Assembly: GCA_008501735.1 (NCBI GenBank)
Contig: QQUF01000006.1
Span: 1 to 59,088 of the forward strand
Reading direction: 5' to 3'
Source: Calditrichota bacterium
GTDB lineage: Bacteria > CLD3
DNA: 59,088 bases
Each line of letters begins with the position of its first letter. Positions within the stretch are counted from its first letter, which is position 1. This document shows, piece by piece, positions 1 through 59,088 of this stretch. The notes under the pieces were generated by a model. It did not search any database. It saw only the letters and a list, made by a program, of their open reading frames with translations, and was not told the origin of the DNA. A program made the position numbers and the translations under genes.

Positions 1-2243
1 AATTTTTTGGGTAAATTAGTAGTAAAAACTCTATAACCTTCATCAAGTTTGTCAACTTGCACACCAAGAAACTTTAAGGCTTGGACAACAAAATCATTTA
101 CCGTTTTGACATTTCCGATAGCTAAGTCAGTTTCTTTTAAATCGGCTTCAATTTCATCAGCTTTTATTGAGTGTTGTGCAAAAATGCTTCTTGAAAGAGT
201 TTCTCTTTTTTGAGCTTTTTGGTAAGCATTTGTAACTTCGAGTTCTTTTTTTGCAATTATGTCAGTTGATTCGCCGAAGTCCAATTTTATTTGTTGAGTC
301 GAAATTTTAGGCTCTGGTTGAAGCAAAACAGCATTCAGAACAGCGTCTAAAATGGACTTACTATTTTCAGGAAAAGGAACTGCAATTCCTGTTGTTCTAC
401 GAATTTCACGAGCTTTTCTAATCAAGACTTTTAAGACAACTCCATCAATTGGATTATTTTTCCCATAAAGTAGCATTATTTTTACTGTTGGACTATTTTG
501 TCCATAACGGTCAATTCTACCTTCACGCTGTTCAAGTTTATTTGGGTTCCAAGGTAAATCGTAGTGAAGAATAGCTGTAAAAGATTCTTGCAGATTTATT
601 CCTTCACTTAGGCAGGAAGTTGCAATTAGAACTCTTTTGGGAGAATTTCCCATTTCGGCAATAATTTCTTTTCTTTGCTCATCGTGAATTTCACCGGTTA
701 CAATTTCTACTGAAATATTTTTATAATCTTTTGCCAATTCTTTTTTTAAAAGGTCTCCGAGATAATTCGCTGTCGCAATGTAACGACAAAAGATTATCGG
801 ATTAAATCCTTGCTTAAGCCATTTTAGAGTTAATGCATAAGCTTCTTGAGCTTTTTTGTCATCTCTAAGGTTTTTGAGGTTTTCAAATTTATCTGCTAAA
901 TTTTTTAGAGTTCGACTTTGTAAATCTGTAATTTTTAATTTTTCGATTAATTGAGTTGGAGCAGTATCAGATTCATTTCCAAAATCATCGTCAAGAACAG
1001 GATTCGATTCATTTTCGTCGGTTAAGAAATTCTCGTCATCAATATAATTTCCAGCCTTTTTTCTTAGCATTTCGACTCCAGCGGCAGGACTTGAAATTAC
1101 TCCACGAAGCAAAGCTAAAGCAGACCAATATTTTAGCCTTTTTGAAAATTTACTTTCTTCTCCGGATTTAGTTAACCCCTTTGCAAAATTAAGGACTTCT
1201 GCAAAAAGGTTTTCGTAATTAGGTGAAAGTGTGTAAGAAAGTTCCTCAGCAATTCTTTTAGGAAAAGGAGTTTCTTCGTTCATCCATTTTTCAACGTCAG
1301 CTCTTCTTCTTTGGACAAAATGATTTGCTAATTCTTTTCTATTTTCGTCGGTCGTTACTGAAATTTCAACATTTTCAAATTTTGGTTTCAAAAGTCCGAG
1401 TAAAGATTGAAATTCTTCTTGTTTCCCACTGTGAGGAGTTGCGGAAATAAGAATTAAGTTTTGGTTTGCATTTTTGGAGATTTGGTGTAAAAGATGGTAA
1501 CGTTGTTGTTGAGCTATTGAAGCTCCGGAAGGTTTTGCACAAGTGTGTGCTTCATCAACGATTACAAGTTCAGGGCAACTTTGAGTAAAAATTTGTTTTC
1601 TTCTCTCAGATTTTATGTAATCGATAGAAATAATTTGAAAAGGAAAGAATTGATGGACATTTCTATCGTCTTGAATTTGTCTTTCCAATTTTGCTACAGT
1701 ACTTGAGCGAATAATTTCGGCTTCAATTGAGAATTTATTTTTAAGCTCTTCTTTCCATTGTTCGCATAAGTGTGGAAGACAAATCACTGCAAGAGATTTA
1801 ATTTCTCCTCTATCCAAAAGCTCCCTTGCGATTAATAGTGCTTCAATTGTTTTTCCAACTCCAACGTCATCAGCAATTAAAAGCCGAATAGGATTTTGCT
1901 TAAGAGCCATAATCAATGGAAGCATTTGATAAGAACGAGGTCTGAAGGAAAGTCTTGCGAGAGAGCGAAAAGGTCCTGCGGCATTTCTAAAGGAAAGTTT
2001 AGAGGCATTAAACAAAATTTTAGCTGATTCAAAATCACCCAAATTTTCGCCTGTAGGATTTGGAAATTCGGTTGAAGTTGGGATTTCGGCTTGGAATTGT
2101 AACGGAATATAAATTCCTGTAATTTCTTCTTCGGCTCCTCCAAGTGGTTTAATAATTATGATTTCAGAATCTGTAGAAGGTAAAATTACCCAATTTCTTT
2201 TTCTAAATTTTACTAAAGCACCTGGCTTAAATTCTCTGTTCAT
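1..2243 (-). CDS. SNF2/RapA-like helicase, DrmD-like (N-terminal part; continues across the circle join)
   Basis: This is the 5' part of a 950-codon gene that reads from 2243 down to 1 and continues at 58961 down to 58352. Frame is kept across the join. It is an SF2 ATPase of the SNF2/RapA class. Visible motifs are Walker A DDVGVGKT at about residues 125-132, Walker B DEAH at 230-233, motif III SATPHSG shortly after, and motif VI EGRIDRYGQ at about 574-582. It lies 59 bp downstream of the DUF1998 helicase gene on the same strand and overlaps the start of the adenine methylase gene, so the three are probably one operon. Among known systems the closest architecture is DrmD of class 1 DISARM, which also precedes an adenine methylase gene. 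That assignment is by family logic, not by search. A translocase role in phage restriction is inferred. Confidence 0.85.
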   Translation of the reverse strand, partial: MNREFKPGALVKFRKRNWVILPSTDSEIIIIKPLGGAEEEITGIYIPLQFQAEIPTSTEFPNPTGENLGDFESAKILFNASKLSFRNAAGPFRSLARLSFRPRSYQMLPLIMALKQNPIRLLIADDVGVGKTIEALLIARELLDRGEIKSLAVICLPHLCEQWKEELKNKFSIEAEIIRSSTVAKLERQIQDDRNVHQFFPFQIISIDYIKSERRKQIFTQSCPELVIVDEAHTCAKPSGASIAQQQRYHLLHQISKNANQNLILISATPHSGKQEEFQSLLGLLKPKFENVEISVTTDENRKELANHFVQRRRADVEKWMNEETPFPKRIAEELSYTLSPNYENLFAEVLNFAKGLTKSGEESKFSKRLKYWSALALLRGVISSPAAGVEMLRKKAGNYIDDENFLTDENESNPVLDDDFGNESDTAPTQLIEKLKITDLQSRTLKNLADKFENLKNLRDDKKAQEAYALTLKWLKQGFNPIIFCRYIATANYLGDLLKKELAKDYKNISVEIVTGEIHDEQRKEIIAEMGNSPKRVLIATSCLSEGINLQESFTAILHYDLPWNPNKLEQREGRIDRYGQNSPTVKIMLLYGKNNPIDGVVLKVLIRKAREIRRTTGIAVPFPENSKSILDAVLNAVLLQPEPKISTQQIKLDFGESTDIIAKKELEVTNAYQKAQKRETLSRSIFAQHSIKADEIEADLKETDLAIGNVKTVNDFVVQALKFLGVQVDKLDEGYRVFTTNLPKK

Positions 2244-2302
2244 TTTTTATTCTTAATTTTAAATTAATTTTGGGTTTTCCACAAGAGTAGTCATTACAAA
2301 AA

Positions 2303-5300
2303 TTAATTCCTAACAATTTTAAAAATATCAGGTCTTGATTTTACAAAACTTTCCAATGAATCTTTGTAGTTCCAAGTAAGTACTTGGAAACCATTGTCTT
2401 TTAAAACTTGTCTTTTGTTTTTGTCATCTTTTTTAATTTCGGTTTTGTCGTGAGGAGTTCCGTCACAAAAAATTACAATATTTGGTTTATATAGGAAATC
2501 AGGTCTAACAAAAAGGTTCGGTATTTTTGGTTGAGCTAAGTCAGGTAACTTTATGTTGTTTTTATAAAGGTATTTCAAAAATTTATCTTCTGTTTGTGAG
2601 TTTGGGTCTCTTGCATTTTGTAATTGTTCGTACTGCTCTTCATAGTTGGCAAAAGCTTTGTTAGAAACTATTTCAATTTGGCAATCCATTAGTTTCTGAA
2701 GAGCGTCTTTGATTAATCGTCTGTCAATTTCTTTATGGTGTCTTTGGTTGTAGTAAGAAAGTAAATCTTTATAAGTCGCAGGTAATAGTTTATTAATATC
2801 TTCTACTTCATTGTTGTTTTCATAAAAACAAATTTCGTAGGCTTGTTTAATAATTCTTTTGAAATTATCAACTTCAAAAATTAGTTGAGAAAGAATTCCC
2901 AGACTTCCTTCTGACGCTTCGTAAATAAAAATATTTGGTTGTTCTTTATCTCCCATTAAAACAACACCAATTTCATTTGACTCAACTTGAAACACACTTT
3001 CGATAGCTCTTTTTAGAGCGTATTGTAAAGTAATTACACCAGAAGTAGTAAGTGCCAATGCTTTTACAGGTTGTATGTAAAGTGCATTTGAAGTATCGCT
3101 TGTAATAAGTTTTACTCTTTTGATAGTATCTTTTTTCTCAGGATTCTCCTCTTGTTTCTTAGATTGCCAAAACCCTGTTCTTAAGTCTAAAGCAAATCCT
3201 TCTTCTTTTCCTGCTCTCCATTTGTTATTCAAATGATAAATCTTAGCTGGTTGAATTAAGTGAATGTTTAGGAGTTTATCGCCATTACTTAAAATATGAC
3301 TTTCTGTTGTTTTATCCATTCCTCCTGGGATAGAAAAGTAAGTTTGTATATCAAAACCTTGTGAGGTTCTTTCTTCCTCAGCACAAGAAATTCTTTCAGT
3401 TTGAATTGCTCTTGTTTCTGACATTTCTAAAATGTTAAAAAGGAAATCTCGATTTGAATCATTATCAAGTTTAGTTTGTAAGATTGGGTCAACCTCTTTT
3501 TCGTAATCAATTCCTTCCATTAATAAACTTGAATTCTTGCTAATTTTAACTTTTGTTAATTTATTTTCAGCTTCACTCAAAATTAATTGGTTAATTCGAA
3601 ATTTAGAGCCGTTGTGGTAAATTAAATTATTCGGACCGAATTCCCTTAAGGCAAGAAACCTTCCTCTGGAAATAAATTCTCCGCCAGACTTAGAATTTTC
3701 TACAAAAATCCTAAGTGGTAATCTTGTAAAATTATAACCTGGTAAAAATCCTTCGGAAGCAAAGTATCGATAAGGATAAAATTCCGAAAGCTGGCTTGCA
3801 TTGCCATAACTTTCATTCTTTAGTAAATCTCTTTGTCTAATTCCTTGTCTTTGGTCAATAAATGCATTTTTCCTTTCTTCACTATCCTTTCCAAAAACAG
3901 CATTTTCAAGTATTGCAGTTGCATTTAAAATTTGATTTTGAGCAGCTCTGAAAAGTCTTCTCCATCTATCAAGTTTCTCATTGAATAATTCTGGAGCTTT
4001 TTCAACGTTAAGTTTTGTCCAAGAATTGCTAAACCAACTTTGTTCTCTTAACTCTTTGAAGAGGTAATCATCATTGAGAACTTTATTAAAAGTTTTAATT
4101 ATTTCTATTTTTTCGGACTCATTGAGTTTTAAACTTTCGAGAACTTCATCTTTGAGGGGTAAATTTTTCAAATCATTAATGTCAATTAGTTCTGCAAGAG
4201 AGTTATCTAAAACCCTTAATCCTTTTTTTGAAATGTATAAGGAATGCAAATGAGTTTGCAAAAGCTCCTCATTTATTAGGTCAATTCTTGGTGGTGAAAC
4301 AGAACCTGCAACCATTTCAGCGGAGTTTTCAAAATAATATCTATCGTGTGGAGAATAATTAGAACAAAATGTAAAAACTAAAGCTGCTTGCCCACTTCTT
4401 CCTGCTCTTCCGCTTCTCTGAGCATAATTTGCAGAAGTTGGTGGGACATTTCTCATATGGACAATGCTTAAATCTTTAATATCTATTCCTAATTCCATTG
4501 TTGGAGAACAAAACAAAACACTCAAATCACCCTTACGAAATTCATCTTCCCGAATTTGTCTATCCTCGTTTCCAATTTGCCCTGTATGTTCATTTCCCTT
4601 AATCTTTTTCTTTTTTCCAAAATCTTGAAGATAAAAATCTTGGAAAAACTTATTTATTTTTTGTGTACCCTGATTTTCTTTAAAAGACCGAGTTCGGATT
4701 TTATCTTCATAAACATTTTTTAGATTTCCCTTTCTCCAAAGAATTTGATTTATTTGGAGTTGGTAAATTGAAACTTCCTCTTTCTTCTCATTTTTTACCT
4801 TAATCGATCGTAGTAAGCCCATTTCTTCAAGAAGGTCTAAAAATTTATAGAGTAATTTTTTATATTCTTCATTGTTTAAAATTATGTCATAAGTCTTAGC
4901 TTTTGATTTTATAAATTTTCCTAAATTACTTTGTGAGCCTATACTTGCAAGGAAAAGATTTCTCCTTGTTTTTTCTAATGTTTCTACTCTTAAGAAATAA
5001 GGTGAATCAATTTTTTCATCCGTATCAAGTCCATATTCAGCTTTGACTTTATCTTTAATTTGTTTTGTCTTTTGGGAAATCACACTTGTGTTAGAATCTA
5101 AATAATCATTTAGGTAAATTGCGTAACTTGTTCTAAAATAGTCCAAAATTTGACGAATAAAATCTTCTCTTTCTTCAATAGACATTCGCTCTAATAATGG
5201 AATATCTTTCCAATACTTATTTTCCTGTGAGTTTTCTTTCAAATATTTATATGAAATTTCTAACAAACCACATTGTTCTAAGTTTGGCATAATTACTCGC

Positions 5301-7447
5301 CAACTTCTTCTTAAATCCCAAATAAGTCGGTACAAAATAAAATCTTTAAAAGCATTTTCATTTTCAGATTTCGGTCCAGGAAAGTCTTTTGGGCTTAATG
5401 CAAATTCTTCTTGTGAAATATTTAATTCATTAAAAACTTGATTGGCAATATTGGAATAATCTAACTCATTGTTTGGAGCATTTTGTAGAGCTTTAAATAT
5501 AGCTGCTCTAAATTCACCACTTTTTATAAAATCATTAAAATGCCCAGATTGTAGAGAAGCATCTTGTCTATTATCTGTAAAACTCAGCAGCTTTTGGTCG
5601 TAAGGTGAAATACCTGCTTTTGCTAATTGTTGGAGTACAGAATAAGAAAGAACAGTTGTTGCCGTACTTCTTCCTTCGCTTCCTAACCTCATTAATTTTG
5701 TATTCTCTGAGGTTTGAGGAGGAAATATTGTACCAGAAGTTGGGTCAAAAAGCAAAGGTGCAGGCATAAACCACCCTTCTGAAATCAATTTGTTTTCAAA
5801 AGAGAAATTGCCTGAGTTATCAAAATATATTTTTCGAGGAGCCCTTTTCTGATATTTTTTTGAAATTGAAATTTCAGAGTTCTTTATTTTAAGCCAAGAG
5901 TCGGGTAATTGTTGTAAATGTTCATCAGGATTCCAAATAGGCTCTTGGTTTTCGTATTCAATAAAAATATACCCTTTGTCAAAAACTTGTCCTTCTTCTT
6001 GAATTTTATCTTGAAAATTTCTTGGTTCTAGAATTTGGTTCTCTTGGCTTAGTTTAACACAAATAAATTCGTGTCCCGAGTTTCTACTAAAAACAATAGG
6101 GAAAATAGGTCTATCATTTTTTTCTTCGTCTTTAATAAAAACCCCTGCCTCTAATGTTATTTTCCTTTTTTGAGGAGAATCAAGTGTTACATAAACTGAA
6201 CCTGTTTGTGCAATAAATTGATGTATTTTAAAAGGTAGGTAAGATTTTCCTCCTTTTAAAGAATTAGCCCATTTGAGTAATTTTATTAATTCGTTTTCAC
6301 AATTTTCATAAGATTCTCCGGAATAGGATTCAAGTTTCTTAATAATCTGAGTTAGTGTAATAGGTTTTTTTCTAACATAATTTCCTTCTTTTGCTTCAAT
6401 AGCAATTTCGTTTTCTAACCATACTGCTAATGAGTTTTGTTCAAAATCAGCAGAGGTTTTGGTATTTTGAAAAGTGTTCTTTATTTGAGCTTTGATGCTT
6501 TCTTTGTTAATGTTTCTAAAAACGAGTGAAGGCGTAAGTTTTTCAAAAATAATTTGATTTGAATAAATTTTGCCTCCAAACATTTTAGAGCCGACTTTGG
6601 CGACCTTATTTTGTTGGTCAATGAATGTTGCATTCTTATCAGAAAGCATAGTTGCAGAAGTTCCAATACAACATATTTTTTGGGAGCAATGAGCCTTAAT
6701 TCTTCTAATGAGCATTGCAACATCTGCTCCTTGTCTTCCTCTGTAAGTATGGAGTTCATCAAAAACGAGAAATTCTAAGTTCTCAGCAATTGAATTCCTT
6801 AATTGTGATTCACCTAATCGAGTCATTAATAATTCTAACATCATATAATTTGTCAGGATAATATCGGGCAGATTTTTTTTGATTTCCTCTCTTTTGTCAC
6901 TATTTTCTTGTCCTGTATAGCGTTCAAATGAAATTGGAAACTTAAGCCCTGTAATTTTTTCATAACCTTTTTGATATTTTGTAATTTCTTCTAGTTGTGA
7001 ATTAATTAAAGCATTCATCGGATAAACAATAATTGCCTTTATTCCTTTCTCTCTTTTCTGACTTTTTAAGAGATGGTTAAAAATTGAAGCTAAGTAAGTT
7101 AGAGATTTCCCTGACCCAGTTCCTGAGGTTACTATAAAATCTATTTTTTTTATGCCTAGTTCGATAGCTTCAACTTGATGTTGGTAAAGTCTAAATGTGT
7201 TATTTTGGCTATCCATAAATATCTTTTCAATATCTTTATGGATAATATTCTTATTAACAAGGTCTGAAATGCTTTTTGATTTTTGAAATGAAGGGTTGAA
7301 TTGAATTAATGGATCAGGAAGTAGATTTTTTGATTTTAAGTTCTTTTCAACTACAACTTTTATCTTTTTATCCTTAATCCTTATAAAACTTTCTATGTAA
7401 GTTTTATAATCTTGAACAATTCCATTGTGAATTTTGAAAATATCCAT
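2303..7447 (-). CDS. Large DUF1998 DEAD-box helicase with C-terminal Vsr/DUF559-like nuclease domain
   Basis: A 1714-residue SF2 helicase. Motifs: RLYQHQ at 86-91, Walker A SGTGSGKS at 108-115, LTNYMML at 198-204, DELH at 230-233, TSAT at 263-266 and motif VI QRSGRAGR at about 1010-1017. A DUF1998 region follows, with YEASEGSLGIL near 1505. The last 104 residues look like a Vsr/DUF559 PD-(D/E)XK-type fold, with TEDKF (E about 1620), RPDF (D about 1650), FCDG (D about 1662) and a later KR pair. The usual DUF1998 cysteine cluster before LLSYYNQ is mostly gone: one Cys near 1540, and ATYKDLL where CYxCLL is common. It is the first large gene of the defence-like operon, 67 bp after the MazF-like gene. 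Relatives include MrfA/YprA, DruE of Druantia, and a fused DrmA+DrmB-like arrangement. Which one fits best cannot be settled by eye. Confidence 0.85.
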   Translation of the reverse strand: MDIFKIHNGIVQDYKTYIESFIRIKDKKIKVVVEKNLKSKNLLPDPLIQFNPSFQKSKSISDLVNKNIIHKDIEKIFMDSQNNTFRLYQHQVEAIELGIKKIDFIVTSGTGSGKSLTYLASIFNHLLKSQKREKGIKAIIVYPMNALINSQLEEITKYQKGYEKITGLKFPISFERYTGQENSDKREEIKKNLPDIILTNYMMLELLMTRLGESQLRNSIAENLEFLVFDELHTYRGRQGADVAMLIRRIKAHCSQKICCIGTSATMLSDKNATFIDQQNKVAKVGSKMFGGKIYSNQIIFEKLTPSLVFRNINKESIKAQIKNTFQNTKTSADFEQNSLAVWLENEIAIEAKEGNYVRKKPITLTQIIKKLESYSGESYENCENELIKLLKWANSLKGGKSYLPFKIHQFIAQTGSVYVTLDSPQKRKITLEAGVFIKDEEKNDRPIFPIVFSRNSGHEFICVKLSQENQILEPRNFQDKIQEEGQVFDKGYIFIEYENQEPIWNPDEHLQQLPDSWLKIKNSEISISKKYQKRAPRKIYFDNSGNFSFENKLISEGWFMPAPLLFDPTSGTIFPPQTSENTKLMRLGSEGRSTATTVLSYSVLQQLAKAGISPYDQKLLSFTDNRQDASLQSGHFNDFIKSGEFRAAIFKALQNAPNNELDYSNIANQVFNELNISQEEFALSPKDFPGPKSENENAFKDFILYRLIWDLRRSWRVIMPNLEQCGLLEISYKYLKENSQENKYWKDIPLLERMSIEEREDFIRQILDYFRTSYAIYLNDYLDSNTSVISQKTKQIKDKVKAEYGLDTDEKIDSPYFLRVETLEKTRRNLFLASIGSQSNLGKFIKSKAKTYDIILNNEEYKKLLYKFLDLLEEMGLLRSIKVKNEKKEEVSIYQLQINQILWRKGNLKNVYEDKIRTRSFKENQGTQKINKFFQDFYLQDFGKKKKIKGNEHTGQIGNEDRQIREDEFRKGDLSVLFCSPTMELGIDIKDLSIVHMRNVPPTSANYAQRSGRAGRSGQAALVFTFCSNYSPHDRYYFENSAEMVAGSVSPPRIDLINEELLQTHLHSLYISKKGLRVLDNSLAELIDINDLKNLPLKDEVLESLKLNESEKIEIIKTFNKVLNDDYLFKELREQSWFSNSWTKLNVEKAPELFNEKLDRWRRLFRAAQNQILNATAILENAVFGKDSEERKNAFIDQRQGIRQRDLLKNESYGNASQLSEFYPYRYFASEGFLPGYNFTRLPLRIFVENSKSGGEFISRGRFLALREFGPNNLIYHNGSKFRINQLILSEAENKLTKVKISKNSSLLMEGIDYEKEVDPILQTKLDNDSNRDFLFNILEMSETRAIQTERISCAEEERTSQGFDIQTYFSIPGGMDKTTESHILSNGDKLLNIHLIQPAKIYHLNNKWRAGKEEGFALDLRTGFWQSKKQEENPEKKDTIKRVKLITSDTSNALYIQPVKALALTTSGVITLQYALKRAIESVFQVESNEIGVVLMGDKEQPNIFIYEASEGSLGILSQLIFEVDNFKRIIKQAYEICFYENNNEVEDINKLLPATYKDLLSYYNQRHHKEIDRRLIKDALQKLMDCQIEIVSNKAFANYEEQYEQLQNARDPNSQTEDKFLKYLYKNNIKLPDLAQPKIPNLFVRPDFLYKPNIVIFCDGTPHDKTEIKKDDKNKRQVLKDNGFQVLTWNYKDSLESFVKSRPDIFKIVRN

Positions 7448-7514
7448 TCTTTTTTACCTATTTTAAAATCAAATATTATTCATATCCATTTTAAGAGTAG
7501 TTCTGACTAAGTCT

Positions 7515-7859
7515 CTAATTTAGGAAGGTGTTAATTGATTTTGGGTTCTGCAAGTCCAATGCAAAATTCACCGCTTCGGATACTTGTTCTAATTTGACAA
7601 CTGTTAAAGAGGTAATTAACTTCCCAATTTTTGTTTTATCCACGGTTTGAATGTGGTCAAAATTTATTGCACAATCTTTTGGCATTCCATCAACTTTTCC
7701 AAGTAAGACTTCACTTGAAATATCGCGAATTGTAGTTGTAATCGGAGCAACTGTGATTTTATTCAAGTAAGGAATTACTGAATCTCGTGTTAAAATAAGA
7801 ACAGGTCTTTTTTTGTCAGGAGATTTGAAAGTAAAATATCTGATTTCTCCACGTTTCAT
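7515..7859 (-). CDS. MazF/PemK-family endoribonuclease toxin
   Basis: 114 residues with the MazF/PemK fold pattern: MKRGEIRY at the start, KKRPVLILTRD, then ITVAPITTTIRDI and the conserved INFDHIQTVDKTKIG stretch. Family members cleave mRNA at short motifs and are neutralised by a cognate antitoxin. The start codon shares one base with the antitoxin stop codon (TAATG), which implies translational coupling. It is 67 bp upstream of the DUF1998 helicase on the same strand, so it may share the transcript with the defence operon. Whether it acts as a plasmid stabiliser or as a guard for the defence genes is not visible in the sequence. Confidence 0.88.
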   Translation of the reverse strand: MKRGEIRYFTFKSPDKKRPVLILTRDSVIPYLNKITVAPITTTIRDISSEVLLGKVDGMPKDCAINFDHIQTVDKTKIGKLITSLTVVKLEQVSEAVNFALDLQNPKSINTFLN

Positions 7860-8089
7860 TAATCACTCCAAATCCCTTCATCGTTCCAATCTGGAAATTC
7901 ATCTTTTCCGACGGGATATTTTTCATATCCTTTTCTGTGCTTTTCTTCCAAAAATTTTATTTGGATTTTCTGTATAGCTTCTCTTAAAGCTATTCTTGTA
8001 AAAGCTGATCTTGTTGTTCCTAACTTTTGAGCAAGTTTGTCAACTTCCAAAAGCAAATTTTCATCAATTGTCATTTGAACAGTTTTCAT
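7859..8089 (-). CDS. Ribbon-helix-helix antitoxin (MazE/CopG-like)
   Basis: 76 residues. The N-terminus MKTVQMTIDENLLLEVDKLA is a ribbon-helix-helix DNA-binding motif. The acidic, Trp-rich tail (DEFPDWNDEGIWSD) is typical of an antitoxin's toxin-wrapping segment. An upstream TTG at 8152 would lengthen the frame by 21 codons. I prefer the ATG at 8089 because AGGTG sits just before it and because the longer version would cover a good promoter-like sequence. It forms a pair with the downstream MazF-like toxin gene and probably represses its own promoter. Confidence 0.85.
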   Translation of the reverse strand: MKTVQMTIDENLLLEVDKLAQKLGTTRSAFTRIALREAIQKIQIKFLEEKHRKGYEKYPVGKDEFPDWNDEGIWSD

Positions 8090-8113
8090 TATCGCACCTA
8101 TTTTATATGTAAG

Positions 8114-8152
8114 ATTATAGCTATAAAATAGTGTATTTGGAATGGTTGTCAA
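8114..8152 (-). promoter_or_regulatory. Promoter and operator of the MazEF-like pair
   Basis: On the minus strand a perfect TTGACA lies at 8152-8147. A TATTTT-like -10 follows after about 16 bases. Farther down is TATAAT (8119-8114), inside the perfect 12-bp palindrome TTATAGCTATAA (8115-8126). A palindrome over the start region is what an autoregulating ribbon-helix-helix antitoxin would bind. Which of the two -10 candidates is used cannot be decided from sequence. Confidence 0.5.
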
Positions 8153-8158
8153 ATTCTT

Positions 8159-9151
8159 TTATTTGTAACCATTCGGATTGTTTTTATGCCAGTTCCAAGC
8201 AGTTTCGATGATGCTTTCGATTTCAGGAAATTTCGGTTTCCAACCTAAAGCATTTGTGATTTTCTCGGAACTTGCAACTAAAACCGGTGGGTCTCCTTCA
8301 CGTCTTTCTGCGGTTTCGTAAGAGATTTTTTGACCTGTAACTTTTTCTGCGGCTTTGATGATGTCGAGAACTGAAAAGCCTTTGCCTGTTCCAAGATTGA
8401 AAACTTCACTTTCTCCGCCTTTTACCAAGTGGTCAACTGCGAGAATGTGAGCTTCTGCCAAATCTGAAACGTGAATGTAATCTCTAAGACAAGTTCCATC
8501 TGGAGTTTCATAATCAGTTCCAAAAACTTTGAGTTTAAAGCCACTATCTTTGTGTAAAATTGATTTTAGAACAAGTGGAATCAAGTGTGTTTCGTTTGTA
8601 TGAGCTTCTCCGATTGAACCGTCAGGAACTGCTCCAGCTGCGTTAAAATATCTTAAAGAAACGTAATTAATTTTACCTTTTTCGGCTAAATCTTTAAGTA
8701 CAAATTCAACCATACTTTTTGAAAGTCCGTAAGGGTTTATCGGACTAACTGGATGAAATTCTGTAATTGGTGTTTCTATTGGATTTCCAAAAACTGCGGC
8801 AGTTGAGGAGAAAACAAAATTTTTAACGCCAACATCTTCCATTGCTTTGAAAAGGTTAATTGTATTGGCAACGTTATTTTGGTAATATTTTATTGGATTT
8901 TGAACAGATTCACCGACTAATGAAAAAGCTGCAAAGTGCATCACAGTATCAATTTTTTCAGACTCTAAAGCATTTTTGATTTCGGAGTAATTATTCAAGT
9001 CTCCAACAATTAATTTTGTGTCAGAACTGAGAGCTTGTTTGTGTCCAAGACTTAAGTTGTCGAAGACTGTTAAGTCGTAACCTTTTTGTTTCAAAGAGTA
9101 AACTACACTGCTTCCAATGTAACCTGCTCCACCAATTACTAAAATTTTCAT
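8159..9151 (-). CDS. galE: UDP-glucose 4-epimerase
   Basis: 330 residues, the usual GalE length. It is an extended short-chain dehydrogenase with the NAD-binding GGAGYIGS at residues 7-14 and the catalytic SSTAAVFG...YGLSK (YxxxK) element. It interconverts UDP-glucose and UDP-galactose (or the GlcNAc/GalNAc pair), feeding exopolysaccharide synthesis elsewhere on this molecule. It has its own intergenic region upstream, beyond the pnt terminator, so it is probably transcribed separately. It ends 7 bases before the promoter of the MazEF-like pair. Confidence 0.95.
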   Translation of the reverse strand: MKILVIGGAGYIGSSVVYSLKQKGYDLTVFDNLSLGHKQALSSDTKLIVGDLNNYSEIKNALESEKIDTVMHFAAFSLVGESVQNPIKYYQNNVANTINLFKAMEDVGVKNFVFSSTAAVFGNPIETPITEFHPVSPINPYGLSKSMVEFVLKDLAEKGKINYVSLRYFNAAGAVPDGSIGEAHTNETHLIPLVLKSILHKDSGFKLKVFGTDYETPDGTCLRDYIHVSDLAEAHILAVDHLVKGGESEVFNLGTGKGFSVLDIIKAAEKVTGQKISYETAERREGDPPVLVASSEKITNALGWKPKFPEIESIIETAWNWHKNNPNGYK

Positions 9152-9199
9152 AAATAAGTCCGTTATTGCAATTTAAATTATACTTCCTAAAAATTATCC

Positions 9200-9235
9200 A
9201 AAGAAAAACCCAAAGTCATTAGAAAACTTTGGGTT
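9200..9235 (-). terminator. Rho-independent terminator after pntB
   Basis: A 10-bp perfect stem (AACCCAAAGT at 9207-9216 paired with 9226-9235) with a 9-base loop is followed on the minus strand by TTTTTCTT. It sits downstream of pntB and upstream of galE, so it would end the pnt operon transcript. Confidence 0.7.
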
Positions 9236-9257
9236 CTGAGTTTTTATACAAAATCTA

Positions 9258-9295
9258 CGTTTAAAGAATTAATGATTTTATTAATTCTTTAAACG
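9258..9295. repeat. Perfect 16-bp inverted repeat between pntB and galE
   Basis: The arms CGTTTAAAGAATTAAT (9258-9273) and its exact reverse complement (9280-9295) flank a 6-base loop. It lies 25 bp downstream of the pntB stop. It may be an additional hairpin protecting the pnt 3' end or part of a tandem terminator. No T-run follows it directly. Confidence 0.6.
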
Positions 9296-9320
9296 AGAGT
9301 AATTGAGCAATAACGGAAAC

Positions 9321-10712
9321 TTAATTTTCTTTAAGTAAACTAACTAATTCAGTGATACTTTTTTTCGCATCACCAAAAACCATCATTGTTTTTTCGTCAT
9401 AAAATAGTTCGTTATCAACTCCTGCAAATCCAGAGCTTAAACTTCTTTTAAAAATCATCACACTTTTTGCCTTATCAACATTCAAAATCGGCATTCCATA
9501 AAGTGGACTTTGTTTATCGGTTCTTGCTGCAGGGTTAATTACATCATTTGCACCTATCACCAAAACAAGGTCTGTATTTTGGAAATCGTCGTTGATTTCG
9601 TCCAAATCACAAAGCGTGTCGTAAGGAACATTCGCTTCTGCAAGCAAAACATTCATATGACCAGGCATTCTTCCCGCAACAGGATGAATTGCGTAACGGA
9701 CCTTTCCACCTTGCGAACCAATAATACTTGCCATTTCTTGAACAATGTGCTGACCTTGTGCAACAGCAAGTCCGTATCCTGGCACAATGATTATTGATTG
9801 AGCATTCTCTAACATAAGAACTGCATCTTCAGGAGTATAACGAGTAACGTTTCTTTGTTCAGTTGAACCTTGAGCTCCTGAACTTCCACCGGAATCATCA
9901 GTTCCAACTGCTCCAAAAATTACGTTTGCAAGTGAACGATTCATTGCAACACACATAATTTTTGTAAGAATTATTCCTGAAGCTCCGACTAAAGCACCAC
10001 TAATTATCAAAATATTATTTCCAAGTACAAAACCTGTTGTAGCTGCGGCAATTCCAGAATAGGAATTTAAAAGCGAAATTACAACTGGCATATCCGCTCC
10101 ACCAATCGGAATTACAAGTAAAACTCCAAGCAAGGAAGCAATTCCCAAAATTATGAGCAAATCCATTTCTTGAGTTGGGTCAAAAATAAAGTAGCCACTA
10201 AGTCCGATGAAACCAATAAACAAAAGTAAATTTATAATTTGCTGTCCACCAAAAACAACAGGAGCAGAGGTAATAAAACCTTGCAATTTTCCAAAAGCAA
10301 TGAAACTTCCTGTCAATGTCAATGCTCCAATAAAGAGACTTAGAAGCATCGCAACCGAAACATCGTAAGAAAAAATTGCAACCGAATCAGCTCCATAATA
10401 TTCGGCTAAGGCAACGAATGCTGAAGCTCCTCCTCCAAGTCCATTAAAAATCGCAACCATTTGAGGCATAGAAGTCATTTCAACTTTCTTCGCAACAATC
10501 ACACCTATTAAACTTCCAACAACAACTCCAACAATAATGTATTGAAAATCCACAATTCCTTGGTCTAAAAGTGTAACTACAACTGCGATAAGCATTGCAA
10601 TCATTGAAAACTGATTACCTTGTCTCGCTGTTTTTGCCGAACCTAATTTTTTCAAACCAAGAATAAAAAAAATGGAAGCTATTAAATATGCGATTTGAGT
10701 TATAATATTCAT
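9321..10712 (-). CDS. pntB: NAD(P) transhydrogenase subunit beta
   Basis: 463 residues, against about 462 for E. coli PntB. An N-terminal half of about nine hydrophobic segments is the membrane domain II (for example GLGGGASAFVALAEYYG and GGADMPVVISLLNSYSG). It is followed by the NADP(H)-binding domain III with the IIVPGYGLAVAQGQ fingerprint at about residue 308. It couples hydride transfer from NADH to NADP+ with proton movement across the inner membrane, giving NADPH for biosynthesis. It is the last gene of the pntAA-pntAB-pntB operon; only 11 bp separate it from pntAB. Confidence 0.96.
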   Translation of the reverse strand: MNIITQIAYLIASIFFILGLKKLGSAKTARQGNQFSMIAMLIAVVVTLLDQGIVDFQYIIVGVVVGSLIGVIVAKKVEMTSMPQMVAIFNGLGGGASAFVALAEYYGADSVAIFSYDVSVAMLLSLFIGALTLTGSFIAFGKLQGFITSAPVVFGGQQIINLLLFIGFIGLSGYFIFDPTQEMDLLIILGIASLLGVLLVIPIGGADMPVVISLLNSYSGIAAATTGFVLGNNILIISGALVGASGIILTKIMCVAMNRSLANVIFGAVGTDDSGGSSGAQGSTEQRNVTRYTPEDAVLMLENAQSIIIVPGYGLAVAQGQHIVQEMASIIGSQGGKVRYAIHPVAGRMPGHMNVLLAEANVPYDTLCDLDEINDDFQNTDLVLVIGANDVINPAARTDKQSPLYGMPILNVDKAKSVMIFKRSLSSGFAGVDNELFYDEKTMMVFGDAKKSITELVSLLKEN

Positions 10713-10723
10713 TTTTTACTCAA

Positions 10724-11008
10724 TTATTTTTTGTCTTTTTTGAACATTTCTAACATTCTGTCAGTCACCATAAACCCACCGACAACATTAACTGTCGCAA
10801 AAATTACTGCAACAAGCCCTAATGAAGAAGCTAAAACACCTTTTCCAGCTCCAGTACTCAAAATTGCTCCAACAAGTGTGATTCCTGAAATCGCATTCGA
10901 ACCAGACATTAATGGAGTGTGTAAAAGAGGCGGAACTTTTGCAATAACTTCGTTTCCGATAAAAATCGCTAAAACAAAAATGTAAAATGAAATGATTAAA
11001 CCTTCCAT
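10724..11008 (-). CDS. pntAB: NAD(P) transhydrogenase alpha subunit, membrane part (separate polypeptide)
   Basis: 94 residues with three or four hydrophobic helices and the conserved PPLLHTPLMSGSNAISGI motif. It corresponds to the C-terminal membrane segment of the one-piece PntA of E. coli. Here the alpha subunit is split in two, as in many alphaproteobacteria and other phyla. The start codon follows directly after the pntAA stop codon, which indicates coupled translation and one membrane complex with PntAA and PntB. Confidence 0.93.
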   Translation of the reverse strand: MEGLIISFYIFVLAIFIGNEVIAKVPPLLHTPLMSGSNAISGITLVGAILSTGAGKGVLASSLGLVAVIFATVNVVGGFMVTDRMLEMFKKDKK

Positions 11009-12139
11009 TTAAGAATTCTCCTCAAGTGTTTTTTTGACAAAATCATTAACAACTTCGCCATTGTGAGTAATGCAAGATTTCTGTGTTATTTCATCTTCAA
11101 AATCAAAATTGTCTGAACTGAAAAGATGATTTAAAAGAGTAATTATATTTTTTGAATACATTTGGCTCGCATCAACAGGAAGAGTTGCAGGAAGATTTTT
11201 TGCACCGACAACTTTCACACCGTATTTTTCAACAATTTTACCTGCTTCTGTTAGTTCGCAATTTCCACCTTGTTCAGCTGCAATATCAATAATTACGCTT
11301 CCAGGTTTCATTCTTGCAACCATATCTTCTTTAATCAAGATAGGAGCTTTTTTTCCAAAAATCTGAGCTGTGGTTATACAAATATCACTTTTTTCAAGAT
11401 GCTTACCGATGATTTCCATCTCTTTTTTAATAAACGCTTCAGACATTTCTTTTGCGTAACCGCCTTTTGTTTCTGCATCTTCAACGACTTCCATTTCCAC
11501 GAAAACAGCACCAAGACTTTCGACTTGCTCACGAACAACAGGTCTTGTGTCAAATGCTTCAACATTTGCACCAAGTCTTCTTGCAGTTGCAATCGCTTGA
11601 AGTCCAGCAACACCAGCTCCAAGAATTAGGACTTTTGCAGGTGGAATTGTCCCTGCCGCAGTCATTAAGAGCGGAAAAAACTTGCAAAGATGTTGTGCAC
11701 CAATTAAAACAGCTCTGTAACCTGCAATACTTGCCATAGAGCTTAAAGCGTCCATACTTTGGGCACGTGAAATCCTTGGGACAAACTCCATTGCAAAGCT
11801 AGTAACTTTTCTGTCAGCGAACATTTTGGTTTGTTCTTTTCTGACTGTTGGAGCCATAAAGCCAATAAAAATACTGTCTTCTTTGAGCATTTCAATTTCT
11901 TGGTTTTCAGGAGGTTGAACTTTGAGAATCACATCTGATTGTTCGTAAAGTTTTTTAACATCGTCGAAAATTTTTGCACCGGCTTTCTCGTAATCTGCAT
12001 CACTAAAAAATGAGCCTTCTCCAGCACCTTTTTCGATGTAAATTTCGTCGCCTTCTTTTTTAAACTGACGAATTAATTTTGGAACAATCGCTACTCTTGA
12101 TTCTCCTTCTAAAATTTCTTTTGGAATTCCGAATTTCAA
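11009..12139 (-). CDS. pntAA: NAD(P) transhydrogenase alpha subunit, NAD-binding part
   Basis: 376 residues of the AlaDH/PNT family: N-terminal MKFGIPKEILEGESRVAIVP, then the Rossmann fingerprint VLILGAGVAGLQAIATARRLGA near residues 170-190, and VIIDIAAEQGGNCE downstream. It binds NAD(H) on the cytoplasmic side of the transhydrogenase. Length and the absence of membrane segments fit the soluble half of a split alpha subunit. First gene of the operon. The 103-bp gap to pgpA upstream presumably holds the promoter, but no clear box stands out. Confidence 0.95.
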   Translation of the reverse strand: MKFGIPKEILEGESRVAIVPKLIRQFKKEGDEIYIEKGAGEGSFFSDADYEKAGAKIFDDVKKLYEQSDVILKVQPPENQEIEMLKEDSIFIGFMAPTVRKEQTKMFADRKVTSFAMEFVPRISRAQSMDALSSMASIAGYRAVLIGAQHLCKFFPLLMTAAGTIPPAKVLILGAGVAGLQAIATARRLGANVEAFDTRPVVREQVESLGAVFVEMEVVEDAETKGGYAKEMSEAFIKKEMEIIGKHLEKSDICITTAQIFGKKAPILIKEDMVARMKPGSVIIDIAAEQGGNCELTEAGKIVEKYGVKVVGAKNLPATLPVDASQMYSKNIITLLNHLFSSDNFDFEDEITQKSCITHNGEVVNDFVKKTLEENS

Positions 12140-12242
12140 GGTATTTTTACTCCAAGTAAGGATGAGTTAATTTTTTAAATAACAAGTGATTTTAGCAAAA
12201 ATAAAAACAATTTACAAGAACCATTGGAAGAAAATTTTTGAT

Positions 12243-12758
12243 TTAAAAAGGAATGAGAGAATCAATTTTTAAAATTTCGTTTCCTAAAAAATAAAATAAA
12301 ATATGCAAACTCAGATTTGTGTAAACTCCAGCAATAACATCGTCGAGCATAACGCCAAAACCGTTTGGGAACTTTTCAAAATTTCGTATTGGGTAAGGCT
12401 TCCAAATATCAAATAACCTGAAGAGTGCAACACCCAAAGCCCAAAGAAGAAAACTTTTTGGCAAGACAATAACTGAGACCAAAAAACCAACAGCCTCATC
12501 AATTACAATAAATTGCGGGTCTTCGCCGTGAATCTTTTCCAAATTATTTGAAGCCCAAACTCCAATAAAAAAAACCAAAACAGTGATTATTGAAAATGTT
12601 TGAATTGAAAAATTCGGTAAAAAATAGAAAATGAGAAAGGCAAGAATTGTGCCCCAAGTTCCAGGCATTTTTGGGAAAAAGGCAAATTTTGGTATAATTC
12701 CTGAATAGAACCAAGTTGCTATAAAAAAACTAATTTTATCTGTTAAAGTTTTATTCAA
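12243..12758 (-). CDS. pgpA: Phosphatidylglycerophosphatase A
   Basis: 171 residues, the family length. PgpA hallmarks are present: MPGTWGT near the N-terminus, the metal-binding VIDEAVGF, LFRLFDIWKPYPI, and GFGVMLDDVIAGVYTNL. Several hydrophobic helices mark an inner-membrane protein. It removes the phosphate from phosphatidylglycerophosphate, the last step to phosphatidylglycerol. If the chromosome lacks another PGP phosphatase, this gene would make the replicon essential. Neighbours are not lipid genes, so its presence here is not explained by the operon. Confidence 0.93.
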   Translation of the reverse strand: MNKTLTDKISFFIATWFYSGIIPKFAFFPKMPGTWGTILAFLIFYFLPNFSIQTFSIITVLVFFIGVWASNNLEKIHGEDPQFIVIDEAVGFLVSVIVLPKSFLLWALGVALFRLFDIWKPYPIRNFEKFPNGFGVMLDDVIAGVYTNLSLHILFYFLGNEILKIDSLIPF

Positions 12759-12806
12759 TTAAATCTTTCAAGCGTTACAAAGTAAATTTGAAACGCAATT
12801 TTTTTA

Positions 12807-13334
12807 CTATTCTTTGTCAGAAGGAGGAACCCACTCTTTACGTTGATGATTTTCGATTATACGAACAGCTTGAGGTACAACCAAGGAGTTTGGTGGAACA
12901 TCTTTTACAACTACAGCATTTGCACCGATTGAACAATTATCGCCGATTGTAATATCTCCGACAATTTTCGCACCTGCAGCAATGAAAACTCCATTTCCAA
13001 TTTTTGGAGCGTCGTAAGTTCCACTTGAGCCAATTGTTACTTCGTGCATAATTCCAACATCATCACCAAAAGTCGCCTTTTTGTGAATGATGATTGAACT
13101 TGCGTGAATTAGATGAAACCTTTCACCAAACTTCGTATCTCTTGGTAAATGAACTGCTGTAAGGGTAGAAATAAAATGATAACAAAGCCAATAAATTTTG
13201 GTCATTAAACTACGAAAGAGTCCAAAACGAATTGTTTTACACCAATTTCCTAACCGGTAAACCATCATTACCCAAAAGCCTGAATGACTCCATCTTTTGT
13301 AAAGTTTAAAATCTTTTTTGATATTATCGAACAT
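12807..13334 (-). CDS. Serine-acetyltransferase-like hexapeptide O-acetyltransferase
   Basis: 175 residues. An N-terminal helical region (IKKDFKLYKRW...MMVYRLGNW) is followed by left-handed beta-helix hexapeptide repeats such as IGNGVFIAAGAKIVGDITIGDNCSIGANAVVVKDVPPNS, as in CysE/EpsC. The same N-terminal pattern occurs in the EPS-operon acetyltransferase at 42104-42607, so the two look like paralogues. It could acetylate serine for cysteine synthesis or a sugar for the polysaccharide. The paralogy favours the sugar role, but this is unproven. It lies 48 bp upstream of pgpA on the same strand. Confidence 0.82.
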   Translation of the reverse strand: MFDNIKKDFKLYKRWSHSGFWVMMVYRLGNWCKTIRFGLFRSLMTKIYWLCYHFISTLTAVHLPRDTKFGERFHLIHASSIIIHKKATFGDDVGIMHEVTIGSSGTYDAPKIGNGVFIAAGAKIVGDITIGDNCSIGANAVVVKDVPPNSLVVPQAVRIIENHQRKEWVPPSDKE

Positions 13335-13435
13335 TTTTTACTATTTGTTTATTAAGTTTTGACTTAGATATTAATTTATGAATAATCTAAATTCGTTTAT
13401 TTTAAAATTACTTTTCAAAATTTAAAGGTGCAAAA

Positions 13436-13774
13436 ATGGAACTTAGCGAAAAAAAAGCTGGCAAAGTTACAGTTTTAACTTTAGACGGAAGACTAGACGC
13501 ATCTTCTGCAACTGATTTCAAAGATACAATTAAAAGACTAATTGGTAACAATGAAAAATTTCTCGTAATTGATATGAAAGATGTTACTTTTGTTGACAGT
13601 ACTGGGTTAGGTGGCTTAATCTCTTGTTTAAGAAATATCAATAAAGCAAATGGTGAAATCAAAATTTCTTCACTCAGAGATGACGTAAGAGCTATTTTTG
13701 AACTAACTCGCTTACATAGTCTTTTTGAAATTTTCCACGATGAACAAACAGCCGTTGCACATTTTGAAGATTGA
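13436..13774 (+). CDS. STAS-domain anti-sigma-factor antagonist
   Basis: 112 residues, one complete STAS domain of the SpoIIAA/RsbV type. The phosphorylation loop is VDSTGLGG with the candidate Ser/Thr at residues 55-56. A good ribosome binding site, AAAGGTG, precedes the ATG. Such proteins sequester a kinase/anti-sigma factor when unphosphorylated. No RsbW-like kinase or PP2C phosphatase lies in the window, so its partner must be elsewhere. It is one of four STAS domains on this molecule (see 25378 and the fusion at 34289). Confidence 0.9.
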   Translation: MELSEKKAGKVTVLTLDGRLDASSATDFKDTIKRLIGNNEKFLVIDMKDVTFVDSTGLGGLISCLRNINKANGEIKISSLRDDVRAIFELTRLHSLFEIFHDEQTAVAHFED

Positions 13775-13814
13775 TTTTTAATAAATTGAGCCAAGTTTTT
13801 ACTCTTAAAATTTT

Positions 13815-13852
13815 TTAAAAAATGTAGAGACGCAAATTCGTGCATCTCTACA
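13815..13852 (-). terminator. Terminator after glgP
   Basis: In the convergent gap between the STAS gene and glgP, TGTAGAGA (13823-13830) pairs with TCTCTACA (13845-13852). A further 3-bp GCA/TGC pairing inside closes a 6-base loop after one mismatch. On the minus strand six T residues follow the stem at once, so it fits glgP. The plus strand lacks a T-run. Confidence 0.65.
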
Positions 13853-13861
13853 AAACAAATC

Positions 13862-16309
13862 TTAATATTTTTTCAAATTCCAAATCTCGTCAGCGTACTG
13901 TTGAATCGTTCTATCACTTGAAAATTTTCCCATTCGAGCGACATTCAAAATTGCTTTTCTTGCCCATTCCGAAGAATTTACAAAATCTCTTGAAATTTGT
14001 TCTTGTGTTGAACGGTATGATTCAAAATCTGCCAAATGGAAATATTCATCGCCAAAATGTAAAAGTTTGTCGTGAATTGGTAAAAAGATTCCTTCCTCCT
14101 CTTCACAAAAAATATTGTTTTCAATGCTATCCAAAACTCGTTTGATATTTGAATCGTTATTGTAAAAATTCCAAGTGCTATAAGTTCCGTCTTTTAACAT
14201 TTGCTGAACTTCATCAACAACAAGTCCAAAAATATAAATATTTTCATCTCCGACTTCTTCACTGATTTCAACATTTGCACCGTCGAGAGTTCCGACTGTC
14301 AAAGCTCCATTCATTGAAAATTTCATATTTCCAGTTCCCGAAGCCTCTTTTCCCGCAGTAGAAATTTGTTCGCTCAAATCCGCCGCAGGAATTATTGATT
14401 CTGCAAGTGTTACTCTGTAATCAGGAATGAAAGCAACTTTCAGAACATCGCTGACACGAGGATCATTGTTTACTTTTTTGGCAACACTGTTAATTAGCTT
14501 TATAATTAATTTTGCCATAAAATATCCTGGAGCAGCTTTTCCAGCAAAAATAAAAGTTCTTGGAACAGGTAACTTGTAGCCGTCTTCTGTGATTGCAAAA
14601 TAAAGATGAATAACGTGCATAATATTTAGAAGTTGACGTTTATATTCGTGGATTCTTTTAATTTGAACACTAAAAAGTGAATTAGGGTTTACGTCAATTC
14701 TTACAGTTTTTTTAATAATTTTTGCAAGTGCTTCTTTGTTCATTTTCTTGATTTTCAAGAATTTATTCTGAAACCTTTTCTTTTTCGCAAAATCCTCAAG
14801 TTTTCTAAGCTCATCTAAATTTGTAATCCATTTGTCACCTATCGAATCTGTAATTAATTCTGCCAAAAGTGGATTCGATTTCAAAAGCCAACGTCTTTGG
14901 GTTACACCGTTTGTTTTGTTGTTAAATTTTTCAGGTGTAAGTTCATAAAAGTGTGGAACCAAATTAGTTTTTACCAACTCAGAGTGAAGTTCTGCAACTC
15001 CGTTCACTGAATGACTTCCAATAATCGCAAGATTCGCCATTCGGACTTGTTTTGGCTCTCCTTCTTCGATGATTGAAAACTTGGAAAATCTTGCAATATC
15101 ATTCGGATATTTTTCAGAAATTTCCGCCAAATACCTTCTATTAATTTCATAAATAATTTGTAAATGTCGTGGTAAAACTTTTTCAAAAAGTGGAACCGAC
15201 CATCTTTCAAGAGCTTCTGGTAAAAGAGTATGATTTGTGTAACCCATTGTTTTTGTAGTTACTTCCCAAGCAGTTTCCCATTCAATCGTGTATTCGTCAA
15301 CCAAAATTCGCATTAATTCCGCAACAGCGAGAGCTGGGTGAGTGTCATTGAGTTGAATAGCAACTTTCTCGTGAAGGTTTTCAATTTCACTATGCTTTTT
15401 CTCGTAATTTTTTATTGCGTCACGAATAGAACAAGCTACAAAAAAATACTCTTGCATTAATCGAAGCTCTTTTCCAGATTCAATTGAATCTGAAGGATAA
15501 AGTACTTTTGAAATAGTTTCAGAGGTGATTTTTTGTTTTACGGCATCGAAATAATCTCCGTGATTGAAAATTTCCATATCGAAATCCTCTGACGAAACTG
15601 CCGAGTAAAGTCTCAGATGATTAACAGTTCTTCCACCATAACCAACAATTGGCATATCATAAGGAACACCTATTAAAACTTTCCAATTCATCCACATTGG
15701 GTTGTAATTTCCTTCCCTGTCTTGACTATGTTCAATTTCTCCATAAATTGGAACGATTGAAATTTCGTCAGGTCTTTTAATTTGCCAAGGAGTTTCTTCT
15801 CTTAACCAATTGTCTGGTTTTTCTTTTTGGTAGCCATTGTCAATAACTTGTTTGAAAAGTCCATATTCATAATTAATTCCACAACCGTAACCAGGCATTC
15901 CTAAAGTTGCTATTGAATCAAGAAAACAAGCGGCAAGTCTTCCGAGTCCACCATTTCCAAGTGCTGCGTCTCTTTCATAATCCCGAACTTCATCAATATC
16001 AACTCCCATTTCCAACAAAGCATCTTTGCAAAGGTCGTAAATTTCGAGATTGTGTAAATTATTGCCAAGAGAACGCCCCATCAAAAATTCCATAGAAAGA
16101 TAGTAAAGACGTTTTGCATCATTTTCTTCGTAACGCTTTTCTGTTTCCAACATTCTATCGATGATTAATTCACGAGCTGCAAGTGAAACCGCAAGAAAAA
16201 TATCTCTTTTACTTGCAGCTTCCCAATTTTTACCGACTGAATATTTCACCCGTGCTTTTACTGTTTTTTTGAAGTCAGTAATAAATTTTGTATTCGATTT
16301 AATAGTCAT
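13862..16309 (-). CDS. glgP: Glycogen/alpha-glucan phosphorylase
   Basis: 815 residues, the same size as E. coli GlgP. Family landmarks are NGGLGRLAACFLDS near the N-terminus, KRIHEYKRQLLN, and the pyridoxal-phosphate site EASGTGNMKFSMNGALT, with its lysine near residue 661. It releases glucose 1-phosphate from storage glucan; glucose 1-phosphate is also the substrate of RmlA on this molecule. The gene starts 17 bp after the pyrophosphatase stop, so the two are probably co-transcribed. That is sensible because sugar-nucleotide synthesis releases pyrophosphate. No frameshift or truncation is seen. Confidence 0.96.
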   Translation of the reverse strand: MTIKSNTKFITDFKKTVKARVKYSVGKNWEAASKRDIFLAVSLAARELIIDRMLETEKRYEENDAKRLYYLSMEFLMGRSLGNNLHNLEIYDLCKDALLEMGVDIDEVRDYERDAALGNGGLGRLAACFLDSIATLGMPGYGCGINYEYGLFKQVIDNGYQKEKPDNWLREETPWQIKRPDEISIVPIYGEIEHSQDREGNYNPMWMNWKVLIGVPYDMPIVGYGGRTVNHLRLYSAVSSEDFDMEIFNHGDYFDAVKQKITSETISKVLYPSDSIESGKELRLMQEYFFVACSIRDAIKNYEKKHSEIENLHEKVAIQLNDTHPALAVAELMRILVDEYTIEWETAWEVTTKTMGYTNHTLLPEALERWSVPLFEKVLPRHLQIIYEINRRYLAEISEKYPNDIARFSKFSIIEEGEPKQVRMANLAIIGSHSVNGVAELHSELVKTNLVPHFYELTPEKFNNKTNGVTQRRWLLKSNPLLAELITDSIGDKWITNLDELRKLEDFAKKKRFQNKFLKIKKMNKEALAKIIKKTVRIDVNPNSLFSVQIKRIHEYKRQLLNIMHVIHLYFAITEDGYKLPVPRTFIFAGKAAPGYFMAKLIIKLINSVAKKVNNDPRVSDVLKVAFIPDYRVTLAESIIPAADLSEQISTAGKEASGTGNMKFSMNGALTVGTLDGANVEISEEVGDENIYIFGLVVDEVQQMLKDGTYSTWNFYNNDSNIKRVLDSIENNIFCEEEEGIFLPIHDKLLHFGDEYFHLADFESYRSTQEQISRDFVNSSEWARKAILNVARMGKFSSDRTIQQYADEIWNLKKY

Positions 16310-16326
16310 TTCTTCTCCAAAATATT

Positions 16327-17010
16327 TTAGCCTCTTAGAGCTGCGGTTAACATTGATTCTAAATCTCCAAACCTAACTCTATAATCTTCTTGGCTTCTAC
16401 GAATTACTTCGTGAGCCTCTTCAACTCCATAAACCGCTGCGATTTCACAATTTCTTTTTTTATTTCCTGGAATATCCTTGTAAGTCAAAAAATAATGTTT
16501 TAGCCTTTCAATCAAGGAATTAGGACAATCAGAAATATCATTCCATTTTCCATAAACTCCGTCATCTTTTAAGACAGCGATAATTTTGTCGTCAGCTTCC
16601 CCGTCGTCAATCATTCGCATTCCACCAATTGGAACAGCTTGTAACAAAATATCTCCGTGAGAGATTGTTTTTTCAGTCAAAACACAAATATCTAAAGGAT
16701 CTTGGTCTCCTTTGATTCCTGTTCTACCTGTTTTCTCACAACAAAATTCAGCAACTTTTTCAGCACAAAAAGTTTGTGGTACTAAGCCGTAAAGTGTCGG
16801 GCAAATGTTTGAAAATTTTTGAGGTCTGTCAACTGTCAAAATTCCACTGTGTTTATCAATTTCATACTTTACAGTATCAGTTGGAACGATTTCGATGTAA
16901 GTTGTAATTTGTTCTGGCGAGTTTGCACCAATTTGAACTCCGTGCCAAGGATGAGCTTTGAAAAGCAATCCTAGTAATTGCCAAATCGGGTCTGTTTTTT
17001 CATTTTGCAT
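16327..17010 (-). CDS. ppa: Soluble inorganic pyrophosphatase (family I)
   Basis: 227 residues with the family I signature GDQDPLDICVL (Asp at about 102, 104 and 107), which binds the metal-pyrophosphate complex. Further conserved pieces are GGMRMIDDGEADDKIIAVLKDD and LKHYFLTYKD. It hydrolyses pyrophosphate and so pulls nucleotidyltransferase reactions forward. It is longer than the roughly 175-residue E. coli enzyme because of extra N-terminal sequence and a Cys-containing insert near 80-100. It precedes glgP in a probable two-gene operon, with the resolvase gene 54 bp upstream. Confidence 0.93.
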   Translation of the reverse strand: MQNEKTDPIWQLLGLLFKAHPWHGVQIGANSPEQITTYIEIVPTDTVKYEIDKHSGILTVDRPQKFSNICPTLYGLVPQTFCAEKVAEFCCEKTGRTGIKGDQDPLDICVLTEKTISHGDILLQAVPIGGMRMIDDGEADDKIIAVLKDDGVYGKWNDISDCPNSLIERLKHYFLTYKDIPGNKKRNCEIAAVYGVEEAHEVIRRSQEDYRVRFGDLESMLTAALRG

Positions 17011-17064
17011 TTTAAAATCCCACTAATATTTTTTTCTTAAACTAAATAATTTTCTTATTAATTC

Positions 17065-17694
17065 TTATTTTTTTCTAATTTTTTCTTTGATTTTTCTGAC
17101 TCTAATAAAACGATGAAGGTTTTGCCTTGAAGTTCCAATAATTTTTGCAATTGCTTGAATGCTAACTTCTTTCTTCAAAAGTTCTTCTATTGTTTCAGTG
17201 TGAGGATCTAATTTTGATTTTGAGGTTGAGCCTTTAGGTCTTCCAAGTTTAATTCCTTGAGCTTTTTTGGTGGCAAGAGCTTGTTTAGTTCTTTCAGAAA
17301 TCCTTTGCCTTTCTAGGTCGTTGATTGCTGAAAGCATTGGAATCAAAAGTTTTGCCGTAATGCTATCCGCTCCGTTGATCACTAAATTTTCTTTAATCAA
17401 TCTTAATTCAATATCTTTCCGCAGAAGTTCTTGAATTGTTTGAAGAACTTCAATTGTATCTCTTCCCATTCTCGACAACTCGGAAACAACCAAAGTATCA
17501 TTTTCTTGAATTGAGTTTAAAAGTAAAACTAATTGTTTTCTCTCCTTTTTCTCTTTTTGGGTAGAAATAACCTCTTGATAAACATTTGAGGTTTTCAAAT
17601 CAAGACTTTTAGCTTTGCAATAATCTACAATTTCAAAAAGCTGATTACTCAAATTTTGTTTGTCAGTCGAAACTCTAATGTATCCGTAAATCAT
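17065..17694 (-). CDS. Small serine recombinase (resolvase family)
   Basis: 209 residues. The N-terminal catalytic domain starts IYGYIRVSTDKQN with nucleophile Ser9, then has VSELSRMGRDTIEVLQ and the LERQRISERTKQAL arm. A C-terminal helix-turn-helix follows (SIQAIAKIIGTSRQNLHRFI). Size and domain order match Tn3-type resolvases and DNA invertases. On a circular plasmid the simplest role is resolving multimers to monomers. It is divergent from 17926, and the intergenic region carries the repeats expected of a resolution site. Confidence 0.92.
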   Translation of the reverse strand: MIYGYIRVSTDKQNLSNQLFEIVDYCKAKSLDLKTSNVYQEVISTQKEKKERKQLVLLLNSIQENDTLVVSELSRMGRDTIEVLQTIQELLRKDIELRLIKENLVINGADSITAKLLIPMLSAINDLERQRISERTKQALATKKAQGIKLGRPKGSTSKSKLDPHTETIEELLKKEVSIQAIAKIIGTSRQNLHRFIRVRKIKEKIRKK

Positions 17695-17708
17695 AGTTTT
17701 TTTATCTT

Positions 17709-17850
17709 GTAAAATTTAAATCTTAAATTAATATTTATTTTGACGAATAGGTAAAATTTAAATTGCTCTTTTTAGTTTACACAAAGTAAGTCTCAAACGG
17801 TCGTTTTATTTTGACGAAAAGATTTTTTGATTAACATAAAACGACTTACA
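17709..17850. other. Putative res (resolution) site upstream of the resolvase
   Basis: The 231-bp divergent gap contains three repeat pairs. GTAAAATTTAAAT occurs at 17709-17721 and 17751-17763. TATTTTGACGAA occurs at 17736-17747 and 17807-17818. An inverted pair, GTCGTTTTA (17800-17808) and TAAAACGAC (17837-17845), is also present. Spaced direct and inverted copies next to a resolvase gene are typical of a multi-subsite res locus. Subsite borders and the crossover dinucleotide cannot be assigned by eye. Confidence 0.5.
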
Positions 17851-17925
17851 TCAAAAAGTTTTTGTAAATTGTTCTGATAGTTTTTAGCTTTTACCAAAAT
17901 TCTTATCAAATTTAGAGTTAAACCA

Positions 17926-18969
17926 ATGTCAATGAATCCAGATAAAATTGTAGATTTAATCAAAGACGAAATTCTTGAAGAATTAAATCTTGACCCAAAT
18001 ACCAAAACCTCCATTTCAGAAATCAATTCTCACAAACATTCCTCTTCAATGGTTCTTGATTTGGAAGGTCAAATCAGACTTTTTGTAAAGTTTGGAGCAC
18101 ACTTTTCCGGCGGTCATGGTTGGGACGTTAAAAGTGAATTTCAAGGTTATTCAGTAGCAGATAAAATGAATTACGATGAAAATGTTTATTTTTCAATCAA
18201 GCCAGTAATTTATCGTGAAGAACCAACGATTATTGCTACAGTTTTTGAAGATGGAAATATTTTCCACCCTACTTTAAAAGATTCAGTCAAAAAATTTGGA
18301 AGTAGAAATTTGGATTTGTCACTTGAAATAACTTCTAAAACAGCAAAGTGGTTACAACTTTTTGTTGAAGAAATTCGAGACACAAGAGAAAAAGTAAAAG
18401 TTGAGGAAATTACTAATTTTTGCAAAGAACGATTTAAAGAACTTAATGAATGGTCACCAAATTTTAAAAAATTGAATATTTCAGAAAAGAAACTTGATTC
18501 ATTTTTGACCGAACTTTTTAGTTTTTATGAAGGTGGTCTTGCGACTGTAGTTCGTGAACACGCAGATTTTGGACCTCACAACGTCTTCGTAAATCCTGAA
18601 GGCAAAGTCGGAGTTATTGATTTTGGGTTTGAAATCGATCCAAACAATCCGCTTCCTTACGAAGATGCTTCAACTTATTTGATTTACCTTGAGCAAATGC
18701 AATTTAACCCAATTTACAGTTCTGAAAAAGTTCAGCAAATCAAAGAAAGATTTGTTTTTGACTTATTAGAAAATGATGCTTTCCGTGAAAAAGAATTCCT
18801 TGCTTCTTACCTCAAAAAGTCATTGGCTCACGTCGCTTGGCTTCACAATCCAAAAAGAAATCCAGGACCTTATTTTAGAGATTTTACTTACAAAAAATGG
18901 AGTGCAAACAGAATAAAATGGTTTGCCGAAGTTTTGAGTAAAGGCATTAATATTAAAAATTTAATTTAG
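17926..18969 (+). CDS. Aminoglycoside-phosphotransferase-like kinase (APH/choline kinase fold)
   Basis: 347 residues. The protein-kinase-like APH signature is visible: HADFGPHNVFV (catalytic Asp and Asn, near residue 220) followed by VGVIDFGFEIDP (metal-binding Asp). The substrate is unknown. The gene is 13 bp upstream of a Wzx-type flippase and a glycosyltransferase on the same strand, so a role in phosphorylating a sugar, lipid carrier or glycan is more likely than antibiotic resistance. The N-terminal 120 residues resemble the nucleotide-binding lobe but lack a motif I can name. Confidence 0.75.
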   Translation: MSMNPDKIVDLIKDEILEELNLDPNTKTSISEINSHKHSSSMVLDLEGQIRLFVKFGAHFSGGHGWDVKSEFQGYSVADKMNYDENVYFSIKPVIYREEPTIIATVFEDGNIFHPTLKDSVKKFGSRNLDLSLEITSKTAKWLQLFVEEIRDTREKVKVEEITNFCKERFKELNEWSPNFKKLNISEKKLDSFLTELFSFYEGGLATVVREHADFGPHNVFVNPEGKVGVIDFGFEIDPNNPLPYEDASTYLIYLEQMQFNPIYSSEKVQQIKERFVFDLLENDAFREKEFLASYLKKSLAHVAWLHNPKRNPGPYFRDFTYKKWSANRIKWFAEVLSKGINIKNLI

Positions 18970-18982
18970 GTTTAAAAACCGA

Positions 18983-20569
18983 ATGAGCGGAATGTCGAAA
19001 GTTAAAAGTCTTTTCAAAAAATTTACAGACCCTAAAGAAAGGTCTTTAAAAATAAAAGGACTTAGAGCAGCAGGTTGGACAGCAATCGGAAGAGGCTTGG
19101 GAAGAGTTTTAAGACTTTGCAGTAGCTTGATTTTGACAAGAATCTTATTTCCAGAAGCATTCGGTTTAATGGCTTCTGCGACAATAATTTTACAAATGAT
19201 TCAACTTGTTTCTGACACAGGAATAAGAACTGCACTTATCCAAAATCCACGAGGAAATGAACCTGAATATTTAAATTCAGCTTTAATAATTTCGCTTGTT
19301 AGAGGAGTTGTTCTTTTCATTCTGACGCTTGGACTTTCAAAACCTCTAGCACTTTTTTACGGACACGAAGAGTTGACAGGAATGCTTGGAGTGATGGCTT
19401 TCGGAATCATTGTCAATTCTTTCGAGAACCCTGCTCTCGCCTTAGTAATCCGTAAACTTAGAGCTGAGAAACAAGTTGCTTACGAGTTAGGAACTCAAGT
19501 CTTAGGTTTAATCACAAACGTCATTTTTGCTTTAGTTTTACAAAATGTTTGGGCTTTGGTTTTCGGAACTCTTTGCACACAGTTTTACAGAATGATTGGC
19601 TCTTACATTGTTGAGCCTTACAAACCAAAATTAATTTGGAACAAAGCCGCAGGAAAAGAGCTAATCGGTTTCGGTAAGCACATAATGATTAACACTTTAG
19701 TAACTTGGGTTACAATGAATGCTGACAAACTTTTCATTGGAAAACTCATCGATATGGACACACTTGGTATTTACAGTATCGGTTTAAATATGGGAATTAT
19801 GGTTGAAGTAATGTTCATTTTAGTTTTCAACCAATCTTACTTTCCAGCTGTGAGTTCTGTCGCTAATGATTTGCAAAGAGTGATAAAAATTTATCGACGT
19901 TCCGTTTCACTTGTAATGGCAATCTCTGTCCCAATTCTGATGCTGTCAGCTATTTTTTCCAAAGAAATTATCGAATTATTTTACGACGAAAGATATATTT
20001 TAGCTTATATCGCAGCTTTCTGGATAAGCCTTCGTGGACTTTTCAGAGTTATCAGTGTGGCACAAAGTGGAACTTTTCTTTCACTCGGAAAGCCTGTTTA
20101 CGAATCTTGGTCAATGTTTTGCGGAATGATTACAGTTTTTATTTTGCTTCCTGCAGGAGCTTACACAATCGGTCAAGGTTGGGGATTAGAATTTGAAGAA
20201 ATTTTTCAAAGTATTTTTGCACTCAAAAAAGAATACGGAATTGAGCCAATTCAAGGTGCTGCAATGGCGATTTTTACAGTTGGAGTTGTAATTGCTTTTG
20301 TTGAAAGTCTTTTTATGACTTTTAAACTAAAATTCCCTGTTTCAATTGTTGTTAGACCTTGGATGCAAGTCTTGTTAGTTGGTGGAAGTATCGGAACGGT
20401 TTATTACTTTTTAGCACCAATGCTAAGTTCAACGAACTACTACAACTTGCCTTTTATAATTTTAATGGCTATAATTTCATTTGCTGCGTCAGGAATTACT
20501 TACATTCTACTTGAAGGAAAAAATCCTTTCTCTGACCAAGGTGGAGCAACGAAAACTAAAGCAATTTAA
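18983..20569 (+). CDS. Wzx-type lipid-linked oligosaccharide flippase (MOP superfamily)
   Basis: 528 residues and about 12-14 hydrophobic segments, of the polysaccharide transporter (PST/MOP) family. The N-terminal region AAGWTAIGRGLGRVLRLCSSLILTRILFPEAFGLMA is typical of the family. It would flip undecaprenyl-linked repeat units across the inner membrane, and it is the only Wzx candidate seen here. Its stop codon overlaps the next start (TAATG), coupling it to the glycosyltransferase. The partner polymerase (47362) and chain-length protein (48725) are encoded in another block. Confidence 0.88.
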   Translation: MSGMSKVKSLFKKFTDPKERSLKIKGLRAAGWTAIGRGLGRVLRLCSSLILTRILFPEAFGLMASATIILQMIQLVSDTGIRTALIQNPRGNEPEYLNSALIISLVRGVVLFILTLGLSKPLALFYGHEELTGMLGVMAFGIIVNSFENPALALVIRKLRAEKQVAYELGTQVLGLITNVIFALVLQNVWALVFGTLCTQFYRMIGSYIVEPYKPKLIWNKAAGKELIGFGKHIMINTLVTWVTMNADKLFIGKLIDMDTLGIYSIGLNMGIMVEVMFILVFNQSYFPAVSSVANDLQRVIKIYRRSVSLVMAISVPILMLSAIFSKEIIELFYDERYILAYIAAFWISLRGLFRVISVAQSGTFLSLGKPVYESWSMFCGMITVFILLPAGAYTIGQGWGLEFEEIFQSIFALKKEYGIEPIQGAAMAIFTVGVVIAFVESLFMTFKLKFPVSIVVRPWMQVLLVGGSIGTVYYFLAPMLSSTNYYNLPFIILMAIISFAASGITYILLEGKNPFSDQGGATKTKAI

Positions 20570-21768
20570 TGAAAATAATTTTTACATCAATACAGCACGT
20601 TGAAGGTGAATTCAACGGAGTAGCCTGTCACATAAAAGATTTAAAAGAAGAATTAATCTCAAAAGGGCATTCCGTAAAATTGATAAATCCTTACTTAGAA
20701 CCTACTGAATACTCAAAATTATTTACACTTGCCCGAAGGTTTTTTTACTTACTAAGAAAAAAAACAGGTATTTCATTTTTTTACCTTTTGGTTTTGCTTT
20801 GTATCAAGTTAGACGTTTACCAAAGAGTTAGACGCTTTATTGATGAATCTGGAAAATGCGACCTGATAAATGCTCACGATGTTTTAACAGCAGGAGCGGC
20901 TCTTTGGGCTTCAGACGGAAGAGTTCCAGTAACTTTAACTTGCCATTTTTGGAAATCTCCTTGGGATGAATTTCTTGGTGAAAATTTTATAAATAGTAAT
21001 TTTTTAAGTTATAAACTTTTAAAAATGCTAATTCGTAATACTTTTAAAAGTCATAAATTAAAATTTACCTGTGTTTCAATACGCAACATTCGACTTCTTT
21101 CAAAAATAACCTCTGTTTCAGTTGCTAAAGCAAGGTCAAAAGTAATTTACCTTGGAGTTCGTCCTAACGAAAGACTTCCACTTAATACTGCTTTAAAATA
21201 TGGTCTTAAAATTGGTAAATATGTTGTAAATGTTGGAAAATTAGAAGAAAGAAAAAATCAAAGATATTTTGTAAATTTGGTCGAGGAATGTCGAAAATTA
21301 AATCCTGAAATAAAATTTGTTTTCGTCGGACCTGAAGAAAAAAAAGAAAAGGAGTTTATGCTTTCCAAAATTGCTGAGAAAGGTTTGGAAGAGAATTTTG
21401 TTTTTCTTGGTGAGCAAAGTCGTGATAATGTTTATTCCTTGATGAGGGATTCACTAATTTATTTTCATTCTTCAACAAATGAAAGTTTTGGAATGGTCTT
21501 AATTGAAGCAATGAGTGTTAGAACCCCAGTTTGCAGTTTGCGTTATGAAGCTATTGATGAACTTCTTCCTGAAACACCCGAAATGGTTTTTGAAACAAAT
21601 GATTCTTTGCAAAAAATTTCAGAGATAATTAAAAAAGTAAAAGAAGATGAAATTTTTAGAGGAAATATTGTTGAAAAACAAAAAGAAACTTTTGATAATC
21701 ATTTCACACTTTCAGCAATGACAAAAATGTATGAGACTTATTATAAGCACCTTCGATTCATCAACTAA
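20569..21768 (+). CDS. GT4-family glycosyltransferase
   Basis: 399 residues with GT-B fold traits: N-terminal HVEGEFNGVACHIKDLKEEL, an internal DLINAHDVLTAG, and the donor-site region NVGKLEERKNQRYFV...FVGPEEKKE. It ends with SSTNESFGMVLIEAMSVRTPV, which contains the family E-x7-E-like element. It probably adds a sugar to the lipid-linked repeat unit on the cytoplasmic face. It is the last gene before the replication origin. Donor and acceptor cannot be told from sequence. Confidence 0.88.
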   Translation: MKIIFTSIQHVEGEFNGVACHIKDLKEELISKGHSVKLINPYLEPTEYSKLFTLARRFFYLLRKKTGISFFYLLVLLCIKLDVYQRVRRFIDESGKCDLINAHDVLTAGAALWASDGRVPVTLTCHFWKSPWDEFLGENFINSNFLSYKLLKMLIRNTFKSHKLKFTCVSIRNIRLLSKITSVSVAKARSKVIYLGVRPNERLPLNTALKYGLKIGKYVVNVGKLEERKNQRYFVNLVEECRKLNPEIKFVFVGPEEKKEKEFMLSKIAEKGLEENFVFLGEQSRDNVYSLMRDSLIYFHSSTNESFGMVLIEAMSVRTPVCSLRYEAIDELLPETPEMVFETNDSLQKISEIIKKVKEDEIFRGNIVEKQKETFDNHFTLSAMTKMYETYYKHLRFIN

Positions 21769-21997
21769 TTTTTTACCTAAAATATTTCTTTTTTAGGGTC
21801 AAAGAATGAAGGTTGAAAACCTTCAAGAAAAGTCCTTCGAAAATAAAAAAACAACAACAACTTTGAGGAATATTTTGGTTGAGAGAAATTCTTAAAATTC
21901 AAATCAGTTCCTTTTTGTTGTTGTAAATGTTTTAAATATATGTTTTAAATGTTTTCAGGGTATCATAACTTATTGTTTTTCAGTTACTTCTAAGAGG
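21769..21997. other. AT-rich leader of the replication origin
   Basis: This non-coding stretch precedes the iterons. It contains a partial iteron (CTTTTTTAGGGTC at 21788-21800), a 7-bp hairpin GAAGGTT-GAA-AACCTTC (21808-21824), and two copies of ATGTTTTAAAT (21927-21937 and 21940-21950). AT-rich direct repeats beside iterons are a common place for origin melting. That role is inferred. No gene is seen. Confidence 0.45.
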
Positions 21998-22350
21998 TAA
22001 CTATGACTTTTTTAGGGTTAACTATGACTTTTTTAGGGTTAAAATCGTCTAACTATGACTTTTTTAGGGTTAACTATGACTTTTTTAGGGTTAACTATGA
22101 CTTTTTTAGGGTCAATTTAGAATAGTTGTTGATAAGTCATTTTGTAGAAATGAAATCGTTTAACTATGACTTTTTTAGGGTGAGTTAAATTATTTAATTA
22201 TGACTTTTTTAGGGTCAATCTGAAAATGAGTAAAATTAAAAATAAAAACTACCTTTAATTTTCATAATTGAATCTAAGAAGTGCTTTTGTGAGCTTTAAA
22301 AGTATAAATTCAATTAAGTAAAAACGCCTAATTATGACTTTTTTAGGGTG
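21998..22350 (+). repeat. Iteron array (8 copies) of the plasmid origin
   Basis: Eight direct repeats share the core TATGACTTTTTTAGGGT, usually preceded by TAAC or TAAT. They start at 21998, 22019, 22050, 22071, 22092, 22161, 22195 and 22329. Copies 1-2 and 3-4-5 are exactly 21 bp apart, about two helical turns, so bound proteins would line up on one face. The outer copies are spaced more widely. The array lies directly upstream of the initiator gene in the same orientation, as in iteron-controlled plasmids. The copy at 22329 sits about 90 bp before the rep start and could serve in rep autoregulation. Confidence 0.92.
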
Positions 22351-22438
22351 AACTGTAAAAAGTAGCCTTTTCTTGGTTCTAAGTAATTGATTTCCAAGTA
22401 ATTATTTTTTAGATTCTTTTTTCACAAAATGAAAAGTT

Positions 22439-23818
22439 ATGTATAAAAATAATAAAATCACCAAATCAAATTCTTTCATTGAAGCTCGGTATAAACTTTC
22501 ACTTGCTGAACAACGTTTGGTTTTGTCTGTAATCTCACAAATTGAGCCTGATGACGAAGATTTTAATACTTATTCTATAAATGTTTCGGATTTCGTTGAA
22601 CTTGCTGGAGTACGCAATAAGAATGCTTACAGCCAAATGAAAAAAATCACTGACAGTTTGCAGACAAAGTTAATAATTATTAATAAAGGTGATTCCGAAT
22701 TAAGAGCCACTTGGTTTTCGACAGCTGAATATTTTAAAGGAAAAGGTTACGTTGAGGTTGAAATTTCTCCTAAGTTGAAACCTTACTTGCTTAAACTTAA
22801 AGAGCGTTTTACAACTTATAAATTAAGAACTGTGATGCAACTTAAGAGTATTTATTCAATCAGAATTTATGAACTTCTTAAACAATACGAGAAAATTGGA
22901 AAGCGTGTTTTTGTTGTCGAAGAATTAAAAGAAAAACTTGGAGTCGAAAAAAAATATTCACTCTACGGTGATTTTAAGAAAAAAATTCTTCAAGTCGCTG
23001 AAAAAGAATTAGCTGAGAAAACGGATATTTATTTCACTTTCAAAGAAGTCAAAGAAGGTAGAAAAGTTACTTTTATTGATTTTACTATTCTTCCAACAAA
23101 ACTTGGAGAATCTGTTAGTGAAGGGAAAATTTCGGAAATGGATTCAGAAGTTGTTTTGGATTTAATTTCTTTCGGAATGAATAAAGAGATTTCATTGGAA
23201 ATTTTACACAAGAAATGGACTTTTTTACAAAATAGAAGTGTTAAAGATTCTTATAATTCGGAGTTGCAATTTGCCGATTATATTCGAGCACAGATTTCTT
23301 ACGTAAACGAGAAGATGAAAAAAGGAACTGCAAAAGACCCTGTTCCTTATCTGTTAAAAGCTATTAAAGAAGGCTATGCAAATGTTGACGAGTTTCTAAA
23401 AACCAAACGTGAAAGAGAGTTAAAAAGACTAAATTTTGAAATTGAGAAGCTCAAAGAAGAGTTAATTAATTTTAAAAATAGACTGACTCTTGAAATAGAA
23501 TTAGCGATTGAAGAAATGGTTACTGAGAACCCTGAATTAGTGGACGAAGCGGTAATTCATTTAAGAAAAATTGATAATTCTTCAGTTAAGCTTCGTTACA
23601 ACAATTCTTTTAGTGCTTTAGAAAATTATAAAAAGAAAACACCAATTCGATTAGCTGTAAACGAATTTTTAGAGAATCGTTTTCCTGAAAGTTTTCATAA
23701 GCCTGTAGAAAAATATGAAAAAAATGTTAGGAAAGTTAATAGGCATATTTTAGAATTTGAAGAAAGGATGAATTATCTAAAGGATAAACTTGGCAAGAGA
23801 CAGACAAAATTATTTTAG
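22439..23818 (+). CDS. Replication initiator protein (Rep_3/RepB family)
   Basis: 459 residues. The N-terminus (ITKSNSFIEARYKLSLAEQRLVLSVIS) and the following winged-helix segments, including LRTVMQLKSIYSIRIYELLKQYE, match the Rep_3 initiator superfamily. It would bind the iterons upstream and open the origin. After the two winged-helix domains (to about residue 220) there is a long Lys/Glu-rich tail with coiled-coil character at 320-345 and beyond, longer than in many Rep_3 proteins. Its stop codon overlaps the convergent sohB-like gene by 4 bp. Confidence 0.92.
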   Translation: MYKNNKITKSNSFIEARYKLSLAEQRLVLSVISQIEPDDEDFNTYSINVSDFVELAGVRNKNAYSQMKKITDSLQTKLIIINKGDSELRATWFSTAEYFKGKGYVEVEISPKLKPYLLKLKERFTTYKLRTVMQLKSIYSIRIYELLKQYEKIGKRVFVVEELKEKLGVEKKYSLYGDFKKKILQVAEKELAEKTDIYFTFKEVKEGRKVTFIDFTILPTKLGESVSEGKISEMDSEVVLDLISFGMNKEISLEILHKKWTFLQNRSVKDSYNSELQFADYIRAQISYVNEKMKKGTAKDPVPYLLKAIKEGYANVDEFLKTKRERELKRLNFEIEKLKEELINFKNRLTLEIELAIEEMVTENPELVDEAVIHLRKIDNSSVKLRYNNSFSALENYKKKTPIRLAVNEFLENRFPESFHKPVEKYEKNVRKVNRHILEFEERMNYLKDKLGKRQTKLF

Positions 23819-24819
23819 TGAAGATTCTTTTGTTTAAAAACCAAGTTTGAAATTGTTTTTTCTATTAAAAGGCTGATTGAAGAATTTATTTTTTCCGCTA
23901 AAGTTTCTTTTTTCTTGTATCTAATTTCAAAAATTTCAGCTTCCAAACTTTTCTCCAAAAGCAAGTCATCACTTGTTTTAATTTCATCAACTAAGTTTAA
24001 TTCAAGAGCCTTTTGCCCATACCAGTATTCACCAGTTGCAACTTTGGCGATTTCAATTTGGTTTCTGTTTAAATTAACAAAATCTTTGAAAAGAGTGTGA
24101 GTTTCTTCGATTTGTTCGGTAAACTTTTCTCTAGCTTTGTCTGTGTTTTCACCAAACATTGTGAGGGTTCTTTTAAATTCTCCAGCTGTAATTAACTCAA
24201 AATCAATATCATTTTTCTTAAGAATTTTATGAAAATTTGGTACTTGTGCGACAACTCCAATTGAGCCGATAATTGCGAAAGGAGCGGAAATTATTTTGTC
24301 AGCAACACAAGCCATTAAATATCCACCACTTGCGGCAACTTTGTCAACAGAAACAGTTAGTGGGATTTTTTTATCTCTGATTCTTTTTAGTTGTGAAGCT
24401 CCTAAACCGTAACCGTGAACAACTCCTCCAGGACTTTCAAGTCTGACAACAACTTCATCTTTTTCCGTCGCAAAATTTAAGACAGCCGTAATTTCTTTGC
24501 GAAGTGAATCAACAACTGAAGCGTTTGAATCTCCGTCAAAATCTAAAACAAAAACTCGTTTATTTTTTTGAGAATCTTGTTCTTTCTTTTCAGTTTTAAC
24601 TAATTTTTTGAAATCTTTTTTAGATAAAGTTTGCTTCTCAAAAGTTCTGCGAATAGATTTTATTTTTCTATTAAAATTAATAATTTCTAATTTCTCTTCA
24701 TCTTTGTCCTTGTCTTTTTTCAAAAGCGAAGTTGCTACGATTAAAACAACAATAATTGAGATTACAATCGTAATTGCTTCTGCCAAAAAAATTCCGTATT
24801 CAAACAAGAAATCAATCAT
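23815..24819 (-). CDS. sohB: SohB/SppA-like S49 peptidase
   Basis: 334 residues. One N-terminal membrane segment (EAITIVISIIVVLIVATSLL) is followed by a charged linker and then the S49 domain: VVRLESPGGVVHGYG, the nucleophile region VDKVAASGGYLMACVAD and SAPFAIIGSIGV. SohB is an inner-membrane, periplasm-facing serine protease that degrades signal peptides or misfolded proteins. Length and the single anchor fit SohB better than the duplicated SppA. The gene converges on rep and shares 4 bp with it. A role for this plasmid is not evident. Confidence 0.85.
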   Translation of the reverse strand: MIDFLFEYGIFLAEAITIVISIIVVLIVATSLLKKDKDKDEEKLEIINFNRKIKSIRRTFEKQTLSKKDFKKLVKTEKKEQDSQKNKRVFVLDFDGDSNASVVDSLRKEITAVLNFATEKDEVVVRLESPGGVVHGYGLGASQLKRIRDKKIPLTVSVDKVAASGGYLMACVADKIISAPFAIIGSIGVVAQVPNFHKILKKNDIDFELITAGEFKRTLTMFGENTDKAREKFTEQIEETHTLFKDFVNLNRNQIEIAKVATGEYWYGQKALELNLVDEIKTSDDLLLEKSLEAEIFEIRYKKKETLAEKINSSISLLIEKTISNLVFKQKNLH

Positions 24820-24889
24820 TCAGAAATTCCTAATTTTTTAAAATAAAATACTTGAGTTGGGTTTAGAAAAAGGTAAGAAAATAGCTTAA

Positions 24890-24919
24890 AATAAAAAAGG
24901 CAGTAATAAATACTGCCTT
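24890..24919 (-). terminator. Terminator after the small secreted protein gene
   Basis: AAGGCAGTA (24897-24905) pairs with TACTGCCTT (24911-24919) around a 5-base loop. On the minus strand TTTTTTATTTT follows. It lies 23 bp past the stop codon of the gene at 24943-25290. Confidence 0.8.
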
Positions 24920-24942
24920 AGATAAAAACTTTAAAACGAAAA

Positions 24943-25290
24943 TTAGTTAGTTCTAATTTTTGCCTTTGCTGTTTTTGCTGTGTTAGTAACTGTTTTTGCA
25001 ACTGTTTCAAGAGCATTATCAGAATTAACTTCTACTTCTGCTACTTTTGAAGCACAAGCAGCTTTTTCAGCTTTTGTGCAAGTTTTAGCATTTTGAACAG
25101 TTTTCACTGAAGCAGTTTTAGCTGAGCAAGAAGCACCATCTTTTGAGTTAGAAACTGTAGATACGGTTGCAGCTTTTGCTTTGCAAGCAGCTTTTGCAGC
25201 TACTGATGAACAATTTTCGCCAGCAAATACTGAAAATGCAAAAGAGCCAATCACTAATCCAGCGATTCCTAAAGACTTGATTAATTTCAT
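24943..25290 (-). CDS. Small secreted Ala/Lys/Cys-rich protein of unknown function
   Basis: 115 residues. A classical signal peptide (SLGIAGLVIGSFAFSVFA, cleavage before GENC) is followed by a low-complexity mature part of Ala, Lys, Thr, Ser and Val with five cysteines, spaced in loose repeats (NC, AAC, ASC, KTC, AAC). I do not recognise a family. The exported, Cys-containing, basic chain could bind metal or the cell surface. It has its own terminator and no operon partner; the next gene upstream is the STAS protein 87 bp away. Low complexity raises some doubt, but the signal peptide and terminator support a real gene. Confidence 0.7.
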   Translation of the reverse strand: MKLIKSLGIAGLVIGSFAFSVFAGENCSSVAAKAACKAKAATVSTVSNSKDGASCSAKTASVKTVQNAKTCTKAEKAACASKVAEVEVNSDNALETVAKTVTNTAKTAKAKIRTN

Positions 25291-25377
25291 TTTTAAACCT
25301 TTTTTTAGTTTGAGTTTAGGTTAATTGTTTTGTTAAACTTGAATTTATATTTTTTGTTCCAAAGAATGTTTAGGAAT

Positions 25378-25722
25378 TTATATTTTTTTTGAAAGTTCAG
25401 TAACTGCTTCACTTTCGGAAGAATAAATATCAAAAACTTTATCCATTCGTGTCAGTCTAAACATTGTCATTACAGTATCATTGATTCCACTTAAAACTAT
25501 ATCTCCATTTTTACCAATCGTTTTTAAAACGGAAACAATTGCTCCTAAGCCACTACTATCAATAAAATCTACTTCTGAAAAATTTAAAACGATAAAAGTA
25601 TTTCCGCTATTAATTAGATTAAACATTCTTGATTTAAAGTCAGCCGCAACTCTTGCGTCCATTCTTGCTTCCAAAATGTTTATGACCAAGACATTACCAG
25701 ATTTTTTTTCTTCAAGTTGCAT
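25378..25722 (-). CDS. STAS-domain anti-sigma-factor antagonist
   Basis: 114 residues, a single STAS domain. The loop FIDSSGLGAIVSVLK carries the candidate phosphorylation serines 56-57. It is similar in plan to the protein at 13436 but clearly diverged. It is divergent from metH across a 143-bp gap. In SpoIIAA/RsbV proteins the serine is phosphorylated by an anti-sigma kinase; no such kinase is present here. A role in regulating sigma factor activity or EPS output is inferred only. Confidence 0.9.
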   Translation of the reverse strand: MQLEEKKSGNVLVINILEARMDARVAADFKSRMFNLINSGNTFIVLNFSEVDFIDSSGLGAIVSVLKTIGKNGDIVLSGINDTVMTMFRLTRMDKVFDIYSSESEAVTELSKKI

Positions 25723-25865
25723 TGAGAAATCTCCTACATTTTATTTTATTTTTTTACTTTTTGAAAAAGGAATACTGTAAAAAACTGTAATAACCTTTAA
25801 TAAGTAAATAAACTTAACCAACAAATTTATAAAAACTAAAACAAAAAAAGATAGAAATCCAATTT

Positions 25866-28800
25866 ATGAATAAATTTACAGACCTTTTCCATCGTAAAAT
25901 TTTTGTTCTCGATGGTGCAATGGGAACAATGATTCAATCTTATAGACTTACAGAAGACGATTACAGAGGTGAAAAATTCAAAAGTCACAAAACAAACTTG
26001 AAAGGTTGTAATGACCTTCTTTCTATCACTCAGCCACATATTATTGAAGAAATTCATAAAAAATATTTATTGGCAGGAGCTGACTTAATAGAAACAAACA
26101 CTTTTAATGCAACCTCTGTTTCTATGTCTGACTATAGTTTGGAAGAAGCTGTTTATGAAATCAATTTTGAGTCTGCAAAAATTGCTAAAAAAGTTGCCCT
26201 TGAAATAACACAGCAAAATCCGCAAAAACCTCGATTTGTAGTTGGTTCAGTTGGTCCAACGAGTAAAACGCTTTCGATTTCACCTGATGTGAATGACCCA
26301 GGTTTTAGAGCTGTAAATTTTGATGAAATGGTCGAAACTTACTCCGAACAAATTCGCGGTTTGATTGACGGCGGTTCGGATTTGATAATGATTGAAACCA
26401 TTTTCGACACTCTGAATTGTAAAGCAGCGATTTTTGCATTTAAAGAAATTTGTGAGAAAAGGAACCTCGAAATTCCTTTGATGATTTCGGTAACGATTAC
26501 AGACCAAAGTGGAAGAACTCTTTCTGGACAAACCGTTGAAGCATTTTGGAATTCGATTTCTCACGCAAATCCATTTTGTGTTGGTTTAAACTGTGCTTTA
26601 GGAGCTGAACAACTTAGACCTTATGTTGAAAAACTTTCTCAAATTTCAAACTGTTTTGTAAGTGCTCACCCAAATGCAGGTCTACCAAATGAGTTTGGAG
26701 AATACGATGAATCGCCTGACCAAATGGCAAGATTTATTCGTGATTTCCTTGAGAGTAGTTTTGTAAACGTTATTGGAGGTTGTTGTGGAACAACTCCAGC
26801 TCACATTACAAAAATTGCTGAAACAGCTGAAAGGTTCTCTCCGAGAGTAATTCCTGAAATTCAGCCTTTGGCGAGATTGAGCGGACTTGAGCCTCTTACT
26901 ATTCGACCAGAAACAAACTTTGTTAATATTGGCGAAAGAACCAACGTTACGGGTTCAAAGAAATTTTCTAATTTAATTTTAGCAGGAAATTTTGAAGAAG
27001 CTGTTGCTGTTGCTCGAAATCAAGTTGAAGGTGGTGGGCAAATTATTGACATAAATATGGATGAAGGAATGCTTGACTCTCAAGCTGCAATGGTAAAATA
27101 TTTAAACTTAATTGCTTCTGAGCCAGACATTGCTAGAGTTCCAATAATGATTGATTCCTCAAAATGGTCAATTATTGAAGCTGGATTAAAGTGCATTCAA
27201 GGAAAAGGAATAGTAAACTCGATTAGTTTGAAAGAAGGCGAAGACAAATTCAAAGAACAAGCTCGTAAAGTAAGAAACTATGGAGCTGCTGTTGTTGTAA
27301 TGGCTTTTGATGAAGATGGACAAGCAGATACCAAAGAAAGAAAGTTTGAGATTTGTAAGCGTTCTTACGAAATCCTTGTGAATGAGGTTGGTTTTCCACC
27401 GCAAGACATAATTTTTGACCCAAATATTTTCGCAGTCGGAACAGGAATTGAAGAACACAATGAGTACGCAATTGCATTTTTTGAAGCTACAAAATTAATC
27501 AAAGAAAATTTAAAATACGCTTTGGTTAGTGGTGGAGTAAGTAACGTTTCTTTCTCTTTTCGTGGAAATAACACGGTTCGTGAAGCGATAAATTCTTCTT
27601 TCCTTTATCACGCAATTTCTAACGGAATGGATATGGGAATTGTGAACCCAACAATGCTTGAAATCTATGAAGCTATCCCGAAAGATTTGTTGGAAAAAGT
27701 AGAAGATGTTCTTTTAAACAGAAGCCCAAATGCTACTGAAAGACTCGTTGATTTTGCTGAAACGGTTAAGCAAAAAGGAAAGGTTAAAGTTGCTGATGGT
27801 GCTTGGCGAAGTGAAATAGTTGCAGAGAGGTTGAAATATGCTCTTGTAAAGGGAATCACTTCACACATTGAACAAGATGTTGAAGAAGCGAGACAAAATT
27901 TTGATAAACCTCTTGAGGTTATTGAAGGTCCTTTGATGGACGGAATGAACTTTGTCGGTGAACTTTTCGGTTCTGGTAAAATGTTTTTGCCGCAAGTTGT
28001 GAAAAGTGCAAGAGTGATGAAAAAAGCCGTTGCTTACCTAACACCTTACATTGAAGCTGAAAAATTAAGGACTGGAAAAAGCAGTGCAAAAGGCAAAATT
28101 TTGATGGCAACCGTAAAAGGCGACGTTCACGATATCGGAAAAAATATTGTCGGAGTTGTGCTTGGTTGTAACAATTATGAAATTGTTGACTTGGGAGTAA
28201 TGGTTCCAGCGGAAGAAATTTTGCGAGCAGCCCAAGCGGAAGAAGTTGATGTAATTGGTTTAAGTGGATTGATTACTCCTTCACTTGATGAAATGGTTCA
28301 CGTCGCCAAAGAAATGGAAAGACTAGGTTCAAAACTTCCTCTTTTGATTGGTGGTGCAACAACTTCTCAAATTCACACGGCTGTTAAAATTGCTCCTTCT
28401 TACTCGAATCCGACAGTTTATGTAAAAGATGCTTCACAAAGTGTTGGAGTTGTTGGAAGTTTGATTAGCGACAATTTGCGTGATAAATTTGTTAAATCAA
28501 CTAAGGAACATTACGAAAAAGTCCGTACTAAACATTTCCAAAAACAATCTAAGAAAAAACTCTTGTCTATTGAAGATTCTCGTCAAAATGCTTTGAAAAT
28601 TGATTGGAATACAACACACATTCAGAAACCAAGGTTTTTGGGAATACAAGTTTTCGAAGATTATTCTTTGGAACAAATTAGTGAACTGATTGACTGGAGT
28701 CCATTTTTCCACACTTGGGAAATTCCGGGAAAATTCCCAAGACTTTTAGAAGATTCAAAGTACGGCGAAGCTGCAAAAAAGTTATTTGACGACGCAAAGG

Positions 28801-29531
28801 CTTTACTCAAGAAAATTATTGACGAAAAACTTTTGAAAGCAAAAGCAGTTGTTGGGTTTTTCCCCGCGAACAGTGTTGGTGATGACATTGAAATTTATTC
28901 CGATGAAACAAGGTCTGAAATTCAGGAAGTTTTCCACACAATCCGTCAACAGTCAGAAAAAAGGGAAAGTCAAAATCTTTCCCTTTCAGATTTTGTCGCT
29001 CCAAAAGATTCTGAGAAAAAAGACTACGTTGGACTTTTCGCTGTTACGACAGGAATTGGAATTGGAAAATTAGTTGAAAAATTTGAAGCTGACCTCGACG
29101 ACTACAACAGCATAATGACAAAAGCACTTGCTGACCGATTAGCAGAAGCATTTGCTGAGACTCTTCACAAAAAAGTTAGAACGGAACTTTGGGGTTATTC
29201 TCCAAACGAACTTTTGTCAACGGAGGATTTGATTAGCGAAAATTATCGTGGGATTCGTCCTGCTCCTGGTTATCCAGCTCAACCTGACCACACAGAAAAA
29301 CCAATTCTTTTTAATTTACTCGAAGTGGAAAAACACACAGGAATTAAATTGACAGGAAGTTATGCAATGTTCCCAACAGCTTCCGTTTGTGGAATTTATT
29401 TTGGAAATGAAGAAGCAAAGTATTTTGGAGTTGGTAAAATTTCAAAAGACCAAGTTGAAGATTATGCCAGAAGAAAGAACCTTTCGGTTGAAGAAGTTGA
29501 ACGTTGGCTTTCACCTCATTTGAATTACTAA
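25866..29531 (+). CDS. metH: Cobalamin-dependent methionine synthase
   Basis: 1221 residues (E. coli 1227) with all four modules in order. These are the homocysteine domain from the start ([12 protein letters not shown], zinc cysteines in GLNCALG and [10 protein letters not shown]), the pterin-binding domain ([13 protein letters not shown]), the cap plus B12 domain with [11 protein letters not shown] (ligand His at about 755), and the C-terminal activation domain with [12 protein letters not shown]. It transfers a methyl group from methyltetrahydrofolate to homocysteine via cobalamin. No cobalamin riboswitch is apparent: the upstream gap is only 143 bp and lacks a recognisable B12 box. The gene is intact and ends at a good terminator. 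Confidence 0.97.
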
Positions 29532-29540
29532 GTTTTTACT

Positions 29541-29571
29541 AAAGGCTTCTTTTTAAAGGAAGCCTTTTTTT
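29541..29571 (+). terminator. Rho-independent terminator of metH
   Basis: AAGGCTTC (29542-29549) pairs with GAAGCCTT (29559-29566). A T-run to 29571 follows, 10 bp after the metH stop codon. Confidence 0.85.
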
Positions 29572-29604
29572 GTCTAAGCAGTTTAGTTCTAAACGTTTAC
29601 CGAT

Positions 29605-29753
29605 GAAAAAAAACTTTTTATCGAAAGAATATTACTTTTTAGTTAATTTGAAATTAAGTTAAATTGTTCAGGTAAGAGATTAACTAAAATCTTAACATTT
29701 TTGCTTAAGGTGAAAAAAAGTATTTTTACCGAGAAAAAAAGTGATTTTACCGA
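29605..29753 (+). repeat. Three related A-tract/TACCGA repeats upstream of the lipoprotein gene
   Basis: The 288-bp gap between the metH terminator and the lipoprotein gene holds two adjacent 21-bp copies (29712-29732 and 29733-29753) that differ at two positions. Each is GAAAAAAAG plus TATTTTTACCGA or TGATTTTACCGA. A looser copy, GAAAAAAAACTTTTTATCGA, lies at 29605-29624. The 21-bp phasing suggests a protein-binding array or an intrinsically bent promoter region. Nothing else is recognisable in the gap. Confidence 0.5.
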
Positions 29754-29859
29754 AATTGAAAATAATTTCTTAAAAACCTTAGTTAATTAAAACTAGAAAC
29801 GGAAACAAAATTGCAAATAAATAATTTTTTTATAAACCAAAGTAGGAAGGTGTTTCAAA

Positions 29860-31962
29860 ATGCCAAAGTCTAAAAATCTCTTAACAAAAGCAACATTACT
29901 AATGGTTAGTTCATTAGCATTGTTTTCTTGTACTAATGACGACACAGAAGAAGTTATTAGTAACACTCAGTTAGAAGAAGCTGCAATTGATGACAGTTTT
30001 TCTTACAATACTCTTAAAGAGTTTGATTTAAAAGTAACAGTTCTTGACAGTGAGAGCAAACCTGCAAAATTTGTTAAAGTGAAAGTCTTTGATACAGGTG
30101 CTAACAATCCTGATGCTCTTGCAAATATTAATGCAATTGCAAGTGGTGTTACAGATGCAAACGGTGTTTTCTCAACTCACGTTACTACTCCAACTTTTAT
30201 GGAGAAATTAGTAGTTCAAGCAGGAATTATTGGTGTGGTTAATAGCCAACAAATTACTTTGAACCAAGAAAATATTGACATAACAATCGGTGGGGAAGTT
30301 CTTCCTGAAACAATTACTGATAAGAGAGCTAATAACTTTATTGCCGGAACAAATGCTACTTATGATTACATAGGAACTTATATAAATAATGTTGGCATTA
30401 ATGGAGGATTACCAAATTATTTGAATTTTGACACTCCAACTTATACACTTAATCAAGGCTTACTTGATGATATTAATGCTTCTCTTCCAGAAGGTTCACC
30501 ACTCCCATCAACACATCCAGAATATATTGTTCCAAGTGCGCAAACAAATTTAGCTCTCAGTGACTCAGCAGAAGTTTGGGTTAGTTTTATTCATGAAGGA
30601 GCTGGATATAGAAATGCTTTAGGTTATTATACATATCCAAATGGAAATCCTCCTACAAATCCAAATGATGTTACTAAACACATAGTGATTTTTCCAAATG
30701 CTTCTTACCAAGGAGCTGGTGGTCAAATGACAAGTGGAATGAGAGTTCAATTACCTGGAGTTGATCCTTTAGATGGTTCAAATATTTTTCCAGCAGGAAC
30801 TACTGTCGCTTGGTTTCTTTCGGCTGATGGTTGGAATGGAACTGATGTTGATGACGGAAATTGGTTAGTTTATTCAAATGAAAACCTAAATCCACAATCT
30901 GACCCTAATGACAGAGTTCAGACTGTTCTTTTATTGGATGAAGACAGAGATCTACTTTTACTTTCCTTTGAAGATATTTTAAGACCTGGAGGAGACAGAG
31001 ATTTTAATGACGCAGTTTTTTTTGTAGAAGCTTCTCCTTGGACATCAGTTGATACAACAGGTTTACCGCCAATTACAATTTCAGACACAACTGATACTGA
31101 TGGTGACGGATGTCGTGACGACGTTGATGACTATCCAAATGACGCTACAAAATGTTCAAATAACTACTTCCCATCAAGAACAGTTTATGGAAGTTTAGCT
31201 TACGAAGACCTTTGGAACAAGCAAGGTGATTATGACTTTAACGATTTAACAATGGGTTATAGAATCAACCAAATTACAGATGCAGATAATAATGTTACTT
31301 ACATTGAAGGTGACTTCGTTGTTAAAGCAATTGGTGCTGCTTACCACAATGGTTTTGGGTTTGAATTACCAATCACTCCTGGAGCAGTTTCAAGTGTAAC
31401 AGGGCATTCAATTTTAAATACAAATTTAGTTGATCTTGCTGCAAACGGTGTTGAAAACGGACAGACAAATGCAGTTATTGTTGTAACTGATGACGTTAGT
31501 GCCTTGACTCCGGCAAGTGGATTTATTAACACTGTAGATGGCGATGCTTTCACTTTTATAGATACTTTGAATATTTCGATTGCTTTAAGTTCTCCTGTTT
31601 CTCCTGCAACTCTTGGAGCTCCTCCTTACAATCCTTTCTTGATTTCAAACTCAACAAGAGGAAGAGAAGTTCATTTAGCTGATATGGAACCAACTGATTT
31701 GGCAGATTTATCTCTTCTTGGACAAGGTGATGATGATTCAAATGCAGGAATTGGAAGATATTACAAAACTTCAAATAACCTTCCTTGGGGACTTTTACTT
31801 CCAGGCGAATGGGGACATCCAATCGAGAAAAATGCAATCAACTTAGCTTACCCAAATTTCATTCCTTGGGCAGTGAGTGGTGGAGTTGCGAACTTGGATT
31901 GGTATCTCAGAACAATTCCAAATAATGTTAATGAAACTTACATTTGGGAACCAACCCCATAA
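29860..31962 (+). CDS. LruC/DUF4842-like surface lipoprotein
   Basis: 700 residues. A lipoprotein signal with lipobox ALFSC places the acylated Cys at about residue 24. An Ig-like or carboxypeptidase-regulatory-like part follows (LKVTVLDSESKPAKFVKVKVFD). A DUF4114-like motif, FEDILRPGGDRDFNDAVFFV, comes next. Then come an Asp-rich calcium-loop segment DTDGDGCRDDVDDYPND and an LruC-type C-terminal domain (YEDLWNKQGDYDFNDLTMGY). A strong AGGAAGG ribosome binding site lies upstream. It is probably anchored in the outer membrane or on the surface and binds calcium. LruC-type proteins are found in Leptospira, Bacteroidota and some gammaproteobacteria, generally without a known function. Confidence 0.85.
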   Translation: MPKSKNLLTKATLLMVSSLALFSCTNDDTEEVISNTQLEEAAIDDSFSYNTLKEFDLKVTVLDSESKPAKFVKVKVFDTGANNPDALANINAIASGVTDANGVFSTHVTTPTFMEKLVVQAGIIGVVNSQQITLNQENIDITIGGEVLPETITDKRANNFIAGTNATYDYIGTYINNVGINGGLPNYLNFDTPTYTLNQGLLDDINASLPEGSPLPSTHPEYIVPSAQTNLALSDSAEVWVSFIHEGAGYRNALGYYTYPNGNPPTNPNDVTKHIVIFPNASYQGAGGQMTSGMRVQLPGVDPLDGSNIFPAGTTVAWFLSADGWNGTDVDDGNWLVYSNENLNPQSDPNDRVQTVLLLDEDRDLLLLSFEDILRPGGDRDFNDAVFFVEASPWTSVDTTGLPPITISDTTDTDGDGCRDDVDDYPNDATKCSNNYFPSRTVYGSLAYEDLWNKQGDYDFNDLTMGYRINQITDADNNVTYIEGDFVVKAIGAAYHNGFGFELPITPGAVSSVTGHSILNTNLVDLAANGVENGQTNAVIVVTDDVSALTPASGFINTVDGDAFTFIDTLNISIALSSPVSPATLGAPPYNPFLISNSTRGREVHLADMEPTDLADLSLLGQGDDDSNAGIGRYYKTSNNLPWGLLLPGEWGHPIEKNAINLAYPNFIPWAVSGGVANLDWYLRTIPNNVNETYIWEPTP

Positions 31963-32011
31963 AAAATTCGTAAACCGAAAATAAATTTATTAAATTTCAC
32001 AATGTTTTTTT

Positions 32012-32045
32012 ACAAGGCTCAATTAAATTGAGCCTTGTTTGTTTA
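32012..32045 (+). terminator. Terminator of the lipoprotein gene
   Basis: ACAAGGCTCAATT (32012-32024) is followed almost at once by its reverse complement (32026-32038) and then TTTGTTT. It lies about 50 bp after the lipoprotein stop and just before rmlA. Confidence 0.8.
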
Positions 32046-32069
32046 ATCTAAATTTTGGAGGAAACAGTT

Positions 32070-32942
32070 GTGAAGGGGATAATTTTAGCTGGCGGTTCTG
32101 GAACTCGCCTTTACCCAATTACTCGTGCTTTGAGTAAGCAAATGATTCCAGTTTTTGATAAACCGATGATTTACTACCCTCTTTCTACTTTAATGCTTGC
32201 AGGCATTCGTGAAATATTAATTATTTCCACACCGATTGATCTTCCTAACTTTAAAAATTTACTTGGTGACGGTTCGCAATTTGGAATTTCTCTTTCTTAT
32301 GCAGAACAGCCAAGTCCCGATGGTTTAGCCCAAGCTTTTATTATTGGAAAAGAGTTTATAGGAAAGGATAAAGTTGCTCTTGTTCTTGGCGATAACATCT
32401 TTCACGGAAGAGGATTACAAGAAATACTCAAGGATTCAGCGAGACTTGAAAGTGGTGGATTAATTTTTGGTTATCCAGTTCGTGACCCAGAGCGTTACGG
32501 AGTAATCGAATTTGAAGAAGAAACGGGAAAAGTGTTGAGTATAGAAGAAAAACCTGAGAATCCAAAATCAAAATTTGCTGTTCCTGGACTTTATTTCTAT
32601 GATAACAGTGTTGTTGAGATTGCTGAAAATATCAAACCTTCGCCTCGTGGTGAACTTGAGATTACAGATATTAACGCAGTTTATTTGAAACAAGGGAATC
32701 TCAAAGTTCAGATTTTTGGTAGAGGGTTTGCTTGGCTTGACACAGGAACCCACGATTCACTTCATCAGGCTTCAAATTACATTCAGACTGTTCAAGAAAG
32801 GCAAGGACTCAAAGTTTCTTGTTTAGAAGAAATTGCTTACAGATTAGGTTATATTGATGCTGAACAGGTTCGTAAACTTGCTTCCGTAATGCTTAAAAAT
32901 GATTACGGGCAATACTTGATACGTGAAGTACTTTCTGAATAA
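32070..32942 (+). CDS. rfbA: Glucose-1-phosphate thymidylyltransferase
   Basis: About 290 residues with the RmlA signature [30 protein letters not shown] and the later VLGDNIFHG. It makes dTDP-glucose from glucose 1-phosphate and dTTP, the first step to dTDP-rhamnose. I take the GTG at 32070 as start: GGAGG ends 8 bases before it, and the preceding TTG frame extension (32055) would run through that binding site. rmlC follows 39 bp downstream, while rmlB is far away at 52053. RmlD is not found in the window. Confidence 0.95.
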
Positions 32943-32981
32943 TTATTAAAATAATTTTTATATCTTAAGAGAATTACAAGA

Positions 32982-33527
32982 ATGAATATTGAAAAAACAA
33001 ATTTAGATGGTGTTTTAGTTATTGAACCGAAAGTTTTCCCTGACTCAAGGGGTTTTTTTATAGAAACTTTCAATTCGGAAAGATACTCAGAAATAGGCTT
33101 AAATGAACCTTTTGTTCAAGATAACTATTCACATTCTTGTAAGGGAACTCTTAGAGGACTTCATTATCAGTTGAAGAATCCTCAAGGAAAATTGGTTTAC
33201 GTGATTAAAGGTGAAATTTTTGATGTCGCTGTTGATATTCGTAAAAGTTCGCCAACCTTCGGAAAATGGTTTGGAACAACTCTTTCTGATAAAAATCACA
33301 AACAGATTTTTGTTCCTAAAGGTTTCGCTCACGGCTTCTTAGTTTTAAGCGAAGAAGCAGATGTAATTTACAAATGTACAGACCTTTACACTCCTGGAGA
33401 CGAATATGGAATTCTTTGGTCTGATCCTAAAATTGGAATTGAATGGAACTTTGAAAAACCATTACTTTCCGAAAAAGACGCAATTAGTCCTTTACTAAAA
33501 GATGCAACTAACAATCTTTTTAAATAA
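32982..33527 (+). CDS. rfbC: dTDP-4-dehydrorhamnose 3,5-epimerase
   Basis: 181 residues, the usual RmlC size. Hallmarks are the cupin-fold sequence DSRGFFIETFN, the catalytic His region KGTLRGLHYQ, and IFVPKGFAHGFLVLSEEADVIYKC. It epimerises dTDP-4-keto-6-deoxyglucose. Its stop codon overlaps the start of the sugar transferase gene (TAATG). It sits between rmlA and the initiating transferase in the second EPS block. Confidence 0.95.
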   Translation: MNIEKTNLDGVLVIEPKVFPDSRGFFIETFNSERYSEIGLNEPFVQDNYSHSCKGTLRGLHYQLKNPQGKLVYVIKGEIFDVAVDIRKSSPTFGKWFGTTLSDKNHKQIFVPKGFAHGFLVLSEEADVIYKCTDLYTPGDEYGILWSDPKIGIEWNFEKPLLSEKDAISPLLKDATNNLFK

Positions 33528-34288
33528 TGAATAAAAACGACTCTCAAAAACCAAAAGACGCTTTCGACGACGAATTAATCAACGTTCTTTACCAAAGATA
33601 CGCAATGGGCGGAACTCGTTTTGCTCGTTGGAGATTAAATTTTATGTTTTGGTCAAAGAAAATGCTTTGGGTTGGTGTGGTAAAGTCGCTTTTTCTTTTC
33701 AAAAGAATAGTAGATATTTTAGCATCTGGAGTTTTATTGTTTTGTCTGTCGCCTATCTTTGCGGCTACTGCTCTTGCAATAAAATTTGAAGATCCTGGAC
33801 CAGTCTTTTTTAGTCAAAAAAGAGTTGGAAAATGGGGAAAATATTTTACAATGCACAAATTTCGCTCAATGATTATGAACGCAGATAAAGTTAAAGACCA
33901 ACTTTTAGAGCAGAATGAGTCTGATAAAGGTGTCATTTTTAAAATGAAAGAAGATCCAAGAATAACTAAAGTTGGAAAATTTATTAGAAAATATTCAATT
34001 GATGAATTACCACAACTTTGGAATGTTTTTGTCGGAGATATGTCCTTAGTTGGACCAAGACCTCCAGTTCCTCGAGAAGTTTCAGAATATAAAAATCTTG
34101 ATAGAAGAAGACTTGATGTAAAACCAGGAATTACTTGTATTTGGCAAGTTAGTGGAAGAAGTGATATTGATTTTGAAGGACAAGTGAAATTAGATGTTCA
34201 ATACATTCAGAACCAATCTTTTTGGGGTGATATTTTAATTTTGTTAAAAACGATTCCCGCAGTTTTGTTGGGCAAAGGAGCTTACTAA
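33527..34288 (+). CDS. Polyisoprenyl-phosphate sugar-1-phosphate transferase (initiating EPS transferase)
   Basis: 253 residues of the bacterial sugar transferase family (WcaJ/ExoY/PglC type). A membrane segment (DILASGVLLFCLSPIFAATA) precedes PGPVFFSQKRVGKWGKYFTMHKFRSM and the catalytic DELPQLWNVFVGDMSLVGPRPPVPREV. It loads the first sugar phosphate on undecaprenyl phosphate. The short form, without the multi-span N-terminal domain of WbaP, is seen here. All catalytic motifs are intact, unlike the C-terminal copy in the fusion at 35900. The next gene starts directly after its stop. Confidence 0.93.
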   Translation: MNKNDSQKPKDAFDDELINVLYQRYAMGGTRFARWRLNFMFWSKKMLWVGVVKSLFLFKRIVDILASGVLLFCLSPIFAATALAIKFEDPGPVFFSQKRVGKWGKYFTMHKFRSMIMNADKVKDQLLEQNESDKGVIFKMKEDPRITKVGKFIRKYSIDELPQLWNVFVGDMSLVGPRPPVPREVSEYKNLDRRRLDVKPGITCIWQVSGRSDIDFEGQVKLDVQYIQNQSFWGDILILLKTIPAVLLGKGAY

Positions 34289-35818
34289 ATGTTCGACAAA
34301 GTCAATGTGATTCTTGGTGTTCCAATTGATAATCTTGATATGAATGAAACTGTCGATAAAATTCTTGAAATGATTGAAGAGTTTAAAAAAGATAGAAGAG
34401 CAAGGCTTGTTGCTACTGTAAACGTTGACTTTCTTGTAAATTCTCTTGGTTGGGCAATTGGAAAAGTTCGTCATCCAGAATTACTTGACATTTTAAGAAG
34501 GTCAGATTTGGTGACACCAGACGGAATGCCTGTTGTTTGGCTCAGTCGTTTACTCACTAAAAAAGGTTTGAAAGAAAGAGTAACAGGGGCAGACCTTGTT
34601 CCTGAACTTGCAAAGGCTTGTGCAAAAGCAGGCAAGAAAATTTTTATGCTTGGTGGAAAAGGAGACGTTGGGCAACAAGCGGCTGACATTTTATTAAAAG
34701 ACAACCCTAATTTAAAATTTGCTGGAATTAGTTCACCTTTTGTTTATGTGGAAGGTGAAGCACTTCTCGGGGCTGAAGAAGAAGATTTACCGATTTTAGA
34801 GGAAATAAATTCTTCAGGAGCTGATATTTTGCTAATCGCATTTGGAAATCCGAAGCAAGAAGTTTGGTTTGAAAGAAACCGTTACAAATTAAAAGTTCCT
34901 GTCTCAATTGGGATTGGTGGAACTTTTGAATTTATTACAGGTTCAGTTTCTAGAGCTCCAGTTTGGATGCAGAGGTCTGGTTTAGAGTGGATTTACCGAA
35001 TGACTCAAGACCCGAAAAGACTTTGGAAAAGGTATTTTATTGGTTTCTTGAAACTCGGAATGATGACTTTGCCTCTTCTTACAAGGCACTTCTTTTCTAA
35101 AGGAATTGAAAAAGAAGAATCAAATTTGCCAACTTGCACAAATAACAAATTTGCACTTACATTTAAATTTCCAAAAGTTGTTAATTCTGTCAATGTTGAA
35201 AAAACTCACTCAATGATTTATGAAAAAGTTATGGGAGATGCTACAAACGTAATCGTTGACTTAAGTGATGTTGAATATTTTGATGTCTCAGGGTTGGGAA
35301 TGTTTATGTCTTTGAGAAGACAAGTTAAAGCTCGTAAAAAAGAATTTTTTATAATTGGTTTGAATGAAAAAGTAAAAGGTTCTTTTCTCGTGAATCGAAT
35401 TTGGGATACATTAGAAAGAGAGGTTTTAGCGAATGAGAATGATGTTTTCAAGAAATTAAAAGAAAAAGGTAGTATGCCTGGATTTTATTTTTTGATTACG
35501 ATGAAAGATGGTTTTGGTGTTGTGAAACTTGTTGGAAGACTTGACTCTTTTTACGCTTCAGAATTTAATTATGAATCCTTTGTCGAAAAATTAGGAAACA
35601 AAAATTATATTTTTGATATGGAAGAACTTGACTTTGTTGACTCTACAGGGCTTGGAACAATTTTGAAAATTTACAAGCACTTCGCAAGGAATAACCAAAA
35701 AATGGTATTGTGTAGTTTGAACGAAGGTGTCACTCAGCTTTTGAAAATCACGAAACTTATTAAGGTTTTTAAAATCACAGATAATTTGAACACCGCAGAA
35801 AAGAAGATTAATTCTTAA
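34289..35818 (+). CDS. WecG/TagA/CpsF-type glycosyltransferase fused to two STAS domains
   Basis: 509 residues. Residues 1 to about 275 are a GT26 (WecG/TagA) enzyme: TVNVDFLV, TPDGMPVVWLSRLL, FMLGGKGDVG, FGNPKQEVWF and GIGGTFEFITGSVSRAPVWMQ. It would add the second sugar to the undecaprenyl-linked sugar. A Lys-rich linker leads to STAS domain 1 (about 290-400, loop FDVSGLG with Ser334). STAS domain 2 (about 405-509) has loop VDSTGLG with Ser452/Thr453. The reading frame is continuous. STAS domains normally act as phosphorylation-dependent binding switches, so glycan elongation may be gated by a kinase/phosphatase pathway. That is inference. I know of no described protein with this domain order. 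Confidence 0.88.
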   Translation: MFDKVNVILGVPIDNLDMNETVDKILEMIEEFKKDRRARLVATVNVDFLVNSLGWAIGKVRHPELLDILRRSDLVTPDGMPVVWLSRLLTKKGLKERVTGADLVPELAKACAKAGKKIFMLGGKGDVGQQAADILLKDNPNLKFAGISSPFVYVEGEALLGAEEEDLPILEEINSSGADILLIAFGNPKQEVWFERNRYKLKVPVSIGIGGTFEFITGSVSRAPVWMQRSGLEWIYRMTQDPKRLWKRYFIGFLKLGMMTLPLLTRHFFSKGIEKEESNLPTCTNNKFALTFKFPKVVNSVNVEKTHSMIYEKVMGDATNVIVDLSDVEYFDVSGLGMFMSLRRQVKARKKEFFIIGLNEKVKGSFLVNRIWDTLEREVLANENDVFKKLKEKGSMPGFYFLITMKDGFGVVKLVGRLDSFYASEFNYESFVEKLGNKNYIFDMEELDFVDSTGLGTILKIYKHFARNNQKMVLCSLNEGVTQLLKITKLIKVFKITDNLNTAEKKINS

Positions 35819-35899
35819 AATTTATTTCAATTAGAAATTTTCCACTCAAAAATTATACAGTTTTTGTAACTTACACAAAAAATAAAATAAAAATGTGTA

Positions 35900-37393
35900 A
35901 TGAAAGCTGTAATCCTCTCAACATTCGATTTAAGAAATTTAGAACCTGTTTTTGAATGGACAAATGAATTTTTGATTCCAATTGTTAACAAACCGATTGT
36001 TGAACACCAAATCGAATTACTCAAAAGTTATGAAATCTTAGATTTGATTTTGATTCTTAGAGACAGACCTTTTGAATCAGAAAAGTACTTTGAAAAGGGT
36101 GAGCGTTGGGGAGTAAATATTTCTTATTCTTTGGAAAAAGAAAACAAAGGAATTACTAGTTCTCTTTTCCGTCTTGGAAACAGGCTTGACGACACTTTTA
36201 TCTTTCTATCGGCAAATGTTGTTACAAATTTTAATGTTTCAGATTTTGTTCAAGAACATAAGAAATCTGAATCTGACTTAACTTATTTTGTTTCAAGTTT
36301 TGAAAACAGTTTGGTAGATGTGCAAAGTGATGATGAGATTAAAGATTTTTATCCATTTTTGATGAGTAAAAAAGCTTTAGAAGTAGTCTCCAAAAACCGT
36401 TCACTAAATACTCTAAAAAAAATAATTCATTTTCTTCTTGAGAATAATTTTAAAGTTTCTTCTTGGCGGAAAGATGAAGATTTTACCCACTTAGAATCTA
36501 TTGAAGATTACTGGAAAGTTAATAAGGATATTCTAAATGGAAAATATAAAGGTTTGATAATTTCTCCGGGTTACGAAGAGCGAGAAGGGTTTTGGTTAGG
36601 TGCAAGAAATAAAATCGAACAAGGTGTTAAAATTAGTAAACCTGTTGTTGTTGGTAGAAATTGTATTCTCGAAAGTGCTGCTTCAATTGATGAGTATTCG
36701 ATAATCGGTGATAATGTAATTATAGATAAATTTGCAAAAATAAAAAATAGTATTATTCTTTCGGATTCTTACATCGGACCTCACACTTCAGTTGAAAATT
36801 CGATTGTTTATAAAAACAACCTTTTTAATATTGATTCAAAAGTAAATATTTACGTTGGTGAAGAATTTATTTTAGGAAGTTCGGAAGGTCAGGAGATTTC
36901 CAACAAAGGAAATCGTTTTATGAATACTTTAGTGGCTGTTGGGCTTTTAGTTGTTTTCTCACCTCTTCTTTTGTTAATGCTTTTGTTTAGTTTGATTTTA
37001 CCATTCAAAAAATTATTCTACACAGAAGAACGAACAGGAGATTTTGAAGTAATTGATTTGCAAGGAAATCGAGCTCCAAAGACTTTCAAAATGAACTGTT
37101 TCAAAAGTAATTTTAGACTTTTTCACAAATTGCCTGGGCTTTTGAATGTAATTAAAGGTGATATTTGGTTAGTTGGAAACACTCCACTCTCAAAAGAAGA
37201 ACTTTTACAAATTACAGAAGAATGGCAAAAAGTAAGATTTGAAGCTCCTCCTGGACTTTTTCACTTCTGGGAAATTGAAAGCAAAGAAGAGCCAACTTGG
37301 GAAGAAAAAATTATTATGGAAAATTTCTACGCTAAGACACGAAATACAAAGCTAAACATCAAAATCTTAATGAAAAGTATCTTTCCATTTTAA
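35900..37393 (+). CDS. Degenerate nucleotidyltransferase - beta-helix - sugar transferase fusion
   Basis: 497 residues. Residues 1-210 follow the sugar nucleotidyltransferase fold, but the GGxGTRL nucleotide loop is replaced by LSTFDLRNLEPVFEW. Residues 215-320 are hexapeptide-repeat-like (GVKISKPVVVGRNCILES). A hydrophobic segment at about 340-370 leads to a sugar-transferase-like C-terminus (LPGLLNVIKGDIWLVGNTPL). That part lacks the catalytic Asp-Glu and the KFRSM motif. Both enzymatic parts look inactive, so it may be a scaffold or regulator of the initiating transferase. It lies 81 bp after the STAS fusion and converges on the glycosidase gene. Confidence 0.75.
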   Translation: MKAVILSTFDLRNLEPVFEWTNEFLIPIVNKPIVEHQIELLKSYEILDLILILRDRPFESEKYFEKGERWGVNISYSLEKENKGITSSLFRLGNRLDDTFIFLSANVVTNFNVSDFVQEHKKSESDLTYFVSSFENSLVDVQSDDEIKDFYPFLMSKKALEVVSKNRSLNTLKKIIHFLLENNFKVSSWRKDEDFTHLESIEDYWKVNKDILNGKYKGLIISPGYEEREGFWLGARNKIEQGVKISKPVVVGRNCILESAASIDEYSIIGDNVIIDKFAKIKNSIILSDSYIGPHTSVENSIVYKNNLFNIDSKVNIYVGEEFILGSSEGQEISNKGNRFMNTLVAVGLLVVFSPLLLLMLLFSLILPFKKLFYTEERTGDFEVIDLQGNRAPKTFKMNCFKSNFRLFHKLPGLLNVIKGDIWLVGNTPLSKEELLQITEEWQKVRFEAPPGLFHFWEIESKEEPTWEEKIIMENFYAKTRNTKLNIKILMKSIFPF

Positions 37394-37400
37394 ATTCCCT

Positions 37401-39989
37401 TTACTCTTTCACCAAATAAAACAGTGCTTTATTTTCAGGATTAATTTCAAAAATTATTGAACCTGAATTTCGAGTTACATCTTTAACCTCGCTAAATCCA
37501 TCTTTACGCAAAGCTAAGACCTTAAGGTTTTTAGAATTTATGTGTGTGATTTCGATTTTTGAAGTTAAAGGTTCTGCAAAAACAGTTCCTTTACTTTTTT
37601 TGACAATTTGAGTTTCTCCCAAATTCCACTTTGTCCCCTCATTTTCAGCTTTTCCGATTGCAGAAACGAAAATATTTTTTGATTCGTTAATTGGCTTCTT
37701 TTCTAAACTTGAGACGAAAATTGAACCGAATTTGCTTTTTGTGTCAAACTTCACAAAATCACACTTTACATCTTTTTGTTTTGCCAAATTCCCAACTACA
37801 CCCTGAGTTCTTGGTGAATTTAGGTAAAGCAAGCCTTTCTCAAAATCTCTAAAATATTCTTTAGTGTCAGAAGAAATAACTCCTTCGTAATTTTCAAATC
37901 TATCGGTTGGAGTAAGTCCTTTTTCGCCTTCGATGACTCCAGAAATCTTGAACTGTTCGGTTGCTGTGTTGAAAAAAGGTGTAGCAGAAGGTTTCCATTT
38001 CTCATCGCCATAAAGTGTATCATAATCCCAATTTAAAACTAACTCTCTCTGTGCTTGAGCTAAGTCTTCTCTTCTAAAAATCAAAGCTGAAATTGGTAAA
38101 ACGGCTGTCGTTTGCGGGTCAATTAGTAAGTTGTAAGCTCCTTTGAGTGAGGAAATTTCGCCTGTTCCATTTTGCCTGTAAGCGTAAAGAATCAAAGCTG
38201 ACCAATTTTGTAAAGAACCAATTGAAGCCATTTGTATCGGCAAAACGCTTCGCCATTTCCCTTGCCAATCAGGTCCGTACTCTGAAATAACAAAAGGTTT
38301 GTCCTTGATTCGTGCAAAAGAAGCTGAAAGGACAGGGTTTCCTAAACTTGGATTTACGTCTAATTTTGAACTGCCGTAAGTGTGTGTGTCCATAAAGTCC
38401 ATTTTTGCCATAGATGGTAAGTCTTTTTGGTAAATAACCCAATTCGTTCCAGTTACAGGAATTTTGACTCCAAGAGTTTTAATGTAAGTCTTTATATCGT
38501 AGAAATAATTTGCTTGAACGTCATTCAAAAATTCTTTTCCTTTTTCGTCTCGCCAAAGATTTGACATCTGAAACTCCATCACACCTTTTCTGTCTGCCCA
38601 AATCGATTTAATTTTTTCAAACTGTGAAATGTATGGTTCAATGTCGTAACGAGTTCTTCTTGCAATTACGTTATGAGTTGTGATGTCATTTTCGTTAGTT
38701 ACAGTTGTGAAAGCAAAAACAGGGTCGTCTTTGTAATCCAAGTTTGTGTAGGTGTTTTTGTGTTCCCAAAGTGTTTGTGCATAAAGTTTTTGTTTCTCAA
38801 TTAAGTCAGGAACAAAGTGTGTAAAACCTTTCCAAGTTTTAATCCCCTTTGGTTTATTCCACAAATGGTCAGGGTCAACGAGCAAATCAAGTTGAATGTA
38901 AATTCCTTCTTCTTTTAAACAGTAGAACAAGTAATCCAATTTGAGCCAGTTTACAGCGTCAGATTTTAAGTAGCCTTTTTCATCAGAGTAAAAAAGCCTT
39001 TTTGAGGACCATTTTACGTTTAAATGATGAATTCTAACTAAATTGACTCCCATTTTTGCAAGGCGTTTTGCAAGAATTTCAGCTTCTTCTTTTTCAGGAA
39101 AACATTGTTCTCCGCTAAGATTTACACCAAAAAATTTAATTTTTTTGTTCCCTTCAAAGACAAAGTTCTCACCTTTAGTTTGTAAGAAACCGAATTTACC
39201 TGCTGGTTTGTGATTCAAAAAAGAAAGGTCAATTGGAAATGAATCCCAAGGAAGCGGATTTTCTAACCAATCAGAGGTGATAAAGTTTTTGCCTTTTGAG
39301 TCTGGGTTAAGAGAGAAATTTGTAGGTTTTAAAAACTCAATTTCTAAACTAATTTTATGTTTTCCAAATTCAAAATTAGATTCTGGAACCCAAACACGAA
39401 CCTCTAAAGCACTTTTTCCTGAAAGCCTTCTATCTGTTACAGTAAAATTTTGATTTTTTGAAGTCTTGATTTTGAAAAATGACTCAACTTCAAATTCCCC
39501 TGCTCTGTCTTCAAAATAAATTTTTGTGTCTGGATAAAAAGGTAATTTAGTTTTACTTGAGTTTGACACTCGAAAGTTTTTACCACACAGAAAATCTGTT
39601 GGGATTTTGAAAACGAAAGCCATTCCTTTGGTTTCGAGTTTGTGAATAACATTCAAGGATAAGTTAACTTTTACACTATTCTTTTTATTTCTTGAAACTT
39701 CTAAAGCGAAAGGTAACTCACTTACTTTTGGCTTTAGAATAAAACCACCTTTAAACTGAATTTTACCATTTGAATAATTTTGAATAACATCTTTAGGATA
39801 TTTTAATTTCCAATTTTTATCCCAAAAATAAATCTGTAAATCGAAAATCTCTTCTTGCTCGTTGGTGTAAATAATTTTGTCCAAATCTCTTACTTCAAAA
39901 ATTGACTCTTGGGCAAAAGAGTTCTGAAAAAGAGATAAAAGAGAAATTGTCAGGAAACTAAAAAAAGTGATTCTCGAGTTTAAAAGCAT
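37401..39989 (-). CDS. Secreted GH5-like glycoside hydrolase
   Basis: 862 residues with a clear signal peptide ending NSFAQE. A beta-rich N-terminal region of about 270 residues precedes a TIM-barrel domain with GVNLVRIHHLNVKW, the acid/base TVTNENDIT (Glu near 433) and the nucleophile region FVISEYGPDW (Glu near 568). A C-terminal beta domain follows. Clan A enzymes of this type cleave beta-glycosidic bonds in the periplasm or outside the cell. It lies between EPS genes and the partition locus and could trim or release the polysaccharide made here. Substrate cannot be assigned. Confidence 0.82.
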   Translation of the reverse strand: MLLNSRITFFSFLTISLLSLFQNSFAQESIFEVRDLDKIIYTNEQEEIFDLQIYFWDKNWKLKYPKDVIQNYSNGKIQFKGGFILKPKVSELPFALEVSRNKKNSVKVNLSLNVIHKLETKGMAFVFKIPTDFLCGKNFRVSNSSKTKLPFYPDTKIYFEDRAGEFEVESFFKIKTSKNQNFTVTDRRLSGKSALEVRVWVPESNFEFGKHKISLEIEFLKPTNFSLNPDSKGKNFITSDWLENPLPWDSFPIDLSFLNHKPAGKFGFLQTKGENFVFEGNKKIKFFGVNLSGEQCFPEKEEAEILAKRLAKMGVNLVRIHHLNVKWSSKRLFYSDEKGYLKSDAVNWLKLDYLFYCLKEEGIYIQLDLLVDPDHLWNKPKGIKTWKGFTHFVPDLIEKQKLYAQTLWEHKNTYTNLDYKDDPVFAFTTVTNENDITTHNVIARRTRYDIEPYISQFEKIKSIWADRKGVMEFQMSNLWRDEKGKEFLNDVQANYFYDIKTYIKTLGVKIPVTGTNWVIYQKDLPSMAKMDFMDTHTYGSSKLDVNPSLGNPVLSASFARIKDKPFVISEYGPDWQGKWRSVLPIQMASIGSLQNWSALILYAYRQNGTGEISSLKGAYNLLIDPQTTAVLPISALIFRREDLAQAQRELVLNWDYDTLYGDEKWKPSATPFFNTATEQFKISGVIEGEKGLTPTDRFENYEGVISSDTKEYFRDFEKGLLYLNSPRTQGVVGNLAKQKDVKCDFVKFDTKSKFGSIFVSSLEKKPINESKNIFVSAIGKAENEGTKWNLGETQIVKKSKGTVFAEPLTSKIEITHINSKNLKVLALRKDGFSEVKDVTRNSGSIIFEINPENKALFYLVKE

Positions 39990-40012
39990 AAAATGAGTAA
40001 ACCTAAAAGTAA

Positions 40013-40034
40013 TATGATATGATACTATATGATA
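40013..40034. promoter_or_regulatory. TATGATA heptad cluster at the end of the partition operon
   Basis: Three TATGATA heptads (40013-40019, 40018-40024, 40028-40034) overlap the stop of the ribbon-helix-helix gene. They are the reverse of the TATCATA half-sites found upstream of parA. Their density and location suggest a binding site for the adjacent ribbon-helix-helix protein. Confidence 0.5.
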
Positions 40035-40342
40035 TTGTTTAACTCTTCGTCAATTGTCGGAATAAGCGAATCGATTAAAATTTTGTGCATACTTTTACCT
40101 GTTTTTTCGCTAATGAATTTCAACTTCAGAAAATGTGGTTCAGGCAATCTTAGAATAAATTGTTTTTTTACGTCCTCACGAATTGACGGATTTTCCCAAG
40201 GGAAATTTTCAACACTAACCTCTTTTTTAGAATTTTTATCAGAAGTTTTTGCTGCGTTGATGAAACTATCCAATTTAGCTTGGTCTTCTTCGGTATTTTT
40301 AGTCGGTGGTTTGCTGATTAGTTTATTTTTAGTTTTACTCAT
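40025..40342 (-). CDS. Ribbon-helix-helix centromere-binding partner of ParA (ParG-like)
   Basis: 105 residues. The N-terminal 50 are polar and flexible (Lys, Thr, Ser, Glu). The C-terminal part (KKQFILRLPEPHFLKLKFISEKTGKSMHKILIDSLIP) reads as a ribbon-helix-helix domain. Its start overlaps the parA stop by 4 bp. This layout matches type Ib partition, where a short ParF/ParA ATPase is followed by a small ribbon-helix-helix protein with a disordered tail that binds the centromere and the operon promoter. The heptad sites around the operon are its likely targets. Confidence 0.82.
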   Translation of the reverse strand: MSKTKNKLISKPPTKNTEEDQAKLDSFINAAKTSDKNSKKEVSVENFPWENPSIREDVKKQFILRLPEPHFLKLKFISEKTGKSMHKILIDSLIPTIDEELNNII

Positions 40343-40983
40343 TTCGAAAATACCTTTTCGTAAAGATTTTGCATCTCATCGGTTGCTTTTTTGTCAATCG
40401 GCTCAAGTTCAATTACACTAAGTCCTTGACTCGCTGCTCTTCGGTAAGCGATTCTATCTTTTACAATCACTTCCGAAAATTCCAAATTCTCGAAATCCTC
40501 GATAATTTCAGAAGCATTTTCGGCTTCTGTTACAGAAGGATTTGGCGAAGCTCTGTTGATTACAACGTAAGCCTCAATTTCTGGATTAAACGCTTTGACT
40601 TGTGTTAGCAGTTGGTTCATTTGGGTTAAAGTCCAAACGTCGAATTGTGAGGCTTGAATTGGAATGAAAATTTTGTCTGAAATCGCAAGAGCAGAGCGAA
40701 GTTCAATGCTGTCTCTTCCACCAGCATCAATAATGATGTCTTGGTAACGATTCGCCAAATCTTTGACTTCTTTGACGATTCCGTTTCCATACTTTTGAAT
40801 GCAAGGGATTCGTTCTAATTTTTCATTGCTTTCACGAATTGCTGACCAAAAATTAGCACTTTCTTGTTTGTCAGTGTCAACAATCAAAACATCGAATCCT
40901 GCTTTTTTACGAAGAGTTGCAAGATTGGTAACAAAGGTTGTTTTACCTGTTCCACCTTTTTCGCCACCGATTAGAATTATCAT
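40339..40983 (-). CDS. parA: ParA-family partition ATPase (short, ParF-like)
   Basis: 214 residues with the deviant Walker A KGGTGKT at 9-15, VDTDKQESANFW as the A' region and IIIDAGGRDSIELRSAL as motif B. It lacks the N-terminal helix-turn-helix of long P1-type ParA proteins, which fits type Ib (ParF-like) ATPases. It moves plasmid copies along the nucleoid at cell division. It is the first gene of the two-gene par operon. The promoter region between it and the glycosyltransferase contains the heptad palindromes. Confidence 0.93.
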   Translation of the reverse strand: MIILIGGEKGGTGKTTFVTNLATLRKKAGFDVLIVDTDKQESANFWSAIRESNEKLERIPCIQKYGNGIVKEVKDLANRYQDIIIDAGGRDSIELRSALAISDKIFIPIQASQFDVWTLTQMNQLLTQVKAFNPEIEAYVVINRASPNPSVTEAENASEIIEDFENLEFSEVIVKDRIAYRRAASQGLSVIELEPIDKKATDEMQNLYEKVFSK

Positions 40984-41014
40984 ATTTTATCTCCAAAGTT
41001 TGGAAGTTAAAATA

Positions 41015-41094
41015 ATATCATATGATATGAAATCATACTAAAAAATAGCCTTGCTGGAGTTAGAAGAAAAAATAGGATAATATCATATGATATT
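41015..41094. promoter_or_regulatory. Partition operator/centromere with TATCATA palindromes
   Basis: Two palindromes lie upstream of parA: ATATCATATGATAT (41015-41028), plus an extra AATCATA at 41031-41037, and AATATCATATGATATT (41079-41094), which overlaps the stop codon of the preceding glycosyltransferase. Each is a pair of inverted heptads of the form (A/T)ATCATA. This resembles the heptad operators of omega/ParG-type ribbon-helix-helix proteins. Autoregulation and centromere function are inferred from that resemblance. Confidence 0.65.
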
Positions 41095-42100
41095 ACTTTT
41101 TGGGATAGCCTTTATTTGTAAGAGGTTTTCGTCCGAGTAGAGTTTGGAAGTAACGTAAAGCTCCAATGAATTGGGGGAAAACAACAAACGAAAGATGAAA
41201 AGTGTACAAATAGGCTTCTTTTTTTGAAATATTAAAAATCTTTTGGAATTTTGGAGTTCTAAGAACATTTCTAAAAATTACGAATAAAGCAAAAGGAATT
41301 AGGAAAAAAGACAAAACTGGAAAGATGAAACTTAAGATTATTAAGAATATTGGAAATGAAGCATTAATTACAATTCGCATAAATTCCTTGAACCACATTT
41401 TTTCAGGTTTGCCCATCAAACGTAAACCGATTTCTGCATAAGCGTGACCACTTCTATAAGCTCTTTTCCAATACTGCTTGAAAGTCAGCATATTCAAATC
41501 GTGTTTTGTCATTGGCTCAGTGAGACGGTAAATTTCCCAACCTTTTTGGCGAATTCTGTAACTGCATTCAGGGTCTTCCCCAGCAACCAAAAAATCATCA
41601 AATCCATTTACTTCTTCCAGAACATCACGACGAACCAAAACATCACCACCAAAATAATGACAAGGTCCTTCTTCGTAAACCCATTCAATGCTTCCGATAA
41701 TGTGGTAATTATTTTTTTTCGGGTAAACTTCATCACGTTTACCACAAACAGCAGCGACTTTGTCTTTTAAAAACGGAAGAGCTTTGTTGATAAATTCAGG
41801 GTGAAGGATTGTGTCTGCATCAAGAAATAAAATCAAAGGAGTTGTTGCGGCTCTGTAACCTGCATTTCTTCCTTTCCCAGGAGTTGGACTGTGGTCTTTA
41901 AGTTCAATCGTTTCTACACCTTCGTAACTTCGGGCAATTTCAGGACTTCCGTCAGTTGAACCTCCGTCTGAGAAAATGATTTTAATTTTATCTTGTGGAT
42001 AATTAGCATTTCTAACAGACTCAATGCAAGTCGAGAGATATTTTTTTACGTTAATTCCAATAATTACTGCGGTGATTTCTGGTAAATTATTTTTATCCAT
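41093..42100 (-). CDS. GT2-family glycosyltransferase
   Basis: 335 residues. The GT-A start is PEITAVIIGINVKKYLSTCIESV, followed by IIFSDGGSTDGSPEIA. The metal-binding region is LILFLDADTILHP, then GAGEDPECSYRIRQKGWEI-like sequence (AGEDPECSYRIRQKG). Two C-terminal hydrophobic segments (INASFPIFLIILSFIFPVLSFFLIPFALFVIF) suggest membrane attachment. It is the last gene of the long EPS operon, and its stop lies in a partition palindrome. Donor and acceptor are unknown. Confidence 0.9.
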   Translation of the reverse strand: MDKNNLPEITAVIIGINVKKYLSTCIESVRNANYPQDKIKIIFSDGGSTDGSPEIARSYEGVETIELKDHSPTPGKGRNAGYRAATTPLILFLDADTILHPEFINKALPFLKDKVAAVCGKRDEVYPKKNNYHIIGSIEWVYEEGPCHYFGGDVLVRRDVLEEVNGFDDFLVAGEDPECSYRIRQKGWEIYRLTEPMTKHDLNMLTFKQYWKRAYRSGHAYAEIGLRLMGKPEKMWFKEFMRIVINASFPIFLIILSFIFPVLSFFLIPFALFVIFRNVLRTPKFQKIFNISKKEAYLYTFHLSFVVFPQFIGALRYFQTLLGRKPLTNKGYPKK

Positions 42101-42103
42101 TTT

Positions 42104-42607
42104 CTAACTTTTCCTTGGGAATATTTTTGCAGGAATTCCTACAGCGATTGAATTTGGTGGAACGTCTTTAATGACGACTGCATTTGCTCCGATGTTTACG
42201 TTGTCGCCAATTGTGATTCTTCCGAGAACTTTTGCACCTGTTCCTATGTCAACGTTGTTTCCAATTTGCGGTGCGATTGGGTCGTCAACTCTTTGTAAAC
42301 CAACTGTAACTCCGTCGCGAATTACACAGTTGTCACCGAAACTTGCAAAACCACTAACAATGATTCCGCCAAAGTGGTCAATTCTAAAATTTTTTCCAAC
42401 CTTAGCTTCGCAAGGAAGTTCGATTCCTGTGATGATTTGAGTAAATTTGTAAACAATTTTGTAAAGCAAAGAAAAAGGCTTTCGGATAATTCCGGTTTTG
42501 ATTGTGTAACGCCAATTTCCAAAACGATAAGTAATCATTGCCCAAAAACCTTGAGCCATAAAATCACCATTGTAAGTTTTCAAATCTGCTTTGATGTTTT
42601 CTAACAT
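42104..42607 (-). CDS. Hexapeptide O-acetyltransferase (CysE/EPS type)
   Basis: 167 residues from the ATG at 42607. A TTG 12 bases upstream is possible but less likely. An N-terminal helix region (LENIKADLKTYNGD...MITYRFGNW) precedes hexapeptide repeats (VDIGTGAKVLGRITIGDNVNIGANAVVIKDVPPNS). It is a paralogue of 12807-13334. Its position inside the EPS operon, 3 bp from the next gene, suggests it decorates the polysaccharide with acetyl groups rather than acetylating serine. Confidence 0.85.
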   Translation of the reverse strand: MLENIKADLKTYNGDFMAQGFWAMITYRFGNWRYTIKTGIIRKPFSLLYKIVYKFTQIITGIELPCEAKVGKNFRIDHFGGIIVSGFASFGDNCVIRDGVTVGLQRVDDPIAPQIGNNVDIGTGAKVLGRITIGDNVNIGANAVVIKDVPPNSIAVGIPAKIFPRKS

Positions 42608-42621
42608 TTTGTTCACCAACC

Positions 42622-43632
42622 TTAATTGGTTGTTACAGTTCCGTATTTATCTTCTTTTAAACAGGCAAGAAAAGTACCGATTACTAATTTTGCTTCTTCT
42701 CTTTTCACTCTAGATTCTTCACCTTTTCTACGAATTGAATTTTTAAGATAAATCATAGATTTCCAAAAAATTTCAACGAATGCACTTTTAATCATTGGCA
42801 TAAAACCGTGATTTTTTCGGTAGTATCTTAATTCATTTTTAATTCTTAAATGTAAAAGCTGCTTACCGCCCGAAGTCATTGCTTTTTGGGTAAGTTCGCT
42901 ACTTTTAGCAGAACTTTGTCCACCTAAATGAATACATTTTGTGTAAGGGTAAAAGGTTACTTCCCAGCCAGCTCTTTTAGTTCTTAAACAAAAGTCAATT
43001 TCTTCAAAATAAAGAAAATACCTCTCGTCCAAAAAACCGATTCTTTCTGTTACTTCTTTTCTTACTAAAAAATAAGCTCCTGGAACCCAACCAACATTTT
43101 TAGGCTCACTGTGATCCCACCAAGTAAAGTCTGGTCCGCCAAATCTTTCTGAATTTGGGTTTTTTGAAGCAATTCCAGTAATTACTAAAAATTTTAGCCA
43201 AGGGCTTGGAAGCATTCTAGCAGAAGGTTGCATTAATCCGTCGTCGCCAACAAGTTTTACACCAAGAATCCCTGTTTTAGGATTCTCATCCATATATTTT
43301 AATGTCTTTGGTAAAGTATCTTCATACAAATAAGCGTCTGAATTTAGAAGTAAAAGGTAACGTCCAACACATTTTCTGAGAGCTAAATTATTCCCTGCTG
43401 CAAAACCTAAATTTTTAGGGCTCCGAATTAAGTGAACCTCTGGAAATTCCTTTTCAACCATATCAGCAGAATAGTCGTGAGAATCGTTGTCAACTACATA
43501 TACTTCGTGTGAAAAATCTTGAGCGAATTTTCTTACATAATTCAAACAATTTCGTAAAATATCTTTGGTGTTATAACTAACAATAATTATAGAAAGTAAT
43601 TTTTGTGGTGTTGCATCTAATTTCCTAGCCAT
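42622..43632 (-). CDS. GT2-family glycosyltransferase (rhamnosyltransferase-like)
   Basis: 336 residues. It has SIIIVSYNTKDILRNCL, VYVVDNDSHDYSADMV and RSPKNLGFAAGNNLALR, then LLLLNSDAYLYEDTL and YFEEIDFCLRTKRAGW. This is the pattern of WbbL/RfbF-like rhamnosyltransferases. That fits the rml genes on the same molecule, although this family also uses other donors. It is 14 bp upstream of the acetyltransferase and 6 bp downstream of the next GT2 gene within the compact operon. Confidence 0.9.
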   Translation of the reverse strand: MARKLDATPQKLLSIIIVSYNTKDILRNCLNYVRKFAQDFSHEVYVVDNDSHDYSADMVEKEFPEVHLIRSPKNLGFAAGNNLALRKCVGRYLLLLNSDAYLYEDTLPKTLKYMDENPKTGILGVKLVGDDGLMQPSARMLPSPWLKFLVITGIASKNPNSERFGGPDFTWWDHSEPKNVGWVPGAYFLVRKEVTERIGFLDERYFLYFEEIDFCLRTKRAGWEVTFYPYTKCIHLGGQSSAKSSELTQKAMTSGGKQLLHLRIKNELRYYRKNHGFMPMIKSAFVEIFWKSMIYLKNSIRRKGEESRVKREEAKLVIGTFLACLKEDKYGTVTTN

Positions 43633-43638
43633 TTTTAT

Positions 43639-44547
43639 CTAATCCTTTTCTGGTTCTGGAGGTGGAATTTGTTCTAACCTTTTGCCAATTCCAAGATTCT
43701 CGAATTGCCAAGCGTGTAAAGATTTACGAAATTTATCATCACCAAACCGTCGCATTCCTGCAAGCATTGCCCGGAAATAACCAATAACAATGAAAAATCC
43801 ACCTATCAAAAAAGGCTTTTCAAAAGTCCTGTAAGCTCCGATTCCAAAAATGTAAAGTGGATGAGTTCCCATAAAATATTGACCTTTTCCCCAACGCATT
43901 CTTCCGTGAATGATTCCTTTGTGAGAAGAACCCATTAAACGTAAATGAAGAAAATTTAGGTCTTCGTGTCTAAAACTTCCTGTTCTCCAACCTGCAATTC
44001 TGCAAGCGTGATAAGCAATTCCGTCCCAATGAACTTCCCGAACAAATCCGCCCATATCTTCAAAGCATTTTCTTTTGTAGAAATTAATCATTCCAGCGAC
44101 CATTTCGTCGTTGTGTCTTTCTTCTGTTAGAGTTCCGTCATCGGCTCTTTGGAAAGGTTTTCCACTTGCAGCACCGAGATATTTGTCATTTTTGAAAAGG
44201 GAAACTAAAGTTTCAAAATATTTAGGTTTGAATTCGATGTCCCCGTCCATTTTGCAAACGAAATCATAATCTTTGGTTTTAATTCTATCGTAGCCGTAAT
44301 AAAATGCCTCAACAACTCCAGGACCAACTGCTCGAACTCCTCGATTAGGTTTCTTAACGATGTGAATCCAATCGTGTTTAGCACAGGCTTTCTCGACAAT
44401 TTCTGTTGTTCCGTCTGTCGAGCCGTCATCAACAATTATCCACTCAACAGGTCTTAGAGTCTGATTTACAGTGGAATCAATTGTTCCTTGAATTAAATCA
44501 GCTTCATCTCGTACAGGAGAAATTATTACAATTTTATTTTTAGCCAT
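43639..44547 (-). CDS. GT2-family glycosyltransferase
   Basis: 302 residues, with IVIISPVRDEADLIQGTIDS, WIIVDDGSTDGTTEIV and FVCKMDGDIEFKPKYF as the GT-A donor motifs, and a hydrophobic segment near the C-terminus. I choose the ATG at 44547 because GGAG lies 6 bases before it. The TTG at 44559 is inside that region. With this start the gene overlaps the upstream glycosyltransferase by 8 bp. The role is addition of a sugar to the repeat unit. Substrate is not visible. Confidence 0.9.
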   Translation of the reverse strand: MAKNKIVIISPVRDEADLIQGTIDSTVNQTLRPVEWIIVDDGSTDGTTEIVEKACAKHDWIHIVKKPNRGVRAVGPGVVEAFYYGYDRIKTKDYDFVCKMDGDIEFKPKYFETLVSLFKNDKYLGAASGKPFQRADDGTLTEERHNDEMVAGMINFYKRKCFEDMGGFVREVHWDGIAYHACRIAGWRTGSFRHEDLNFLHLRLMGSSHKGIIHGRMRWGKGQYFMGTHPLYIFGIGAYRTFEKPFLIGGFFIVIGYFRAMLAGMRRFGDDKFRKSLHAWQFENLGIGKRLEQIPPPEPEKD

Positions 44548-45757
44548 TTTTAGCTCCAAAGATGTCTATTAATCTATCAATATTTACTTTTTGGTCAAAT
44601 TCTTTGTGAATTCTATTTTTTGCATTTTCTGTTAAATCTATAACGTCTTTTTGGTGTGAAATTAATTCCTCAATTTTTTCTGAAAGCGAAATTGGGTTTC
44701 CAGGTTCTGCCAAAAATCCTGATTTCTGGTCTTCGATGAGTTCAGGGATTCCAGAAATAAAAGTTGAGATTACAGGAGTTCCGACTGCCATTGCTTCCAT
44801 TAAAACTACAGGAATTCCGTCTTGGTCGCCGTTGCTATCGACTTTACAAGCAAGAATGAAAGCGTCAAGATTTTTCATCCATTCGTAAACTTTGTCGTGA
44901 GAAAGAGCTCCTTTGAAAACAACATTTTCCTCTAATTTTTGTTCTGCAACCAAACTTTTAATTTCTTCCATCAAAGGACCGTCGCCAGCAATTTCTAAAT
45001 TAAAATCAATTTCTTTGTATTTGAGTTTTCCTAAGGCTTTGACCAAAATGTCCATTCCTTTTTTCTCAACTAATCTTCCCAAAGTCCCGAAAGTTGGAGG
45101 GCTTTTCAATTCATTTTTTTGAGTAAAAGTGTATTGTTGCGTGTTAATTCCACAACGAACAATTTTGATTTTATCTTTTTGAACATTGTTTTCAAGCAAA
45201 AATTTTACGTTGTAATCTGAAATTGTAACTGCAAATTTTGAACGGTGAGCTTTTTCTTTGAGTAAGATTCCACGTTCAAAGAGGTCGTTTGCGTGAGACA
45301 TAAAAGTAAAAGGAACTCCACTAATCATCGAAGCGTACATTCCGATTTGTGTCGGAACGTGGGCAAAATGAATGTGTAAATGCTCACACTGATTCTTCTT
45401 TAAATAGCTTGCAACTTTGTTTGCTTGAATGAATTGGTAGATTAATTTTACTGTTGTCGAACTAAAACCAACTCGAAAAATATCTCCAAAAGCTGTAAAA
45501 AATGCTTTCAAAAATCTAAGTGGGCTTGTAAATAAATTTGCAAAATTTGAAGCAAGAACAGAAATGAAACTTTCGTTGTAAAGGAAGTAAGTTTTTTTGA
45601 GTAAGTCCTGAACTTCTTTTTCTTTCGCCAAGTTGTGAGGGTAGTGGACTGAAATCGAAGTAATTTCGACTCCTTCCTTTTCTAAACCTAACATTTCATT
45701 GTAAACAAAAGTGGCTGACAAGGAAGGAATTTCAGGTGCTAAGTATGCGACTTTCAT
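44540..45757 (-). CDS. GT4-family glycosyltransferase (WcaL/colanic-acid type)
   Basis: 405 residues, a GT-B enzyme. The N-terminal MKVAYLAPEIPSLSATFVYNE and HLHIHFAHVPTQIGMYAS resemble the colanic acid WcaL group. The C-terminal half has FGTLGRLVEKKGMDILVKAL, AGDGPLMEEI and DGIPVVLMEAMAVGTPVIST, the nucleotide-sugar site. It acts on the cytoplasmic face during repeat-unit assembly. It starts 18 bp after the acyltransferase gene. Confidence 0.92.
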   Translation of the reverse strand: MKVAYLAPEIPSLSATFVYNEMLGLEKEGVEITSISVHYPHNLAKEKEVQDLLKKTYFLYNESFISVLASNFANLFTSPLRFLKAFFTAFGDIFRVGFSSTTVKLIYQFIQANKVASYLKKNQCEHLHIHFAHVPTQIGMYASMISGVPFTFMSHANDLFERGILLKEKAHRSKFAVTISDYNVKFLLENNVQKDKIKIVRCGINTQQYTFTQKNELKSPPTFGTLGRLVEKKGMDILVKALGKLKYKEIDFNLEIAGDGPLMEEIKSLVAEQKLEENVVFKGALSHDKVYEWMKNLDAFILACKVDSNGDQDGIPVVLMEAMAVGTPVISTFISGIPELIEDQKSGFLAEPGNPISLSEKIEELISHQKDVIDLTENAKNRIHKEFDQKVNIDRLIDIFGAKNG

Positions 45758-45775
45758 TATTTTTAAACTCTAATT

Positions 45776-46354
45776 TTATCTATTTTTGATGACTTTTGCA
45801 GGTGAACCAACGGCAATTGCTCCGTTAGGAATTGACTTTGTTACAACACTGTTTGCACCAATTACTGCTCCGTCACCAATTGTAACTCCAGGAAGAATGC
45901 AAGCACCACGACCAATCCAACAGTCTTTTCCAATTGAGATTGCTTTTGTGTCGTGAGGTTGTTTTTTTATAAACTCATTTGGTGCGATTCCGTGATTTGC
46001 ATCTCGAATTGAAACGAATTCACCAATCATTGTGTAAGCACCGATTTTTATATTTGTGTAGGAAACGATTGTCGTTCCTCTATTGATTCTAACTTCTTCT
46101 TCTATTTCGACAGAGCCGTTTTCATTGGTTTCGATTTGAACTGAGTAGCCGATTCTCGCATAATTTCCAAACTTGATTTTTTTGCCTTTAAGCTCAACTA
46201 ATCCGTCAAATTGAACAGTCGGGTTTATTCCACTTAGTTGACCTTCTGCCCAAACTTGAAAGAAAATTCTTTTCAAAGTGTTGCGAAGTGGCTTTAAGAT
46301 TTTAATCGGTAAAGCCAAAAGTAGAATGAAAATTCTAAGTATTTTATGTTTCAT
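45776..46354 (-). CDS. Hexapeptide acyltransferase (WcaF/maltose-O-acetyltransferase-like)
   Basis: 192 residues. A hydrophobic N-terminus is followed by left-handed beta-helix repeats and the typical ISIGKDCWIGRGACILPGVTIGDGAVIGANSVVTKSIPNGAIAVGSPAKVI ending. The active-site His probably lies in VSIRDANHGI. It would acetylate a sugar of the repeat unit. It is separated by one base from the upstream glycosyltransferase. Unlike 42104, it lacks the CysE-type N-terminal helices. Confidence 0.88.
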   Translation of the reverse strand: MKHKILRIFILLLALPIKILKPLRNTLKRIFFQVWAEGQLSGINPTVQFDGLVELKGKKIKFGNYARIGYSVQIETNENGSVEIEEEVRINRGTTIVSYTNIKIGAYTMIGEFVSIRDANHGIAPNEFIKKQPHDTKAISIGKDCWIGRGACILPGVTIGDGAVIGANSVVTKSIPNGAIAVGSPAKVIKNR

Positions 46355-46355
46355 C

Positions 46356-47390
46356 TTATGAGTTTAAAAGTAATTTTTCAAATAAATCTGATGACTTGTT
46401 CCAAGAAAAATAGTCGCTTTTTTTAAGTCCTTCAACTCGAAGGCTTTTTTCTAATTCGGCATTGTCGAGAACTTCAATAATTTTTTCAGCAAGAAGTTCT
46501 GGTTTACAAGGCTCAACCAAAATTCCACTTTTTCCGCTTTCGATAATGTCTCGGATTCCCAAGCTGTCAGTTCCGACGAAAGAGCAACCAAGCGAAATTG
46601 ATTCCAAAGCAGGCAAACAAAAGCCTTCGGTTTCACTTGAACTAATCCAAAGTCTTGAAGATAAATAAATGTCTCGAATCTTATCTTGAGGAGGTCTTCG
46701 GAAAAAAGTCAAATCTTCAAACACTTCTTCTTTTGGAAATTCCGAACCGAAAAATATGACTTTGAGATTTGGTTTTTTCTTTTTCACAATTTGGAGTGCC
46801 TTAATTCCGTCAATGCTTTTTTTAAATTTAACACGAGAGTAGAGCATTCCAACGTCAAAAGTTCTTTCGATTCCTTCGCCGTAAGACTCCGAGAAAAAGA
46901 AATCTTTTCCGTTAGTAATTAAGGGTAAATTTTTATCTCCGCAGACTTCCCCGACAACGTCTTGAAGCCATTTTGAAATTACAATTTTTTGAAATGGGTA
47001 TTGAAAAGTTTTGTCAACTTGTTCTTGTTCACCTGACCAAGTTTCATAGTGTTGAATTAGATAAAATTTCTTTCCGTAATTTTCAGGATAATCTTTAATC
47101 CATTCGGCGGTTTGCCAAGCAGTTGCAATTATTGCATCACCTTTTGGAACAGTTTCAGGTGTAATTTCTTCGACCTCGATTAACTCACCTTTGAAATAAT
47201 CCAAGTGGTCTTTTTCGTCATTCATTTTACGTTTGACCTGCCTTCTTAGATTTTCTTTCCAATGAAGGTCTCGATGAGGATAAACAACTCTTACGTTGTG
47301 TCCACGTCTCAAAAGTCCGTTTGCGTGTGCAGCAACAACTTTTAAACCTCCAGCAAGGTCTTTACAAGGTACGAGAAAAGTGATATCCAT
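46356..47390 (-). CDS. GT4-family glycosyltransferase
   Basis: 344 residues from the ATG at 47390, which has GAGG about 6 bases upstream. The TTG at 47396 is less likely. The N-terminus DITFLVPCKDLAGGLKVVAAHANGLLRRGHNV is the GT-B acceptor loop. Later SSRLWISSSETEGFCLPALESISLGCSFVGTDS is the donor site. It overlaps the polymerase gene by 29 bp, so translation is probably coupled. Its substrate is not visible. Confidence 0.9.
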   Translation of the reverse strand: MDITFLVPCKDLAGGLKVVAAHANGLLRRGHNVRVVYPHRDLHWKENLRRQVKRKMNDEKDHLDYFKGELIEVEEITPETVPKGDAIIATAWQTAEWIKDYPENYGKKFYLIQHYETWSGEQEQVDKTFQYPFQKIVISKWLQDVVGEVCGDKNLPLITNGKDFFFSESYGEGIERTFDVGMLYSRVKFKKSIDGIKALQIVKKKKPNLKVIFFGSEFPKEEVFEDLTFFRRPPQDKIRDIYLSSRLWISSSETEGFCLPALESISLGCSFVGTDSLGIRDIIESGKSGILVEPCKPELLAEKIIEVLDNAELEKSLRVEGLKKSDYFSWNKSSDLFEKLLLNS

Positions 47391-48732
47391 TACCAACCTC
47401 TAAAGCTAATTTTTGTTGTTTTTCTTGTGATTTACCTTTTTTAAGCAAGATTTTCGAATTGCAAAGTCCCTCGCTCATTCCAAGTAGCATAAATAAATAC
47501 TGAACTGTTTGTGTTCCTGCATAAACTGTGTACATAATGAAGGCAGCAGAAAGCAAAGCTCCAAGGAAACACCAGCCAAGCCGTGCCTCCTCATTGTTAT
47601 AAGGATGTTTGAAAACAAACATTAAAAGTTTGAGACCTTGAAAAATCATTAGAAAATCAAATAAGTAAAGAACGACCTTTCCCGAAGTTAATGCAGTAAA
47701 AAGGTATTCATTATCAATAGATTTCTGTCCTTCAACCCAAGGAACTCCAAATCTTCCCCAACCAAAATAAGGTCTTTCCTCAACAATTGATCTATAATTT
47801 TCAATCATTTCAGAACGGTAAGCGGCATTTCTTTGGTCAACGGTTTCAGCGTCAGTACGTTTTACGTTCACATAAGCCCAAATCTTAGGAAAGAAGACAA
47901 CGAAGAAAATTGTAAAAATAACAAGTAAGTAAGACATTACTTTTTTTCTATCTTTTGCCCAGCCGTACCAAATTATTAGTAAACTAAGAGCTAATCCTGC
48001 CATCGGAGCTCGAGACATTGCAGTTAAACAACCTATTACAGAAAGTGCATAAATTTTGGGTGCCCATTTTTTGTATTTTTTAGGAATATAATCACCTTTC
48101 CAATACCAGAAAGCCATAGGAGAAATTACCGCATAAAAATAGCCTGCACAAATTGGGTGTGCAAAAGAAGCAAAAGCTCTTTTAAACCCCCAACGTCTCA
48201 TTGGACGTTCCCAAGGAACCCAAGTAGGCCATAGGTTACGAATTGGTTTGTCAAAAATATTATAGGATTGTTTGAATTCCCAAATCATTCCGACGGCAAT
48301 TATTGCCCCACAAATGACAATTACTTTTATGATTTCTACTCTTGTTTTTTGGTCAGTGAAAAACGATTTAATCATTAGGTAAGGAATGAACCTAGCAATT
48401 ACTTCATTAAAGAAAACTTTTTGAGCTATTTTATAAGAGCTGTTTGAAAATTCACCGTAAAAAATGCAAAGTAGGTAAAGTAAAACGATACCGTCAAAAA
48501 TTGTAAACTTAAAACCCTCCATTCCATCTCGTGTAACCCAAACTATAAAAATCGGAATTAAGGCAGCACTCCAAAAACTCAATTCAGGAATACCTGGAAC
48601 TAATTTCGTTTGGTAATAAGTTGGCATAAAAGTAAGTACAGGTAGGAAATAATAAATGAATGCCTTTTTCGCAGACCCTTGCGAAATAAAGTAAAGTGAG
48701 CCAAAAAGAGGTAGTACTGCAATTTTATCCAT
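47362..48732 (-). CDS. O-antigen/EPS polymerase (Wzy/O-antigen-ligase family)
   Basis: 456 residues, with about 10-12 membrane segments and one larger periplasmic loop containing the RNAAYRSEMIENYRSIVEERPYFGWGRFG stretch typical of the Wzy_C/O-antigen ligase family. It would polymerise flipped repeat units in the periplasm, working with Wzx (18983) and the Wzz-like protein (48725). Start and stop overlap both neighbours. Sequence divergence in this family leaves ligase versus polymerase open; the EPS context favours polymerase. Confidence 0.85.
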   Translation of the reverse strand: MDKIAVLPLFGSLYFISQGSAKKAFIYYFLPVLTFMPTYYQTKLVPGIPELSFWSAALIPIFIVWVTRDGMEGFKFTIFDGIVLLYLLCIFYGEFSNSSYKIAQKVFFNEVIARFIPYLMIKSFFTDQKTRVEIIKVIVICGAIIAVGMIWEFKQSYNIFDKPIRNLWPTWVPWERPMRRWGFKRAFASFAHPICAGYFYAVISPMAFWYWKGDYIPKKYKKWAPKIYALSVIGCLTAMSRAPMAGLALSLLIIWYGWAKDRKKVMSYLLVIFTIFFVVFFPKIWAYVNVKRTDAETVDQRNAAYRSEMIENYRSIVEERPYFGWGRFGVPWVEGQKSIDNEYLFTALTSGKVVLYLFDFLMIFQGLKLLMFVFKHPYNNEEARLGWCFLGALLSAAFIMYTVYAGTQTVQYLFMLLGMSEGLCNSKILLKKGKSQEKQQKLALEVGNGYHFSRTL

Positions 48733-51007
48733 TAGTATCTACCGTGTTTTCGTTGTCGTCGTCATTACCTGAAATCTTATTTGGATTTTCTTCTTCCTCA
48801 CTTTCTTCGTGCTTGATTCCAAAATACATTGTGTAATCAAAAGGGAAAATATCTTGAGTTGAATATTCACCAACTAATTCTCTTGTATAGAAAGTCTTAA
48901 TTTCCTTTCCTAAGTAACCACTTTTGAGAAGCCCAGTGTTGTTTAAAACAATTGAAATTGCTTGAATTTTTAAATGATCTAAAATGTCTAACCCTCTTAA
49001 AAGCTCGTGCCAAAGTGTTTTTCCACCCATAACCATCATAATTACAACATCGCCAATTAAAGCGTATTTTTGTGAATCAGCAGAAAGTAAAAGAGGAGGT
49101 GAATCAACATAAAGGTAGGTGTAGTGTTTTTTCAATTCATTAATTACGGCTTCTATGTCAGAATGGTCAGCGGAAAGACCTTCACTTCCTAAAGATAAAA
49201 CGTGAAAAGGTAAATCTAAATCCTTTAGAACAAACCTCGTAATATCCTCAGTGTTTTTCATATTTTCTACGAAATTTTTAGTTCTTGGGACTCCAGGGAT
49301 TACATTTGAGATTGGATTTCTTTGGTTCAAATCGACAATAATTTTTTTGTCTCTTGGTGCGTCTAAAAATGCTAAAACATTTATGATAAAAGATGTTACA
49401 CCACTTGAGTCTTTAGGTCCCATTGTAACGAAAACTTGAGAATTGAATTCTCGGTGTTCTTTTTCAAAGTGTAAAGCAATTCTTCTGTATTGCTCGTAAA
49501 GATAAGAACGAGGTTGATTTTTGTAAATTGTGTAAACGTCAGCTGATGGAATCAAATCAAAAGTTGAGTCAAGAATGTAATCAGTTACAGGGAAACCAAG
49601 AACTTTGTTAATGTCAGAAGGTCTTAGAACTGTGTTGTCAAAGAAGCCTTTCATTATCGCGACTAAGCAACCTAAAATAATACTTCCAATGATTCCTGCA
49701 ATAATAATGAGTGGTCCTTTACTTGGAGCTGGTCCGTCAGGTGGTAGAGCTTTTGAAATTACAAAAACTCTACCTGGAGTTATTGATTCAATCCTAATTT
49801 CCTGAATTCTTTCGTTAATTTTATTCAAGACTGCTTGGAATCTTTCAATCTCTTGAGTTTGCGTGTTTGTCCTTAAAACGGCTGTATTAAACTCTAAGGC
49901 TTGTTTTTGTGTCTCATCTAAAACTACTTGTAATTTTTGCTTCTCGCGTAAAATTCGTTCAATATTATTTTCAATCGTTCTAATTTCAAAAAGAGCGTTT
50001 GTTCTTCTTGTGAGCTTTAAATTCTTAATCTCTTTTTCGATTGTTTCAATTCGCATTGATTCGACTCTGCGATTAATATCGTCAATAAATGCTTGATAAT
50101 GTTGGTAATCAGGATTGTCTTTTTTCAAGCCAATCATTTGATTTCGGATTTCCTGCTCTTTCCTTGAAAGTTGAAGCTTGTTGTCTTTAAAAATTGGATT
50201 GTTCTCAACAGCAGCTTCTGCTTGTAAACGGAAGTCTTCTTGGTCAATAAATTTTAGTTCTTCGTAAATGGCTTCTGCTTGACTTTCTAATTTTATTTCT
50301 TCAATTACAAGGTTGTTAAATGCTTCTTTTAAATCCAAAAGTGATTGAGTAAAAACTGAACGGCTTTTTTCTTCTGCGATTGCAACATTGAATTTTGAGG
50401 AAAGTTCTTCTAATTTCCTGTAACTACTGTCCAAAAGTGCTTCGTTTTTTTGTTTCTCCGAAAGTAAGTAACCTAATTTAAAGCTGTCCTCAGACTGACG
50501 TTCTTGGATTTTAGAATTTATGTAAACATCAATTGTTGTATTGATGATTTCGGCTAAACCTTCCTTTTTTGAAGAAGACATAGTTATCGTAACAATTTGT
50601 GTTTGAAGCTGTTGTTTTACCTTTAGTTTTGCACCAAGTCTGTCCATTGAGGTTCTTGGGGATTCATTGGGTTTTCGCCAAATGTATCCTTGTTGGTGGT
50701 AAAGTTCTATCGATTTTTCGAGAACAGGGTAACTTGTAATTACTTTAACTTGCGTTCTCATCCAATCTTCATAAGAGTGTAAAAATGCTGATTTATCGGC
50801 ACTGTAAAGGATTTTAGGTAAATAAGGTTCTAATAAAAGTAACGCTTCAACTTCATAAAAAGGTTTGGGCAGTTTTATCCCAGCAATAACTGCAAGGATT
50901 GAACCAATCATTGCGATTATTGGGATTACACGAGCATTTTGCCTTAAACTTCCAATAGCGTCAAAAGGCTTACTAAATTTCTTTTTCTGTCCTTGTTCTT
51001 CTTCCAT
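48725..51007 (-). CDS. Wzz/GumC-type chain-length protein with degenerate tyrosine-kinase domain
   Basis: 760 residues. The first membrane helix is near 30-50 and a second near 430-450 (LIIIAGIIGSIILGCLVAIMK). Between them lies a Wzz domain with a long coiled coil (about 180-400). The cytoplasmic C-terminal part resembles bacterial tyrosine kinases (CpsD/Wzc). However, the Walker A loop reads GPKDSSGVTSF instead of PGEGKS/T, the A' region is VDLNQRNP, and the tail is acidic without a tyrosine cluster. It probably controls chain length together with the OPX protein, but phosphorylation activity is doubtful. Confidence 0.9.
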   Translation of the reverse strand: MEEEQGQKKKFSKPFDAIGSLRQNARVIPIIAMIGSILAVIAGIKLPKPFYEVEALLLLEPYLPKILYSADKSAFLHSYEDWMRTQVKVITSYPVLEKSIELYHQQGYIWRKPNESPRTSMDRLGAKLKVKQQLQTQIVTITMSSSKKEGLAEIINTTIDVYINSKIQERQSEDSFKLGYLLSEKQKNEALLDSSYRKLEELSSKFNVAIAEEKSRSVFTQSLLDLKEAFNNLVIEEIKLESQAEAIYEELKFIDQEDFRLQAEAAVENNPIFKDNKLQLSRKEQEIRNQMIGLKKDNPDYQHYQAFIDDINRRVESMRIETIEKEIKNLKLTRRTNALFEIRTIENNIERILREKQKLQVVLDETQKQALEFNTAVLRTNTQTQEIERFQAVLNKINERIQEIRIESITPGRVFVISKALPPDGPAPSKGPLIIIAGIIGSIILGCLVAIMKGFFDNTVLRPSDINKVLGFPVTDYILDSTFDLIPSADVYTIYKNQPRSYLYEQYRRIALHFEKEHREFNSQVFVTMGPKDSSGVTSFIINVLAFLDAPRDKKIIVDLNQRNPISNVIPGVPRTKNFVENMKNTEDITRFVLKDLDLPFHVLSLGSEGLSADHSDIEAVINELKKHYTYLYVDSPPLLLSADSQKYALIGDVVIMMVMGGKTLWHELLRGLDILDHLKIQAISIVLNNTGLLKSGYLGKEIKTFYTRELVGEYSTQDIFPFDYTMYFGIKHEESEEEENPNKISGNDDDNENTVDTNG

Positions 51008-51016
51008 CTCTAACTT

Positions 51017-52060
51017 TTATTGACCTGATAAAGTTTTACTAACGATGATTGTTTGAGCAAAGGGATTTATAAAACTTAAGTAGTAAGTAATAGTTGCAAG
51101 TCCTTTTTTGGGTATGTAAACGATGTCATTATTTTCGAGCAAATAATTTTGGGCATAATTTCCTGTTCTGTAGAAATCACGTAAATCGATGTTTATAACT
51201 TCGCCGTCTTTTCCACCGTTGTAACGAATTAGTTTGACTTCTGACTGAACTGCGTCAATTGAAAAACCACCTGCGGAATTGATAGCGTCAAGCAAAGACA
51301 TTGTTCCTTTGACTTGGTAAGAACCTGGACTTCTAACTTCACCCATTACGTAAATGTTCGCTTGCATTGCTTCAGGAACATAAATTATATCGTTGTTTGC
51401 AAGGTCAATGTTAAGCGAAAGGTTTCCGTTGTTGAGAAGTTCGTTAATGTCAATCCAAATTATTTGTTCTTTGCCACGAATGATTGCACAACGGGCAAAA
51501 TCCAAATTCTTTCCTTCAAAAATTGCAACGTCTGAACGAGAAAGAGCTTCTAATAAAGTTCGTCTTCCTCTAAATTCTACAATTCCCGGACGTTTAACAT
51601 TTCCAAGAACGAAAACTTTATTGTTTGCATAATTTAGGATTTTCAAAGTCATTGAAAGAGAGTCGTAATACTCTAATAAAGTTTCTTTGATTGTTTGTTG
51701 TGCTACGGTTCGAGTTAGACCTTCAACCATAATTTCACCAGCAAGCGGAACAGTGATAGTTCCGTCAGGACCAACTAAATACTGACCAGTAAGTTCAGGA
51801 CGAAGTGAAACTAAAAGTTCAAGTTGGTCGCCAGGTCCAAGTTTGTAATCTTGTTCTCCAAGAATCCCAAAATCATCGATAATTTCAAAAGGTGTTCTTT
51901 GTAAAGAATCGTTTCTTGTTGGGTCTAATCTTGGTTTGTAGGCTTCTTCAGGATAAGTTATTTTTTTGGAACAAGCAGTTCCAATAACTTGAAAAATACC
52001 AATTAGAAGCAGAAATAAAAATGTTCTATTAATTTTTAGATTGAACATTTTTTTATTCAT
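51017..52060 (-). CDS. Polysaccharide export outer-membrane lipoprotein (Wza/OPX family)
   Basis: 347 residues. A lipoprotein signal peptide has lipobox VIGTAC (Cys near 30). The Poly_export domain follows (YKLGPGDQLELLVSLRPEL...LVGPDGTITVPLAGEI), then two SLBB domains (VFVLGNVKRPG and IYVMGEVRSPGSYQVKG). It forms the outer-membrane exit channel for the polysaccharide. It overlaps rmlB by 8 bp and is 9 bp from the Wzz-like gene. A hydrophobic stretch at the C-terminus (LSFINPFAQTIIVS) may be the outer-membrane helix. Confidence 0.93.
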   Translation of the reverse strand: MNKKMFNLKINRTFLFLLLIGIFQVIGTACSKKITYPEEAYKPRLDPTRNDSLQRTPFEIIDDFGILGEQDYKLGPGDQLELLVSLRPELTGQYLVGPDGTITVPLAGEIMVEGLTRTVAQQTIKETLLEYYDSLSMTLKILNYANNKVFVLGNVKRPGIVEFRGRRTLLEALSRSDVAIFEGKNLDFARCAIIRGKEQIIWIDINELLNNGNLSLNIDLANNDIIYVPEAMQANIYVMGEVRSPGSYQVKGTMSLLDAINSAGGFSIDAVQSEVKLIRYNGGKDGEVINIDLRDFYRTGNYAQNYLLENNDIVYIPKKGLATITYYLSFINPFAQTIIVSKTLSGQ

Positions 52061-53102
52061 ACTGATTTTTAATCCATTTTAAGTATTCACCACTTCGAAT
52101 TCGTTCAATCCAAGTTGAATTGTCCAAATACCATTTTACTGTTTTTTCGATTCCAGATTCAAAAGACTCTTGTGGCATCCAACCAAGTTCATTTTTAATT
52201 TTTGAAAAATCGATTGCGTAACGTTGATCGTGTCCTGGTCTGTCTTTCACATATGTCATTAAATTTTTACAAGAATCGCTTCCTGACAAACCTTTGATTC
52301 CGTCTAAAATATCGCAAATTGTCTCAACAACAACAATGTTCTGCATCTCGTTATTTCCGCCAACGTTGTAAGTTTCACCTCTTTTTCCATTTTTCATAAT
52401 TTCCCAAATTGCAACGCAATGGTCTCTAACGTATAACCAATCACGGACATTTTTTCCGTCTCCGTAAATTGGTAAACTTTTACCTTCGAGTGCATTTAAA
52501 ATCATTAAAGGAATTAATTTTTCAGGGAATTGGTAAGGTCCATAATTGTTTGAACAATTTGAAACAGTAACAGGCAATTTGTAAGTTTTGTTGTAAGCTC
52601 TGACTAAGTGGTCAGAAGAGGCTTTTGAAGCTGAATAAGGACTGTTCGGCTTGTAACGAGTTGTTTCTGTGAAAAATCCTTCTGCTCCTAAACTTCCAAA
52701 AACTTCGTCTGTGCTGACGTGGTGGAAAAGTTCAAGTTCATCTTGATGAGTTTTCGCCAAATTCAAAAGATTGTAAGTTCCGATGATGTTTGTTTGGATA
52801 AAATCGTCTGGAGCAACAATGGAACGGTCAACGTGAGATTCTGCGGCGAAGTGGCAAATTGTGTCTATTTTTTCGTCAGTGAAAACGGTTTCAAGTGCTT
52901 CTTTATCGCAAATATCAACTCGTTTAAAAATGTATCTGCCTTTATATTTTTCAGCAATGTCGATAAGGCTTTCGATATTACCTGCGTAAGTTAGGCTGTC
53001 GATATTTACGATTTTTCCTTCAAAATCAGTATCTTCCAAAATGTATCGAATAAAGTTTGAACCTATAAAACCACAACCACCTGTAACTAAAATATTTTTC
53101 AT
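52053..53102 (-). CDS. rfbB: dTDP-glucose 4,6-dehydratase
   Basis: 349 residues. It has the NAD-binding TGGCGFIGSNFIRYI at the N-terminus, HFAAESHVDRSI, the catalytic STDEVFGSLG and YSASKASSDH (YxxxK). It converts dTDP-glucose to dTDP-4-keto-6-deoxyglucose, the second rhamnose step. It is the first biosynthetic gene of the long EPS operon and starts only 17 bp after the PIN toxin stop. It is physically separated from rmlA and rmlC at 32070-33527. Confidence 0.96.
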   Translation of the reverse strand: MKNILVTGGCGFIGSNFIRYILEDTDFEGKIVNIDSLTYAGNIESLIDIAEKYKGRYIFKRVDICDKEALETVFTDEKIDTICHFAAESHVDRSIVAPDDFIQTNIIGTYNLLNLAKTHQDELELFHHVSTDEVFGSLGAEGFFTETTRYKPNSPYSASKASSDHLVRAYNKTYKLPVTVSNCSNNYGPYQFPEKLIPLMILNALEGKSLPIYGDGKNVRDWLYVRDHCVAIWEIMKNGKRGETYNVGGNNEMQNIVVVETICDILDGIKGLSGSDSCKNLMTYVKDRPGHDQRYAIDFSKIKNELGWMPQESFESGIEKTVKWYLDNSTWIERIRSGEYLKWIKNQYE

Positions 53103-53119
53103 TTTCTATCCTAAAAATT

Positions 53120-53533
53120 TTAATTCTGAGTTTTCAAAAATTCAGCAGGATTTAAGATTGTTAAGTTGCTGAATTTGTAATCAGATTTATTTCTTGTAAC
53201 TATAAAATTTATCTTTTTGTCAAAAGCTGAAAAATTCTGAATTGCATCTTCAAAATCTTTGAATTCAGAATTCAAGGCAAAATCAATATTTTTTTCATTT
53301 ATTGGGCAAATTTTAATGAAACGTCTTAGCCTTTTTAGACTTTCTAAAGATGAGTATTTGGAATTTAATTTATTCAAAATGTAGTGAATATTTGCAAAAA
53401 CAAGAGGCGAGGTAAAGGCATTGATTTTCTTTTCAATTGCCAAATTCAAAACTAAAGCAGAATTGCCGTAGTAAGGTTCTCGTTTTGCAAGAACGTCTAA
53501 AATTACATCTGAATCTAAAAACACTGAAAGCAT
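53120..53533 (-). CDS. PIN-domain ribonuclease toxin (VapC-like)
   Basis: 137 residues of the PIN superfamily. Acidic metal-site residues are visible in FLDSDVILDVLAKREP (Asp near 8) and in DFEDAIQNFSAF (Glu/Asp near 94). The N-terminal pattern DVILDVLxxREPY is common among Bacteroidota PIN toxins. It pairs with the small protein encoded 3 bp upstream. It is followed at 17 bp by rmlB, so the toxin-antitoxin promoter may also drive the EPS operon. Confidence 0.85.
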   Translation of the reverse strand: MLSVFLDSDVILDVLAKREPYYGNSALVLNLAIEKKINAFTSPLVFANIHYILNKLNSKYSSLESLKRLRRFIKICPINEKNIDFALNSEFKDFEDAIQNFSAFDKKINFIVTRNKSDYKFSNLTILNPAEFLKTQN

Positions 53534-53536
53534 TTT

Positions 53537-53776
53537 TTATTTATACTTCTCTATTAAAAATTCGGTGTAATTTTCGTTTCCATTGTAATTCTCAGGTAAA
53601 TCAATGACCCCTGAGAGTTCTTCGATGATTGGTGAAAGTTCACTCTGGTTTTTGTGAACGAGAGTTCTGAAGTGTTTTTCAACCAAAGCAGAAAGGCTTG
53701 TGTGGTTTTTCTTTGCGAACACCTTTGCTCTTTCAATAACATTTTGGTCTAAACTAAGCGTTAATTTTTTTGCCAT
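53537..53776 (-). CDS. Antitoxin of the PIN toxin (ribbon-helix-helix, DUF6364-like)
   Basis: 79 residues. The N-terminal AKKLTLSLDQNVIERAKVFAKKNHTSLSALVEKHF is a ribbon-helix-helix DNA-binding motif of the type found in DUF6364 antitoxins. The C-terminal half (ELSGVIDLPENYNGNENYTEFL) would bind the toxin. It lies 3 bp upstream of the PIN gene and probably represses the joint promoter at the TACGTA repeats just upstream. Confidence 0.85.
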   Translation of the reverse strand: MAKKLTLSLDQNVIERAKVFAKKNHTSLSALVEKHFRTLVHKNQSELSPIIEELSGVIDLPENYNGNENYTEFLIEKYK

Positions 53777-53795
53777 TTTTTAACCTTGAAATTTT

Positions 53796-53832
53796 TACGT
53801 AATACGTATGGAATTTAGACAAAATCTTACGT
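53796..53832 (-). promoter_or_regulatory. Probable operator of the VapBC-like pair
   Basis: Upstream of the antitoxin start, TACGTAATACGTAT (53797-53810) contains a near-palindrome ACGTA-A-TACGT. A further TACGTATT copy lies at 53828-53835. Repeated TACGTA elements in front of a ribbon-helix-helix antitoxin gene suggest autorepression. Exact -35 and -10 boxes are not clear. Confidence 0.4.
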
Positions 53833-53919
53833 ATTCACAAGCAGGAATTAAGAATCGAAAATTAAGAAATTGTGGATTGTTTTTAAGTGAAATAGTTTTA
53901 GGAAAGTGCTTTTCGGTTT

Positions 53920-53945
53920 TAGGGAACAAAAATTTTTGTTCCCTA
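53920..53945. terminator. 26-bp perfect palindrome downstream of the methyltransferase gene
   Basis: TAGGGAACAAAAA is followed directly by its exact reverse complement. It can form a hairpin on either strand. It sits 8 bp past the stop of the minus-strand methyltransferase gene and before the toxin-antitoxin operon, so it is best read as a terminator or 3' end stabiliser. No strong T-run follows, which limits confidence. The rest of the 177-bp gap shows no gene. Confidence 0.55.
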
Positions 53946-53953
53946 CGATTTCC

Positions 53954-54559
53954 TTACTTCTGTAAAACCCAAGTTGTCATACAGCGGAGATTTTGGACGT
54001 TTGTTGTTTTGATTGGGTCTAAAAGTGTTGCGTTTAATTTTTGTGTGCAATCCAAAAGCATTTCTTGAGTTACGAGAAATCTTGTTGAGCCGTCTGGAAG
54101 GAGAAAAATTTTATCGCCAAGAGGTTTTACTAAACTTTCGATTCCGATGTCAGAAGCTAACCTAACGAAAAGAATTCCTCCAAAGTCCAAAACTCGCCAC
54201 ATTTCAAAAAGCATTTTTTCAAAATGACTTTCGTTTTTGGCAAAGTGTAAGACTGCATTGCTGATTACAAACTGAAAAGAATTGTTAGTGAAAGACATTC
54301 TCTCAACGCTTTCAAGGCAGAAATTTTCTTGTGGTAAATTTGGTGAAAGGTTTTGAGAAAGTTCTTTAGTTTTAAGAATTGCTAATTCGTTTTGGTCAAC
54401 TCCGTAACACTCAAAACCATTTTTCAGAAAGTAAAAAAGATTTCTGCCTCCACCACAACCTGCGTCCAAAATTTTGCGATTCGGTTTAACTCGACCTTTT
54501 AAGATTTGGTCAAAAAGATAAACGTCAATGTTACCAAATTCTGAAATTATTTTATTCAT
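53954..54559 (-). CDS. Class I SAM-dependent methyltransferase
   Basis: 201 residues. Motif I is ILDAGCGGGRNLFYFLKNG near residue 35, motif II is YGVDQNELAI, and motif IV is NSFQFVISNAVLHF. It belongs to the small-molecule methyltransferases (Methyltransf_11/TehB-like), not to DNA methylases: it lacks NPPY/DPPY. It lies 29 bp after the adenine methylase gene on the same strand. The gap holds a perfect partition-type palindrome that may control it. Substrate unknown; it may or may not be part of the defence operon. Confidence 0.85.
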   Translation of the reverse strand: MNKIISEFGNIDVYLFDQILKGRVKPNRKILDAGCGGGRNLFYFLKNGFECYGVDQNELAILKTKELSQNLSPNLPQENFCLESVERMSFTNNSFQFVISNAVLHFAKNESHFEKMLFEMWRVLDFGGILFVRLASDIGIESLVKPLGDKIFLLPDGSTRFLVTQEMLLDCTQKLNATLLDPIKTTNVQNLRCMTTWVLQK

Positions 54560-54567
54560 AATTTAGT

Positions 54568-54587
54568 ATCATATCATATGATATGAT
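54568..54587. promoter_or_regulatory. 20-bp palindrome with partition-type heptads
   Basis: ATCATATCAT (54568-54577) is followed by its exact reverse complement (54578-54587). It contains the same TATCATA/TATGATA heptads as the sites near parA, about 13.5 kb away. It lies 8 bp upstream of the methyltransferase start and directly after the adenine methylase stop. Possible roles are a second centromere site, or an operator through which the partition ribbon-helix-helix protein regulates the methyltransferase. Confidence 0.6.
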
Positions 54588-54588
54588 T

Positions 54589-57500
54589 TTACTCCTTTTT
54601 CTCTTGTAAATGAATTTGGTGGTTGAGTTCTAAAAGCCTTTTTAAAATTTCTTTTCGTGTGTCGGGTGAAATTGTATAACGGACTCTGTCGTTTTCGGGT
54701 AAAAATTCCAATTCGTAAAAATCGTGAGCTAATTCCAAGTCTTGCCAACCGTAAGCCTTTTTGACTGCTTTGTCCATTTCTTTGTGAAGCTCTCGGAGTT
54801 TCAGAATGTCCAAGTAAGCCTCTTCCGAAATTTCAGCTGTTTGTTTGGAGTTTTTCAAAACCAAGTTCGGACTTAAGTCTTTGCTGTGAAAAAGATTGTA
54901 AGTTTTGGTTAAGCCAAGTTTCATTTTTACCATCAAGTTTTTACGGAACTCGTAGTAAGTCTCGCCGATTTTCTCAAGTTCTGACGTTGTTTCTTCGCTC
55001 AAGTTTTGTGGAAATGGGAAAGTTTCAAAAATTGAAGAAGGAGTGTAACGTATTCGAGATTCTAAAGTTGAGGCGTATTTCCAAGCCCAATGGAAATGAA
55101 AATTTGATTGAAGAGTTGAAAATGAAAAATATTTTTCAAACGCAAAAGTGTTAGTTGCATCCGAGAAAACAAATTTTGAAGGTGCAAATGAAAAAGCTAT
55201 TGTTTTACTGGTTCTTGCCACAACCAAAACTCGCTCTAAAGGCTTGATTGTTCGGTAAAGTTTAGGTCTCTTTTCTCCGTAAATCCACCATTTTTGTGGT
55301 AATGGTTTTCTTAACGCATAAACTCCCTCTAAATCATTTCCGACTTTATCCTTCTTCCATCTTTGCCTCTCAGGCTTCACCAATCTTTCCACAATTTCAA
55401 AACAGTCAGGGTATTCTTTTCTACATTTTTCTTCTTCCCAATCGAAAAAATTAATTACCCAACGACTTGGACTTTGGTCAAAATTTGAATTCAAATCCGA
55501 GCCGTTTAAGTAAGGAAAAAGAACGTCTTTGTTTTTCGGATTCAGTTTGATTAGTCTTTTTGCTTCGTGTGGTTTTAAGACAAATCCTGAACCCAAAACA
55601 ATTGAACCTTGAAAACTTTTATTTTGGTTTTGAACTAAAGAGAAAGGATTTCCAAGAGTTTCTGAACTGTCTAAAAATGATGTGATTTGGGAAACATCAT
55701 TTTGGTCTAAAACAAATTTTCTTTTCCATTCTCCTTTAAAAACTGAAACAAGAGAAACTTCAACTGCCGCAACTCCGGGCCACTTCATTGATTTTACAGC
55801 AAAATTAATTCTTCCACCGTTTTTTTCAATAACTTCTAAACCGCCTTTTCTTGCACTTCCTTGAGCAATTGTGTTAGTGGAAATCAAAGAAAGAAAACCA
55901 TTCTTTTTAATCAGTTTAAAAGCTTGTCTAAAAAAATAAGTTACTAAGTCAACAGAACCCGCAGGAGCAAAAACAGTTTTTACGTAATTCAAAAAGCCGT
56001 TTCCAAAAAGTCCACTTAACCTTTGTCCGCCCAAAAATGGAGGATTTCCGATTACCAAATCAAAACCGCCTTTTGAAATTACTTCGGGAAACTCCAAGAA
56101 CCAGTGAAAGAAAGACTTTCTCACACTAATTGTGTCCGCTTCGTAAACAAAATTTTTGTAAGTCTTTTGAGAACTTCCGATAAAGTTAAAGTAGTCGTAA
56201 TTTGTGCAAAGTTTGTCTTGGTTGTCAAAAGTTTTTGGAATGAAAAATTGAGCAATTCTTAAGTTTGCGGATTGGTTTAGTTTTTGCCAAGTTGAGCCTT
56301 TTAAAGCGTCTTGAAATACTTGTGCTTTTCTCTCGTAATCCTTAGCAGAGTCATCTGGTAATTCATCAAGTTTTTTATATTTTTCCAAAATTTCCGAAAA
56401 GTCATTTGAGTAAACATAAAAATTCATTTGGTCTTTCGATGAGCTAAAATTTTTGTTACTCGTTCTAAATTTTTTCAAAACTTCGTTGTCGTCTCCGGGA
56501 AGTTTTTTGAAGGCTTCATTTGGAATTCCTTCTTTTAATTCTTCGATTTTTGTAACTCCGACTATCGAATCGCCTGTGCGAATTCTGTGGTCTAAAAAAG
56601 TAAGAGGCATTCCCGGATTGTGAGCTTCGAGCCAAAGCGAAACTTTGCAAAGTTCGACGGCAAGCGGATTTTTATCGACTCCGTAAATGCAGTGTCGAAT
56701 TACGTCACGGATTGCTTTTCGGAAATCTTTTGGGTTTGGTTGTTCTTCGTCTGTTCTAATTCTTGCAAGTTCGAGAGCTAATTTTCTTGAGGTTGAAAGT
56801 AAAATGTGTCCGCTTCCGCAAGCGATGTCGCAGATTTTAATTTTGAGTAAAGAATCGGCAATTAATTCTTTAGGTGAAATTCCGAATTTTTGAGATTGCT
56901 CTTTTGCTTTTCGGATTTTTTCCTCAATCACAAACTCAAGTGAATTTTTAATCAAAGGTTGAACCAATTCTTCGGGAGTGTAATGAGAGCCTGAAGAAGA
57001 ACGATTTGGGCTTTCCTCTAATTTTGCAGAAACATTTTCATTTTCAATTTTGAAAACGATTTCGTAATCCAAAAGTTTTTCGTAAACCGAGCCGAATTCT
57101 TCAACGTTCAAAGAAGCGTAGTTCACACGCATTTTTTGGTGAGTTACAGGATTTGTAAAAAAACTCAAATTTCTAACAGCTTCAAGCAAACATTTGTTAG
57201 AGATTTCGCAATTTATGAATTCGCCAATTGCACCACTTCCGAACAAATCTCCACCAAGCGGAGCAATTCCGAGTTTTTGCCCGTGAATTTCCGATTCAAA
57301 AAGTTTGAAGGAAATTTTTAAACCTTGCCAAAGGTCAGAGAATTTTTCTTCATCGAAGAATCTGTTTTCAACTAATTTTCTAAGTTTTGAAATGCTGTAA
57401 AATTTGTAATAAATTTCTTTTTTTCTCTTTTGAGCTTCATCTAAGTTTTCAGGAAAAACAATATTCCTCTCTTCGATTACCATCAAAAAAAGCATTCTGT

Positions 57501-58365
57501 AAATTATTCTAAGAAGGTTTTGATAAAAGTCTTCTTTAGAAAGTTTTTGGCTCAAAATTTCATCTCTTAATCTTTGGTTATCTTTTTGGGCAAGAAAACC
57601 GTTAGCGAGTTCAAAGATTGACCTTTTCACAGCTTCACTCAAACCGTCTCTGATTCTTGAACCTGTTTCCAAAGTGTCCTGATGATATTTTTCCAAAATA
57701 CAATTGGAGGCTTCACTTTGAGTTTTTGAAAAGCGGCTAAAATGTAAAATTCTAAAAAGTAGAGCAAATTCAGCGTACTGGTCTTCTTCCATCATTTCTT
57801 TGAGGTCAAATTCCAAAAATGAAAGTCTGACAAGCCTTCCCGAATCTCTGACAAGCCTTAGGAGAAAGCCGTTTGTAACAAGTCCGAAAAGGTGTTCTGT
57901 AACATTTACGTATTCTTGCACCAAACCGTGAGGGGAAATTCTTGGACCGCCTTCTTTACTTTTTTTATCCAAACTGTAATTAAAACCAGTTACAAAAATT
58001 GGAAATCCGTCTAAGTTCGTTGCTCTGTGACTAATTGCATAACTTTTTCCATTTACCTCTTCGGCTTTTGCAATTTCAGGCTGAAAACCAAGTAGTCTTA
58101 GAAGTGGCAAAATCCATTCGTTTCTTGTTTCGGTAGTTCCTTTTGCATTCTCATCTAAACGTTCAATTTTTCTATTAAAAATTTTCCAATAATCTTTAGC
58201 ACTTGCCCAAGCAAAAGCAATTTCGTCCTTTAATTTTACATTTTGGTCGAAAGTAAAATCGCTTGGAAGTTGTCCACCCGATTCGTTAGAATCAAATTTA
58301 TCAATAACTTCTTGTGAAATGATGTTTCCTTCAATTCTGATGCAAGACAATTTAATTTCCTCCAT
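54589..58365 (-). CDS. Large Eco57I-like N6-adenine DNA methylase (DrmMI-like)
   Basis: About 1258 residues from the ATG at 58365; a TTG one codon upstream is also possible. Residues 1-430 are a helical N-terminal domain. HYTPEELVQPLI introduces the methylase core, with SAM motif I IKICDIACGSGHILLS near 507 and catalytic motif IV LVIGNPPFLGG near 774. A specificity-like C-terminal region follows. NPPF places it among gamma-type N6-adenine methylases of the Eco57I/PglX-like class. It overlaps the SNF2 helicase gene by 14 bp. In class 1 DISARM an adenine methylase likewise follows the SNF2 gene. It may mark self DNA. No separate restriction endonuclease is seen. Confidence 0.87.
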   Translation of the reverse strand: MEEIKLSCIRIEGNIISQEVIDKFDSNESGGQLPSDFTFDQNVKLKDEIAFAWASAKDYWKIFNRKIERLDENAKGTTETRNEWILPLLRLLGFQPEIAKAEEVNGKSYAISHRATNLDGFPIFVTGFNYSLDKKSKEGGPRISPHGLVQEYVNVTEHLFGLVTNGFLLRLVRDSGRLVRLSFLEFDLKEMMEEDQYAEFALLFRILHFSRFSKTQSEASNCILEKYHQDTLETGSRIRDGLSEAVKRSIFELANGFLAQKDNQRLRDEILSQKLSKEDFYQNLLRIIYRMLFLMVIEERNIVFPENLDEAQKRKKEIYYKFYSISKLRKLVENRFFDEEKFSDLWQGLKISFKLFESEIHGQKLGIAPLGGDLFGSGAIGEFINCEISNKCLLEAVRNLSFFTNPVTHQKMRVNYASLNVEEFGSVYEKLLDYEIVFKIENENVSAKLEESPNRSSSGSHYTPEELVQPLIKNSLEFVIEEKIRKAKEQSQKFGISPKELIADSLLKIKICDIACGSGHILLSTSRKLALELARIRTDEEQPNPKDFRKAIRDVIRHCIYGVDKNPLAVELCKVSLWLEAHNPGMPLTFLDHRIRTGDSIVGVTKIEELKEGIPNEAFKKLPGDDNEVLKKFRTSNKNFSSSKDQMNFYVYSNDFSEILEKYKKLDELPDDSAKDYERKAQVFQDALKGSTWQKLNQSANLRIAQFFIPKTFDNQDKLCTNYDYFNFIGSSQKTYKNFVYEADTISVRKSFFHWFLEFPEVISKGGFDLVIGNPPFLGGQRLSGLFGNGFLNYVKTVFAPAGSVDLVTYFFRQAFKLIKKNGFLSLISTNTIAQGSARKGGLEVIEKNGGRINFAVKSMKWPGVAAVEVSLVSVFKGEWKRKFVLDQNDVSQITSFLDSSETLGNPFSLVQNQNKSFQGSIVLGSGFVLKPHEAKRLIKLNPKNKDVLFPYLNGSDLNSNFDQSPSRWVINFFDWEEEKCRKEYPDCFEIVERLVKPERQRWKKDKVGNDLEGVYALRKPLPQKWWIYGEKRPKLYRTIKPLERVLVVARTSKTIAFSFAPSKFVFSDATNTFAFEKYFSFSTLQSNFHFHWAWKYASTLESRIRYTPSSIFETFPFPQNLSEETTSELEKIGETYYEFRKNLMVKMKLGLTKTYNLFHSKDLSPNLVLKNSKQTAEISEEAYLDILKLRELHKEMDKAVKKAYGWQDLELAHDFYELEFLPENDRVRYTISPDTRKEILKRLLELNHQIHLQEKKE

Positions 58366-59088
58366 CAAAATTTACTTCCGGCAAGATTACATAAATTCCC
58401 ATTAAATCCATTGGAAAAACAGGTTCAACCACTTTAAATTTTTTGCCACCAACTACTTTTCTAAATCTTTCGTGAGCCTCAACTAATTTCTCAGCTCTTG
58501 TTTTAGAAAGTTCTTCTAAATGAATTTTCATTTCAGAAAGGTTTTCTAACTCTTGTTCAAGCCAATAGTTCTGTTCTTCTTTTGTAAGATTTTGAGTCGG
58601 ACTGATTTCAAAAAGCAATTTATTTGCTTCCTCGTAACTTAAGAAAGCAGACTTTTGGAAATCGCCTTGAAAGCCCCAAAGAAACATTTCTTCTGCGACA
58701 ATTTCGTGATTTCCATTTTGTTCCGAAATTACATTTCTGACTCTAAACTGCATTAAAGTAGTTTTAATTTTCACTTGATTCGTTCGAATTACCGAAGCTC
58801 TCGAAGGGCTGTGTTGGTTTGTTTTTTCGATTGAATTATTGACAAGTTCTTGACACATTTGTTCTACAAAAATATGATTTCTTCCCAAATATTTAAAACC
58901 TTTAGGAGTTGGAGAATCAAAAGAGATTAGGACTTCATTTTTACTTCCGAGTAAAGGCTTTAATTTTTTGGGTAAATTAGTAGTAAAAACTCTATAACCT
59001 TCATCAAGTTTGTCAACTTGCACACCAAGAAACTTTAAGGCTTGGACAACAAAATCATTTACCGTTTTGACATTTCCGATAGCTAAGT
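58352..59088 (-). CDS. SNF2/RapA-like helicase, C-terminal part (joins 1-2243)
   Basis: This is the continuation of the helicase gene that starts at 2243. Because 58962-59088 repeats 1-127, the real coding path is 2243-1 followed by 58961-58352. This segment carries the last 200 or so residues, including the helical ELENLSEMKIHLEELSKTRAEKLVEAHERF stretch, and ends FDGGN. Read alone it looks like a 223-residue protein starting at 59023, but that Met is internal (codon 728). It overlaps the methylase start by 14 bp. Confidence 0.85.
   Translation of the reverse strand, partial: LAIGNVKTVNDFVVQALKFLGVQVDKLDEGYRVFTTNLPKKLKPLLGSKNEVLISFDSPTPKGFKYLGRNHIFVEQMCQELVNNSIEKTNQHSPSRASVIRTNQVKIKTTLMQFRVRNVISEQNGNHEIVAEEMFLWGFQGDFQKSAFLSYEEANKLLFEISPTQNLTKEEQNYWLEQELENLSEMKIHLEELSKTRAEKLVEAHERFRKVVGGKKFKVVEPVFPMDLMGIYVILPEVNFDGGN
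58962..59088. repeat. 127-bp terminal redundancy: circle closure
   Basis: These 127 bases are identical to 1-127 and are in direct orientation. A direct overlap of this kind at the two ends of an assembled sequence, inside a coding frame that stays open across it, means that the molecule is circular with a unique length of 58,961 bp. A true terminal direct repeat of a linear element would not be expected to restore a gene. Confidence 0.92.

Follow-up and report, generated by a model that had tools for sequence, protein, structure and literature searches.

The 59,088-nt stretch of DNA analysed here (the window) is a plasmid carrying an ARMADA Type I antiphage operon, whose helicase belongs to a zinc-free clade whose zinc sites were lost together, apparently once; we put the probability of this reading at about 0.75. 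By itself the trio is just one more ARMADA Type I locus, and the ARMADA trio is already described in the main text of Bell et al. 2025 (PMC12458937). What is new relative to that text is the concerted loss of three zinc sites in the helicase.

The window begins and ends with the same 127 bases and so closes to a 58,961-bp circle in which positions 58962-59088 duplicate 1-127. The window is thus a complete circular replicon, a 59-kb plasmid with a single Rep3-type initiator (22439-23818), a ParA (40339-40983) and a resolvase (17065-17694). The operon sits between two toxin-antitoxin-like pairs, a PemK-like toxin with an RHH antitoxin upstream (7515-8152) and a PIN protein with DUF6364 downstream (53120-53776). 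The interval that an earlier note on this DNA had assigned to the operon, 1-8152, holds operon genes and also takes in the PemK/RHH pair. This pair was rejected as part of the operon, as it is not conserved beside relatives (PemK homologue in 1 of 95 loci), and the gene after the methylase, encoding a 201-aa SAM methyltransferase, was rejected on the same ground. The plasmid also carries an exopolysaccharide export and glycosyltransferase cluster. A metH-like methionine synthase (25866-29531) and a pntB-like transhydrogenase beta subunit (9321-10712) are the sole copies found in the assembly and both lie on the plasmid, which may therefore be a chromid-like, indispensable replicon.

The operon is transcribed from the minus strand in the order helicase (7447-2303), SNF2-type ATPase (2243-join-58352) and methylase (58368-54589), and all three large open reading frames of the earlier note were present as described. 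The first gene (2303..7447, minus strand) encodes an ArmC-like YprA/DUF1998 helicase of 1714 aa with Pfam matches to DEAD, Helicase_C and MZB/DUF1998. Motif scanning placed its Walker A sequence GTGSGKS at residues 109-115 (K114; 7103..7123, minus strand); Walker B is at D230 (DELH), and the Walker motif columns are invariant in alignments of relatives. The C-terminus (residues 1612-1714; 2306..2614, minus strand) forms a Vsr/DUF559-type PD-(D/E)xK nuclease domain, whose E1620, D1650, D1662 and H1666 are conserved in the 28 zinc-free relatives; Pfam DUF559 scored just under its cut-off here (19.8 vs 20.6 bits), and the structure model is confident in this region. The ArmA-like SNF2/RapA (BrxHII-like) ATPase is encoded by codons 1-747 of 950 at 1..2243 and, from the join to the stop, at 58352..58961, both on the minus strand. 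Joining the contig ends over the 127-nt terminal overlap gave a single 950-aa frame with no internal stops, and the DpdE profile continues into the 3' part. By motif scan its Walker A (residues 124-132, K131) and DEAH at 230 (D230) are intact. The third gene (54589..58368, minus strand) starts with TTG, overlaps the 3' end of the SNF2 gene by 17 nt and encodes an ArmB-like Eco57I/PglX-type adenine-specific DNA methylase of 1259 aa (Pfam Eco57I, MmeI_Mtase and MmeI_TRD), in which the scan found the SAM motif DIACGSG at 514 and NPPF at 775 intact.

The three proteins matched defence profiles in PADLOC far beyond chance: the helicase had DruE3 as its top profile (5e-88), the SNF2 protein scored best with DpdE (2e-163) and DrmD (5e-87), and the methylase matched DrmMI (9e-242). 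These matches bear out the earlier reading of the genes as a defence operon that resembles class 1 DISARM in placing an adenine methylase after an SNF2 protein, and Druantia in its DruE-like helicase. It was also right that the helicase and DUF1998 form a single protein with its own C-terminal nuclease, and that a separate drmC is absent from the operon genes; no phospholipase D gene was found among the operon and flanking genes searched. The proposal that the trio had no name did not survive, since it fits ARMADA Type I (main text of PMC12458937), a named system to which all its genes can be assigned, an outcome the earlier note itself had listed as counting against it.

In the main text of Bell et al. 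(PMC12458937), ARMADA Type I consists of a YprA-like helicase, then a BrxHII/RapA-like ATPase, then a PglX-like methylase, an order reversed only in many archaea and cyanobacteria. Its helicase, closest to that of Druantia, is described there as carrying OB-CON-DUF1998 in fused form and ending in a Vsr-type nuclease. We assign the window trio to this type because its gene set, order and domain make-up match that description: the trio is present, the order is YprA, BrxHII-like, PglX-like, and the fused Vsr-type nuclease has its active-site residues. As in Type I, there is no ArmD. In our trees, in which Type I was recognised by gene order and absence of ArmD and which do not include the reference ARMADA Type I protein of Bell et al. 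(WP_108720193.1), the helicase falls on the Type I side of the Type I/II split. The helicase model has a run of helices at about 315-396 that could correspond to a BrxA-like helical domain after RecA1. The trait that differs is the zinc modules, including the DUF1998 cluster: the window helicase lacks all three zinc sites examined. According to the main text of PMC12458937, zinc modules occur throughout the defensive YprA helicases, with Dpd the only case for which it mentions a lost DUF1998 cluster. We treat these modules as a trait of the YprA family and not as a criterion of membership, because Dpd helicases stay in the family without the cluster and because, in the trees, the zinc-free clade branches from within zinc-bearing ARMADA Type I.

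It is highly improbable that the operon is instead a separate system without a name, a compact hybrid of DISARM and Druantia. Its profile matches are indeed split over DruE, DpdE, DrmD and DrmMI, and several curated NCBIfam cut-offs were not reached, among them that of DrmD on the SNF2 protein. However, PADLOC-DB 2.0.0 (2023) is older than the ARMADA name, and ARMADA Type I as published in the main text of PMC12458937 comprises exactly these three genes in the same order with the fused nuclease, a match that led us to reject a new hybrid. The related suggestion that the operon is a DISARM made compact, with one protein standing in for DrmA, DrmB and the nuclease, is not the best view of it: in that text, YprA proteins usually have helicase, OB, CON and DUF1998 fused in one chain, and the DrmA/DrmB split is peculiar to DISARM.

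With class 1 DISARM the window operon shares relatives of the SNF2-like DrmD and of the adenine methylase DrmMI and a YprA-family helicase with DUF1998 function, but it lacks the DrmA/DrmB split and the DrmC phospholipase D nuclease. DruE gives the closest helicase profiles and is likewise a single-chain helicase with DUF1998 and a C-terminal nuclease. In contrast to Druantia, neither DruH nor a DruA-D or DruM-F-G partner was found among the neighbouring genes searched, the window has an SNF2 protein and a methylase instead, and its nuclease is Vsr-like whereas that of Druantia Type III is a phospholipase D pair. Dpd shares the best SNF2 profile (DpdE) and helicases that have likewise lost the DUF1998 zinc cluster, but the window has no adjoining 7-deazaguanine genes and its helicase fits DruE profiles far better than DpdJ. 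ARMADA Type II, of the E. coli NCTC 12900 type, is represented among our loci by an E. coli plasmid (L121), in which all eight residues mutated by Bell et al. are present at their numbers. Its ArmA, ArmB and ArmC align gene for gene with the window SNF2 protein, methylase and helicase, with the same catalytic residues. Type II differs in its order, ArmA-ArmB-ArmC-ArmD, and in having a RelE-GajB-like ArmD, whereas in the window the helicase comes first and the 201-aa SAM methyltransferase follows the methylase; the helicases are only distantly alike (22-38% in pieces).

In an alignment of 89 helicases, the cysteine columns split the sequences into two groups. Three sites with 12 ligands were scored (window numbering): C454/C457/C568/C571 in a beta-barrel inserted in RecA2, C1303/C1306/C1320/C1323 in an OB fold insert, and H1541/C1554/C1558/C1561 in DUF1998 (MZB). 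Further zinc modules, outside these three sites, are placed by Bell et al. near the end of the MarR-like domain (main text of PMC12458937). In the window helicase, the first half of the barrel site has changed from FCRxCG to FSRNSG (residues 454-457; 6077..6088, minus strand) and the second half from CxxC to DPTS (residues 568-571; 5735..5746, minus strand). The CxxC...CxxC of the OB insert is lost (residues 1303-1323; 3479..3541, minus strand), and at the DUF1998 site H...CxxxCxxC has become F...LxxxTxxD (residues 1541-1561; 2765..2827, minus strand). Among the matches listed, the 64 zinc-bearing ARMADA Type I helicases keep all four barrel cysteines and all four OB cysteines (64/64 each), and the DUF1998 ligands are kept in 62-63 of 64; the three sites score 4/4/4 in 61 sequences and 4/4/3 in two, and the remaining one ends before the DUF1998 site. 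Among the 28 zinc-free helicases in the same matches, the window included, no site retains more than two of four ligands, the OB insert too has at most 2/4 in any sequence, the DUF1998 ligands are lost, and the commonest remnant is C1320 alone. CxxC motifs number 0-2 per protein in the zinc-free group vs 4-9 in the zinc-bearing one, and the window protein lacks the CxxC cluster of its relatives. The outgroups (ARMADA Type II, Thermus, Haloquadratum and DruE) have cysteines at nearly all scored positions. From the ligand positions, we infer that the window helicase probably holds no bound zinc.

An alignment artefact was ruled out, as the flanks align without doubt (FCRxCG to FSRxSG, CYxCLLSY to SYxDLLSY). 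General avoidance of cysteine was ruled out as well: the density of non-ligand cysteines is equal in zinc-free and zinc-bearing helicases (8.94 vs 8.95 per 1000 aa, p = 0.71), and cysteine density in the SNF2 and methylase partners of zinc-free helicases is not lower. Cysteine as such is thus not avoided, which points to loss of zinc in particular, and no matching zinc loss was seen in the SNF2 protein or the methylase. The replacement residues are themselves conserved in the zinc-free group (S454, S/T457 and D568 in 28/28, S/T1558 in 26/28, D1561 in 25/28). Conserved replacements together with undiminished non-ligand cysteines make the loss of the zinc sites look specific and selected, not like decay. 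A decaying, inactive helicase in a relic locus would explain the disappearance of a family-characteristic zinc cluster and the long branch leading to the clade (0.48-0.57 changes per column), but we consider it very unlikely: reading frames of ~5 kb are open in most of the 28 relatives from many phyla, helicase and nuclease residues are intact, the SNF2 and methylase partners are retained, and S454 and D568 would hardly be invariant in a relic.

Homologues were gathered from plasmids, GTDB genomes and viral contigs. The genome scan, whose query alignment had the window protein at its head, covered the best 80 matches, which makes the extent and limits given here for the zinc-free clade provisional. 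With the zinc columns excluded, the 28 zinc-free helicases formed one clade in a quick tree of 95 rows (SH-aLRT 100), and 14 of them did so in a mixture-model tree of 36 rows (bootstrap/SH-aLRT 100/100). The clade is nested among zinc-bearing ARMADA Type I helicases, and its members are recorded as coming from Bacteroidota, Ignavibacteriota, Lentisphaerota, Planctomycetota, Armatimonadota, Spirochaetota, Thermodesulfobacteriota, Myxococcota and Pseudomonadota. Of the phylum to which the window belongs, 9 genomes were searched, and none gave a full-length homologue. The sequences thus suggest that the three sites, with their 12 ligands, were lost together, all-or-none, apparently in one event. 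The SNF2 partners of zinc-free helicases also form one clade (support 99), while the methylase partners need three changes on the tree, showing that methylases have been exchanged.

Models of helicase residues 1-700 and 1070-1714 had a mean pLDDT of 89. The best PDB match for both was MrfA, followed for the C-terminal part by DrmAB chain B. TM-scores to MrfA were low (0.27-0.29), because only parts of the larger protein align. The models, which cannot show metal, predict that the folds survive without the zinc ligands.

The same trio was found in other genomes. Among the matches listed, and counting loci flanked by >7 kb on one side or both, it is complete in 18 of the 21 zinc-free loci and in 40 of the 47 zinc-bearing ones. 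In nine of the ten exceptions the contig ends too soon downstream. The tenth is a Planktothrix plasmid (L027, 4561-15031), where an intact ARMADA Type I helicase adjoins an SNF2 fragment, with no methylase match. Wherever all three genes could be ordered in zinc-free loci among these matches, the order was helicase-SNF2-methylase; it is reversed in cyanobacterial and haloarchaeal loci, in agreement with the main text of PMC12458937. Seven zinc-free loci (L034, L038, L040, L044, L046, L055 and L065) have one or two extra, mutually different genes between the SNF2 gene and the methylase, which makes this position look like a site for accessory genes. In Deinococcus radiodurans R1, the ARMADA Type I methylase on plasmid MP1 (L033, 17946-21497) is annotated as two genes, whereas D. 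radiophilus (L029) has one long gene; the methylase is possibly broken in the D. radiodurans type strain.

The antiphage function of the window operon is inferred from its relatives. The experiments of Bell et al. concern ARMADA Type II, for which the main text of PMC12458937 reports strong, non-abortive phage restriction; cells survive, and the effect depends on each of the four genes as well as on the motifs of helicase and methylase. By analogy, the window operon most likely provides a restriction-like, non-abortive defence; lacking ArmD, Type I may work differently from Type II. As in BREX and DISARM relatives, the PglX-like methylase would protect self by marking the DNA of the host, probably on adenine N6 within a short site. 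The methylase and the SNF2/RapA-like translocase would then engage unmarked incoming or replicating DNA, and the YprA helicase would be loaded and translocate on single strands like its relative MrfA (Bell et al., main text of PMC12458937, citing Roske 2021). Finally, the C-terminal Vsr-type nuclease would cut, destroying the invader without killing the cell, as in ARMADA Type II. In the zinc-free clade the helicase would perform all these steps without zinc, and the conserved S, T and D residues presumably hold the same folds together. The location of the operon, on a Rep3/ParA plasmid between two toxin-antitoxin pairs, could also suit competition between plasmids or other mobile DNA, or plasmid maintenance, as its main use; several relatives are plasmid-borne, and DISARM is reported to act on plasmid conjugation (PMC9142583). 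We find this unlikely, since being carried on a plasmid does not determine what a system targets, many relatives occur on contigs without plasmid signs, and ARMADA Type II restricts phages strongly according to the main text of PMC12458937.

The loss may have to do with the supply of zinc, with escape from a phage factor directed at zinc, or with new contacts. As three unrelated domains changed together, a cause that concerns zinc as such is favoured. Our tentative proposal, which we hold as possible and short of probable, is a zinc-free ARMADA Type I subtype in which three sites in three domains were swapped once, together, for conserved polar residues, and which works without zinc and could act when zinc is scarce or when the sites would be attacked. 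We give a smaller yet real chance to the loss being adaptive for reasons other than metal supply, through escape from a phage factor attacking zinc sites or new contacts with a co-evolving SNF2 protein. The SNF2 partners do form a matching clade, and the helicase clade spans aerobes and anaerobes of many phyla, with no single metal-poor habitat evident. On the other side, a contact cause would be expected to touch one site first, whereas the sites lie in three different domains, and we know of no phage factor that attacks zinc sites.

The zinc-free clade bears on what the metal sites do in defence helicases of the YprA family. For DISARM, they have been suggested to act either in redox sensing or structurally (Bravo et al., PMC9142583), and DruE reportedly has four zinc clusters that stabilise elements flanking the DNA channel (PMC13192584). 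That a natural clade keeps folds, motor and nuclease, and its other cysteines, while all three sites are gone suggests that zinc is not indispensable for the architecture. Pairs of zinc-free and zinc-bearing helicases in the same operon type offer a direct test of sensing versus structure and may help to settle the role of the sites.

At the ARMADA Type II locus of L121 (1-18258), on an 85-kb IncY E. coli plasmid, another large DEAD/DEAH helicase, possibly DruE, immediately precedes the operon, an arrangement that resembles the chromosomal arrays in the main text of Bell et al. (PMC12458937).
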